64,000 nt of DNA from Pocillopora verrucosa (lineage: Eukaryota > Cnidaria > Anthozoa > Scleractinia > Pocilloporidae). The notes beneath the pieces are model-generated. The model was given only the letters and a program-made list of their open reading frames with translations, was not told where the DNA came from and searched no databases. The stretch lies in assembly GCF_036669915.1 (NCBI RefSeq), contig NC_089312.1, positions 26,646,056 to 26,710,055 on the forward strand, read 5' to 3'. How positions within the stretch are numbered: the stretch's first letter is position 1; the number at the start of each line of letters is the position of its first letter. Positions 1 through 64,000 of this stretch are shown piece after piece. Position numbers and translations under genes: made by a program.

Positions 1-1923
1 TGCAATGCTTATAAAAGAAAATGGAAAGTGAGATTATACTATAATTATGTGCGACTGAAGAATCAGAATATCCATGACTAAAGGACTAAACTTTTTTATG
101 TTATGTCTAAATGCCTGGCAACAAATTTTCTGAACTTTTGTATACTTGTTATTATTATTATAATTATTATTATGCTGTATAATTGCTTGGTTTTCAACAC
201 TAAAGAACATTTCTGACCTAGGAATTCTATGGTATGCTTAAGCTTGAAGAATTTTTCTGCTGCAAAATCAAGATAGTTTCTTGAGTTGCTCTATGTTGTT
301 ACACAAACATCTTATACTCCCTAGAAGTTTCAAAGAACCTTTCAGTGGACATTCTATGAGAATTTTTGAGTGACTTTAAGTCCATTCAAGACCGTACCTG
401 GCTGCCAGGTATTTAGACACAGCCTAAGGGACCTATTTTGTTACTGAAGAGTTTGATCCTGAAAATTTTCTCCTCTCAGTTAAGTAATTTCTTTGCTTGA
501 AACTCATCTTATGGTAACTGATCACTATTAAAAAAGTAAAGATTAAAACCCTTTTGTAGAGGTGATGGAGTTATTGCATCTTATGGCTTTAAACTTGCTG
601 TAAGTTAACATGGAGAACTTAGTGTGTGACAGAGTTGACAACATGTGAGTGTATTTCATGTTAGTATCATTTGTTATGGATTATGACCACTTCTGTGAGG
701 TTTACCATCTACTTGCCACCACCAATGAGAGTCAACATGCCAGAGATGGTAAATTGAGTTGTTAACAATCATTGTTACAGACTCTTTCTGTTGTGTGCAC
801 TATTAATTTTGTACCATCCAACTGAAAAATAGTAAAATGCAAGATGTATGCTTTCATTCGAAGTAAGTTTCATTAGATTTGGTTTTGAATTATGTTCATA
901 AGAACACAACTTGTGTTGAGGGCCACATCGGCTTTTGTTTTGCATAACACAGAGAATGGGTGCTGAGCCCCTTCCTGTAAAATTTTGCCACATTTGTGTC
1001 CAGCTAAATTTGCAATAAAGGGGGTAAGTTAGTTTAGTGTTATCAACTGAGTTGATAATATAAATTGGCCACTGTAGAGAGTTTCAAAGCTGATGTTTCG
1101 AGCGTGAGCCCTTTGTCAGAGCGATTGATAAAGGACTAATGCTTGAAACATCAGCTTTTAAGCTCTTTATGGTGGCTAATTTACGATATCAACTTAGTTG
1201 ATAATACTTAATTTCCCAGTTAATTTTGCAATGTATTACTACATCTTAGCATGTTAGTTTCATACCATTTCATACCAGGCATTGGCATAAGTCATTTGGT
1301 GAAATTCACTCTGGTTTCTTTGCTTGTAAACTTATCATAATCTTTGTGATATTATGTTTTATTTTTTTTCATGTAACACTGAAACTCATTATTCTTTTTG
1401 CCTTTAATGGTTAGTGTTCCATAATTGAGACATTACATATAGTGTCTGAGTCATTTGGCCACAGGTGGCAAGTTGACTCATGCAGTGGTTTTTCATGATG
1501 GCAAGTTGACTGGATACCCTTGTATAAAATGCAGACAAAACTATTACCAACTCATCTAGTGGCAACAAGCATGAAAATTCTTTCTTTCTAGAAGTGTCAC
1601 AAACTAGGTGGTTGCTATTTTAGCAGGGTGTTCTCTAGCTAGTAGAAATTGAAGAATTCTCTGGTGGCCACAAATAATTCCCTAGTAAAATTTCAATGGC
1701 CAGAACCATTTTTATTCAGTAAGGAAGAGCATTCTTTTGTTTCTTGAAAGTAACACCATTCCTTTGCTTCTACTGTAAAATTTCTTGAGAGAAACCCTAT
1801 TTAGACCCTGAATGAGAAGAGTTTCAAACCATACCTTTGTACTAGACGTGTATACCAACTTAAATAAATGTAATTTTAATTTAAACTTGGTAGTAAACAG
1901 CTGTCTTTTACTTTTACTTGCAG
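1..1923. other. Probable upstream intron of the ceramide synthase gene
   Basis: I see no coding exon here. The next exon to the right opens in phase 0 at 1924 after a good polypyrimidine acceptor, and the protein lacks its N-terminal third, so this stretch is most likely intron, with the first exon or exons left of the window. It contains a foldback element (1036-1208) and otherwise AT-rich sequence without recognisable structure. Confidence 0.5.
1036..1208. repeat. Foldback MITE, copy 1 (TTATCAACTGAGTTGATAA family)
   Basis: Both ends carry a near-palindrome reading TTATCAACT(G/T)AGTTGATAA, and the middle is a hairpin with arms GCTGATGTTTCGAGCG and GCTTGAAACATCAGC. A related copy lies at 14266-14414 and a degraded one around 12777-12930. 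It has no coding capacity, as expected of a non-autonomous foldback element. Confidence 0.75.
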
Positions 1924-4900
1924 CCTTTTTTCAAATGGTGTCAGCTCTCTGAAAAAGATCAAAAGAAGTCTCCAGAAAATGCTTTCAAGTTTTTATATTA
2001 CTGCTCCGCATATGGCTACTGTTCCTACATTCTGTTTAATGGCAAATACAACTTTTTCCAAGACACAAGAAACTGCTGGAAGGGTTAGTTTCATTTCTAT
2101 GCACTGGAGTTTTACTCTTAGTTTCTGTGTATTTATGAGATGGGGGGAAGAGAACCTTTTTATTAAGGTAATGCATCAATCAATATAATACTGAAAATCT
2201 CCCCTCAAGCAACTGCTCAGGCATCTTAACTTTTGAAGATTAGTTGGTTCAAATCCCCACCTTTGGAACCAAAATTGTGTTCAAATTCCCCACTCTCTTG
2301 CCGGATTTGATTGTCAATTTTTTGTAAGAGGTAAGATTAGCAACTGATGACTTCATTGTAGACCTTTTCTCCTAAGCCATCTGCTTGCAAAAGTTACCTT
2401 TCCACTTTGAAATTCATCCATATTAAAGGATAAAACTTGTTTGTTCTACTGGAAAGACTTGACAGTTCTGATTCAATTCCCCACCCCACCTAGGCCCATT
2501 AAAGGTTAACTCCAACAAACCCTTCTTTACACAGAACTTTTAAAGTTCAGAAACAATGTTGATTATATAATCCAGAGAATACACATGGCTTTCAACTGAT
2601 GGTCAACTATTCTTATAATGACCTTTTATGTGCAAAAGTTTTGGAACAGCATTTTTAGCTTTTCCAAAGACATCGCTCTTGCAAAACAGGGGAGAAGCTG
2701 GTCTAAAACACCATAATTACAATTTAGGTCATTGTGAACAAATTCACTCGTATGAAAATCGTCTTACGTGTTGGCCATGTAAGGAGGGTAAAGGAGAGGT
2801 TAAAAATAACACTCAGATATACACTACCCAAGAGGGTATAGAACAGATTAAAAATAACCCTCAGGTATATACTTGCCAAGAGGGTATAGAACAGATTAAA
2901 AGTAACCCCTAGGTATACACTACCCAAGAGGGTATAAAAGAGATTAAAGATAAGCCTCAGGTATATACTACCCAAGAGGGTATAGAAGAGATTAAAAATA
3001 ACCCTCAGGTATACACTACCCAAGAGGGTATAAAAGAGATTGAAAACAACCCTCAGGCATACACTACCCAAGAGGGTATAGAAGAGATTAAAAATAAGCC
3101 TCAGGTATACACTACACTTGAAAATAACCTTAGGGTATACACTACCCAAGAGGGTATAAAAAAGATTAAAAATAACCCTCAGGAAAACAGCAGATTGAAA
3201 CAACCCTCGGGTATTCACTACCAAGGGGGGTATAAAAGAGATTAAAAATAACCCTCAGTGTTAATTTAATTCTCTACACTGATGACAGAAATATAGTGCC
3301 TCCATAGAATGCATGCTGCGAAATTTTTTGGGGGGCCAAAGCTCCTCATGACATGTAGATACTCTGAGGATGTTAGTTCATAACTCATGATAATGAGTTT
3401 TATCTTCATCTGAAAGTTTCATCTTATCAACATATAACAAAAATCAAATACCTTTCAAGAGTATTTAAAAAGTGATCACCTGCACTAGAATCTGCTGACT
3501 GCAAAGCAGCTTCCTTGTTGGGCAGCTCTGATGATTACATCAGCTGCTAGTCCCCCTCTTGCTAGTAAATATACTCTCTTGCTTATTGACACCTGTCATT
3601 TTCAAAACATACTGTACTTTGTTATAAGCATTGGCAGTGAATGTTAGGTCTCAAGCTCTTCCTAACTTGAGTAAGTTATCAACAACTCCATTGAACAGTC
3701 CAATATGTAGAATCTTTACATTGTATCAACTCTTTAACTCCCATGAGTGACCAAGATATAATTTTTCATTACAATATCAATACAATATCAATACAATATC
3801 AATCAGACAAATGGTGAGAATAAGGAAAAATATAAATTTGGGGATAATTAGTTGATTTAATTCGAAATTTTTTGAACTGACGTTATAAGAATTGTGTAGT
3901 TGACAGAAAGGAGAATTACAAATTTGACCTGGGAGTTAAATTAATTGTTGATAACATTTTCTTTCAGTTGCTGACAACAAAGAAAACAAATATGTGTTAG
4001 CAACTAAATGTCCCATAATGATTGTAAAGTGTTACAAATGTAGTTTTTATGGCCTTTACCATGCAAAAAAACTGATATTCATACTCATCCTGCAAATCTG
4101 TGTGAAATGTTATTCATAGGCTGTATCAGATGAAAGCAGAGAAATTGTTCAGCAAGCCCAGTGAATGGACCAGAACCACTACTATTTATTCACAAAGAAA
4201 AATTTGGTGTTTTTGTTCAAGATTGTAGCCTTACATCAGCCAGAAGTGTTTAATATTCTTTCAATGTTTGTCTGCAGGATGGTATAAAGGGATGCCAGTT
4301 TCTCAGGACATTTACATCCTTTATATGGTACAAACTGGGTTTTATTTCCATTCCATGTATGCCACAGTGTTCATGGATCAGTGGAGAAGGGACTCCAATC
4401 TTATGCTTGTACATCATGTTATAGCAAATTGCTTACTTTTTTTCTCATTTGCTGTAAGGTAAGATTTTGAGAATTTTGATTCTGGTAGGGCTTATTGTAA
4501 TGATGATTTTACTAATGATGAGTTTTAGTTTATGAACCTTTTTTGGTACATACTGGATGTACATACATGCAAACATGTATGTACATGTAATTTCCTTGAC
4601 TTTTTGCCACCATTTTGACATAAGATATTCAAAGGAAAAATACTGAATAATTATGTTATGTCCTTCAGGTACTACAAAATTGGTGTTATAGTTTTGTTTC
4701 TTCATGACATTGCTGATATTTTTCTGGAGTTCAGCAAACTCTGCGTTGCTTTCAAGTCACGTGGAGGAAAATATCATCTAGTGCCTGATGTACTCAGTAA
4801 TGTAGGAGTTTCGTGTTTTGCTTTGGTATGGTAAGTACCATTACTTGGTGAGGTTGTTTTAATTTGTTTGTTTATAGTTTTTTTTTTCTCTTGTATGGTA

Positions 4901-6344
4901 AATTTAGCATACTAAATATTTTCATTTGCCTCAGTCAGAATGCAGTCACTTCTGATTAGGTTGATCTCTTTGTATGACTCTTAGGGAGCAGTTATGATGT
5001 TTTGATTCACAGTGAAAGTGGCCACAGTGTGAGGCAGATTAATCAAAAGTAATAAATAGAGAAAAGCTTATGGGTGCACATAGATATGGAACTTTAGTGA
5101 GCGATCAATTTGTTATCTCATCAGTGAGCTCTGCAAAACAGTAAGATATTGAGTTGATTATGAGAAGAGAAATTCCATATCTACAAGCAACCATGTATTA
5201 CCTGTATTTTGTTTATTATATAAATACTATAGGCCTCTAATGATGAGAAAAGTCATCAAGGAACCTTTTTTGAGAATGATGAACACTTAGTCATTTGTTA
5301 ATCAACCTGACAAGGAAAGTGACATGTCAGTAGCTGATTGGCAATATCAAAAACACATAGGGGGTAAAAATTACCGTTATTTTACACAAGTGCAGTTATG
5401 ACTTTCTCAAGGCTTGGAATCGGCGTAAATTATAGCAGTTTATATCAATAAGATATTACAGTTCTTACAGGAGCTGCCAAAAACCACCTATAATACATAT
5501 TGAAGTGGCCAAAATAGCATTTTTATTATCTTCTAGGTTATATTGTCGCCTGTATCTCTACCCATTAAAAGTACTTCATTCTTGTGGCTGTGATGCTCGA
5601 CCAATCGTTCCTACTGCTCCTTTTTACTTCTTTTTTAATGCAATGCTGTGGGTGCTATTTTTAATGAACATTTGGTGGTTTACGTTCATTGTGTGGCTCT
5701 TAGTTCGTATAATTATTGGAAAGAGCACTGGTGTAGAAGATACGCGTGAGATCCCTGAGCACCCTGAGAAAGACAAACAGCTTGGTAATGGAGGGAATGT
5801 AGCAAATGGAGAAATACATGAACCAGCTGGTGATAAAGGTGAGGCTTGCTAGAACTTGTCATCCCTGTGAAGTGCATCAAAAATTTTGTTATAGAATAAT
5901 TGAGATAATATGTGCGCTCTCATTGGTTGATTGGTGTGTTTTGATGAGAGTATATAAACACTGTTGTGATGTCACAGTCCTTGGCGATTTTTAGCTTTTT
6001 GATTTTCACCTGTATGTAGCTGAAGAAGGCCACAGGCCAAAACATCAAATTTAATGTTGGAACAATTAAGAGTTTGTCTTCTTTCTTTCTTATCTACACA
6101 AACTATATTATACACATATATGTACTTCTTTTTCAGTAGAAATCTGAAAACACAGTTTTGAATAATAAAGTGTATCATGGTAAGCTCTGGTAATTTATGT
6201 TAGTATTCTTGTGTTTGTTCTGAAGCTGATCTCATGCATAATGGTAATGGTATCAAGAGAAGGGGAGAAAATGGTGAGCATGTTCTGCATGGTAATGAGC
6301 AATTCCGACACAGGCAACCACACACCAAACCAGCCAGTCCTTAG
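1924..6344 (+). CDS. CERS1: Ceramide synthase, CERS1-type (TLC/LAG1 domain), 5'-partial
   Basis: Ceramide synthases N-acylate sphingoid bases in the endoplasmic reticulum membrane. Five exons join in frame: 1924-2083, 4278-4458, 4669-4830, 5537-5838 and 6226-6344, giving 307 residues and a stop. The first begins PFFKWCQLSEKDQKKSPE, the linker before the TLC domain. The TLC domain has the catalytic histidine pair (LMLVHHVIANC) and the Lag1 motif (FLHDIADIFLEFSK), followed by the FKSRGGKYH segment and the PFYFFFNAMLWVLFLMNIWWF membrane stretch of the CERS1 subgroup. Splice sites are canonical and phases match. The C-terminus is uncertain: reading through the donor at 5839 gives an earlier stop at 5852 (ending KGEAC), while splicing to 6226 gives a basic tail ending PHTKPASP. 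The N-terminal exon or exons lie outside the window. A poly(A) signal sits at 6796-6801. Confidence 0.9.
2797..3260. repeat. 48-bp minisatellite in a ceramide synthase intron
   Basis: About nine tandem copies of a 48-bp unit (core CCCTCAGGTATACACTACCC then AAGAGGGTATAGAAGAGATT). Unit starts at 2846, 2894, 2942, 2990, 3038 and 3086 are exactly 48 bp apart; later copies are shortened or degraded. Because 48 is a multiple of three, a long open frame appears on the minus strand with a 16-residue repeat, which I treat as an artefact. It lies between the ceramide synthase exons at 2083 and 4278. Confidence 0.93.
3731..3940. repeat. Dispersed element with TTTAACTCC / GGAGTTAAA ends
   Basis: The segment opens with CTTTAACTCCCATGAGTGACC and closes with CTGGGAGTTAAATT, so its ends are inverted. 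It contains a short tandem run of ACAATATCAAT. The opening and the GTGAGAATAAGGAAA stretch resemble the roughly 200-bp elements at 43684, 44562 and 57615, so it probably belongs to a related non-autonomous family. Confidence 0.55.
5935..6080 (+). repeat. Dispersed-repeat fragment with a hammerhead-like core
   Basis: Lies in the last intron of the ceramide synthase gene. The piece at 6019-6046 (GCTGAAGAAGGCC, ACA loop, GGCCAAAACATC) forms a GGCC/GGCC stem flanked by CTGAAGA and AAAAC, the arrangement of a hammerhead ribozyme core with one substitution in the conserved CUGAUGA. Penelope-like elements carry such ribozymes. The assignment is tentative. Confidence 0.3.
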
Positions 6345-9300
6345 AATGGTTCTCTGATGTGAAACAGCCTGCTAACATGTAAGTGTACCAAATTTACATA
6401 GTCTAGTCCAATTATGAGTGTAACCCTCTTTAGTTCAAATGTTACAGTGACACCTGTTCCTCGGAGACATTCACTGCAATGTCCATCTAACATGCAGGTG
6501 CTACACTGCTGAGTACTACAAGATCATTTTACAGAAAATAAATGGTGCAAGTTTGGTTCACACTACAATGGATCCATTATTTTGCATATCAAATATGTAA
6601 CCAGTTATTAGCTGCCACCACAATCAAATTTCAAAAGTTAGCATTCCTGCTCATTTTACATGAACAATTACTTCATTTTTTACTCTATTCTGGTGACAAC
6701 TGAAGATTTAAAAAGTTTATTACTGACTCTGTGAAGTAACCCTTGACCTGATGTAACCGTTAAATTGTTGTGTTATTCTGATGGGTTCTTGGCATAATAA
6801 AACTGATGTTTTATCCTTTTCTTTCATCAGTTTTCAGACTTCAGCCTCCCACAACAGGACCACAATTTGGATAAAATTGTGCTCTATACCACTGAGAAGT
6901 TTTTAAGATGTGAATAATTTTAATGTTCTGTAACTGTGTTCACAGTTTGATTCAATACATTCATATAGTTTTTACATGTACTTGTGCTGAGCAGCGAAGA
7001 TTTCTTTACACAAGAGTAATACTTTTAACAATGAATGTGTTTGGTTAAATTTGAGTGCTTTTGTATGTAAAATGTTATGCATTGTTAAGTTCAGCTTCCT
7101 TTTCTAATCACTACTGGTTTTGACAGTACATCGAGCCTCTTCTAATAATATTACAACAGAAAATACAGTTGTGCAAAGTTTGCACTCAGTATACGATATC
7201 CAGATTGTGAGTATGTGGCTGCTAATTAAACCCAAGAACTTAACATATTAATTGTGTATTGAATTCATTTTTTTGGTTAACAAAATTGTAGTGAGTGCAG
7301 TCCAATCAAATGAAACATTTTGTTAACCTGTTGGAAAAGTGTATAATTATGTAGTCTAGTTAATAAGTTAAATATGAATTAAAAATCTTTGTGACGTAGC
7401 CATAAGATTTAGTTTAATAGAAATGTTATATGTCATTTCAATTCAGAACTAACCACATGAACATTCCTAGATGAATAATTTTGCAAGGAAAATATTTATC
7501 AACCCATGGGTGTAATGTAAGGAATGTCAGTTACCTTAACAAGCTAATTGCAGAATTTCTGCTGTGTGTTAGTTTCCAATTGTGTCTTAATTAGTTGGTA
7601 CATATTTTCAACTATGTAAATGTTTTAGTAAAACTCCATCATTAGCCATTATTACATTACTGCACTTTTTAGTGTTCACATTTTGGATATTAATTTCCAT
7701 GTACTACATTTATGCATCACGTGATCCCTATAAGCACAACAAGTTTATTTCATTTACTGATGCAAGATAATTATTAGCATTTTGTCAAATCACATACGAA
7801 TCCATTATTTTAATATTCATTAATAGTGATTTAGAGAGGAATTTTTTTCTGTCATTTATCTTAGAACTTGAATGCAATGGAATGTTATTGCAGTCACAGG
7901 AAGGAAGGCAAGGGGACAGTGTTGAAAAAATCACTCCTCTGGAGCTCCATTAGATTCATTTATCAGTGAAGTAAAAGTTTATAGCCTGTTTGTCATAAAA
8001 TTTCATACCATCTGGTCTTTATATCTGAGAATTGTTTGACAGCTATTACAAAACCAAATTACTTTTCACTATACTCAGCACAAAAAACCTTTCACTCAGA
8101 ATCAAGATAACTTAAACACGGTTTCCATTTTTAACGCATTTAAGACAAACAAAAACAAGTGACTTACGCATGTGACACATGTGCATTATACGATATTGTG
8201 AAAATTGATGGTTTTCATCAGAGAAATCACATTCCATACTACAAGTTCTCATTATTATTACAATTATCCAATGACCAAAATTACGAGGAGGAAAAACGAG
8301 TATGTTTCTTAAAAATGCAATTGTCACCGTTTATAGACAAATTGAAACTTACATTTTCAGGATATTTCATTCAGATAACCGCTGAGATACAGATGTACTA
8401 CGTTAAAAGGATTATAGTCGACGTTATGAAATTTGCACTAAGAAAAAAACTCCCTGAAATTTATTTTCTCATTTTTATAAGTATGAAATATGTACATACA
8501 TACATGTACATATAAAAACAAGTCTTACCCTTCCTTGAGCGAAAATTAGAACTATAAAAAAATTTATCTCGCAAAAAATCGTTAAAACTATGATTTGTTG
8601 GCTCTGGGATTTTCAGCATTGTGGTGAGCATCAGTTTGGAATCTGTAGACTCAAATTCCAGATCCCTCATTTCGTAAAGTTTAATGCTTCCTAATTAAAT
8701 TAATCTGGTATTAAATTGAAATATATTTCTGTAACAGTTGGTAAATTGTAAAGTAGCATTCTTTAGGTAGATGAAGCCAGGTTTTAGGATATTAAATGGT
8801 ATTCATTCGAGTGATATTTCAGGTAATTGAAACGGTGATTAATAATTCAATGTTTGAATGGGTGACCTTATTACGATAATGAAGTGTGTGGCTTAAGCTA
8901 AAATTATTGGAAATGAATGTCGTAGGGAAATAAGTGCATTAAAGCAGTGGTAGTTTTGTGGTATGCTGGTGTTGTTGCTTTGTTTATGAATTTACATATC
9001 ACAACCTTCGCTTCTTGAAGTTGGGATACCTCTTCCACCTTCTTCCCCCTCCCTCCTTCCCCCCCCCCCCCCCCCTTCCTTCTTCACTGTTGCCTCTAAA
9101 TAGTGAAACCCGTCATGGTTAGCGTTTTTTTTTTAGTTTGAGCGTGTGAAAGGCTAGGAGCAGGCAAGGGGGAGCGGGGTGGGTGCTCGAGTCTGTGGGG
9201 TGTATTAAACTTGTTTCGTGTGGTGGAAGGAAGTCATTCAAAGAGAGAAGTTCTGAAGCTCAGCCTTGTGCGATACCTTATTCGGAAACACCTTTCTTCC

Positions 9301-10235
9301 GAACCATGTATTTTATGAGGAATGGGTTAACAGGTTCCTAAGTAGAATTCAAGCAGACTACGTTTGGCGCTACGGCGCGCGCAGCCCCTCGAGATGCGAG
9401 ACAGCAAGAGAAAAAGGTGTGTGGAAGGTCCCTAAGGGGTGTGGTATACCAAACTTCTCCCAGGACCTTCGCAGACTTTTCGCATGCACAGTCATCCGGC
9501 GCGAAACACGAGGGTCCGCCGCTTGTGTCGCAGGGCCAAAGAGAGCCCTCTCGCAGGCTAGTACTCAGCTGTTACAGTAACACTTACATAAAGAACCTCA
9601 AACTGAAAGTGAAATGGAGACCGTGTCTACCGGAAAATTAATACCGAATAATAGAACATGTTAGAAGCCATCAACGACTTCAACTAAAAAATCTCTCTCT
9701 CTATTTAACGCATTTTTTAAAATATATTACTGCACAATTTGATCAAATACACGAAGAAAGCACAGCGGTTACTAATTCTGGGGCAAACCCAGTAAACCTC
9801 GTTTATTACTATATTTATTTCTTGCACAAAGTGACTCAACTTACTTTCAAAACTACCGTGCCCAAAAGAACATTTCCACTAACATAGTAAGTATTTTCCT
9901 TTAATTGGTACCCACCATTTTGCGCAAAATTTAACTAACGGTATCCAATGAATTAATAGGCAAAATTCGAAACAATTCAGCGACTTTCTACACAATCTTT
10001 TTTGGCTCTATTTTTTTCCCTTCTTATATTTGTTTTTTAGTCTAATTAAGGTTCAAATCAGAATTACAGCTAAAACGTTCCATTCTCGCTCCCAGAGCAG
10101 CTCGATTCTTGTAGTCAGCGTCAGCCTTAGTGGATAAAATAAAATCTCCACCTTTTTGCTCGTGCGTTCCTACAGAGCGGATACATTGTTGGGCTATAGA
10201 TTGAATAAAATGTTGACGGCGCAAATTTAAAATTT
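6345..10235. other. Ceramide synthase 3'UTR and intergenic DNA, no gene recognised
   Basis: The 3'UTR probably runs to the AATAAA at 6796-6801. Beyond that the DNA is AT-rich and gives only short incoherent reading frames. There is a homopolymeric C tract of about 17 at 9061-9077 and a GC-richer patch at about 9360-9560 with open frames on the plus strand that I cannot assign to any family. Confidence 0.5.
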
Positions 10236-10290
10236 GATGTAAAGTAATAATAATAATAGTAATAATAATGGTTTATTAACAGATAAAACA
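10236..10290. other. AAT-rich microsatellite and likely poly(A) signal of the folate receptor-like gene
   Basis: A run of AATAAT/AATAGT is followed by TTTATT at 10272-10277, which reads AATAAA on the minus strand about 280 bp beyond the folate receptor-like stop codon. The combination also resembles the tail of the LINE at 41685-42735, which ends in TTATTG/TTATTA, so a LINE remnant is an alternative. Confidence 0.4.
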
Positions 10291-10557
10291 GGTGGCTCTT
10301 CCCTGTTAAAATACATCAATTACAATTAAAATTAAAAAAATTTAAAAAATTTTAAACAAATTTTAAAAAATAAAATTAAGTTATTTCATAAATTACGCAA
10401 TATGAAAGTAGAAGTAGGATTAACAGAATAGAAATTACACAAAAATTAAACAATTGTACGCCAGGTTCTACAGCTTGTGTGATCGACATACAGTGGGATG
10501 GACTTACAGTTCGGAAAACACACAAGTATACCATGTTTATCACTGGTAGTAGAAAAC

Positions 10558-12786
10558 TTAACATAGTAATTTGATTAAGCTTAGAGCCAAAGCTATATTG
10601 ATGAACTTAGACTGGTAGCTTGTTACTGCGGCACCGGTCGTATCAGGCGTGACCTTTTCGTTTGGGTTCTTGCCATCGAACCACATCACCATACAATTGT
10701 TGCTCTTTTCGTACGTAAATGATTGTCCCCACATTTTGTTACATAATCCTTCTCCGTCTTTATACAGCTGAAAATGAAAATGAAAATACAACTTATCGAC
10801 AACAGGAAATTACGTTTCGATTATGAAAGCGGAAGTCGTCTTCATGAAAACCCTGACGATGACTTCTTCTCATGTTTTCTAAACTCAGGCTTGAGAAACT
10901 GTCATAACACAGCGGTAAAACGTAGGGGATTCGCGAAGAGACCAATTTTGGTCGCCCGCGCGCCAATTTCTCGCGTAAAATTTCTAAGGAAAATATATAC
11001 AAAACAACCGCTGTATTGCAAAATAAACGAAAGAAAATCATAAGAAATCATAAGAATTTGTAAAAGGAAATCACCGTGACTGATTCCCGTAATTTGCGAG
11101 AGAATCTAACACAAAATTTCTCTTCTTTTCTCGTGCGGCTTCCACAAACCTGCAAGTCGGGAAGGCGACCCCATGGTCTCATAGGACCATTTGTCCCTGT
11201 TCAAAGAACTGTTTGTCAAGGATTCCCACCGCAAGCTAAGACTAGCATACACCAGCCAGCCCTTCACTTAATCGCTGTTAACAGTTGACATTACCTCGCT
11301 AAATCTGAGACATTTGGAATCAGTTCGGCAGGAGTACTGGCTTAAAGTAATGTTGAAATCCGCCAGCCAATCTTCAGCGCAAGTCATATCGTTTTTGCAG
11401 GCATCGTACCATTTATCACAATAGTCAGCACATATTGGAACCCGTTTCACGCCTCCACCAGAGGTATGCCATTTGATAAGGCTGGGTTCACACGAATAGA
11501 AACACTCTTCGTTTTTTATGTACCGCTCACACTCCTTTTCAAGAAAAAAAAACATTTAGTTTAAGCAAAAGAATATAATTATTTTCACTTGGTTTCAGGG
11601 GTACGAGTGTTTTTTAAAAGGATCCTAGTCAAAAACAAGACATTGCGCGCTCGGTCTGCCATTTTCTATGCTATCTATATTCGTGAAATTGCCATTGTGG
11701 TCTATCATCCAAGTGCGTCCGCCCCGAAGGTAAACAAAAACAGAGGCGTTTTTGACTAGGATCCTTTAAGATCAAATATTCTCTACTAGTATACAGTGAG
11801 AGGAGTGTTACCCTCCATAGGGGACATTTGTTTTCAAAACGTGATTCAACGATTGCTTTGTTTAGCGCTGTTTATTTCACATAAAATCCAGTCAAATAAG
11901 CTTTACTGTGCTTTCCCTAAGTTCTGATAGGAAGATTAAAAAGTGGTGCCGCAAGTAATTGAGACAGTTTCCTCTGTTAAACCAAAATATTGAGACCACA
12001 GATGCGATTTCCTTTGTCTTAACATCTAAATCTCGGCTGCTTCCGCAGCTTCTGTCATACTTTGAAAGCACCACAAAAAAAGAAAGTTTCAGCTTGGCTG
12101 GGAGGGGAAACTAGCTACAGAGCGTACCACGCTTCGCAGAAGGCACCAAGGACTACAGGCATATCCCATTCTGTTTTCTTTACCCTTCTTCAAACAGCGG
12201 ATTCAATTCCCTCACTACTCTCCTCTTTGACTACTCTCTCAGTAACTCTCACTGACTAATCAACTCTTGTGTCTCTGACTTTGACCAACTGTCTATGAAC
12301 TCTAAACAACGCGCCTTTGTCTTCGCTATGAGTGGACATTCGGGGCTAATTAAACATTTGTTGTCAGAACACTAACTCAAATATATTCAAGAATGAACAA
12401 CAACATTCTCACTACTTCCGATCAAACAATCAATCATTGACTGCAAAAGCCAAATCAAGAAGTTTAGTGTGGGTCCAAGGCAAGAACAGACAAGCGAAGC
12501 ACGTCCACCACTGGAAGTTTGACAAGACTGTCAAAATCAGAAATCTCACCGTGATAGCTAAAACCCAAATAATTGCAGACTTTGAATTGAAATCTTAACT
12601 AACTGCTTAATATATACAAATGGCTACTAAATCATAGCTAGCGAACCAAACACTTCACGACATACTGTCAGGAACGTTGATGGGCAACTGGATAGTCGAG
12701 AAATTCCCTCAGCCAAAGTAGTATCGATGAGGTGTAGGCCATGCTAGGCTCTCAGTTAGTGGATTAACTCAAGGGGTTAATTTTTG

Positions 12787-12817
<31 letters not shown>

Positions 12818-15352
12818 TTTTAAAAGATAATTTGGTTTTATAACTTAACTGAGTTAACAATGTAAATGAGCCACCGCAGAGGGTTTTTAAAGCTAACGTT
12901 TCGCGAAACGTCAGCCCTTTGTTAGAGACGGGTGAAAAACTAGAGCGGGTGCGCGAAAACTGGTGAGCAAGCGGACGTGGTGGTGGGAGTTGTAACCCAA
13001 AGCAGAGATAAAACGTAGAAAGAGTATCGCTTGCGCGTGATCACTATGGACCCAGAATAATGTCAAAATTATCACCGTTTGATTTCGAGTATGGGAGTTG
13101 AGGTCGGACAACTCAGGCAAATAAGACTCTCGACTACAGCGATTGGAATCGTTAAAAGAATCGCTCAGAGACCACACTTTTAGTTTCTATCGGTTTACCA
13201 ACGTCGTATTTAACCCACTCGAGAATGTTGGGAGAATACAAAAGAAGTTTGTGACCCACCAGCCGGAGGCGGATGATTTAAAAACTTTGCAAGTGTTCTC
13301 CCAACATTCCACGTGAGCTAATACGACGCTGGTAGACCGATAGAAAGAGCCGTCTATTGCTTTCATAAAATAAAATTTAAATTGCCTTACATGAGACAAG
13401 AGCCTCCATCGCAACGTTCGAAGAAAAAAAGTTTCCTTTGCTGTCGGGGGACGTAGCGTGACATAGTCTGGACGCACTGGACTGTCAATATTTGTTTGGC
13501 CCTACCAAAAATCTCAACAAAATTTGTCAAGCGTGGGCGCACTGAGACACGGCAAAGTACTTGTTAACTTTAAGCCTCCATCGCAACGTTCGAAGAATTT
13601 ACGGATCTACCGTTGGGAACCGTAATAGTTGTATTCTGAGTAAGGATCGTTATGCAGCATACCGAAGTACGAATCCTCCATCTTCACCTTTTGATTGCCG
13701 CGCATTTGGGAAATAATTTCGGCGGGTACTCCGACTAAAAATAGATATCAAGTTTTCTTGATTGACATTTTCCTTCAAATCATGGCGTGTAAATTGACAG
13801 AAGTCAGATTTCACGCCTGACAGCAATTTGTCCTGCTCCGAGGCAGGACGACGGCGTCTCTGAAGTTTGGTAAGCCTTGACAATTTGGTAGAACTAAAAA
13901 TCACCGGGCGCACTTGTCTCAGGGAACTGATGACAGATTTTTTCGCAAAATAAACAAATTAAGGGCCCATCTGATTAGATTTGCTGAACTGAGGTTTTTT
14001 TTACGAATAATTTTTCATGTAAGTAAATATTTATTCCTTTTCTGGTAGCATGAGGAGCGCAGTAAGTCACATTTATATCTATTTTGCACGATGTAACCAA
14101 CGAAGTTGAATCATATTATGTTGAATCATGTTATGTTGAATCATGTTATGTTGAATCATGTTATATTTAATCATGTTATGTTACGCAAGGAACATAAATA
14201 AAGGGAGTAATTTTCTGAAGAAACTGTGTTGCTGCGTCGGTGGGGAGAGTATAACAGAGTAATTAAGTGTTATCAACTGAGTTGATAACGTAAATTTGCT
14301 ACCGTAAAGAGTTGAATAACTGACCTTTCAAGTGTTTAAGGGCTACCGCTCGAAACGTCAGCCTTTAAACTCTTTACGGTAGCCAATCTGCGTTATCAAC
14401 TCAGTTGATAACACTAAATTACCCTGAAAGAAAAACTCGCGGTAATCCAAAATTCAAAAGAAAGCAGCCAGATGAATCTGACGTTCAAGTCAATGTGCAT
14501 GATGAATTGCTCTTTTTCACGTGATTTCAATGATGCAATCAAGGCACAAACGATCAAAGACTTTTCGATTCATCAGCAGAAAACGTTCTATCGTCGGACT
14601 TTATTCTCACTTCAACGAAAGACAGTTCTTCGTGAAAGTTGAAAAAACAAAAATTTGCTCACACGCTGGCTCATGTCGCGACGGTGATCCGGAGAGTGAC
14701 TTACAAGAATGTTATTGTTGAAGAGTTTATTGCTGCAACAACGTGACCTCCTATCCACAATAAAGCAGATATCAATGTAATAACTTATGTAAAAAGAAAT
14801 TACTTACTGTAAAAAATTAATCTTATCTTAAGGGAGCCGGTTTATTTACACCCGATTAGATGAAAAGCTCTTAGTAATTGATATGCTAATTGTAATAGCT
14901 TGGTAAACGTGACCACTGAATGGGCGCGAAGGTCTCTCACAACCCCTATGGTTCTATAACGGCTGTACATCAATAATGAGTGAACAGTGCTTTCGGAACG
15001 TAAATATGACATAACTTGCAATCCTCACAAAACTTACACAAAAATAATGATTAGTTGTTATCAAACAAATTGATATCGATGTTCTTACCTTAGAGAGATT
15101 ACCACAGTGGTGCCATGAAAAATTATACAAAACTTCCACATTACTTTTCTCAAGTTGAGCAGTGAAGCCTGCAGTACAGCACGTTCTTTCCTTCCAAGGT
15201 TGACATTCAACATAGTCCGGCCCTTCAGGAGACGGTTTCTCTTTATGATAAGGGCCATCGATGCATTTAGCTACCTCTTCCTCATGACCAAGGCAAAATT
15301 CTCCGACGAATGCGGCAAGGAATAAGCACACAAACACGCCTGAACGCGCCAT
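10558..15352 (-). CDS. Folate receptor-like GPI-type cell-surface protein
   Basis: Three exons, all with phase-0 junctions: 15089-15352, 11295-11534 and 10558-10767, encoding 237 residues. The ATG at 15350-15352 opens a signal peptide (MARSGVFVCLFLAAFVGEF), followed by the family motif CIDGPYHKEKPSPEG, the double cysteine RTCCTAG and the N-glycosylation site in NFSWHHCG. Exon 2 carries ECFYSCEPSLIKW, VPICADYCDKWYDACK and TCAEDW, the characteristic cysteine/tryptophan pattern of the folate receptor and riboflavin-binding protein family. Exon 3 has LCNKMWGQSF and CMVMWFD, then ends in a short hydrophobic stretch (FINIALALSLIKLLC) typical of a GPI-anchor signal. Length is close to vertebrate folate receptors (about 250). 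Folate as ligand is inferred from the family only. The first intron, 3.55 kb, holds several foldback repeats. Confidence 0.9.
11617..11767. repeat. MITE with 20-bp perfect terminal inverted repeats
   Basis: AAAGGATCCTAGTCAAAAAC at 11617-11636 is repeated as its exact reverse complement at 11748-11767. The 151-bp element is non-coding and sits in the first intron of the folate receptor-like gene. I could not fix a target-site duplication. Confidence 0.85.
12777..12930. repeat. Degraded foldback MITE, copy 3
   Basis: Shares GTAAAGAAACTGTGGTGCTG and CATCGGTGGGG with the sequence just left of the copy at 14266, then a decayed version of the terminal palindrome (TTAACTGAGTTAA), AAATGAGCCACCGCAGAGGG and the inner hairpin GTTTCGCGAAACGTCAGCCC. 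The right end is missing, so it is a fragment of a longer element. Confidence 0.6.
13187..13343. repeat. Foldback element with roughly 50-bp imperfect arms
   Basis: The left arm begins CTATCGGTTTACCAACGTCG and contains GAATGTTGGGAGAA; the right arm contains TTCTCCCAACATTCCACGTG and ends CGCTGGTAGACCGATAG. Together they form a long imperfect hairpin with a loop of about 50 bp. It is unrelated in sequence to the TTATCAACT family nearby. Confidence 0.7.
13401..13598. repeat. Pair of short direct repeats about 170 bp apart
   Basis: AGCCTCCATCGCAACGTTCG (followed by AAGAA) occurs at about 13402 and again at about 13572. The copies are identical over about 25 bp and bracket unrelated sequence, possibly the ends of a small insertion or two copies of a short repeat. 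Confidence 0.5.
14105..14182. repeat. 15-bp tandem repeat, about five copies
   Basis: The unit TTGAATCATGTTATG is repeated five times with single-base changes, next to the left flank of the foldback element at 14266. Confidence 0.9.
14266..14414. repeat. Foldback MITE, copy 2, best preserved
   Basis: Ends are perfect 24-bp inverted repeats: AGTGTTATCAACTGAGTTGA followed by TAAC on the left and the exact reverse complement on the right. The interior is palindromic as well (CTACCGTAAAGAGTT against AACTCTTTACGGTAG). The left flank (about 14200-14265) is shared with the degraded copy at 12777. Confidence 0.85.
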
Positions 15353-16770
15353 TCTGCAAAATGAATATCAAGGGCACCGTAAGGATGTTCCAATAATACC
15401 CATCACAAAGGGAACCCCAAGTTTCAAATCGAGGCTTGTCACGGAAAGGGGCAGAGCTCAGACCCATCCGTGCATGCCTCCTCTTGCTTGTCTCAAAACG
15501 CGAAAAAAAACAAACAAACAAAAAATATGCCTTTTCGGCGAGCAAAGTCTGGTGGTTTACACGGTCATTTTTTTCAGCCCAGTTACAGATGTCAGTCGCT
15601 GCGGTAAAGACACCACACCAGCTCGCCACAAAAGTGTACGTGTGACGTATGAAAGCGGAAAAATGCTTCTGTGATGATTTACATCTTAAAGCTAACAACA
15701 CCAGACATTCGTCTAGCTCAGACCCAGCCAACTGCAATCGAGCTCCGCCCAAGCTACGTCCTGCCAACCCATCACGTGAAAAACCTTTCAAAGGAAACAG
15801 ACAATCGAATTATATTTTTCGCCCGAACGAAGTCGATATTCGTCCAAGCGACCAGCTAGCCAGGTTACTACGCATTTTGACGAGTACTATAAATGTCGGC
15901 CGCAGGTCAGTTAGATCCTCTGGTTCAGGCATTGCGTGACAAGAATTGTTCCCGCATACATAGATTTTAATTCAAAAAAATATTATTGAGAGTAGTCCAT
16001 TTTACCATAACCTTGGGTTCGGACATCATTTCCCAATCATGATATTCCAAGCAATCGTTTTTATATTCAACGGCTGACCTACAGGGACCCTCTACAGTAG
16101 GAGAGTAAAACCCTTTCTGAGCAAGCCTCTTCTTGACGCACGACGGAAAGAGGGTCCAGCATAGGTTTGGCGGGATGTGGAATACGAGAAATTTTAAAGG
16201 CGAGATGCGGGATGAAAACAAGAAAGCGAAACCGGGACATGCTACGTGTCGAGGGCGGAATAGGGGATAGGCGGGTATTGGTTGTTTCTTGAATCTGCTT
16301 TCTCTGTGTTGGAATTGCAATCACATTATTTATATTCAATCCGCGCTATAGTTTGGAATTTGCATATAAATGCCTGTTGAAAGTGATAACTTGAATATTA
16401 AATTTCTTCCTCTTTTCTTCTGTTTTAGATTTCAAACCGGCCCTTCTTCCTCTTGTAGGACGACGGCGAAAGATTAAAGAGTTTCTCGGAGGATGAGACC
16501 AGGCGCTAGGAAGTCGCGCTGCCATTTTACAACGCCCGTTGAAGTAAATTCCTTTGCATAGTGTGTCTTGTAGCGGTGTTGACGGTTGAGTGGTTACATT
16601 ATGATGTAATTATGTTGTGGTGAGCGCGTGGGCGGTCGGAATACATTTGAATTTGATCAGAGGCACGTGACCAGGAATCAACCAATCACAATGCTCGTTT
16701 TGTTGAGTGAAAGTCTAGGTAAGTAACAACACGGTGTGTTACATAACCTACTACTAAGTATCTGCAATTT

Positions 16771-17045
16771 GACCTAGAGAAAGTCCATAAGAGAGCTCTC
16801 TCGTGCATTTTCCCGAGGATATCATACGCAAATGCCCTTCAGCTTGCCGGAATATAAAACTTACGAGATCATCAAGAAAAGCTGATTTTGCAACTCTTTC
16901 AGTCGACAGCCAACAACCCGTCTAGCAAGATCCAAGACCTAATTCCAGCCTCCAACAAACCTCAGAAAGAAACGGAAATATCAGCTGTCATCCACCATAA
17001 CGAAGAGACTGTCTGACTCATTTATTTATAGGTGCAGAAACGAAC
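16771..17045 (+). pseudogene. Remnant of a non-LTR retrotransposon reverse transcriptase C-terminus
   Basis: One frame reads LEKVHKRALSCIFPRISYAN then ALQLAG, a stop, and then a coherent continuation (EKLILQLFQS, NPSSKIQDLIP) as seen at the C-terminal end of CR1/L2-like LINE reverse transcriptases in animals. In-frame stops and the short length show it is dead. Only this fragment was recognised; flanking sequence gives no longer match. Confidence 0.6.
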
Positions 17046-18104
17046 TTATGTATAATTAAATAATTGAATGGATTCTCACTCTTTTTTATACCTAGGATAA
17101 ATTGATAGATAAGTTTTTGCGTTTTATACAATTTTTTCCACAATTTGCTGTAAATTCACGCAATTCGGTTGTTAGATTGCATGGTGATTTTAATAAACAC
17201 GGTCTACGCTCAATTATGGACCCTCGGCAAGTCAACTTGTGTTGTTTACATGCAGGAAATTGACCCATGGAGATCAGGAGTTGCGAAACCTTTCTAGTGC
17301 AACTTGTTTACTTAAGGCACAGGTGTCACTAGACTCCATTTCATGCTGTTGCGCTAAAGCACAGACAGTTCTCCTTATGCATATGAGTCCTACAAGGCGA
17401 GAGAAGTGCGAGAGATTGTGAAGTTGTTTGTTCATAAGCCAGTATTGGATCTCTGGTACATAATTCCTATGAGACTAGTTTTCTGAACCAAGTATTACAT
17501 TTAGTGGTAAGTTTCAACGAGCTTGCAATAATAACTATGGACGTTACCTTAGTCCAGTTGATGTTTCATGCGCAATCTACGGAGGAAAATGTAATTTGTG
17601 ATAATCGGTATTGACACAAATTAATATTTTGCCGACACGGAACAGAGAACTGGGTGCGAGCGTAGTACGCGAAGGCTCATGGGTAGTACGTTTGTAAGAA
17701 GAGACCGTTGAGAAACTTGTGGCATTCTACGGTCAGCCTTGCCACTAGCACTTTCCCATAAGGTTTATTTTTATTGTGTAATTAGCCTGATATGATTTGT
17801 TTTCTTCATTCTCTTCATTGTTTATAGATCAACCTTAAAACCCCAAAGGTGGCGCCACTGCAGTTGGTCGGGGGTACACGGTCCCTATTTTCCTAACAAG
17901 AGGTTTTTGGGGTTTACGTGTCCGGCTTTGGCGCATGTAGGACGTTACTTGATGCATCTCTTATCCACTTTGTTGTAAACTCATTGTCACAATTAAAATA
18001 TATCTTGGGCCTAGCTGACCAACGCGCCCATGCCTCAACCTTTGAGTGTGTTCGGTTGTGTAGTGAAGGCAAAATTTGTCAGCTTGTTTGCCATCTCAAT
18101 CAAT

Positions 18105-18143
18105 TGTATCCCCTCCCCCTCCCCCTCCCCCTCCCCCACCCCC
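18105..18143. repeat. CCCCTC polypyrimidine microsatellite
   Basis: Several near-perfect copies of CCCCTC on the plus strand, about 130 bp upstream of the probable start codon of the calmodulin-like gene. It may lie in its 5'UTR or promoter. Confidence 0.8.
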
Positions 18144-18274
18144 AGCTGAAAAGAGTATTCGAGAAAGGTTGGAAACTAATGTTTGGTTCGAAGAAAATCA
18201 ATACGAAAAACTGCCTCTTCATTTTGTCTCCTTCTGCATTCTTGCTCTATTTTCTGTACTGTGCTTTGTTGAGA

Positions 18275-21200
18275 ATGGTAAGTGTTCATTTGACTTACTT
18301 TAATTATTGGTCGTGTGCTAATATGAACTTAGTAGTTGTGTCTCAGGGTCGAGTTTTGTTTGAAGCTAAAATAATAATAAAAACTATTCCGGTAATCAAG
18401 TATTATCAGCACTTTAGGGCAACACTGTTACATCAAGCTTTGTGCTCTTAACGTAAATCGACTATTTTTCACGATCACTTTGTCATATATAGATAGCATG
18501 AACTTAGCTGCTAAGAATCGCACAAACGGTTTCACATAGTCAATAACTTTAAATTTGCAAATACTCGACTTTAGCTAGAGACAATTTAGGTTTAAATAAA
18601 TTAAACATAGTTACGCTATCAAATAGTTTAAATTACGAGGATATCCAGCATATATTCTGTCACTCTCAAAAATGCCTATCCATTTCGGAAAATTTTTTAG
18701 GATTTATGTAATGTCTTCACAGGTATTTCTCATTTGTTTTTAATGCTGCTTCGGCTGGTTCGGAAGTGAATAGTAAAACTATTCATTTTCGAGCAGCTGA
18801 TGAGACAGAATTGCGCGTCCAGAGTTTAATTTCCGACCATTTTTTGGTATTTTTAGAGAAATAAACAAGTTTTTGGCATCTGTGTGCTTAATATACTGAA
18901 ACAATTATTCACCTCAATGACGGTGAAAGTGGTTGATATTTGCCTCGCCACTTTGCAGCTTGGTTAATGTCCTCCACTATTCACTTTAACTTTGGTGAAT
19001 AATCGATGATTAGTATATCCCTAAAACAGTATATGGCTTTAAGGCACACTCAGATTGGCTACTTAAACTCAAAATATCCTTTGCAATTCACCTACATGCA
19101 ATGCCTGCAGGATTTTTGCCTCAAAATATTATTGTAGTTATTGCATGAATAAATGGGTTAAAAACATCTTTTTATGCCATGTTATTGAACTGTTTTAGTA
19201 TATAATAAAAAAACTACTCACTTCAGTGTTGGTTGCTATTGACCTCACTGCTTAGCAGCTCAGCAAATATCCACTTTTATTGAAAACTAGAGCATTGGAT
19301 GATGCAATTCATAAGTTTTCATAGGCATAAACATTATATGCTAACTGAGCCATTATACCATATGTGCACAAGAAGACCACTTAAACCAGAAGTGTTTTCG
19401 TACATTGCAACATTCTGTTTGTTCTTACAAAATAAAGTCGGAAAGATTTATCTGTATTTTGAGGCATTTTTTTTAAAACTATTTAATCCACTTGCATTTG
19501 TTGGATATGAGATGATTATTGCCAACTCAGCCCTACAGGTCTCTTTTATTATCTATCATCTCATATCCAACACGTGTTTGTGGAATAATTGTTTACTAGC
19601 TACCTCCATGTTGGTGAATAGTTTTTGCCTACTGGCTACTTCATTAAATGGAATTCTTTGTCAAGCTAAGTGTATTGTTTCTATCAAGTTGAAGCAGGTT
19701 TGTTTTCATTTTAGGTGGAACAGTTTACAGAGAGTCAAATTGATGGTATGGTGTCGAATTTATTGAAAGAAATTATGGTGGTTATTTGTGGTACACAACT
19801 TTAGTCCAAGGTCTGGGACAGGGGGAGGAGATTCTCCTTGAAATACCTTGCTAGAGCTGGATTGTCTGGTCATCAAAATCCTGAACCTATTATTGACAAA
19901 AACACATCATTTTCCTCACAAGTTTTTCATAGCTGACCTCTAAAATCCATACCTAATTTCATACCTGAGTTTTGAAAATTGTACATGGTCTGTTAATCCA
20001 AGTATGCTTTAAATTAATAAAATTTAGTTGTAAATTTTAGTTGGTGATATTTTGGTGTTGTGCTTACTTGTATTTGTCTTGTAATTCCCTGAAAAATTAC
20101 CTTTATCTTAAGAGTTGAAGACCATGATGGGAAATTCTATATCAGTATTCAGATCAAAAGTGTTCAACAACCATTCTCTTTGGTATGGCACATATCTGTA
20201 TAGCTTACATAGCTTTGGTTATCCCCACCCCTAGTATCTTCTGGGCATTAGTAAGCTCAATATTTAAGCAAATTTAATATGTTGAACCTCAGAATTTTTA
20301 TAATAAACTGAATTAATTTTTCTCTTGCATCGTTCCATAGAATTTAAGGAGTGCTTCTCACTGTTTGATGGGGACAGTGATGGCATGATAACTGAACAGG
20401 AACTAGCACTGACCATGCGATCCTTGGGAGAGAATATCACACATGTAGAAATTGCTGCGCTTATGAAAAAGGCTGGTAAGATAAAGACTGCAACCATTGT
20501 TAACATGATATTGGGGCAAGTTTAAGATAAGCAAAGACTTTTCCATCCCCTAACAAAGATTAAATTTTCAATAATTAATATATGTAAACTTGATTGGTTG
20601 TTTATAAATCTGCTTGGAGTATTACTTTATACACACAGGCATCTTTACTTGGTCTACAAAACATACAAATAGAGAACTGTTTATTATTTAATTATGCTTA
20701 TCTTTCATGCCATGAGAAGTTACAATGCTGGCAGTGCCACTTTTTTTTTTAAAGAGTTACTGATTTAACACTTGTAGAAACATACTTACCTCTGTCTGTC
20801 ATTAAAGCACACCAAAGAATGATTACCATTTGATTTAATTGTGCTAATCAGTGCTATTGGTGTATGCATCGATGGAATAGAACAAAGGTTACAAAGAATT
20901 TTGATGCAATTCAATATTATTTCTTGTTATTAATGAGTTTGCTCAGCTAGTTAATGTAGTGGCATTATGATGCTTGGAAACCCATTTTTTTCATCAAATT
21001 AATTCTGTTAACAGTTGAAAGTTCATAATTTCTTTCCAGGAAAATACAGCAGTTTCTTTTGAAATTAACTCCAACTACTCCATGAAAGTTTTTTTATTGA
21101 CTGATAAAGATTGCTTTTTTAATATTCATTGAAGCTATAAGTTGTATAATATTTTTTGTTTACATATTACATGTATGTAACCACATCATAATGATGTAAA

Positions 21201-22803
21201 TTTTTACTAATAATTATAATTATCATTGATATTAGTATCTCTATTGATTTATTATGTTAGCATTATCATTGTTTCTGATCATTATTATGTACTTGTATGT
21301 CTCTGTTGATATCTGAGCCTGAAAATACTCTTTCCTATTTACAAAATATTAGGTAAGCAGAAAGTGCGGTTCCCAGAATTCTTGAAGATGATGGCAGAAC
21401 AGCATAAAAAGAACTTCAACTCAGAGCGTGAAATTTTGGCTGCTTTTACAGCTTTAGACAGGAACAAAACTGGTGTTGTGAGTCGCAAGCAACTACAGCA
21501 TCTAATGACAGGCACAGGGGATAAACTAACAGCTGCAGAATGTAAGAGATTTGATAAGTGTCTGGCAAAAATGATTCATAATGGCAGTTACTTACAATGC
21601 AACAGGTTTAGCTTCCCACTAGGAGTATTGTGCTTGTAAATGTTTTTCAATCAATTTTATATTACTTAAGGGTTAGAGATCAAGGACAGAACTTTAAGAG
21701 GAACTGTCACAAGCTGTGTCTGAGATGAAGGGAGAACTCAAACATTGTTTTTAATGTAGCTGAACACGCTGTCTTCTCGTAAGGCTCCCACATTTTAGTG
21801 GTTACCTTGTTATGCCAATGCTCCCCTACAAATTGCTTCTAAGTTGCTCTGCTGTGAATGTTACTTCTTTCTAGTATAAGGTACCTTTTCCATTTCGTTA
21901 TTTCATTTACTTGCTATCATTTCAGTGATGTTACTTGTTTTTATTTTCAATTGGTGTTTCTCTTCTTCTAATGACAGAGATACTTGTTGTGTTAGTGCCT
22001 GTAAATCATGGAAGAATGCCCTGTTTCTGTCTCTCTATTACAATTCCCCCTTGGTTATAGTTTACCCTATTGTTTCAATACTGGTATTCTTGTAAAGTTT
22101 GAGGAGTCAGTAATCCTACCCTAGATTATGAGTGTTCATTTGTCCTACTACCCCTATTTAAGCAGGGTGCTTTTGTAGGCTAGTACTCATATTTTTTCTA
22201 ATGCACCAACCTCAACTAGTTCCCCTAATCCAGCAAAGTAACTATTGTTCCTGGCCAGTGATCTTCCTTTCATGAGGTTTGTTTTGTTCAAAAATCCCTA
22301 TTTCAAAATGATATTCTTTATACCTATACCCATTGTCCCTGTTATCAACTGGCCATGGCAATAGTAGCCCTCTTGTTACAATGATTTATTCCTTTCAATG
22401 TTCCAGTGTGTGTTTCAAAATTTTTATTTCTAAGTTTAAGTTTACAAATGTGTTTTTTTTCTTTCAGTTCAACAGATGTTAAAGGATTTGAACTTGGAAG
22501 GTGGCAGCTCTATTAATTATTCAGGTCAGAAATGCATATGAATTTGTAGCAGTATCTTCTTTTATTTGCAGAATCTACATTTTAGTATGTGATCATGGAT
22601 TTCTTTCTGTATTCCTGCAAATGCTCAAAAAGTTGTTGCAGTTATGCACTTTGTTTCCATTTTCTTATCAAAAAAAGAAAAACTTACAGCAGCCTTTTTT
22701 TGCTGGCCAGGACATAAGAGTTTTAACTTTTTGGACACTTTTCTTTTAGCATTGATATCCCTTAAATTTTCTTTCAGATCTTGTGCGAGCTGTAACCCAC
22801 TGA
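18275..22803 (+). CDS. Calmodulin-like EF-hand protein, resembling CALML4
   Basis: Six exons give 146 residues: 18275-18277 (ATG only, then GTAAGT), 19715-19745, 20341-20475, 21353-21541, 22468-22524 and 22778-22803. The ATG-only first exon and the 31-bp second exon ([10 protein letters not shown]) match the classical calmodulin gene structure. EF-hand 1 has a canonical loop, [12 protein letters not shown]. The loop of EF-hand 2 is three residues short ([16 protein letters not shown]) and has lost its acidic ligands. EF-hand 3 ([12 protein letters not shown]) has Q in place of the final E, and EF-hand 4 is degenerate. Probably only site 1 binds calcium well. Such degeneration is typical of calmodulin-like 4 (a myosin light-chain-like partner), but that role is inferred. 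The first exon is chosen by ATG|GT position and is the weakest part. A likely poly(A) signal is at 23642-23647. Confidence 0.8.
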
Positions 22804-23812
22804 GGGAACGGTGATGGTGCAGAAAAAACTGTTACATATTTGTCCTTTACCATCCTTGCAAACTAAACTTTATGCACATAACTTTTTATTGAAATAACCT
22901 TCTTCCTGATTTGAACCATCAGTATAGTATTACTGCCGTTGGTATGCTATAGAAAGAACCTTTTGTAAAGAGATTTGTTTGAGAATACCAAGAAATCTTG
23001 TAAAGCAACCATGAGAAAGAAGCAATCTGGGGTGTTAATGTCAATTTTGTGGCCATCACATCTGAAGATAAACATTGCAAAAATTATTTATAGGTGTCAT
23101 CCAAGTACTATTTATAGAGTTTTATTGCTTTCCTCTCACTGCAGTCTTCTCAGACAGATACAAAAGGTTAAGATTACAGAGTTTGGACTGCTTTTAGCCC
23201 AGCATTCATCAGGCAATGAGATTGCATAATTTGTCAACCTCAATACCTGAAGGGATTAGTGCTGTGTGTCTTTTAAAAATTTTTACAACTAACTGCTAAT
23301 TAAATGTTGTTAGAAATGGTTGTGAAATGATGTAAGGAGCTATGTTTTGCCACAAATTGGCCTCCATTAAAGTTAACAGTGTAATTTTTAGTATGTTAAT
23401 TGGGTTTATTGGCAGGAAACAGGGAATGCAGGTGTAAGAATTACTGATTCAGAAGTTGAAACATTTTTTTTTTTTTATGAAAGTAAAAGAAGAATTCTAG
23501 TCTCACTCAATGATGTATTTACAAAAATTGCATTTATTGGAGTGACATATGATTAAGATTGGTTAATGGTGACACAATAAGATCTGGTATTTATGAACCA
23601 CTTGGAATTATTAAGGGGGATTTAGAACTGTCGCTGAATTAAATAAATGCTTTGAAATTCTGGTGGAAACTTTTTTTTCTTTTTTCTTTTTTTTCCCCTT
23701 TTTGCGCGGGAAATGTTTAAACTGTTTTGCAATTTTAAAGCTTTAAACCACCAGGAACACAAGTAATAAGAGAACTAGAAACTAAAATGATAAGCCAGAA
23801 GAGGTTGAAACG

Positions 23813-23818
23813 TTTATT
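23813..23818 (-). terminator. Poly(A) signal of the first SERINC gene
   Basis: TTTATT on the plus strand reads AATAAA on the minus strand, about 100 bp beyond the stop codon. The plus-strand signal of the converging calmodulin-like gene lies only about 170 bp away. Confidence 0.55.
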
Positions 23819-23919
23819 TACCAAGTGAACTTGGATACATTAATGGGATGGATTTTGTGTTTGTACCATTATTCAGTTTCAAAACAGATCAGCAGCTTAC
23901 TGATGACAATTGAAGGTTG

Positions 23920-26900
23920 TTATACATTTAATCCTTGAAGTTCAGCTACTTTATGTTGTAATTTAGCTATTTTTTCTTGCAATTTTAAAACTTTCCCTTG
24001 GAGTCTCAACACTTCCTTGTCAGCCTCAGTCAAGGGAGTCGTTGTTGTATCTGTTGGTGGCGTATCTTTCATTTTTTGTTCTTTTCCCCTATCATCATTA
24101 CTGGCTGTTCTATTTTCGTCCAAATCGTTCGATTTAGAACTTTTATGCAGAGTTTCTTTTGCTTTTGCAGCATTTTGATCAGCTCGTATTTCGTTATTTG
24201 TTGCCATTTGAGAATGTTTCAAAGCATTCTGATTCGTTGGGAGTGTGCTGACCGCATCTGACTTTTCTTCACTTTCTTTTTCTTCACCATCGACGTAATT
24301 CTGAAACATTGGACGAAGCACAGGGGCGAGCAATGCCCATATATAGAGGCAAAGGCATGCGCTACTCGAACCCATTTTGATCCAAACCGCAGGCCATGAT
24401 CTTTGAAGCTGCCTAAGGTTTGTAGCCGGTGACGGGCTGTACCAATTTGTCAACGTCATCATAATGTGCAATGACGCCAAGGACATTGCAAAATGGAACA
24501 AGGAATAGTTATAAGCTACATGATCGTCCTCCTTGACTACAGACTCTACATCGTCGCTTTTTTTCGTTGCAAGGTTGTTTGCCCTAGTTTCAAGATCTTT
24601 GTAGTGAATACGCCATCTGTCTGGACAGAAAGAAGATTGTGACATAAAAACGCATGCTGCGGTAGCGGAGCTCTTAAACGCTTAGTCCGTATCGGAGCGT
24701 CAATTCCTAAGAAAACCAGATGATGACCCATCTAGCTGAGAGAATTACTGGTCAGGTAATGGGCGTGCATACGTCCATGACTGAAATTCTATTTAACATG
24801 AACGTAAATATTGATAATTCGGAGATCCTCTTCAGGCTCAGCGAAATCTTTATACTGTTAGTAATTTTGAAAATGTCTCAATGGGTGAACACCTCACTTT
24901 TGACTAACCAGAGGGACAGAGTTGTGATACGAAAATGTTAAAAGCGGACGAAAACTTTTGAAAAAATGTTCGTCCATCGCATGTTACCCCCCAAACATAA
25001 TTATTTCTTCAGGTTTCCTTGTCGAATTACTGGTACCCACTTGTACTCATGCGCGGAGAGAGAGGCACTTTGGGAGGAAAGTATCTTGCCCTAGAGAACA
25101 CAGCGCAATGCCCCAGCCAGGTCTCGAAGCCAGACCTCTCGACCGGAGTCCAGCGTGGTTATCGATGGGTCTCGGCGTTTCCCACCACATTAAATGATGA
25201 AATATGAAATTGTTTTCCAAGATCGACCGACCTTGACGGACTGTATTCTAAAAATTAAGATAGCGAACAACCTTAGTTGTTGAACTTACTCAAGTTTGAT
25301 GCACTCATGGCTGTGCTAAGACTGGCATAAACGAGCATGACAAAGACAAATAGGCTGCTGAAAATTCCCTGCAAACTCAAGCCAGTCGTCTGGTCATATC
25401 CAGATATGACGTAACCAGGAGGATTGCACAGATCGTCCGGCTCGTGCGATAAGGCAGACCACGTGAGATACGTGGTGTAAGCTATCACGACGGAGGCTTG
25501 AAACAAACCTGAAAAGAACTTTAATGATCTTAACTGATCTTGAGTTTTATGATGAATGGAAAAAATGAGATCTAAGAATTGTTAAGGAAGTTCAGATGTA
25601 ATTGCTTTGTTTTGTATTGCGCTCTCGTGGAGAAAAGAGGAACTCAGACAACATCTGCAAAGAAATATCAATTAAAAAGAATGATAACTCTCTGAGGTTA
25701 TTTTTCCTACGCCCGTCATCTCCTACACAATCTCTGCCGGTATCATAATAAAAAAAAAGATACTCGACCACTTAGCTAAGAGACGCTGTGAGCATTGGCG
25801 GTTATATCCAATCGATTATCTTGCGCATGTAAAAAGCCGAACACTTTTGTCTCTCACTGAAAACATTTGCCTTTTACTTAGTTTAACCGTAAGTTGAGAA
25901 GGTGAGACAGGAACATCTAACTTGAGTCAAGAGGGCGGTAGAGAACTAGTGACTTGGTATGCCATATTGTTTCAGCTCCGTCACTCATTTTCCTTTCAAA
26001 GCCAATCGGGTGGAGAGCACATGTTTCTTCAAAATTCGCCCTCCCCATATTCACAGGGACGAGGAATTCACGGCACAATGAATTGAGCCAAAGAGCTCCT
26101 AACTTCGTTTGACATAGGTATCTGCATGTATTCAGGGCTCTGACGTCACTAACCAGTGCCTGACTGCGCCTCCTGAACCTTGGGAAGAACGCTGATCACT
26201 GTCGCTGCTACGCACTGACACAAGCTGAACGAGACGAAGAATAAATTGGTTTTACACTCAGCATCCCGCACAAAGAACTTGTAAAATAAAATCACAGCAA
26301 CCATGGATAAGATAAACAGCATTCCGGTACAAGAAAGGAAGCACAAATACCTGAAGAAAAGACGGAGAGCTGTTATTTCATCCGGAAAGCTGGAACCACC
26401 ATCACATAAATTTTCAACCCTCATCTAACTGTCTATCCTGTAAGTACCCGCTTACCAGCATCTTGAACGACAAGGTGTCGAGGCCTCCTCCATCTTCTCG
26501 ACCCAGGTCTCACTCCACGAGTGAGACATATCAACTAGCACCACAAGTTGAATTAGGATAAAAAGGAATCCACCGACCAGGCCGAAATACATCCATACAC
26601 GATTAAATGACAGTGACTGTGGTATTAACAGCGAGGATGTGATTAAAGCTGTAAAAGAAAATTAAATTAACATAAAACATACTATCATATAAATCGTCCC
26701 AAGATATCTTGAAGCAAAGAAATTTTTACTGGCCAGGTATAAAACGTTTCAGTTTATTATTGGAGATCCTTCAAAACTAAATTGTTTTCCCCTTTTTTTT
26801 TTCCTTTTTGATTAAGGCTGTATTTCTTTGTTGATTCATAGACTAAGACGCGCGAGTTATCATTTGGCGCGAAAAATTTTCGCGCTAAATTGGTAAAATA

Positions 26901-27441
26901 TCAGCATCAAGAAAAGTCAGTTGAGAAAATAAGATTTATAAGGAAAATAAAAAGTAAGAAAAAGATCTGAGGAAATAAAACCTAGAAGCTGGTTAGCGAT
27001 AAAAGTTGTAAGTGATGCTTAATAAAAACTAACAGCTATTACTGGCAATCATTACTCACCAATCAACAGCAGAAACTTGATGTACCAAAAACCATTGTGA
27101 ATCCGAGCACGGATCTCTTCCACGCTTTTCACATTAAGCGTCATCATGGAAAAACACAGATAAAACAAAGCTGTTCCAAAACACACGCGATAAACTGCCG
27201 TGTAACCCACTAGATTGTCACAACTTTTTGAGTCCACCATTTCGTTGCAGAAATGCGGAATAGCATTCAGTTTATCTCGCATTCGTGGAGCAGAAAGTAC
27301 AAAACATAACACTGTGACGAGTAGAAGAAACAAAGTGTAGTTCACGCGAGTCATTGTCTCTCTTCTATGTCCCCCGCATGCACAGCACAAGAAGCATACG
27401 CTCTGATCACCATTCGGTTCATCCTTAGAATTGTCTTTCAT
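23920..27441 (-). CDS. Serine incorporator (SERINC) with C-terminal coiled-coil tail, multi-exon copy
   Basis: SERINCs are ten-helix membrane proteins named for serine incorporation into lipids and known as lipid scramblases. Five exons join in frame: 27060-27441, 26456-26648, 26154-26350, 25290-25508 and 23920-24620, giving 563 residues. Family landmarks are the N-terminal CFLCCACGG cysteine cluster, CDNLVGYTAVYRVCFG, RARIHNGFWYIKF, LVDMSHSWSETWVEKMEE, VISVLPKVQEAQSGTG, YTTYLTWSALSHEPDDLCNP and FHFAMSLASLHIMMTLTNWY. Canonical SERINCs end soon after the last helix (here IWALLAPVL). This one continues for about 135 polar residues and ends in a heptad-repeat coiled coil (EVLRLQGKVLKLQEKIAKLQ onward, 23923-24015). 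The start is the first in-frame ATG; an upstream exon cannot be excluded. The next gene upstream is an intronless paralogue. Confidence 0.93.
25010..25165 (-). mobile_element. tRNA-derived SINE in a SERINC intron
   Basis: On the minus strand it reads GGACTCCGGTCGAGAGGTCT, GGCTTCGAGACCTGG (a B-box-like GGTTCGA motif), then GGCAAGATACTTTC and GTACAAGTGGGTACC. I recognise this arrangement from SINEs dispersed in several invertebrate genomes. It is inserted in the last intron of the multi-exon SERINC gene. Confidence 0.6.
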
Positions 27442-29211
27442 GTTATTTACTGAGCTGAAGTCTTTTTCATCGTACCACACTTAAGGAAAAGATATGTTTA
27501 TGTTCATGTCTGGTGGCACAATTATGTCGGTATAACGTCACGCAGTAAAAGTGTTTTTAGCGGGAAAAATTGGTTTGAAGGATTAGACACAAATCTGCAT
27601 GGTAAGTTTAAAAATTGATCATACGAACTTGTTGTTTGTATTTTCATACGCAGATTTAGTCGGAATTCGTCGTAAAGAGATCATGAACTTTTCTGTGAAA
27701 AGAAGTCGCGGTTTCGATACTTAATTGAAAGAGTTCAAAGATCCTTTTATGACTTAAAGGGAAGTACTGTGAGCCAAGAATCTGGCTTAAATCGCCAAAG
27801 AGTTCTCAGACCAGATCACCCAGCGTTTGAATCATCGCGTGGACTCAGACGAATAATAAACATCTTCCTTTACTCGAAAACTGTGTGCCAAATTTTCACA
27901 TTCAAGAAACATTTTTTATTACTGATTAATCAGTATACAGGACTGATCTCATGCACATAAGGACTCTTGGCCTAGCCCGGCCAACCAGCTCTTTCACTTG
28001 GAAAAGGATGCGATTGCAAATTCGCAGCTGCTGGCTTGGGTTTTCAATCCTCACGTATGATCGACTTGGAATTTTCTTTCTCCTTCAATAGTGAAAAATG
28101 AAAACGTATCTTTCTTTTCGATGGAGAAGTATTTTTTTCGCAGTGCACAAGACACATTTAATTAAAGCAAGGCACGTTCAAGTCATCAACTGAAAATGAA
28201 TTGGCGGGTACCTGCAATGTGTCAGAGTTAAAGTGACAAAATTCTGCTAAACTCTCATTTCAAAAGAAGATATATCAACTAGCCTTTTGATACCTGTCTT
28301 TTGAAGTTATTGCATCCACTTGCTTCCAAAGAATACTGTAGAATAATAGAGATTTTGATAGCTTTTCACTAAATAGAATAACAAATTATTAAAAAATTGA
28401 ATTGCCCTTTGGCCTTTATTTCTTTTTTAATCCCGTTTGATTAACAGCTTTACCTGCGGTTTTTCCATATATCCTTTCCTTATTAATAACAGTACCAACG
28501 TTCTTTTTTTACCTCATGCGCTGCACGTTAGGTCATCGATTACAACCCGAGAGGAGAAGGAAATAGGAACAAGTTCGTAATCGCATATCTTTATTGATAA
28601 ATCAATTCTATTCAGGAATTAAGTAAGAGTTTGCCAGGGGAAGGCCTGGTCTGAAACAAGTTTATTTGATGGCTCTATAGCTGTTTCATTTGCAATCAAA
28701 TGGAAACACAAGAGAGGACAATTGCAAAGAGTAAATAGCATGAACGACAAAGTAGCCATATGGTTAGATATCTTTTTTTTAATGTTCTCTCTTTTTCATC
28801 TTTTGGTTTCACTGAAATCTCAGTGATGTTATTTTATTTGTAAGTATGAACACAGGTTTGATACAAATTCTTAAAAAAAGATCTCGCTTATAGTACAAAA
28901 TAAAGTAAAAAGTGAGGGAATGCAATGAAGGGGAAATTTAGAGAACTGTGTTGACAGTCACATGATGGTATATATAAAAAATTACTAGTATACTTTGCTT
29001 AAAATAGCTATACATCAAAGGCTGCTTTTAATTCTCACTTTTAGTGGGTGCTTAAATGAAAAAAGAAAACTTCTTCTTGGTTGAACCAGGGCTTCTGATC
29101 TTTAATGTTTTCTGAGTTATCTTGAAAATTGAAAATGTTTTCTTTACTACTCAGCATAGAGTTCTGATTTGAATCTATTTGTGTCGGGTATGACGAACAG
29201 GCACCTAAAAG
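27442..29211. other. Intergenic region between the two SERINC genes
   Basis: No coding sequence recognised. The region contains the promoter of the multi-exon SERINC and the 3'UTR of the intronless one, with a minus-strand AATAAA (TTTATT at 28833-28838) about 375 bp beyond its stop codon. I saw no poly(A) tract or direct repeats that would mark a recent retrocopy. Confidence 0.5.
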
Positions 29212-31281
29212 CTATCCTCTTTTCGTAACATTTTCTGTTCTTGGAATAGTAACTTCACCTGTTTCCTGTATGGATAATATTTTATGCTGGATTTTCACAA
29301 TCTTCGCCTGAAATCTAAGAATTCTTTCTTGTAATCTGAGAATTTCCTTGGAAACTTCAGGTTCTTTGACGCTGTTGCTGAAAACACTTTCTTGGGTAAT
29401 CTTTTCGAATGGATGGTCGATTTGTATTCGCACTGGCATAGAAGGATTGGGAAGCCTTATTTGTTCTTCCGAAGTTCTATCAGAGGAGCACGACCTTTTC
29501 CGATCATACATCGACGCATCGGGCAAAAGTGAACTCTCGGCCGACGAAGTTGGTGTGAGTTTGGATTTATCTTTTTGTTTTTCGACTGTCCTTTCACTAG
29601 GACTGCTGTCACGGTTTTTATCACCCGAACAGAGAGGGTCATTATCACTTTGGTGTTCCGTTTTGCCTTTAGCTTTACTTGCTTCGCCCACACCGACGTC
29701 TGTTTCATTACCTTGATTGCTTTTTATCGCTTCTTGAAGCCTCCTTTTCCTAGCTTGCCGGCTTTGCTCAAGCTCTCGTTTGTCTCTATTCCTATCAACC
29801 ACGATTTCAGATGTTTTTAATCTTTCCTTTGTCTTCATGAAATCGTCTTTAAGCCGTGCAGCGCTAGCTCTTCTTGCGCTCGGCTGTCTGGCAGGTTCAA
29901 AGTCCAACCCCAGATAATGGCCCCACGTCCTTCGTATTAAGGGCGCTACTAGAGTCCATATATACACCAGACAACAAATATAACTCGATGCCATTTGCAC
30001 CCAGACTGCTGCCCAATTCTTTATCATTTTCTTAAAATCAACGTTTTCATCTGGACTGTGCCAGTTCGTCATTACCATCATGACATGTAAAGATGCTAGG
30101 AAAAGAACAAAGTGAAAGAAAGAATAACTATAAGCGACATCTTCGCTTTCAAGTTCCTCGGCTCCTTTACCATCCTCATCAGGTATGTTCTCTTGTTTTC
30201 GTTGCTTCGTGTTTATTTCGACACTTTTTCGCAAGTATTCGGGATTGTCAGATAAAGAGAGTCCCAGTTTCCCAAGCTGTGAAGTGCTGGCGCGGACAGT
30301 GCACGCAAACGCTAATAAGGCAAACATCAAAAGCGCGCCAAAGATCGCTTGCCCATTCACACCAGATACCTTGTCATATTCCAGTATAACCGCGCCAAGT
30401 GGATTGCATTTTGAGTCTGGTTGAGATGAAAGGGTATTCCATGTAAGATACATGGTGTATATTGTAATGACTGAAGACTGCAGGAGACCAGCTCCTGTTG
30501 TTTCTTCCTGAATTCGCGGAAGCACAGAAATTATTGTAGCCAGCGCACAATGTCCTACGTTAAAACTGATATAAAAAGTATTCGCTTTACACTGTGATAT
30601 ATCGTCCGGGTTGGTGAAGAAAAGATAAAACATCACAGCCGCCGTGACAGAAATCGAATACACTAAAGCGGTTGAAAAGGCTAGTGAGAAGTACCAGCAT
30701 TTCGTGTCAAGGGTGTCCATTTTCTCTGCCCAAGATACACTCCACGAATGACCAAAGTCGATGACGAGAATAATTTGAATGAGAATGAACATAAATCCAC
30801 CTGTAAGTCCAATATACATCCATATCTTGCTGATAAGCTCCGAACTCGGTAGATAAAATACGAATCCTATTATCAAAACCAACAGGGAGAGTTTGATGTA
30901 CCAGAAACCATTGTGGATCCTAGCGCGGAATTTTTTCTTAGAGTGCACGTTGTAAGTGAGGAATGAGAATAATAGAAAAAACATAGACATGGCGATTGAA
31001 ACTCTGTAAACTGCTCCGTAGCCCACGAAATTGTCGCAAGTTCGTTTAGACGCGAGTCTCGTGCAGAGGAAAGGAATTTTGTCCAGATATAGTCGCATAT
31101 TCGGGGAGAGCATTACGAGGCAAAGAACTGTACCAAGGAGAAGAAACACGGTGAAGTATAGCCTTGATCTAATACCACCGACTTTCTTTTTACAAAATAA
31201 ACTGCACGCTGCTGAGCCTGCGCAACAAGCGACTTCACTCGCTACTTCCGCTACGCCCAGAGTCTGTAGAGCTGCTCCCAT
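29212..31281 (-). CDS. Serine incorporator (SERINC) with long coiled-coil tail, intronless copy
   Basis: One uninterrupted frame of 689 residues from ATG 31279-31281. It starts MGAALQTLGVAEVASEVACC, close to the family's usual N-terminus, and carries CDNFVGYGAVYRVSIAM, RARIHNGFWYIKLSLL, VIDFGHSWSVSWAEKMD, VLPRIQEETTGAGLLQSSVI, YTMYLTWNTLSSQPDSKCNP and YSYSFFHFVLFLASLHVMM. After the last helix (VYIWTLVAPLIRR) about 225 polar residues follow, rich in K, E, S and R, then a heptad coiled coil (EILRLQERILRFQAKIVKIQ onward, 29266-29346). Usual SERINC length is about 450-470. Lack of introns beside a five-exon paralogue suggests an old retrocopy or intron loss; the frame is intact, so the gene looks functional. 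Confidence 0.95.
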   Translation of the reverse strand: MGAALQTLGVAEVASEVACCAGSAACSLFCKKKVGGIRSRLYFTVFLLLGTVLCLVMLSPNMRLYLDKIPFLCTRLASKRTCDNFVGYGAVYRVSIAMSMFFLLFSFLTYNVHSKKKFRARIHNGFWYIKLSLLVLIIGFVFYLPSSELISKIWMYIGLTGGFMFILIQIILVIDFGHSWSVSWAEKMDTLDTKCWYFSLAFSTALVYSISVTAAVMFYLFFTNPDDISQCKANTFYISFNVGHCALATIISVLPRIQEETTGAGLLQSSVITIYTMYLTWNTLSSQPDSKCNPLGAVILEYDKVSGVNGQAIFGALLMFALLAFACTVRASTSQLGKLGLSLSDNPEYLRKSVEINTKQRKQENIPDEDGKGAEELESEDVAYSYSFFHFVLFLASLHVMMVMTNWHSPDENVDFKKMIKNWAAVWVQMASSYICCLVYIWTLVAPLIRRTWGHYLGLDFEPARQPSARRASAARLKDDFMKTKERLKTSEIVVDRNRDKRELEQSRQARKRRLQEAIKSNQGNETDVGVGEASKAKGKTEHQSDNDPLCSGDKNRDSSPSERTVEKQKDKSKLTPTSSAESSLLPDASMYDRKRSCSSDRTSEEQIRLPNPSMPVRIQIDHPFEKITQESVFSNSVKEPEVSKEILRLQERILRFQAKIVKIQHKILSIQETGEVTIPRTENVTKRG

Positions 31282-33256
31282 AGAAACCCATAAAGAACTC
31301 TGGGATAGGTTGAACAATAAACAAAGGATCACTCAGAACCATTCAAATGTGCCAGGCCTCACTTTTTCCCTTTTTTCGAACTAAAATAAGACTGCTTTTT
31401 ACCTCTCGCTATCAAGAGACCACGATACCTGATTTGAATGTCTGTGCAGTAGGAAAGTCTTTCAATATGTTGTTAGGATGTCACACTTTGTATTGATTAC
31501 GATGTGGTGTAAGCAATGCTGTTCTAAGTAGCTTTTTGATGGACTCAGCGTTGTTTAGAAAAGTTGTGCCACGGATAATTTACCAGACGAAATGCTTTAG
31601 GAGAGAATGGAGCTCGTTTGCTCTAAAACACACAATGATCGACAAGCTATTAGTCGATTTAGTTTGTCCAACAGATGAGTGATCAATCGACAATCCATTG
31701 CTTGTAACGTTCGCCCTCCATACTCCGTGTGCTCCACATTACTTAAACGATAACTCAAACGAGGTTCAGTGCAGTGCAAAAAGTGCTTTTCTTCCTTAGA
31801 GAAGGTAAAAATTCGGTGTGGCAGATGCTGATATTCACGATCAAAGTGCTAGCCACCCTGCGGAAACGCCTTGAAATTACGTTGTTTCGTAGTGAACGAA
31901 GTCACTGATCAATCGCGCGTGAAATACACCTCAGAAAATATTTCCCTCCAACAGACGAGAGCTTCAACTGGTGTGTGATTCGAACAAAGGCAAAATCCGA
32001 TTTTCTAATTGCTCCTTTTTCTGGAATAATCTTGGATATCGCCCACAACCATCCAGAACTTTTCAGTTTTTTCTTCCGAACTAGTTGTTGCATGGAGTGT
32101 ATTGTTATTTATGGTCGTGACAGGATTGAAACCAAATTACGCCACCAGTCAGCAGGTGAACGAGTCAATAACCGGCCGCTTGAGCCTGCCATACAGACCC
32201 TCTCAGGACAGCGTAGAGTTTTCAAGGCAAAGCTCTATAGGCGTCAATTTTGAAAATTCTAAGTTTTTGTGATAAGTGATTCCTCTAAAGTGAAAGGTAG
32301 CTCCCCTTGTGGCCTTCGTAATTTCTTCTTTTTTTTCGTGATAAAAAAAAGCCAACAATAAAATCAGGCAGGTTTGAGACAACAAACTGATTTCCTATTG
32401 TCGTATCAGTTAATTTCAACTTTTGTATGAAATTCTTAAATTATCTTTACGTCGGTTACAAATTAATAACGTTTGCAAAGCGAATAAAACGGAGGAAAGA
32501 AACTTCTGGTAAAACATTCAAATGATGAGATTGTTTAGACAGGCGTAGTAGGATGGAATCTAAAAGTTGTTCAAAGTCAATGCGTGCGTAGTGACCAATT
32601 TTGTCTATTTGGAACCAAAGGCCCACTTTCTCAAAATACAAATTCAATTACGGTGACTGATACACTGCATTTTCGAAAAATTCCCACTGTCAGACTAAAA
32701 CGAAAAGGGCAAAATCTTATAAATTTTGAGATTGCAGCCACGTAAATTCAAGAAACATACAGTTTACGAGAGAACTTTTTTCTTTAATAATTCAGATTTC
32801 TGCATGGCAGAGCTTTGTGACTGCAATTTCAAAGATCATTTACACGGCCTTTACTTTACTCCACTTTGGAAAGAGTTGGAATTGAGATCTAAGTAATGAT
32901 AGTATGGCCTGATAACGAGTAACATTCACGTGCGTACATATAGTAGAATGTTTTCAGGAAAAAATGTTCTGATTTGTTACAAGCGGAAAAAAAAAGAAAC
33001 AAACACACAATCAAAGCGTAGACTTAGCTGAAAAACGTCCCTGCTTATCAAGAAACAAAAAAACAGTTTTTAATCTTAAGCGAAATTTGTAACCTTAACT
33101 TTCCACCACTATTTCCAAGGCAAAGAGGAGAACCTCGCTACTTTTCGAAATGCCCCGAGTTTATAGTGTTGGAAGAGTAACCCCGCGGAAGCCCACCGTC
33201 GGAGATCCTTTTCTCCGAACGCGTTTTTTAATTCTTTATGCGCCGAATCATGTGAA
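31282..33256. other. Intergenic region, no gene recognised
   Basis: Lies between the intronless SERINC start and the last exon of the PAN/fibrinogen-like gene, so it holds the SERINC promoter and the 3'UTR of the PAN gene. No reading frame here resembles a known protein. Confidence 0.45.
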
Positions 33257-36200
33257 CTATTTAATGAATATATAACAGAATGCCTTGATGGATTTATTGA
33301 TAAGTGCACCAGAACTTGAGATATATACGTTTCCACATGTGTTGTTAGGGTCCGTTCCCCCAATGCTTCCTGCAGTTCCAAACCCAATCCTTGTATCGGG
33401 ATCGCCAACGCATGGATCTCTGCTCCGTGCTATCAGTCCAAGTCGAGCTTTTGCACCTACCGCAGAGCTTTCTCGATGAACGTTAAAACCACCTTTTTCG
33501 CTGTTTGAACAGTTCTAACGGAACAAGAACAACACTTTTTGAACTCTTACTTTTCCATTGAAAGTCGGTTCATAACTTAACATTCATCAGTGTTAAATGT
33601 TATTCAACTCTAAGAATTACCGTAAAACTAAATTGTTTTCTACTTACTACAGGCATAGAAGATCCATTAATCAATGATTTCCATTGTGAAGAATCAATTC
33701 CACTAAGAAGCCGTGGAGAATCCAATTCGAAAATTCCAAATAAGTTTTCGTTCTTATAAGGTATCTTGAGCTCGAGCCATCTTGTGTGACCCTGAACTTT
33801 CATTCCAACACAGAGGCCCACTGTGATCTGGGCATCTGCATAGAAGGGAAATTTTGTTTCCTGTTGCGAAAGAAAAGGGTATGTTGAGGTTATTTTCAGC
33901 GTGAGAGAGGTGGAGACAGGGAGAGAGACACACAGACAGAGAGAGAGAGATGAGCATGGTGAATTCCGTGAACTCTAGGGAGCAGCAGTAGCTTGAAGTT
34001 GCTTCATGCTACTGAAAACCGAGATACGCTGCCTAGGATGGCTATCCTAACGTGTAAGCTGGCTTTGACTTTACCTTTCTTCAGTATCAGTATGTTGAAG
34101 AGTTGGAGTTCCTAAATGTTTTGACTAGTCATGAGGGCATGAAAACGGTTAAGAATGAAAAAAAGCGATCAATCCCCCCTTCCCAAAAAAGACCAAACAA
34201 ACAGACGGAGAAAAAGCGAACCCATGTTAATCAATTCGACAACCAGAGGACGCTGATCTTTTTACTTCAATTAATCAAAATTTCATTTAAAAACTTGATG
34301 TGCAGCGTCCTCACCAAGTAAGGCAACAGTAAAACTCTTCTTTGGATCAGGAGTTCAGTGTTAAGGAATCGTCTTATCAATTTTTTTTAAAGAAAGGTTT
34401 ATGACTCGAAAACCAAATTATATATATCCATATATTATAATTGAACCTTCTCATCGAGATTTTTAGCTTCTTCTGGATTGTAAGCTTCCGTATTTTTCCA
34501 CAGGTCAGAGGAATATGAGAATGTTCCCTATGATAAATTCACAGATAAACATTATAGCTACTCTCTCAACAAAATAATACAACTATCTTTCATTCAAATC
34601 AGGTTTAAAGGTAAAGTTACTACTTTTAAATACTAATGCACCAAGAAGTGTTGATCTTACCGATTAAATATCTTTTTTCCACTCTACTGACCTAAGCTTG
34701 AGTCAGTCGGTAATTAGGTCAGTAAGCATTTTAGCCACTCAGCCGCACTTCTCCCTGTGGGACTGTTAGTTTGTCGGTTGGGCACTTGTCAGTCACTCAG
34801 TCAGACAACTTGACACTAAGTTCGACTCTCAGTCGTCCATTCGTCTGTCAGTCTGTTAGCGATTGAGTAAGTTAGTCAATCAGATCGTCGGTCGGTCAAA
34901 GTTAGACCGTAAGCACAGTCAGACATCCACACTTCAATATCGTAAATCGTGCATGATCACTATCCTAGAGCAAATTTCAACTGTTTTTTTATTGTAAGTA
35001 ATCCAGAATTACATTGGTTTTATTCCTGTATGATCTATTATTGGTCAAGAAAAACTCCTGTCAGTCCCTTTACCAATCAGATCCAAAACGAAGACCAATC
35101 ATGCTTTTCCCCGCGCTTCAACCAGTTTGCTGTTGTGATTATCACTGGCTCATTCTTCGGAATTGGTGATGAATCGAAAAGCGCTCCAAGCACAGAGGTA
35201 TCGAACAATCAGGCACTATTAGTTATGCTGCTACTGTTTGCTACTGTTTGCTCTTGGAGGAAGAGGCGCAAAGTCGGGTTTTTTTTTTTTGCAAAAGTAG
35301 GTAGGTGCATGTAATCCACAATGAGAAGAGGATTTATGAATTCGTTTCAGCATCATAAATCGCTGCCAAACTTACCTTGTTTCCGTTAATTTTCATAGCT
35401 AATGTCCAGCCTCCCTTTCCACACTCTGGGGTCTTTTCCATTAAACAATAAATCAAACTTGTTTTTTGTCCTATTCTGATATAGTAGGCATCGTTTTTAA
35501 CAGATCCATAGGAAGATCTGTGAAAAGAAAAGAAAATATGGCGAAATATAGAAAATAAAAAAGGGTCGAATGTTTACTCATACAAACTGATGACCTCTAA
35601 GAGAGTTGAACTTTAAACAAGTTATGATAATATTATGCATCTTAGTGGGCACTCTTTGGAGATGCGTGTAACCTTACTCCCCAAGGGGCCGGTCATTATT
35701 TATCACCTGGGGGGTAGGTTAGGATGATTTTGTTATTGTAATGCAATGCATCTTGGTGGGTACTCTTTGGAGGTGCGTGTAACCTTACTCCCCAAGGGGC
35801 CGGTCATTATTTATCACGGGGAGGGGGGGGGGGATAGGTTTGGATGATTTTGTTATTGTAATATAATGCATCTTGGTGGGTAGTCTTTAGAGGTGCGTGT
35901 AACCTTACTCCCAATGGGACCGGTCATAATTTATCACCGAAGGGGGGGGGGGAGAAGTTTGGATGATTTTGTTATTGTGATACAATGCATCTAGTTGAGT
36001 ACTCTTTGAGGGTGCGTGTAACCTTACTCCCGGTCCAGGGCCGGTCATTACTTATCGCCTTATGTGGGGGTTTGGATGATTTTGGTTGTGTCACGATAAA
36101 ACTCACCTGATTCCCCCATAAGGCTTGGTGATATTCTTATAACCCTCCGCACTATAGTTCCCCCGTTATACTCTGTCGGTAACGGCTGGCCCCACCTCCG

Positions 36201-39200
36201 TTCCCCCATGTGATCCCCCCAAAATTCACCAACCCCCTCCCCCTTCCGGTTGATAGATAATGACTAATACCTAATGAAGAAACAAGGTTATTAAGCCAGA
36301 AACTGGACTTGTCAGTCATTTGTCAGTCTTAACAACTGACACTTTCCGTTATTTTGCGGTCTACAGTACTAGTCTCCTCGAGCAGCTAGAGATTTAGTTA
36401 CACTTGCTACAAAAGAGAAGGCAAGAAATTTAGGAACATCCCAAACACACACACACAAAAGCCACCACTACCCACGATTACTCACCTGCGATCGAGAATA
36501 TCCAAGCATGACTCGGCAGGATTACTCGGACTATCTCCTAATTCTTCGATGAAAAATAATAACAGAATAAAAAAAAGACAGATGGAAGTTAAAAAAACCC
36601 TTATAGCTTCTTTTCAAATTTATTCTCAAATTTACTTTGTTTCCAAAAAGTGTGTGATTGTTTTGGCTTTTTTAGTGCTCCACGATTTCAACTTTTTATT
36701 TCTTCCAAGCACATTCATCGAAGGCCACGAGAGAAAACGTGAAAATAAAACAATTTACGGAGTTTGCTGGTAAATAAACCAAGAAATTGAGTGACAAGAA
36801 GCAAACACATAGAAAGTGGATGTCGTTTTAATATAAAATATGGACTAAAAGCACTTGTGCACCAACTTACGCAGTAAACGCAAGGGAATATTTACAGTTT
36901 CTTTCCTGAAAGGAATTGTTAGAAAAAAAAAAAAGATTTTCGATATTACCTGCAATGACTTGTTTTTGAGGAAGTGGCTAAAAATAAAAAAAACAAGGAA
37001 ATAGAATGAGTTACACACCAACTATTTTAATTATCAATAATTATGGAATACGAATACCCTTTTTTTTCGTTTTGGTTTTATTCTAGCAGGCCATGATTAC
37101 TTCAGCACAACCAAATAAGCCTGTAAAATATTGATAACAGAGTTGTGGTGTTGTCTAACGACTTTCTGGATTAGAAACTTCACTTTAACTAACAATGAAA
37201 TGGTGTATATTTGTACTTTTAAAATTTACCCCTCGCAGATTCAGCACGGGTGATGTAAACCTACATTTCGAATCGAATAAATCAGGAACCAAGTCCATGA
37301 GAGGTAAGTCGCCCGAATCAATTCCGCTTAATTGGAAAAAAATAGCACGTCGAAATCAATTCAACCGGCCTACTACGAAGATTCTCTTCGGCTCATGTGA
37401 GGAAAGACGTCAAAATTGGGCCTTAATTGACTTGGATTTTTTTAACATCTTTATTCAACAATGATATACTATTTTTAACAGTATGATTCGTATTGAATCC
37501 ACACAAGCCAATTTCCAATTTTGGTCGCTGATGGCATGAATGCGAAACTCGATTGTCTCTGAATTGGTAAATCCGATTTTGAAAAACACCTGCGGTTCTT
37601 AGGTTCTTAACATGCATCCACTATGAATCTCTGTTATAGCTGTTTATCTAAAAATTTCAAAAAATAGCCATCCAATAATTCATTTCTAATCAATTTTTTT
37701 CTGTTGGTGTTCTTCCCGTCTTTTAACTTTGTTTCCACGACGATTTGTGAATAGATTCGTTGCTCTTGAATAAATATTTCAATTTCCTTCATAAAAGCTT
37801 CCTTAAAATCTAAATATTTGCTTTTCTTTTCCTCAGCCGCTGGCAAAGTCAACACAATATATACCAGTTGCCACGGGTTTTGTTAAATAAGACCTGGCAA
37901 ATTAAAAACAAGTCTTATCAAGCTTATTAAGCAGACTACAGTTTCTTTCGTTTCTAAATTGAAGCATATGAAGTCAGTGGTAAAAAAAAAATAAAGGCTA
38001 ATGAAAAATTATATATTTGAGGTTCTTCAAACAATAGCTTCCAAAGTGCTCATCTTCAGCGATTGAAATCTGCCTCTATCGGAAATAATATTGTACTACG
38101 TTACAATGGTTCTTGAATCGCTGATATCGCAATATAAAATATTTTAAAACAATTTATGAATCATTTAGTTTTGTTAAGAGTGCTTTTTGCTTTTTAATAT
38201 TGGTACCAGAAATAAATAAATGCTTTTTTATGCTTTTTTTTTTTTTAACTCAGTCATTTGTTGTCAATATGCTGTGTAGCTTCTGGTATGAAAACGTGTT
38301 TCAATCCCAACGCGCAAGCAAGCAAAACGTATTTTCCATTTAATTGTGGGAAATACAAAAATGCATAACTTTTTTCTCATTTCTAGTTGCTACAAGTATT
38401 AGCTTCCTCTTTACCTTGGCTTCCACAAAACTACATCATAATGCAACAATATCTATCTTTTTAATGTTCCTAAGAAAGAAAAACAGCCACAATTCCCGCT
38501 GGAATAATTTTTATCCTTTGTGATAAAGCAACGAAATTGACCTTTTACCCCGTATTTTCGCAACCGTGCAAGCCAGTATATAGTGGAAACATTCGTAAAT
38601 GATATTTTGTAAATACCATACCACTTTTCAATTTACCTCTCCCATTTTCTTAAAACATAAAATGGCATCCAATTTGAGCCTGAAGCATGTTATAAATAGC
38701 ATTATGTGCAATGACGAGACTTGTGCCAGTGACGATAATTTAAGTTTTGCTACAGTGCCAGAGTCGGCAAGTTTATTGAAAATATTATAACATTATAACT
38801 CTTGATTGAAAATTTGCAAAACTTTCTCAGCAAGTTCGAGCTCTGTCTCAGTTGTTTTTAAGGCATTAACGAAATAAACTGTTAAAAAATCTGCACCTTA
38901 ATTTCTTGCTCTTTGTAATACAATCTTCATCAGAGAGTGTCATTTTGCAACAAGCTTTGAGGAGAGGAAAAAACTCCTGACCACCTATTTACATAGTTCT
39001 TACCCTTATCTGATGAAAAACCCATCCTCTTGAGTAAATCACCTTTCCACTGTCACACTGATTCGTAACTCCGTCGGAGATCATCTCACAAGTTTTCATT
39101 TTTCCACCGTAGTTATACGAGATACAGCTTGCTTTGTTATGGCAAGCTTGGAGACAGGTCATCCAGTCTGTATTGAGAATCGTGTCTTCTACGAACCCAC

Positions 39201-39282
39201 GAAAGTAGCTATCTTGGTGAGTTGAACATGTGGTAGGCCCAAATTTGACCAAGAACAAGAAAGAAATTGCTGCCAAAAGCAT
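33257..39282 (-). CDS. Secreted PAN/apple plus fibrinogen-like domain protein, coral skeletal matrix type
   Basis: Seven exons join in frame to 350 residues: 39004-39282, 36950-36977, 36486-36537, 35376-35517, 34447-34527, 33648-33860 and 33257-33514. Exon 1 encodes a signal peptide (MLLAAISFLFLVKFGPTTC) and a PAN/apple domain (DWMTCLQACHNKASCISYNY, TCEMISD). Tiny exons 2 and 3 lead into SCLDILDR. Exons 4-7 form a fibrinogen-like fold in the cnidarian version: CGKGGWTLAMKINGNK, GTFSYSSDLWKNTEAY, ETKFPFY, LCVGMKVQGHTRWLELKI, QWKSLINGSS, GGFNV and DTRIGFGTAGS. I recall this layout from Acropora skeletal organic matrix proteins such as uncharacterized SOMP-5; a skeletal role here is inference. 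The donor of the 34447 exon is weak (GTTCAA). ATG 39280-39282 is the first in frame. Confidence 0.85.
33897..33950. repeat. GA-rich simple sequence
   Basis: Imperfect GAGA/CAGA run on the plus strand, inside the intron just upstream of the 33648-33860 exon of the PAN/fibrinogen-like gene. On the transcribed minus strand it is pyrimidine-rich. Confidence 0.8.
34690..34930. repeat. Degenerate CAGT-type tetranucleotide repeat region
   Basis: CAGT/GTCA words recur irregularly (GTCAGTCACTCAGTCAGAC, GTCTGTCAGTCTGTTAG, CGTCGGTCGGTCAAAG) over about 240 bp within an intron of the PAN/fibrinogen-like gene. It looks like an old decayed microsatellite. Confidence 0.6.
35632..36085. repeat. Minisatellite with 111-120 bp unit, four copies
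   Basis: Units begin with TGCATCTTGGTGGGTACTCT at about 35637, 35748, 35868 and 35987 and share GTGCGTGTAACCTTACTCCC and GGGCCGGTCATTATTTATC. Each has a variable G-run (up to about ten G) that accounts for most length differences. It sits in an intron of the PAN/fibrinogen-like gene. Confidence 0.93.
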
Positions 39283-40550
39283 ATTAGCCAATGTTTGTTC
39301 GATGCTAATCAAAACGAAAGCATTTCTCGTTGTACTTCAGTTCCCTTTCAGATTAGGATAACGCGAACGATTTTTTCCCCTCCAGCATCGACAATCTGTA
39401 CAACTCTCTTACGCATGAATTTGCAATTCATTTCACAATGATCACGTAAGTGGTTAAATGGCAAATTAGCATGGAAAATTGGAAAATCCCGACAAGCCAA
39501 TGACGTAGAAAAAGAGATCTTGTGTACGCAAGAAGCAATAATCAATAAACTGAGGAGTTTCAGTTACGTTTTGGCAGCATACGTCAAATTGTCAATGGTG
39601 TTCAATCTAATATAACAAATGCGAGAGGAACACATGCGGTTAATCTGTGAGTAATGCAAACAATGTCACCGTAAAATTCGTTTTAGTCCAATTTATGGGA
39701 AGAGGTGTCGTCGCTTGTTTGATTAAGACTCAGAATATGCAGGAAAAATTAGTTAAAGTCTAATTAAGGAAATTAACCTATTGGTAAAAAGAAAAATATA
39801 TCTGTGTTCATAAAGATAGGTGTTTTAAAGCAAATAATATTCAGCCAGTTGTTGTCAATTCGCTCGGTGGAGCGCAGACGAGAGAAGTTTAATGGCGCGC
39901 TGAATTCGGCGGTTGAGGAACCTGAGAATTCATTTATGACGAAAACTTCCTTGAATTTATTTTTAAAAATAGTGTAGATTAATAACTCATCGTTACCCTT
40001 TTGGTAAATAGTAATTTGTGACAACAAATCGCTGGGCGTTTTTTTTTTCTTTTTGGCTAGCGAATGAAATAGAGGGTAAAAAAAATTTGAATATGTTTAT
40101 GTCCAAACATCGGCTGCGAAGAAAACTGCAGTAAGCGTGGCACCATTTACATCTGTACTTAGTCACTTATTCACAGTCTATGCCGCTTAGTTACAGTCTA
40201 TGCCGCTCCACTTTGACCCACTTTATTAGATTTATTAGATTCCTGTCATGTTTGGACATATATAGGAAATATAATAATAGGGTATAGGAAATGAAACCAG
40301 CCAGTTTAAGCAACAGAAAAAAAAACATGACTTAACATGAGAGCTGAGACTAGAATTATATTGAAGTAAAAATATTCTCCCATCCTTGATCTCATTTCGG
40401 TGAAGCCACCATTTATAATTAACCTAAATAGCCAAGCGAGAAATACTGGGTCGAGTTCCCTGTATCCGCCATCTTGGAAATTACGAAGTAATCGGTGACG
40501 TTGGTTACAGAGTACTGTACTTCGTGTTTTGGCTCAAGCAAATCGAAATA
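39283..40550. other. Bidirectional promoter region between the PAN gene and LSM6
   Basis: The two genes diverge from this 1.27-kb interval. I see no coding exon. The last 120 bp before the LSM6 start are GC-richer and probably contain its transcription start. Confidence 0.45.
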
Positions 40551-40892
40551 ATGAGTCGCAAACAAACTCCAAGTGACTTTCTGAAGCAAATTATTGGCCG
40601 TCCTGTTGTGGTGAAGCTCAATAATGGCGTCGATTACCGAGGTAAACGAGATTCGTTACACTTCCTACATCATAGTTTTACCACGTGCTTCTCTAAAATA
40701 ACAACGTTCAAATTGAGAAAAAACATCAACCTTCTTACGATATTTTATGATGAAGAGAGTCAATCCTTTTCACGTCTTTTTGTTACTTACGGCTCACCTT
40801 TTTTGCTGTTGCATTTAAGTTTGGCCCGTTTCATTTCATTCCAGCATGAATTAAACCCTCCGACCAATTAAAAACAAACAAAACAAAGACAA

Positions 40893-40923
<31 letters not shown>

Positions 40924-43270
40924 GAAACAAAAAAATAAGACGAGCTGTAGTTAGCTCTGTCATTAAGGTCAACTAGTGGTATGTTCTTGTCAATTTGAAT
41001 AGTTTTCGTATTTTAGTATCACACTTGAAACAAATTTTTCATCTTTTTGTTATAATTATTTTATTCCGTGATTGGAAAACGCCTGAATAAATACAGACAG
41101 GGGCCTGATATTCATCATTAACAATTTCAGATCTTAAAGAAATGCCATGGAAAGTTTGAGTGCTGTATTTATGAGATGTTGCTTTTCAAAGGAAAAAACC
41201 AACCTTAAACACTTACACAGACTCTGTTTTAGCATTGATATGTGGTAATCTGAGCAGAAAATCGCACTGCTTTTCAATTTTTCCTAAACTCCACCAGTTT
41301 AGCATGGCATTGCTATGGTTTCATGTGTGTGATCAGGAAAGTTTGTGACATGCTGGAACATCTTTCATCTCTGTCATTTTATAATCATATACATTTTATG
41401 GTTACTGGTGAAACTAGTAAACACATTTTATCATGCTGTAAGTAAGTAAAGGGCATTTTGTGTCCTTTTCAGAAAGTTATTATAAACTCACAAAGTGAGA
41501 CCAAAAATTAGTTGACATATTTTGGTGTTCTTTTAAAGGACTTTTACCTTAGTTTTCTCTGCAACCATTGATTGGTTCATCACACAATACACTCTCTCCT
41601 TATCTCCCTCCTCTGTAGAGGGAAAGAGTATGTTGCATGATAACTCAGTCATCTTAATGACTGAGCAGTGAAAACTAGAGGTTGATCCCATGCTCATCAG
41701 TTGGATTGCTGCGTTCCTAACAGACAGACAGCAGGCTGTAAGAACAGGTGCAACACTATCAGATTGGAAATTCCTCAAAGGAGGTCTGCCTCAGGGAGTT
41801 AAACTAGGAGTGATACTTTTCATAATAATGACAAACAATCTTTTAACTGATTGGCCACTGAGAGTCGAGTTTCTGGATGACACGTCTGCCATAGAAATAC
41901 TACCCAGGAACTCTATCAGTCTGCTCAATTCGATTGTATCTGACATTCACAGATTTTCTATGGATCACAACATGCAACTAAACCCTATTAAGTGTAAAGA
42001 GATGTTAATTAACTTTATGTTTTATCCTGACTTTACTCTCAGACCATTAGTTGTTGGTAACAACAGTATAGAACATGTATCAACCAACAAGAGTATTTAT
42101 CAATAGCACCTTTGGTGGAATAGTCATGTAGACTACATATATAAAGAAGCTTGCAAGAAGCTCTACTCCCGACATATTCCATGTCGAGCCAGTGTGGATC
42201 AAGGTAGCTTGTTAAAGGTCCACACAAGCTTTGTTAGATCTGTTCTAGAGTACACCGTGCCTGTGTGGCAATCCATTCCAGGTTATCTGTCTGACAAAAT
42301 TGAATCCATACAGAAAAGGGCACTTAAGATAAGTTTTCCCATGTGCTGATAGCTACTCAGATGCCCTTGAGTTAGCATGGGTGGAGACCCTTGCGTACAG
42401 AAGAGATAAGAAATGTAAAGAGTATATGTGCAAAATAAAGGACTTAAACCACCCTCTTCTCCTCTTCTGTCCCTATACCCTAAGGCACAAATTAGACCAG
42501 CTGTACTTTTACAGAAACGTTACTACCTGTTGAACAAAGTGCACCAAAGACTTTTTCACTTTTAAGTATTTTTAACAAATGTGATGCATGTTCTGTTGTG
42601 GTGTATATAATTTGTACTTAATATGTACAGAAATGTACATTGTTGATCTTATTAAGTTTTCACTGTATTATAACTTGTTAGTTCAGTAAGTTACTGCAAG
42701 AGAGTTTAATAAACTGTTATTGTTATTATTACAAGACCAAACAACAGCTGCAAGAGACTATTTTTACCATTTAAGCACTAAAATGAGTGATATCTCCCTG
42801 TCAATTACATTAAAAGGAAAAAAAAAATTTCAAGGTTCTTTCCTTGAGGTTAATTCCATTATGATTTTTACATTTTATTTTCCCACAATGCCTTTATATA
42901 GTTAGTTAACTACAGAGTTTGCAAATGTCAGACACTTTCCTTCATTAAGGTGACACCATAAAGGTCCTTACAAACTCCTTGCTATCCTTACAAAAGTATG
43001 CTCACTTGTATCTGTTATTGACAATTAAGATGCTATTCATTAGCAAAGGAGATGACAGCTGACCCATGAAACAGACAAAAATACATGTAAAAGGTTACCT
43101 AGTGTGTGTTCACCCATTACCAGCAGTAACCACATGCACCTTGTGGATGCTTTTGTTTAACTTGTGATGTTGTGTCTCCTATTGTGTGCTTTTGATCACT
43201 AGGTATGTTAAAAAGCACACTATAAATTAATAAATTATTATTATTATTATTATTATTATCATTATTGTTA

Positions 43271-43310
<40 letters not shown>

Positions 43311-44847
43311 GGCATGCCATGTCAATTTAATTTTGTTTTCGGTCTTTGGGTAGACACATAAATACAATTGGTTGTGATTTCTTTCAGGAGTACTTGCCTG
43401 CCTTGATGGTTACATGAACATTGCCTTAGAACAAACAGAGGAGTATGCAAATGGACAGGTGAGCCAAATTTCTTGTACCTATTTTATATTAATCAATGCT
43501 CTCATGTTTGCACTTCTCTCCTCCTTGTCCACAAAATTAAGTTTTGCCTTTAGACTCATTTCCTTCACTTACCTTGAAGCCTTCAATATGGCAGGCATTG
43601 TGCTCTTCTTGTGGAATGATTTATGGATGTTTTTTGACAGTGTGGAGTTAGGAGAAAAGGGTAAAGGGTAGTGATTAACCTTTTAACCCTTAAGAGTGAC
43701 CAGCATCTAATTTCTCTGTACAGTATCACTCTTGAATCACACATTTAGGTCATGAGAATAAAGGAAATCATCAGCAACTAAAGAAGCTCTGGATTGTTAA
43801 ACAAACTCTCCTTGTTAGTACTTTGGGAAATGTATAGAGAACTTATGGAGAATATGCATACTGATGTTGGGGTGTAAAGTGTTAACTTGATCAAATGAAA
43901 GTGAACCATCTCAGTACACTAGAACTTTCAAAACATTACAGTCTATAATAAGTTTGTAGCCTTCGGCTTATTGAAGCATTTTTTTCTTCAACTGGATTTC
44001 CCAAAGGGACGGGGAAGAGTTAAAAAAAGCACAAGTGGAATTTTTAGGCATTCAGGAATTTCTATCAGTAAGTTGGTAGACAAACATTGTGGGTATGGAT
44101 ATTTTATAGAATCCATGGCTTAATTTCAATTAATAATTAATTTATGCAACACTGCAATCTAATTAATCTCATTTATTTTTCAGCTGAAAAACAAATATGG
44201 TGATGCTTTTTTGAGAGGAAACAATGGTATGTAGCCGTTAGGATCTAAGTCTGTTGAAGGGACACTCCTTGTTCTTGAAAATAAAAATCATAAAAGAAGG
44301 ATAATGAAATAAACCCTCATTCCCATTTTAAAAGGAAAAAAAAAGAAATAGAAATCAATAAACCAGCCATGATTTTATGTTAAATTCCATTCTCTGTCAT
44401 AAAATTGTAAATTTTAGCTCATCACTACTTTGTGTTTTGCTCTTTGTATCCATCTGATTTTATTTGCGTTCATCTACTATCCTTTCAGAAGCCAGGGTTT
44501 GCATGGAAATTCTTCATCCATAGTTCTGTAAGAGTGAACTTCACACCCCCTCAATTTAACCCTTTTAAACTCCTGCAAGTGACTAGGATCTAATTTCTCC
44601 TTATAATATCACCCCTGAATCAAACATTTAGGTCAGGAGAATATAGAAAATGATCACCAACTAATGAAGCTTTTGATTGTTAAGCAAACTGTCCTTGAAG
44701 GCGCATTAGTAAATGCACAGAGAACAGTATGGAGAATATGCATACTGATGTTGGAGTGTAATGGGTCGTGGGAGCTATGTTACTGAATGATGTATCTGTT
44801 CCTTTTCAGTGTTGTACATCAGCACTCAAAAGACGAGTAGAAGATGA
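40551..44847 (+). CDS. LSM6: U6 snRNA-associated Sm-like protein LSm6
   Basis: Four exons (40551-40641, 43388-43458, 44184-44226 and 44810-44847) encode 80 residues, the same length as the human protein. LSm6 is part of the heptameric LSm1-7 ring (mRNA decapping) and the LSm2-8 ring (U6 snRNA 3' end). The sequence is almost invariant: MSRKQTPSDFLKQIIGRPVV, LNNGVDYRG, ACLDGYMNIALEQTEEYANG, LKNKYGDAFLRGNNVLYIST. Sm1 and Sm2 motifs are intact. Only the extreme C-terminus (QKTSRR) differs from the usual QKRR ending. The ATG has a favourable context and upstream codons are unlike the family. Intron 1 (2.75 kb) holds a truncated LINE and an ATT repeat. Poly(A) signal at 44993-44998. Confidence 0.98.
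40894..40925. repeat. AAAT microsatellite
   Basis: About seven perfect copies of AAAT in LSM6 intron 1. Confidence 0.95.
41685..42735 (+). mobile_element. 5'-truncated non-LTR retrotransposon (CR1/L2-like) in LSM6 intron 1
   Basis: Reading starts in the middle of the reverse transcriptase: ISWIAAFLTDRQQAVRTGA, GGLPQGVKLG, the catalytic motif as EFLDDTSAIEI, then DHNMQLNPIKCKEM. A stop follows at about 42104. Other frames continue with the C-terminal region (SFVRSVLEYTVPVWQSIPG, IESIQKRALKI, TLAYRRDKKCKEYM), so at least one stop and one frameshift break it. The element ends in a TTATTG/TTATTA tail, the usual end of this LINE group, and is in the same orientation as LSM6. It is defective. Confidence 0.85.
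43221..43310. repeat. ATT trinucleotide microsatellite
   Basis: About 28 imperfect copies of ATT with ATC and GTT variants, in LSM6 intron 1 about 80 bp before the second exon. It makes an asparagine-run frame on the minus strand that is not a gene. Confidence 0.95.
43684..43885 (+). repeat. Dispersed 200-bp element, copy 1
   Basis: Starts TTTTAACCCTTAAGAGTGAC, contains ATTTAGGTCATGAGAATA and GATTGTTAAACAAACTCTCC, and ends GAATATGCATACTGATGTTG then GGGTGTAAAG. The same landmarks in the same order occur at 44562-44766 and, on the minus strand, at 57615-57832. Confidence 0.85.
44562..44766 (+). repeat. Dispersed 200-bp element, copy 2
   Basis: In the same orientation as copy 1, about 900 bp away, with the LSM6 third exon between them. 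It ends just before the acceptor of the last LSM6 exon. Landmarks include GAATCAAACATTTAGGTCAG, TTGATTGTTAAGCAAACTGT and AATATGCATACTGATGTTGG. Confidence 0.85.
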
Positions 44848-46269
44848 AAATAAGCAAGTGAAGAAAAGGAAATATCAGACCACAACATCCGCCAACAAAG
44901 TTTACATCTGCTCATGGTTCCTTGTAAATAGCAGTTTTGCTCATGATTCCGTGTAAATAACTAGTGTTTTTGTATTTTTCATTGTGGAAGTCAATAAAGT
45001 TTTGCCATAATACAGAAATTTGTTGTTGATGTATTTGTTATTTCTTAGGTCACTTTAATTTAGGGCAGCATTGAAATTCAGCTTAAATTCAGGGATTTGC
45101 TGTTCCTCCTAATACTTTCATAACTGTCAATCAACACTTAGATCAACCTCTCTTGACTTATCAAATACCTTGCCTTTTTCTCTTCTCTGATTGGCTAAAA
45201 GAGCACTTGAACATTTGACTGGGTTCGCAATTGTGATGTGAAAGAGACTGTGAACTCTGAGTAAATCAGTCCGAATGTTAATTTCATTATTTCAGCGATT
45301 CATTTCCACTGCTGCCAACAGTTTATAAGACGGAAGTGGGTAAGTTAAGGCACTACCTTTCAAGACAATTAAGATCGATACAAACTGAACCGACACGAAT
45401 GGAAGATTGAAATCTGCGAAAATCACTAAAAGTAGAAATTTTTACAGCTTACTTCTGGTTACAGGCCTCGCAAAGTTATGTGGAATTTTGACTGCAGCTC
45501 AACACCTTTTTCACTTGAAAATGCTAACAAGAGAAGAACTCCAACATCTCTGTCTTCACCAAATCATCTTTACCAACGTAGTTATCACCATCCAAAGTTG
45601 CTGGAAGCATCAAACTCGTTTTCTTTGGATGAATGAAAGGAGAGGATTTTTCTGCTCACTTCAATGGATCTACACGTTCCTGAGTAAGACTGTCTAGGCA
45701 CAATTAGATTATAAGCCGTATATCAATGACTCTTTTTGTATCCAAGAAGTTAGGGAGCTCTGTTTAGTTATCACAAAGGATCATTTTTTTTCCGCCTGCA
45801 TACTTGCTTGGCATCTTTGGGATGTGGAAAACATTTTGCAAGTAAATTTTTCATTTGGCATCATATTTTTGTGTTAGCTAGTTTTCGAAGGGAAAAGCTT
45901 TCAAAATTCTCACAGTTCTAGAATTTGGACACAACGTTGTAGAATTTCAGTATTAGATTTATCATCAAATTCCCGCTAAGCTTACCGTGCACGAGCTATC
46001 GAAGGTTTCCTCGCTCTGTATGACGAAAAACTCGTAAGAGATGGTTTCCATGGATTTTCGCTCAAAACAAAATCATTTGCTTCAGCTATCGATGCGATTA
46101 GTATCGAAATTCGGAGCTTTGGAAATTTAGATTATTTCAAAGTCTAATTTGAGAGAAAAACTACTTCAAACAGAGCAAATACCAAAACGAAAACAAAAAC
46201 AAACAAACAAAACAAACTTTATTGAGTAAGGATTTTCATCGAGCGAGAGTAAACCACGAGTGAGACGCG
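44848..46269. other. LSM6 3'UTR and intergenic DNA
   Basis: LSM6 transcription probably ends shortly after 44998. The rest, to 46269, shows no recognisable coding sequence and should contain the promoter and 5'UTR of the coiled-coil gene. Confidence 0.45.
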
Positions 46270-48866
46270 ATGGCTTCGTCGCTTCACCCCGTAAAGAAAA
46301 GAAACCAAAATCATACTCCTTCTCTGCATCAGAAATCAAGAATACCAGTCAGAATGACTCGCCTGAGCAGAGAGAATAAGAGAAGATCTTTGTCAGAGAA
46401 CGAGTCTGATAACAAAGCGCAGCTAAAACAGGTAAATTTGCATAACATCTATCACTTGAGGCCAGATTGCGAGACAAATGTTTTATAAACAAATGTCGTC
46501 AGTAAAGTATTTCATAATGACAACTGTCTCTCCTGGAGGACCTGAGACTTAACGTCGTGTTTGGCTGTTGTTTGCCATTTTTATGTGATTCCGAAATCGG
46601 TTTTCACGTGTCTTAGAAGAAAAGCGACTAAGTCGTGAACGGAATCACGTATCCTAATTGCGGTTATCACTCATTTATATCATGACTTCATTTCTGCCAG
46701 TTTTAACTATCATAGTTACAAAAGGATGACTAACTATCATCCACAAATTCAACAGCTGCAACAAAAACAACGCCTCTTTTGCTTAAATAAACAGGTCTGG
46801 AAAGATGAGGAAGAACCACGCGTCACGACTGAGGAACTTGAAACGTACCGAAAGATGACAAAAATTTTGCAGGCTGACCTGGAAGAGAGCCAAGTTGAGA
46901 TAAAGCGAATGCAGCTTAAGGAAGAATACAAAGAAAGAGAGCTGGCAAATTTAAAACGTGATTTCAAGAGAAAGGAGCGAAAATGGGAAGAAGGAAATGC
47001 ATTCGTGGAAAAGGTTATGGTGGAAAGAAGAGAGCTATTGGATGATGTTGATTACTTGGAGGAAAGCTTAAAGAACAGTCAAGAAAGGAATGAAGATCTG
47101 ATGTTTGAGGTTGATGAGCTGAAGATAACGATACAGGAAATGAACAGGGAGGAAGGGATGGAACACAGTCGCGATGGACGCGGACATCTACGCGAGGAAG
47201 TAGAGCTACTAAATGGATCCCAGGAGTTTAATGAACAGCGAATAGCTCTGTTAGAGAGTCAAGTGGAAGCGTTTAAAGCCGAAAGAGAAGAGTTCTTAGA
47301 TGATGTTGATTACTTGGAGGAATGTTTGAAAAACAGTCAAGAAAGAAATGAAGATCTGGTGTTTGAGGTTGATGAGCTGAAGATATCGATACAGGAAATG
47401 AAAAGGGAGTACATGATGGAACACGGTCGCGGTGGATGCGGGCATCTACGCGAGGAAGTAGAGTTACTAAATGGATCCCTAGAGTTGAACGAACAGCGAA
47501 TGGTTCTGTTAGATTACCAAGTGGACGTGCTGAAAGCAGAAAGAGAAGAGTTCTTTGATGATGTTGATTATCTGGAGGAATGTTTGAAAAACAGTAAAGA
47601 AAGAAATGAAGATCTCATGTTTGAGGTTGATGAGCTGAAGATAACGATACAGGAAATGAACAGGGAATATATGATGGAACATAGTCGCGGTGGATGTGGA
47701 AGTTCACGCGAGGAAGTAGAGTTACCTAATGGATCCCTGGTGTTGAATGAAGAGCAAGCAGTTTTGTTAGAGAACCAGTACCATGAGATAAAATGTGACA
47801 CCTCAAAGACTTCAATGGATCTCAAAGATGAAATTGCGAAGTTACAAAAGGAAAAATCCAAACTATCCTCGGCACTATCAAAGGCATCAGACGAAGAAAA
47901 CCAGTTGTATGAGTTAAAATTTGAAAACTCAAGGATCACAAGAACATTTGAAGATCATATAACAAGGTTAAGAAGAGAGAACTGCACTTTGACTGCCATA
48001 CTATTAATGGCTTGCGAAAAGGATGACCAGTTGACTGAACTGAAAGAAAAAGGAGAACTGAAGAAGCAAAAAGAGTGTGGTTCTTATCCAGAGAAAGAGC
48101 TCTACGTGAGAATTGGACATCAAGAGAATCAGATGGTAACCAGGAGAGAAAAAGCTGCTTTACATCAGATAATGTTTTTGGATGATGAAAGTGATGTGGC
48201 AGCCCGTAGTCAAGGAGACACTATGAATATATGGTCAGTTTTATTCCTTTTTGCCAGTATATTATAATATAGTTTTAGGTAAAGCTACAACTGTTTCAGA
48301 ATCTACCTTTTACTTCAATTTTTATCGCTGTTAACTCAAAAAGTTGACCGCATGAAGAAGTCTGAATGTTGAAAGGGGGTTGGTGGTAACAAGAAACTCG
48401 ACAAAGATTTTCGTTGGCGGATAGAGACGCTTTTGGCCCAACAATTTTTGTCTCGAGGATATTCCTTGGCGGTTCTACCACCAAGTTAAGTAGAAACGAG
48501 CAAACTTGAAAAATTTGGTGAATGTATAAACTTTCAAAATATGGGTCTGGGATCCTGAGGCACCCTAACACTAACGCCATAATAACGGGATAATTATAAC
48601 GCCTTACTTTTGAGGTATTTCTAAACTTTCGCCAACCTTTTCCCTGTCATCTATCAATGGATAATTTAGTGAAGTTAAATTTAATGAAAGTGTTTCTTTC
48701 CTCTCATTACAGGGTGAATGACTCCAGGATGGTGGAACGTTTTGAAACAAGGAGAGATCAACACTTCGACCGCGTCAGTATTACCGCTAAAGTTGACCTC
48801 ACCATGCGGAAACTCTCAGCACACGGATCACCTAATATCGTTTCGATCCTTCTCTGCAGTGTTTAA
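46270..48866 (+). CDS. Unrecognised coiled-coil protein with triplicated 86-residue segment
   Basis: Three exons (46270-46431, 46795-48233 and 48713-48866) give 584 residues. All junctions keep the frame: CAG|GTCTGG at phase 0, and ATATG|GTCAGT joined to G|GTGAATG, completing a tryptophan codon. The N-terminus is basic (HPVKKRNQNH, MTRLSRENKRRS). Most of exon 2 is charged coiled coil (EELETYRKMTKILQADLEES). Residues 131-388 are three 86-residue copies with the core DDVDYLEECLKNSQERNEDL, DELKITIQEM and GGCGHLREEVELLNGS. The C-terminus returns to non-coil sequence (MVERFETRRDQHFDRVSITA). I do not recognise the family; a cytoskeletal or centrosomal role would be a guess from coiled-coil character. 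Poly(A) signal at 49015-49020. Confidence 0.82.
47023..47796 (+). repeat. Three tandem 258-bp copies inside the coiled-coil gene
   Basis: Copies start at 47023, 47281 and 47539, exactly 258 bp (86 codons) apart. Sequence is close to identical between copies, including silent positions, for example GATGATGTTGATTACTTGGA then GGAATG. This is an in-frame tandem duplication within one exon. Confidence 0.95.
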
Positions 48867-51800
48867 AGTTTAGCAGAAGAACTATCAAAGCAACATATTT
48901 GCAAAGTGAAAGAAGTGTGACAATATAAGACATTTATTTTTGTCATTGAAATTTTTGTATGCAATTGAGATGATATTGAATTTTATTGTAGAGAAGGTAT
49001 GCTTACCTTCTATAAATAAATGAATGTATTTTCTAAGCATTCGTGCTTTGACATTAAGTGCAAATATATTAAAATGTTGTAAAAAGTTGTTAACTTTTGC
49101 TCTGCGTTAGGAAAGGGGATGGTACAGAATAGGTGAGGGAACAATCTTCTCATTACAACTCTCGGGCCCTTAGAGTCTCAGTGGACCTTCCTCAACCCCC
49201 TCCCCCTTCGCAATATTCGATTTGAATCTCTTCAATTTTGAATTAATTAAAGGGTGTTATCGTCCGGGTTCGACAGAGGGCCCAGATTCTTCTTTGTCTC
49301 ACGGTCCTGAGAGAGTGGACAACACCTCTCAATTTGAAGATGGAGCCCTAATTTGACGATGTTCCTTGCTCTATTCGATAAAATTCTTTTTCTTATGAAT
49401 AAACGAGAGAAAATCGGATGGCTTTAGTGCAATGATTATGGCCTGTCATGGTTGAGAAGTTTTTCGCCACTGTCCATTTGTTTTGCGCCTTTCCAAGTAA
49501 AAATGCTTTTCCATACTTGGTTTCCATTTGGTGCATGCTGCCATCATTGGAGGATCATAACGGGTGATTGCTTTTACGGAAAACGGTTAAAATTTTGGCA
49601 ATTTACGGCTAACGGTTAATATCTTTCCATTGTTGTCATCAGGGTAATGACAAAAAGGCTTTGACAAAACACAAACTCCTAATGCCCTTACTGACTTCCC
49701 TTCACGACCCCTCTAAAATTCACTGGAAATCATAATGAAATAGGGTCATAACCCTGATACCTTCATTATATACCACCACTGGTCGCCTCGAGAATTTTTA
49801 CCTGATAATCAAATGGTGGACTTTTGTTGAACTAAAGCATGGCCTGGGCACTACTACGTTACGAAAAACACCCGGTTTCTTACATTTCTATGTCGTAAAG
49901 CTTGCCATAACGGTTTCAAAGAACTACATATTCCCCAGGAAGCGGTGGACAAATTATATATTGCTGCATTTGCCACTCATTTGTCGGAAAAGACAATGAA
50001 ACGAAATGAACGTGCCACTTCAGGGAAATCGTGATCACCTTGCACCATCTTGGAAGTTTAAGGTGAACTTTTGCAAATATAATTTGTTCGTTTCTTCGCC
50101 AGGGAAAGATGTCAGTATCACCCCGTCCCAAAGCTAATGGATTGTTTTCGCCATTGTTTTCTTTATCCAAGAACTGAATTCATCATGAAGTATGAGGTTG
50201 TGCGGAATTAATACCGGCGTCACGGAGAATTCGGATACCCCAGTCGAAATCCCCCAGCGGACATAAACCCCTGGGCTCAAATCTCCTGGCGGGTATGGAC
50301 CCCCGAAATCCCCAGGTGGTTATGGACCCCTGTCGCTGATTTAGACCCCCCCTTACAAAACTTTTGTTTTACAGTTTTCTCTCTATCTTGAATTTATCTG
50401 GTTTTTTTAGTGCAAACTCTTTGTCAATGCTCCTTGGAGACAGTGAGTGATCAAAACAAACGTATTTTTTTATTTAATGTTTTCTACTTAATGACAGTCA
50501 TCTGTATGGTTTATCGTAGAAATATGACTTTCTTTGTTTTCGCAAAATACGACGTTCAATCGATCATTACTAAATCTTAACTTTACATTCTAAATCACTC
50601 GAACTCTGGAAACGATTCGAAGAAGCTACATTCCAAACAAAGTACCAAATGCTCGTTCATTAAATGTACTTTGATCGTAAGAAACTTGCGAAGGGCCATT
50701 TCCAACTGCTAGATCGTGCGCTAACCAGATCACAGCATTAGGGTATGTATTTCGAACCAACCAGATCGCAGCAATAATAATCTAGCACAAACCAGCTCAG
50801 ATCACAGCATTACGGGTAGGTATCTCGCACTAGTCAGATCACAGCATCAGGGTAGGCATCACGCACCAATCAGATCACAGAATTAGGGCAGGTATCTCGC
50901 ACCAATCAGATCACAGCAATAGCGTATGTATCTCTCACCAAACGGATCACAGCAATAGGGTATCTTTGACATGCATTTCGGTCCAATCAGAGTGTCAGGG
51001 TATTGTGCCTTTTGCCAATTATGTCATGGAATAAGGGTGCGGCAAAATAATGGAATGGAATTATCCAAACATTTAAACTCAGTAAGAATGTCATTAACGA
51101 AGAGTTTTGAGCTCATCTATCCAGTGCAATGGTTATGTCCTCCGTGAGGACCTCGTTGTTGTGATCTGTCGAGATAAGAAAGGTGTGAAGGGAACTGTTC
51201 TACCATTTAGAAGTTAAAAGGTGTTTTTTGTACCACTCCTTTTCTTACAACGCACACGCTGTCAGCCATCAGCGTCACACTAGGAAAATCGTTCGCATCT
51301 TGGAACCGGTAATGTCTGCGGACAAATATCTAAGCATATTTTCGCGCCAAATGGAGGCTATTTTTTATACGTGTGTGCGTAGGTGAGGGAGCAAAGAAAA
51401 AAAAACAAGAAGTAAAGCTTAAAAAGTTAAAAAAGAGATTAATTTCCAACGTCAGACAATCATTTACATCTTTGAAAGAAGTTCCGAAAACTCTCTCAGT
51501 TTACCTGCACAACGACAATAATGGTATATTTCGATATAGGTTTGTACTTGCTTTTCATTTTAAAAATGTTATTTACAATAATCCTTCAATTGTTTGTTCT
51601 TCAGCTCATTGGTTACATGAGCCTTCGGTTTTTCTTTGTCAGGCTCTTCAAGTTTGTGTTGGAAGGAAAAAGATGGAAGTGTGTTTAATTGAGAAATCTT
51701 TATTTAATAAAAAAACCAATCTTATTCTCTTATTCTTAGAATTCACTTGCAAGCAATAAAAGCTAACCCGTTTACACGTCTAGGAACAAATAAAACTAAT

Positions 51801-52518
51801 TCTTCTTCCAAGGGCAAAACAGGTAAGAAAATTACCGCTCGTTTAAAGAAACTACGGAAAAAAAAGCAACCTCAAGACTGAAGTCTTTTGGTAGAGAAAC
51901 GTGACGTTTCCTCGCCCCTATAAGGTGAAAATAAGGAGCGGAAGAGAAATTTCCGAATTCAGCTCGCCAAATATTTTCACAGCCGCTGTTTTCCGTCTTA
52001 AATCTTAAACGATAGAGGCTGCAAAGTCGCTATTGAACCTTGGTTAACCGGAAATGAAATAGCGAAGAAAGGAAAAAAATACATCGATGTCGTGTCATCA
52101 CTAATACGTCCAAATACATCGATTTTGGTTGAAGTGTCTCGACTCAGTCGCCTTGATATACGAATCTAAAACAACAATATTTGTTGTTTTATAACTGTGC
52201 ATGTCTCCTATACAGTCTAAAGAATACAGTATAAAGCACTTAGCACATTTCTGGTTCAAGAACGGAACTATGCCAAACACATAAAGAAGACAAAGCGTCA
52301 ATTGTGCGTCACAGCACCAAACTAGCTAATAAAAGTATAAATTCATTATTTTCACTACTCGCCAAGGGTAGTTAATACGACCGTGTTCTTTTATCAATGC
52401 CATGCGTCTAACTAAAGACACATTTTTCACACAGTTAGCATTCCTTGACGTAGGCTTTGATAAGCTCTTTAAGTTACAAGAGGCTTTTGCTATTAGCTGC
52501 ATCTACCGTTCGTCAAAT
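48867..52518. other. Intergenic region, no gene recognised
   Basis: Two convergent genes end here (the coiled-coil gene and the CaaX-tail gene). It holds a 36-bp minisatellite (50726-50975) and an irregular region of C-rich words (about 50225-50345, ACCCCCGAAATCCCCAGG type). A lysine-rich open frame at 51373-51759 has no recognisable similarity and I do not call it. Confidence 0.45.
50726..50975. repeat. 36-bp minisatellite, seven copies
   Basis: CAGATCACAGCAATAGGGTA followed by GGTATCTCGCACCAAT is repeated at 50726, 50762, 50798, 50835, 50871, 50907 and 50943, with one 37-bp step. There are no unique spacers between the copies, so it is a tandem minisatellite. Confidence 0.93.
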
Positions 52519-55500
52519 TTACATCACTGAGCAACACTTGCATTGTGGCGATGAAAGCCCACCTTTCTTCGCTTTTGTACTTTTCTTTTCTTCTCCTGCC
52601 GTCTCAGGCGTTAACAGCATTAGCACAGGTAATGTTTCATCAGCACCTTCTTCCTTCTCCATCGAATCGGCAACTTGAGGTTGTGCCTCTCCCAGAGAAT
52701 CCGGAATAAGCTTCTCTTCATAGGGAATATCTGTATAAGGTTCCATCTCAGATTCGTCTCCGCCCTGTGTTCTGTTTGGCAGCGAAGACTCCTTAACTTT
52801 CCGAGGACTTTCCATCACGTTAAACTGCTCCTGAGACTCAAGAATTCCACGATCCTCCGATGCAGCCAAAGGTGCAGAACCTTCGCTTTCTTTCTCGGGT
52901 AATATTTCGGGAGCTGAGAGCCTCTTCCGAAGCACGTAACGGATTAATTCCACCTCACCATCCATGTTCCCCTCATGAAACTGCTTGGTATAAGAAGTTG
53001 AGGAGAGCATTTCTTCTGTTGTGACCGTGTCAGGAAGAGAATTAGTTGAACTGCTGGCTGCCTCGAAAGTCTTTTTCTCGTAAACCGTTTTGGTTACAAT
53101 GGTTTCACTGTCGTTTGCAGATTGCTCATCAGTACTTTCTATTGACGTTACAACCGATGTTGTGGTCGTGATGAATTCGGTCGGCTTAGTGTCTTGCCAA
53201 TTTTTGTTTACTGCTTGCTTGCTGTGTGCCACGTCAAATTCCTTTTGTTTTTGTTCTTCCTCTCCCTCTAGCACTAAAAGATCAGGATAAAACTCAACTT
53301 CATTCTTCTGTACAACAGGGGCAGCTATTTCTTTTACGGAGTCCTCGCCTTCCTTCCTTTTCTCTACTTGAGGTATGTCTAACACAACAACCGACGGAGG
53401 CTCGTCCTTAGAAAAGCATTCTGTTTCTTGGGTGTCACCTTCCTGCTCGTCATAAAAAGCATGAGAAACGGGTTTCTTTTGAACTATAACTGTAACAACT
53501 TCGTCGACAATGTCTTGCTTTTCTTGTGTATCAGGATACGTTTCTTGGAATTGTTCTCCAAAGATTTCAGGATCAAGGGGCGACCCCATGTTGAGTGAAG
53601 CTCCCCTCTTCTCAATCTTGAAGACTGCCTCTTCCTCGACGGGTTCTTTGTCGCTAGTTGGTGCTAATTCCACTTCTTTACTGTATGGTTGTCCTGAAGA
53701 TGGCTTTTCGATTATCGATTCAATATTACTGAGCAAGGACTCCACCGTGGCTTTGTTGTCTTCCTCTGCCACGTCTACGAACTCATCACCAGGAGTTTCA
53801 TGATCGAGCAGCACCTTTGGCTGAGTTGAAGCAGTTTTCCTCTCTACCACTACAAGCTGCGCTTCTGTGACTGGTTCTTCTTGTTCTGTTGGCTTTTCTT
53901 TTGTCAGAATTTGTAGGGCGTCTTCCACTGGTTTCTTTCCTTCGTCGTCCCTACCGTCGAACACCGCTTCCAGATCTTTAATGTCCATTTCTTCGTCTTT
54001 TTTAGGTTCCCCTGGTAGTTCGGGTGAAATAACATCACCATTTTTTTGCTTTACCGGTTCTTCAGCCTCTTCTAAAATAGGATGGAACGAGAGCGACCGA
54101 GGCTCCGACTCTACTACAGTGGTGGATGCTTCTTCTACTGGTTCCTGAATGTCGTTGCTTTCTCCTTCGCCATACAAGTGCTCCATGTGAAGTGACACAG
54201 GCCTCTTTTCCACAACCTCGAGAGAAGCCTCTTCTATTGTTTGCCTAACTTTATCGTTTTCCCCGTGATCAAAAGTGGGTTCCAAGTTAAGGGATGCAGG
54301 CTGCTTCTGTACAACAAGGGGTAATTCCTCGAAAATTACACCTCCTGTTTCATAAGCTTTTGTCGTTGGTTGAGTCTCTTCTCTTTGGTCTTTTTCTCGC
54401 TTGATTGTGACTAGTTCATCCCCGATGTCTTCAGACTTGTCTTCATTGCTCTTGATCTCAACCTCAACCTTCTCTTCTAACATGGGATGATAACAGAACA
54501 ATCGCGGCTCTGATTCTACTGCAACAGAGGAGGCTTCTTCTATTGGTTCTGGGGCCTCATTGCCTTCGCCGTCGTCAAACAAATGCTCCATGTGAAGTGA
54601 GACGGGCCTTTTTTCCACAACGTCGGGAGAAGCCTCCTCTACAGTTTTCCTGACCTCATCGTTTTCCTCGAGTACAAATGCAGCTTCCATGTGAAGTGAT
54701 GCTGGTCGTTTTTCTACAACAAGGGGTAATTCCTCTGTTATCTCGTCCTTTGTCTTCAACTTTGTCATTTCTGCTGTCTCTTTTACGGCGCCTTTTTCGT
54801 ATTTGATATCAATCAATTCATTACCGTCGTTCACGGTCTGGTCATCATCTTTTTCTTCAACCCTCTCTTCGAGCATCGAGTGATAAAAGAACAGTCGCGG
54901 CTCTGATTCCACTGCAAAAGTCGAAGCTTCTTCAATTGGTTCTGGATCATCGGTGCTTTCTCCTTCATCAAACAAGTGCTCCATATGAAGTGACACGGGC
55001 CTTTTTTCTACAACTTCGGGGGAGGCTTCCTCTATTGTTTGCTTCACTTCATGGTTTTCCTCGAGCTTAAAGGCAGCTTCCATGCAGGGAGGTACAGGTG
55101 GTTTTTCTATAACAATGTGTGGTTCCTCTGATATTTCGTTCCCTGTATCTATTGATTTTATCACTTCCGCGGTTTCTTTTCCTTTGCCATTTTCGAACTT
55201 AATTGCGACTAGTTCATTCCCAATGTCTACAGAATTATCATCGTCATCCTCATTCCCAACTTGATCTTCAACCTTCTCTTCTAACATCGCATGATAACAC
55301 AAAAATCGTGGCTCTGATTCCACTGCGACAGTCGAAGCTTCTTTAATTGGTTCTCGGACCTCAGTGCTTTCATATTCATCAAATAAGTGCTCCATGTGAA
55401 GTGACGAGGGCCTCTTTTCTACAACCTCGGGAGAAGCCTCCTCCACTGTTTGCCTGACCTCATCGTTTTCCTCGAACTCAAATGCAGCTTCCATGTGAAG

Positions 55501-57534
55501 TGATACAGGTCGTTTTTCTACAACATGGGGTGGTTCCTCTGATATTTCGTCCTTTGTGTCTAAAGATTTTGTCATTTCCGCAGTCTCATTTCCGGCGCCT
55601 TTTTCGAATTTGATATCGACTAGTACATCCCCAGCTTCCACAGAATTTTCATCATCTTTTTCTTCGACCTTCTCTTCTAACATAGTGTGATAAACGAACA
55701 TTTGCGGCTTCGATTCCACTGCGACAGTCGACTCTTCTTTTATCGGTTCTCGAACCTCAGTGTTTTCACCTTCACCAAACAAGTGCTCCACCTGGAGTGA
55801 CACGGGCCTCTTTACTACAACCTCGGGGGAAACCTCCGCGATTGGTTGCCTGTCCTTATCGCTTTCCTCATTCTCAAATACAGCTTCCATGTGAAATGAT
55901 ACAGGCCGTTTATCCACAACGAAGGGCAATTCTTCCGCTATAACCTCCCTGGAATCAGAATAATTTTTCGTTTCCAAGTCTTTTTCAGGCTCCGTGTCTA
56001 TTGATTCCCCTTTGACCTCCAAAAAACTGTCATGAAAGTTATCCTCCTCTTCAACTTTATCAACACTCTCTTCTAACATTGAATGGTAATAGATCGACCG
56101 TGGCTCTGATTCTACTGCAACTTCAGAGGCTTCTTTTATCGGCTCTTGAACTTCGGTGCGGTCTTCCTCACTGAACATCTGTTCCATGTGAATAGATACA
56201 GGCCTCCTCTCAATGACCTCAGGAGAATCTTCATTAATTATTTGCTTTACTTCTTCCATGCTAAGCGACGAAGGCTTCTTCTCTACCTCCTCAGCAGATA
56301 TCTCCACCTTTTTCTCTCTAGTGCCTTCTTCCTCCTCGTGGTCAAACACAGCCTCCAAATGCAGAGATGGCGGCCGCTTATCTACAACAGAAGGAGATTC
56401 TTCCTCTATAACACTCATCGTGTCCGCAGCTTCAGTCTCGGTTTCCTGATCCTTTTGGGACTCCATAACAATCGATTCTTTATCTATTTGAACAATATCC
56501 ACATCAACCTTTGCATCGCCTTCTACTGTTTCGACTCTCTCTACCAGCAGAGGGTGGTAATGGGATGATCGTGGTTCTGATTCCTTTGCTACGAGGGAAA
56601 CTTCCTCTGATGGTTCCCGAAGTTCACTACTCTCATTTTCATTCGATACTTGCGACAATTGACGTGACCCAGGGAGCTCTTTGATGATTTCGGGTGCACT
56701 CTCCAAGGTAAACTGTCGGACCCCGTTAATTACTCCCTCATCAAGAACAGCTTCCACAAGCGGTAACGTGGGTTTATTTTCCAAAATAATCATGGAATCT
56801 TTATCGATAGGATCTTTCTCATTTCCTCCTTGGACGCTCTCCACTACTTCAGAATTACTCTTCATGGAAAGTAGTTCTGGGTTATTTTTCTCTGTTACGT
56901 TTACATTATCTTCGATGAATTCTCTGCTCTCCAAAGTAACACCATTAACTGTTATTGATTCAGTGTGGTAAGTAATGGTTTTCTTTTTAACGACAACAGC
57001 TGAATTTTCTTGAAGAAGATTATTAGTCGTTTGCTTCTCGTTTCTCTCAGATGACAATTCCTTCATTTTGTTTTCTCGTTCTTGTTCTCGTTCTTCTTGC
57101 TCTTCGTCTTCTTCATTTAGACTATAGGGAATTTCTATCTTCGTCCCTGATCGATCAACGCGCCTTGAAAAAGTTGTAGCAGTGGTTGTTGTTACTGTTA
57201 GTCCACCTTCTCCAGTTCCAATTTCATTAAATTCTTCATGTTGTAAGTTGTGAGAGCCCTCGCTAGGAGCTAATTCATCTTCGTCCTCGAGATCGAAAAA
57301 ACCATAGTTAACCAGTCCGTCGCTCTTAGGTCCATTAAAAATCACTATATTCTTATCATTTAAAGCCTCTTCTTCATCCTCCTCGAGAGAATTTCCTCCA
57401 TTTGGCTCATCATGTTCTTGGCACTGCGTTTCGTTTTGGTCAACATCACTTTGACCATTTCCATCGATTGACGAAATACTCACATGGGGAGTTATTGAGC
57501 CACTGTTTTCCAATGACAAGGCTTTTTCCTCCAT
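52519..57534 (-). CDS. Giant acidic repeat protein with CaaX box, paralemmin-like C-terminus
   Basis: A single frame of 1671 residues. The C-terminus reads PQCKCCSVM: a CaaX box (CSVM, farnesyl-type) preceded by cysteines that could be palmitoylated, as in the paralemmin family of plasma-membrane proteins. The body is very acidic and mostly disordered in composition. It has about six repeats of 390-415 bp in which a KRPVSLHMEHLFDEGES-type block, a VAVESEPRLFCYHPMLEEKV block and an EISEEPPLVVEKRP block alternate. N-terminal features are NIVIFNGPKSDGLVNYGFFD and a short charged coil (EEDEEQEEREQERENKMKEL). ATG 57532-57534 is preceded by an in-frame TAG 12 bases upstream, and a good acceptor near 57576 suggests a non-coding first exon. 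The classical paralemmin N-terminal coiled coil was not found, so the family assignment rests on the tail and overall composition. Confidence 0.62.
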   Translation of the reverse strand: MEEKALSLENSGSITPHVSISSIDGNGQSDVDQNETQCQEHDEPNGGNSLEEDEEEALNDKNIVIFNGPKSDGLVNYGFFDLEDEDELAPSEGSHNLQHEEFNEIGTGEGGLTVTTTTATTFSRRVDRSGTKIEIPYSLNEEDEEQEEREQERENKMKELSSERNEKQTTNNLLQENSAVVVKKKTITYHTESITVNGVTLESREFIEDNVNVTEKNNPELLSMKSNSEVVESVQGGNEKDPIDKDSMIILENKPTLPLVEAVLDEGVINGVRQFTLESAPEIIKELPGSRQLSQVSNENESSELREPSEEVSLVAKESEPRSSHYHPLLVERVETVEGDAKVDVDIVQIDKESIVMESQKDQETETEAADTMSVIEEESPSVVDKRPPSLHLEAVFDHEEEEGTREKKVEISAEEVEKKPSSLSMEEVKQIINEDSPEVIERRPVSIHMEQMFSEEDRTEVQEPIKEASEVAVESEPRSIYYHSMLEESVDKVEEEDNFHDSFLEVKGESIDTEPEKDLETKNYSDSREVIAEELPFVVDKRPVSFHMEAVFENEESDKDRQPIAEVSPEVVVKRPVSLQVEHLFGEGENTEVREPIKEESTVAVESKPQMFVYHTMLEEKVEEKDDENSVEAGDVLVDIKFEKGAGNETAEMTKSLDTKDEISEEPPHVVEKRPVSLHMEAAFEFEENDEVRQTVEEASPEVVEKRPSSLHMEHLFDEYESTEVREPIKEASTVAVESEPRFLCYHAMLEEKVEDQVGNEDDDDNSVDIGNELVAIKFENGKGKETAEVIKSIDTGNEISEEPHIVIEKPPVPPCMEAAFKLEENHEVKQTIEEASPEVVEKRPVSLHMEHLFDEGESTDDPEPIEEASTFAVESEPRLFFYHSMLEERVEEKDDDQTVNDGNELIDIKYEKGAVKETAEMTKLKTKDEITEELPLVVEKRPASLHMEAAFVLEENDEVRKTVEEASPDVVEKRPVSLHMEHLFDDGEGNEAPEPIEEASSVAVESEPRLFCYHPMLEEKVEVEIKSNEDKSEDIGDELVTIKREKDQREETQPTTKAYETGGVIFEELPLVVQKQPASLNLEPTFDHGENDKVRQTIEEASLEVVEKRPVSLHMEHLYGEGESNDIQEPVEEASTTVVESEPRSLSFHPILEEAEEPVKQKNGDVISPELPGEPKKDEEMDIKDLEAVFDGRDDEGKKPVEDALQILTKEKPTEQEEPVTEAQLVVVERKTASTQPKVLLDHETPGDEFVDVAEEDNKATVESLLSNIESIIEKPSSGQPYSKEVELAPTSDKEPVEEEAVFKIEKRGASLNMGSPLDPEIFGEQFQETYPDTQEKQDIVDEVVTVIVQKKPVSHAFYDEQEGDTQETECFSKDEPPSVVVLDIPQVEKRKEGEDSVKEIAAPVVQKNEVEFYPDLLVLEGEEEQKQKEFDVAHSKQAVNKNWQDTKPTEFITTTTSVVTSIESTDEQSANDSETIVTKTVYEKKTFEAASSSTNSLPDTVTTEEMLSSTSYTKQFHEGNMDGEVELIRYVLRKRLSAPEILPEKESEGSAPLAASEDRGILESQEQFNVMESPRKVKESSLPNRTQGGDESEMEPYTDIPYEEKLIPDSLGEAQPQVADSMEKEEGADETLPVLMLLTPETAGEEKKSTKAKKGGLSSPQCKCCSVM
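54060..56590 (-). repeat. Coding repeats of about 400 bp in the CaaX-tail protein
   Basis: VESEPR blocks lie at about 54098, 54506, 54893, 55307, 55700, 56100 and 56568, and the HMEHLF-type blocks lie near 54180, 54588, 54978, 55392, 55787 and 56187. Spacing of about 390-415 bp shows an internally duplicated unit. Lengths vary in multiples of three and the frame is never broken. Confidence 0.88.
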
Positions 57535-60500
57535 ATTCTTTGGCTAGCTTTTTCGCTATTTTATTCTGTCAGTGCTATGAAAAAATGTAACAGAAGAGTG
57601 ATTAGTTGGTGAATTTAACCCTTCACATCCAAACATCAGTATGTATATTCTCCATACTGTTCTCCATAAATTTCCTAAGGTGCTGACAAGGAGATTTTGC
57701 TTAACAATCAAGAGCTCCTGTACTTGTTGATCATTTCCATTAGTCTCATGACCTTAATGTTTGATTTAGGGGTGACACGATGAGGAAAAATTTGACGCTA
57801 GTCGCTCTTAGTGGTTGAAATGTTAGCTCCCTTGTTGCCCGTGTCATAGCGGATTTGGACCCACCCGGTCCCTTTCTGAACCTCGCCCCCTCTCCCGCGT
57901 ACTATGCAAGTGTAGGTTATAGTTAGGTAAAATCAAATGATCATCTTGTGAGATTCCACATGCAAAATATACTTGAGAATAGATACAAACCTTTTCCCTA
58001 ATTTACTAGTGGTTTTACAAATGGATCACACTTGTAGACGTAAGTATGTCAGTAGAAGACACCAGCGGACAACAAAGTGCATTTCATAATTTACAACAGA
58101 AGTAAAATCATTATTGTCAGTATCCTGCCGCCGTATTTTACCCGAATGTTGGCATAACATGATTCAGTGAAATCTGAGTGAGGAATGGATGCACATGGTT
58201 TGAGAAGGGCTTGTTTTGGACCTAGGGAGTCCAAATGTGCAATGGGAGGGGGTCCAGATCCCATGCAAAAAGCCCATTTAACTTAACGTCGGTTTGCTTT
58301 GGCAGATCACAGAAAATTTCGGAACAACAAGTTTATGTCGGGGCGCACAACATCATCAGGCTAACTCTTACTGTTGACTTCCGGAAAAGATGGCACAAAA
58401 GTAAACTCAGCACGCGCGCGTGCTCTGTGAGTTTCCACACGCGTGCCTCGCGCAAAATATTAACATGGCATTTTGAAAAAGCTTAACTAATCTCATTGAA
58501 AAAGAGAGATTGATCCTCTCTTGCACTCCGACTAAATACAATCTATAAGGAATTTTTCATTCATGGAAATGTGTAATGTAAGACGGTGATAAGCATATAT
58601 TTAGCAAGTTTGACCAAGATCGCCAACTTAATACACTCACAGGTCAAAGGTTTCGATTTGAGTTTGTTTACCCTTGCCAAAATCATTTACAAATGAAAAT
58701 GTGACAAAATTACTGTGAGACAATAACAGAAGAACCACAGGAAGTCACATATTTTGGATGCAATTATATGTCAAGGTAGCCGAGGAAAGGAGACACCGTA
58801 GCTAATCAGATTTTAATTGCAGCGAACTGTCCAACGCAGAAAAGGAAACTGACCCTCCCGAAGCGAAGAACTTTAATCTCACTCTAAAGGCATGGATATT
58901 TGAAGGTCTCACACGAGAGCAAAACAGACATGCAACAATAGGCATCACAAAAAGGTTAATTCAAACCAATTAACAAAATAGAAATTAAATAAAAACAAAC
59001 AAAAGAACAGAGCTGTCTTCTGTCTCTGCTGAGGCGCGAAAATAAAACGATGCGAAATTTAACGGTTGCATGTAATCAACATGGATTGTATATTGCGATG
59101 AAACAGCTTATTGAAGATTTCAATATATACTATATCGACCTAAGTGTGTCAAGGCAAAAAGTTATTTCGTTTTATGAATGTAGGGAAGTTCTGCAATGTG
59201 ACAGACGTTTTAAAATGCCTGCAGGGGTCGAACGCTTGTTGAGAAAGGTCAGTGGATATCACGAATTTTTGGCCGAATGTATTTTTACAAAAAAATTACT
59301 CGGTATTGAGCAATTATTTACCATAGTTTACTTTCCATATATGGATTTACAGACATAATAACTATGAACAATGGCAGCTACTGATCTGATAGTGACATGT
59401 TGATAGGGATGCGTTTTAATTTTATGTAAATGGTTATTCCAGATGGCATCACCTGTAATAAAATTTTAGTCATTGAAAGAAGATGAACTAAAGCGCTCAA
59501 ATCTGTTGGAAAGGTTTAACGAAAACTTAAAGGGAAAAATAAATTTCAATAAAATTCCGCAGCGTCCTAGATAAGTAAAGACTTCGGAAAAAAATACAAT
59601 GTAGCCCTTGAAATATGGTTTATACATTGTTGCTTCAATTCATTGTCTAGGTCAGGTTCTGTCAACGAAAATGCGCGATAAAAGTAGAGCTTCCTGATTT
59701 CAAACGCAGAAAGGCGACTAATTTCATCATGTTTACGATTTCTTGACCGTTCATCGCTCTTGAACAATTGGGAATTGAAGAATACAATGTGTTTCTGACA
59801 ACATTTTTCACGCGCGCTCAAAACATTTGTGTAAATGTTGGTTTTAAACAGTAGGAGCTCATTGTGACAATCGCATCGGAAGCTGATGTCTGATCCTAAC
59901 TTGTCAGTTCCCATGTTAACAATCGTAATAAAAAAACTCTCCGTGGCACTCACCTTTGGAGATGAAAGCTTTGACACTTCAATCCTGGTAGAAGTAAACA
60001 AACCAGTATTCGCAGTGCGAGATCACGCTTAGAAAAATCGCCTTCGATCTGAAATATGATGATTCACTTAGATGGCCAAATAAGATAATGAAGATTGTCG
60101 ATCGAATTTCAGGTTTCGAAACTTTAAGGTCCTTGCAAATCGAAATTTCATTTCTTTATTCCGATATCGTTCGCAGCAGGGTGATCATGTGTGGTTTCCG
60201 CCGAAACGTAATTCCCCGCATATTTTTAAAATACCATTTCTATATTTGTGGTCTACATTTCATGTCTATTTCATGACACGCAGCTCAGACAAGATTATCA
60301 CGCGCGCGGAGCGGATAAGTATAACGTGCGCCTGCGCGCTTCCGCGAGAACAAGTCACAGCTATCGGACACACTGGAATCAAAGCCAGTTAATAGTGCAA
60401 CTGCCAAGAATGTTAGATCTTAATCACAATTAATGTTAGGCTTAATCACAACCGAAATACATCTCTGAAGAACAAACAAACCGAAAAAAAGAGGTACCAA

Positions 60501-60871
60501 ACACTTACTCACAGCAAAGGCAACAGGGTGTCATACAAACAGAAATGGGGAAAATTATTTTGCACCCTGGTTACTCTTTAAACATTAAAAAACTTCTAAG
60601 AATTATCACCTTGGACATGTTCCAGTGATGACTGGCACCAAATTTACTTTCTTGATTGACTTACGCAAAATTGTACAACAGCTAGACAGAAGAATAAATT
60701 ATTTGATCATTAGACTGTGATGTTAAAAAAAACAACTGTGACTGTAGCTTCAAATTCTCCTAGCATTAGACTGTGTAATTTCACTTTCCAACATATCAAT
60801 TATTGAACCACAAAACAATTGCTGCATACAAAAGTAACCACAACTTTCCAAAAATGAAACATTACTCCTTT
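57535..60871. other. Upstream region of the CaaX-tail gene, no coding exon recognised
   Basis: Contains the promoter of the 52519-57534 gene, a dispersed element at 57615-57832, and GC-richer patches with CGCGCG words near 58410 and 60300. A 144-codon minus-strand frame at 59567-60001 resembles nothing I know and I leave it out. Confidence 0.45.
57615..57832 (-). repeat. Dispersed 200-bp element, copy 3 (inverted)
   Basis: Reverse complement of the elements at 43684 and 44562: AACATCAGTATGTATATTCT, GATTTTGCTTAACAATCAAG, ATGACCTTAATGTTTGATT and TCGCTCTTAGTGGTTGAAAT in that order. It lies about 80 bp upstream of the start codon of the CaaX-tail gene and may interrupt its promoter or 5'UTR intron. 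Confidence 0.8.
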
Positions 60872-60877
60872 TTTATT
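60872..60877 (-). terminator. Candidate poly(A) signal of the CD225 gene
   Basis: TTTATT reads AATAAA on the minus strand, about 880 bp beyond the stop codon of the CD225-domain gene. The intervening sequence is AT-rich, as expected of a 3'UTR. Other weak signals are possible. Confidence 0.35.
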
Positions 60878-61760
60878 AAAGCCTGTTGTCAAGTACACAA
60901 ATGTGACACTTATTTCACCATCACATAATTATTTCCCTGAGCTTGTTCTCAACTCCCAATAAACATTTCACTCTTATGAATTACGGTAAAACAATAAATT
61001 ATTATAGTACTCACAGAGTGAAGACAATATTTACATTTTCATAGCTAAGTAATTGCTATCCCAAGAGAAATGACAAATTGTCAGTTTTAAACAAGTTATA
61101 AAAAAAGCCCTTGATGCAAATTGTAAAAAAAATACAAAAATTGTCTGAATTAATTTCACCTCCAACTAGTCATATGAAGAGTTTCCTTCTTTCACATGAC
61201 AACTGCTTTAAGTTATGGAAAATATATTAAGTCACAGAAAATATATTAAGTCACAAATAGAAAGCACATATCAATAGAATAATCTTCATTTCACCCAGAG
61301 ACCAAAATAGAATTTAGTTGCGGCTTGGAGCACTGGAACTGCTAAGGATTGAGGGTCACCAGAAATTTTAGTTGGAGGCCATGAAATATTCCTCCATGGT
61401 GGGTGCATAAACATTCCACAAAATGAATATAATTATACAACACAGACTGCTGAAATTTTTCAACCAGGCAAATCATTCACAATGATGTTTGCAGTAATGT
61501 AAGCATCAAACACCATCCATTTTATACAAACATTGTGAGCAATTAAGCTCAAAGTAATAGCAACCGCATACATGCAGCCCCAACAAAACAACCCAAATTT
61601 GATACTTCAAAATTCAGCATCAAATGAATAAAATCACTCAGAGGCTCTGGGAATATTAAACCTACTAATGCTGTTGATATCTTGATGCTCATGGTTGGGC
61701 TGTCTAAATTGTGCCATGAGTTATTCTCAAGTATTGAAATTTCATTTCACTCCTGGGTTA

Positions 61761-63423
61761 TTACTGAACCCTCAAAAGTGTGAAAACCATAATTAAGGCA
61801 ATGATGTACATAATAAAAAAACTAGCTCCAAGACCAATGGCCAAATAGGAAAAAGTACGGGCTGAGTTAGATGCTACTCTTGCAGAGTTGTAGTCTCCAC
61901 GTGCCATGGAATTACGCACCTAGAAAAAGAACAATTTGTCATAAAAAATCTCAAGGTAAGCGATTTCTGGGATAAGAAAATACTGATACTAGGTCAATAT
62001 ATTCCCCTCCAAATACTACCTAACACACTGCTCCCAGATAACTCCCCTATCCCCCCACCCCACCCCACCTCAGAACAAATGGGAAAGGGGAGGGAAAAAA
62101 AAGTCAAATAAAACTCAGTTATTGGTCTTTTTTGAAACTGTCTGGGGAAGTATGTTAGTTGGCCCATGAGGCAGTCCATGAGGTTTTCAGGTCACTCTTG
62201 ATTCTGATTTAAAGATGCTGCCCTCACACTTGGCATTAAAGACACAATTTCCAGAAAACTGTTGAGATCATATTTCTCCGTGATGCTAAAAAAATGTTTG
62301 AATCCATATGCGTAAGTGCATTCAAGAAAAACATTTGACCATAGAGCTGTAGGTTTATTAAGCCAAGTCAAAAATACACACTTGCCTCATTAGATTTCAG
62401 TATAGCCAAGATACCCACAGGCCAGCAACAACAGAGGCAGGCAAACCAAGCCAGCCCTTGGTAATCAGGAGGAGAGGCTTGAACATTTGCTTGCACTGCA
62501 TAAGGTGGACCAGGTTGCTAAAAGATGTCAAAACATCAATGTTACACAATTATTATCTGCCACAACTAGGAGAGTTTTTTTTCAAAAGGGTGGCATTTAT
62601 AATTGGTGGATATTTTGCCATTTGAAGACCATTTTTGCACAGTTGGGTCCTTAATTGGAATTTCAAAAAGGATTATAATGCTTTAAATTCTCACATCTAA
62701 TTTTAATGTAGGAGATTAAATCATACAGTTTCTGAAGCATCTTTGTCTTTTGAACTCTATGACCAGGCTAGGGGCTTGAACAAGGATCAAAGCTAACCAG
62801 TATGTAACTGACTGTGTACTTTAACCCTTTTACTGCTTTGAGGAAGTACTGAGTATGTCCTGTATCAGATTATACATAAGATATGAGAATGTACTCAGTA
62901 TGTGCTAAGTTGTGGTACTTGTATGAACACTACTGTACACAGAAAAAACAATCAAGCTGCATATAAATATACTTATGGAAGCCTGATAAAGACTTGTTCA
63001 TTTGGTGACAGAGATACCAAAAAATTCTGGTGATGAGGAAGATAATTCTGGCACTGAATTTGATGAGGAAAGCAATAGAGATTATCCCTTAAGTCTGATC
63101 CACACTGGGATGAAAAACCAGTCAGCAGCAAAAAGGTTAAAATAGGACAAAATCTTTTCAATTGAGATGCAGAAAACGTACTGTAGTGACCATGAAACCA
63201 CCAGCTGGAGCACCATGGTACACTTGACCACCTTGAAAACTAGATGGAGCTTGGTAATTGGGTGGTGCTTGGTAACCAGGTGGTGCTTGGTAGCCTGGTT
63301 GCAATTGGTAAACAGGAGGAGGTACTGAGTAACCTGGCTGTTGAGGGTAAGGAGAGGGGGGATCTGCCTGATAAGGAGGTGGTAGATCATCAGTTGGTTT
63401 ATTCTCTGTGTCTGGTTGAGAAT
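61761..63423 (-). CDS. CD225/dispanin (IFITM-like) membrane protein, 5'-partial
   Basis: Three exons are visible: 63182-63423, 62386-62517 and 61761-61919. The first encodes a proline/tyrosine/glutamine-rich cytoplasmic segment (PPPYQADPPSPYPQQPGYS, then repeated GYQAPP) with PPxY-type motifs that could bind WW domains. The second and third form the CD225 domain: DYQGLAWFACLCCWPVGILA with its cysteine cluster (palmitoylation-type), ILKSNE, VRNSMARGDYNSARVASNSA and a C-terminal transmembrane helix (YLAIGLGASFFIMYIIALIM). The 63182-63423 exon opens in phase 2, so at least one more 5' exon lies further right, probably outside the window. The intron between 62386 and 61919 starts with GC. Function is inferred only as membrane association or trafficking, as in dispanins generally. 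Confidence 0.87.
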
Positions 63424-64000
63424 CTGGGATGAAAATTTTAGGAAAATATGTTAATACTTTAAAATAAAAAAAATTAAAATCTCAATAGATGTGTCATTGA
63501 AACTGTGATTGCCTTTAATTTGCGAGGTTTGATTTTCGCAAGTGGAATTGTTTATCAGTTGTGTGCAATTATGGAAGACAGTATAATACAGTACTATTTG
63601 TTGTAATGAAAATTTAAACAATGAACAAAATGGAAATTTGTAAAAGAAACAGAATTTAGGATGAAGAAACAATGAAATAGAGGGACGGCAAGAAGGGGGG
63701 GGGAACTCTGTAACAGTTAAAATTCTCCAGCAAACAAAGTGAGTTAGGTCACATGTCATCAGAGGCTATATTGATCAGCCTCAGTATTTTTTGGTCTGGC
63801 AATGAAAAAAATCAGTCCATGAAAGACTTCTTTTCTGCAAAGCCTTTTCTAAAATCAGACAGTCACATAGCTGCATGATACCAGTGTACAAATGTATATA
63901 CAACTTTCAGCAGCTAGCTGAGGTGTAACTTAAAAACACTGTAACTACCTAATAACACTGCATTTTTCAAACATTTCCTTTGTATTTATTTATTGAAAAT
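63424..64000. other. Probable intron of the CD225 gene
   Basis: Follows (in gene orientation, precedes) the acceptor at 63424. I found no convincing start codon exon here, so the 5' exon or exons probably lie beyond the right edge. Confidence 0.45.

Follow-up and report, generated by a model that had tools for sequence, protein, structure and literature searches.

The structures available for the SERINC/TMS1 family seem to leave unsettled whether its members work as monomers or oligomers: Drosophila TMS1d is described as a hexamer, whereas the structure of human SERINC3 is that of a monomer, obtained from monomer peak fractions (PMC10359404). According to the same source, purified human SERINCs flip lipids and the ICL4 loop of SERINCs is intracellular (PMC10359404). 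Invertebrates are stated to carry a single SERINC copy (PMC8316019). Outside the family, the monomers of the voltage-gated proton channel Hv1 are joined by a C-terminal coiled coil between them (PMC13124150).

The window, the whole 64,000-nucleotide stretch of Pocillopora verrucosa DNA that was analysed, contains two tandem SERINC genes lying head to tail on the minus strand, gene B (31281-29215) followed by gene A (27441-23923). Gene B is intronless and encodes 689 amino acids in an uninterrupted frame (29215..31281, ATG at 31281, stop at 29214-29212). Gene A is a spliced gene of 563 amino acids (23923..27441, ATG at 27441, stop at 23922-23920), modelled by spliced alignment with five exons (27441-27060, 26648-26456, 26350-26154, 25508-25290 and 24620-23923) and four introns, all GT-AG (27059-26649, 26455-26351, 26153-25509 and 25289-24621). 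Its last acceptor, 24621, was picked by eye for its polypyrimidine-CAG context, whereas the automatic spliced alignment placed it 36 bases earlier at 24657; the choice leaves the tail unaffected, and an additional first exon may lie upstream of the ATG. The third intron matches, in alignment column and phase, an intron of an ordinary SERINC on contig C2; the other three have no counterpart among the introns listed for C2, C4 and C5.

Both genes have the family membrane domain (Pfam Serinc, PF03348). Gene B matches the profile over its full length (positions 1-430 of 434, 424 bits against a cut-off of 24) and gene A through five exon matches, all above the cut-off. Gene B scores 325 bits against the human SERINC3 chain (7ru6), and over aligned rows A and B are 41-42% identical to that chain and 34% identical to Drosophila TMS1d (6sp2). 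By homology gene B would have the two helical bundles and crossmember helix; its AlphaFold model (mean pLDDT 46.3, from a 5-row alignment) was used only for helices. Where other members have a short end, A and B carry a long tail with a terminal coil, and both lack the PDRDF end motif of three ordinary paralogues in this genome (C2, C4 and C5). The original prediction, that two neighbouring paralogous SERINCs share a C-terminal coil not seen in ordinary members, is thus borne out on both counts, by two gene models with Pfam matches and gaplessly alignable coils and by six ordinary gene ends of this genome that have no coil. The range given with it (23923..29346) takes in all the exons of gene A (to 27441) and, of gene B, just the coil.

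Counted from the [LV]AP motif at the end of the last membrane helix, the tail of gene A is 133 residues long (23923..24321, minus strand) and shares its exon with the last two membrane helices; that of gene B is 242 residues long (29215..29940, minus strand) and likewise shares an exon with the last helices. The lengths first proposed, about 135 and about 225, were close for A and too short for B. The gene B tail is arginine-rich over its first thirty residues and has, close behind the membrane domain, a charged helix predicted by AlphaFold at residues 470-521 (29719..29874, minus strand; block pLDDT 54-60 for residues 471-500 and 78 for 501-520). Six Pfam families matched the gene A tail, all below their own cut-offs (best E 0.11), and none matched that of gene B, while the PDB returned a single weak match for A (E 4.3) and three nucleoplasmin chains for B (best E 0.055).

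The possibility that the tails are artefacts or read-through was rejected: both are in frame with the last helix, and at local composition a stop-free frame would arise by chance with a probability of about 1e-4 for 133 codons and about 7e-8 for 242. In A the first AATAAA or ATTAAA follows the start of the stop codon by 104 bases, in B by 108. Splicing out of the tail to a canonical end was likewise rejected on genomic DNA, since a scan for the strong donor-like pattern GT[AG]AG[TAG] found no site within either tail, and a regular-expression search for DRDF, NRDF and P[DN]R[DE] over 19000-23922 and 27480-29214 found two NRDF strings, neither of them after a SERINC last helix.

Each tail ends in four continuous heptads, the upper figure of the three to four repeats first proposed: EVLRLQG KVLKLQE KIAKLQH KVAELQG in gene A (23932..24015, minus strand) and EILRLQE RILRFQA KIVKIQH KILSIQE in gene B (29263..29346, minus strand). 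The 16 a and d residues of the two coils taken together are all hydrophobic. AlphaFold predicts a helix in each, with block pLDDT of 85-93 in A (last exon modelled alone; model mean 60.5) and of 64, 80 and 75 in B, so that the three features by which a coiled coil was recognised, continuous heptads, hydrophobic a and d positions and a predicted helix, are present in both. Among 2000 shuffles of each whole tail, the observed 3.5-residue hydrophobic moment was reached 17 times for A and 25 times for B. The two coils align without gaps at 14 of 28 identical residues. Glutamine occupies position e in all eight heptads, as had been predicted for a fixed heptad position, and position g is E in the first heptad and K/R in the remaining three of both coils. 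The core of A has V, V, I, V at a and L throughout d; that of B has I throughout a and L, F, I, I at d. Identity by position (e 4/4, g 3/4, b 2/4, c 2/4, and 1/4 each at a, d and f) shows the flanks to be more conserved than the core, where substitutions are conservative; e and g together are identical at 7 of 8 positions against 7 of 20 elsewhere (Fisher p = 0.033, for a grouping chosen post hoc). Heptad-preserving shuffles gave a mean identity of 11.0 and reached 14 in 4.5% of cases (p 0.045 for identity, 0.049 for score). The likeness between the coils comes mostly from a common heptad composition, with a weak excess.

The same pattern bears on one alternative: that the terminal helix is no coil at all, and instead attaches, as a basic amphipathic helix, to the inner leaflet of the membrane or to calmodulin. 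The helix is indeed basic, amphipathic and predicted to be helical; however, its hydrophobic face is a narrow a/d stripe that keeps strictly to 3-4 spacing through all four heptads and is flanked by polar Q at e and by E/K/R at g, a pattern typical of coils. An IQ motif has Q followed by R/K four residues on, a spacing that, judged by eye, is not fitted here, and we regard this alternative as improbable.

Either coil tail used as a query against the genome (353 Mb, 52 contigs) matched only A and B at E <= 10, with two matches per query and cross-matches between the tails at E 3.2e-4 and 3.9e-4. The search scored, frame by frame, only the candidates from a loose first look (three and two), so weaker relatives of the coil could be missed; at this sensitivity, the coil as a genome-wide module is unsupported. 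Scans of prokaryote, virus and plasmid collections for relatives of B confirmed none of four pattern matches among the viral contigs (viral_contigs) and none of 28 among the genome contigs (genome_contigs). The Serinc profile gave at least 32 exon-level matches across the coral genome, which we assign to about nine loci (A, B, C1 at 1.67 Mb, C2, C4, C5, C7, C8 and C14). The coil tail is present at two of these, which adjoin each other. Six ordinary gene ends stop 7-31 residues past the helix motif (C1 31, C2 9, C4 14, C5 10, the second domain of C7 9, and C8 7), in keeping with the expectation that canonical SERINCs finish right after the last helix. As a strict rule this expectation is weakened by the Serinc match stopping 54 residues before the end of the 513-residue TMS1d chain (6sp2) and 26 before the end of the 494-residue human SERINC3 chain (7ru6), figures that in both chains include any share of a tag. 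The SERINC on C14 is too diverged for the helix motif and has an unrelated extra C-terminal domain. Among the literature matches listed, judged by titles and the starts of abstracts and with subscription papers outside that scope, none describes a coil-tailed SERINC or coral SERINCs. The coil-tailed SERINC is a new domain architecture in a known family, and the pair is a real, well-defined feature whose function we infer.

In a ten-row tree A and B form a clade with support of 94/93 (bootstrap not settled), and in a nine-row tree that includes human SERINC3 and Drosophila TMS1d and leaves out three divergent rows, with 99/97; on these alignments they are sister genes. The case for homology of the coils is built mainly on this relationship, on their same terminal position and on tail searches that find only each other. 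As the sisters are only 42-44% identical, their duplication would be old; the coil probably arose before it and has been retained since. Human SERINC3 is 39.1% identical to SERINC5 and 51.9% to SERINC2, as given in PMC10359404, so the divergence of A from B is about that between these human paralogues.

In a second alternative, the tails are mostly neutral extensions left by chance after duplication, and the coil persists without any particular function. Between A and B, the coil has a dN of 0.40 and the membrane domain one of 0.52, against 0.82 over the 92 alignable linker columns, which upholds the earlier claim that the linker diverges more than the coil. The proposed comparison of dN/dS could be made for dN only: dS is infinite (saturated) in coil, linker and membrane domain, and no ratio can be computed. 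Identity is 50% in the coil, 44% in the membrane domain and 33% in the linker; with linker and membrane-domain counts back-derived from these rounded percentages, the coil differs from the linker (14/28 vs 30/92) at a Fisher p of 0.12 and from the membrane domain at p = 0.56. By these values the coil evolves at much the same slow pace as the membrane domain, which suggests constraint. The neutral alternative draws on the saturated dS, which puts selection beyond measurement, on the p of 0.12 and on there being only two sequences from one genome. Against it, at a divergence as deep as that of the human paralogues, an unconstrained 28-residue helix would be unlikely to hold all its heptads, all eight glutamines and zero indels, while the stretch ahead of the coil came to differ by about 96 residues in length between A and B. 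We consider neutral persistence improbable, and the selection on the coil that was originally proposed is plausible, short of proof: the lower dN of the coil speaks for it, the saturated dS and the coil-linker comparison do not settle it.

The reading that we prefer, with about even confidence, is that the coil oligomerises these proteins on the cytosolic side, as a parallel coiled coil between copies of A, between copies of B or between the two. A common ancestor of A and B, a TMS1-type SERINC, would have gained a flexible C-terminal tether ending in the four-heptad coil; coils would pair in parallel in the cytosol, within or between the two gene products, and pairing would keep the lipid-transport modules in a small cluster by way of the flexible tether. 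We infer the cytosolic side, the parallel order, the oligomerisation and any effect on lipid scrambling. In the SERINC topology, two more membrane helices after ICL4 return the C-terminus to the same side; with ICL4 intracellular, the tail would lie in the cytosol, a side also read from the arginine-rich start of the gene B tail. Under the rules drawn from GCN4 cores, V/I at a with L at d favours parallel dimers, and coil A looks dimer-like, whereas coil B, with F and I at d, would suit a dimer or a trimer. A parallel arrangement is favoured because it sets K against Q in the g-e' contacts, where an antiparallel one would set K against K. The e/g code is nearly identical in the two coils, which would allow A-B mixing, and seven identities among the eight e and g positions are as expected if A and B use one pairing code. 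Several observations count against oligomerisation: position e has no glutamate, so that the g-e' salt bridges usual in stabilised homodimers are absent; F and I at d of coil B do not point to a single oligomer state; apart from their heptad composition the coils are only weakly alike, with 4.5% of heptad-preserving shuffles reaching their identity; and the human SERINC3 structure is monomeric. In favour of oligomerisation, the TMS1d hexamer indicates that SERINCs can oligomerise with no such tail (PMC10359404).

As first proposed, the coil would serve either oligomers or a cytoplasmic partner, and both readings are reasonable. The main rival to oligomerisation is that the coil is a docking site by which another cytosolic protein, such as a trafficking adaptor, a motor adaptor or an acidic-coil scaffold, is recruited to SERINC membranes, a partner common to A and B keeping the e/g face. 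Conservation is best at precisely these flanking positions, the core being identical at only 2 of 8 positions, though its changes are conservative; the basic g face (K/R) would suit an acidic partner coil, and the long flexible linkers would suit recruitment by reaching out. A two-row profile of the coils searched against the PDB found as its best match a peptide chain, 6wl1 (E 1.4e-5 overall, its two stretches alone 0.023 and 0.11), and five further matches at E 0.17-0.28, among which are coils of EEA1 and TRAK2 (E 0.27-0.28, not significant). On the other side, no second gene in the genome has a similar coil at the sensitivity of the search, though a partner need not resemble it. We regard docking as somewhat unlikely.

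Returning to oligomerisation through the coil, the likeness that we propose to Hv1 would be one of modules with their own pathways tied by a C-terminal coil. The membrane domain of Hv1 is unrelated to SERINC, and presumably no linker of comparable length precedes its coil. If the oligomerisation reading is true, these natural SERINCs, which bring their own oligomerisation coil, would make it possible to ask directly whether SERINCs work as monomers or oligomers, by following lipid flipping once the coil is deleted or swapped. The same genome also holds a covalently fused double SERINC (C7, L009:1429-4218), which ties two SERINC modules by another route in the same organism and was counted in favour of module joining; it is a covalent tandem with no coil, and its domains share 29-37% identity with A and B.

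The roughly nine SERINC loci of this genome disagree with the single invertebrate copy stated in PMC8316019 and, if correct, mean that at least one cnidarian has diversified a lipid-transport and antiviral family. A broader and more speculative proposal, which we think unlikely, is that coil-tailed SERINCs form a distinct coral clade whose coil brings A and B together as a defined hetero-oligomer. Alongside the C7 fusion and the added domain of C14, this would be one of several routes to clustering, or to regulation from the cytosol, in an expanded SERINC family of cnidarians. The C5 locus is split, its halves lying some 50 kb from each other on opposite strands, which could reflect a single rearranged gene, a pair of genes or an error of assembly. 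In keeping with a coral-like anthozoan, the genome also gave 74 exon matches to the GFP family, all on one contig and in two clusters.

Within the C-terminal four-heptad coil of gene A, the 563-residue member of the SERINC pair, Tandem Repeats Finder identified two copies of a 21-base unit that are 80% alike (window positions 23944-23985). Because both copies lie inside the coil, it may have been enlarged by duplication of a heptad-sized segment.

Elsewhere in the genome, SERINC loci take several other forms. On contig C7, a single frame of 930 codons (L009:1429-4218) carries two SERINC domains head to tail, scoring 581 bits in total over the two, and is a natural tandem SERINC. On contig C5, N-terminal and C-terminal SERINC halves (L013 and L014) lie on opposite strands with approximately 50 kb between them, an arrangement that could reflect an inversion, two genes or an assembly error. 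On contig C14, a divergent, intronless SERINC (L015:2723-4795) reads on in frame into an added C-terminal domain (NGSNAC...DSHPYG), for which searches returned nothing over the family cut-off in Pfam and nothing significant in the PDB. As this domain has 14 matches across the genome, itself counted, it represents a repeated family, here joined to a SERINC; a papain-like identity is only a guess.

Within the window, the end part of a TLC-domain gene of the ceramide synthase-like family (5436-5852, plus strand) lies approximately 18 kb from the SERINC pair, a proximity that is probably coincidental. A minus-strand frame of 1674 codons (52519-57543) contains internal repeats of approximately 400 bases each, with EKRPVSLHMEHLF units, and had no Pfam match over the family cut-off; its last residues, CKCCSVM, resemble a lipid-anchor end. 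A plus-strand frame of 542 codons (46639-48267), charged and, as judged by eye, coiled-coil-like, holds approximately three copies of a 258-base repeat. Exons of the GFP family form two dense clusters (0.67-0.88 and 28.36-28.79 Mb) on contig C1, which also carries the window.
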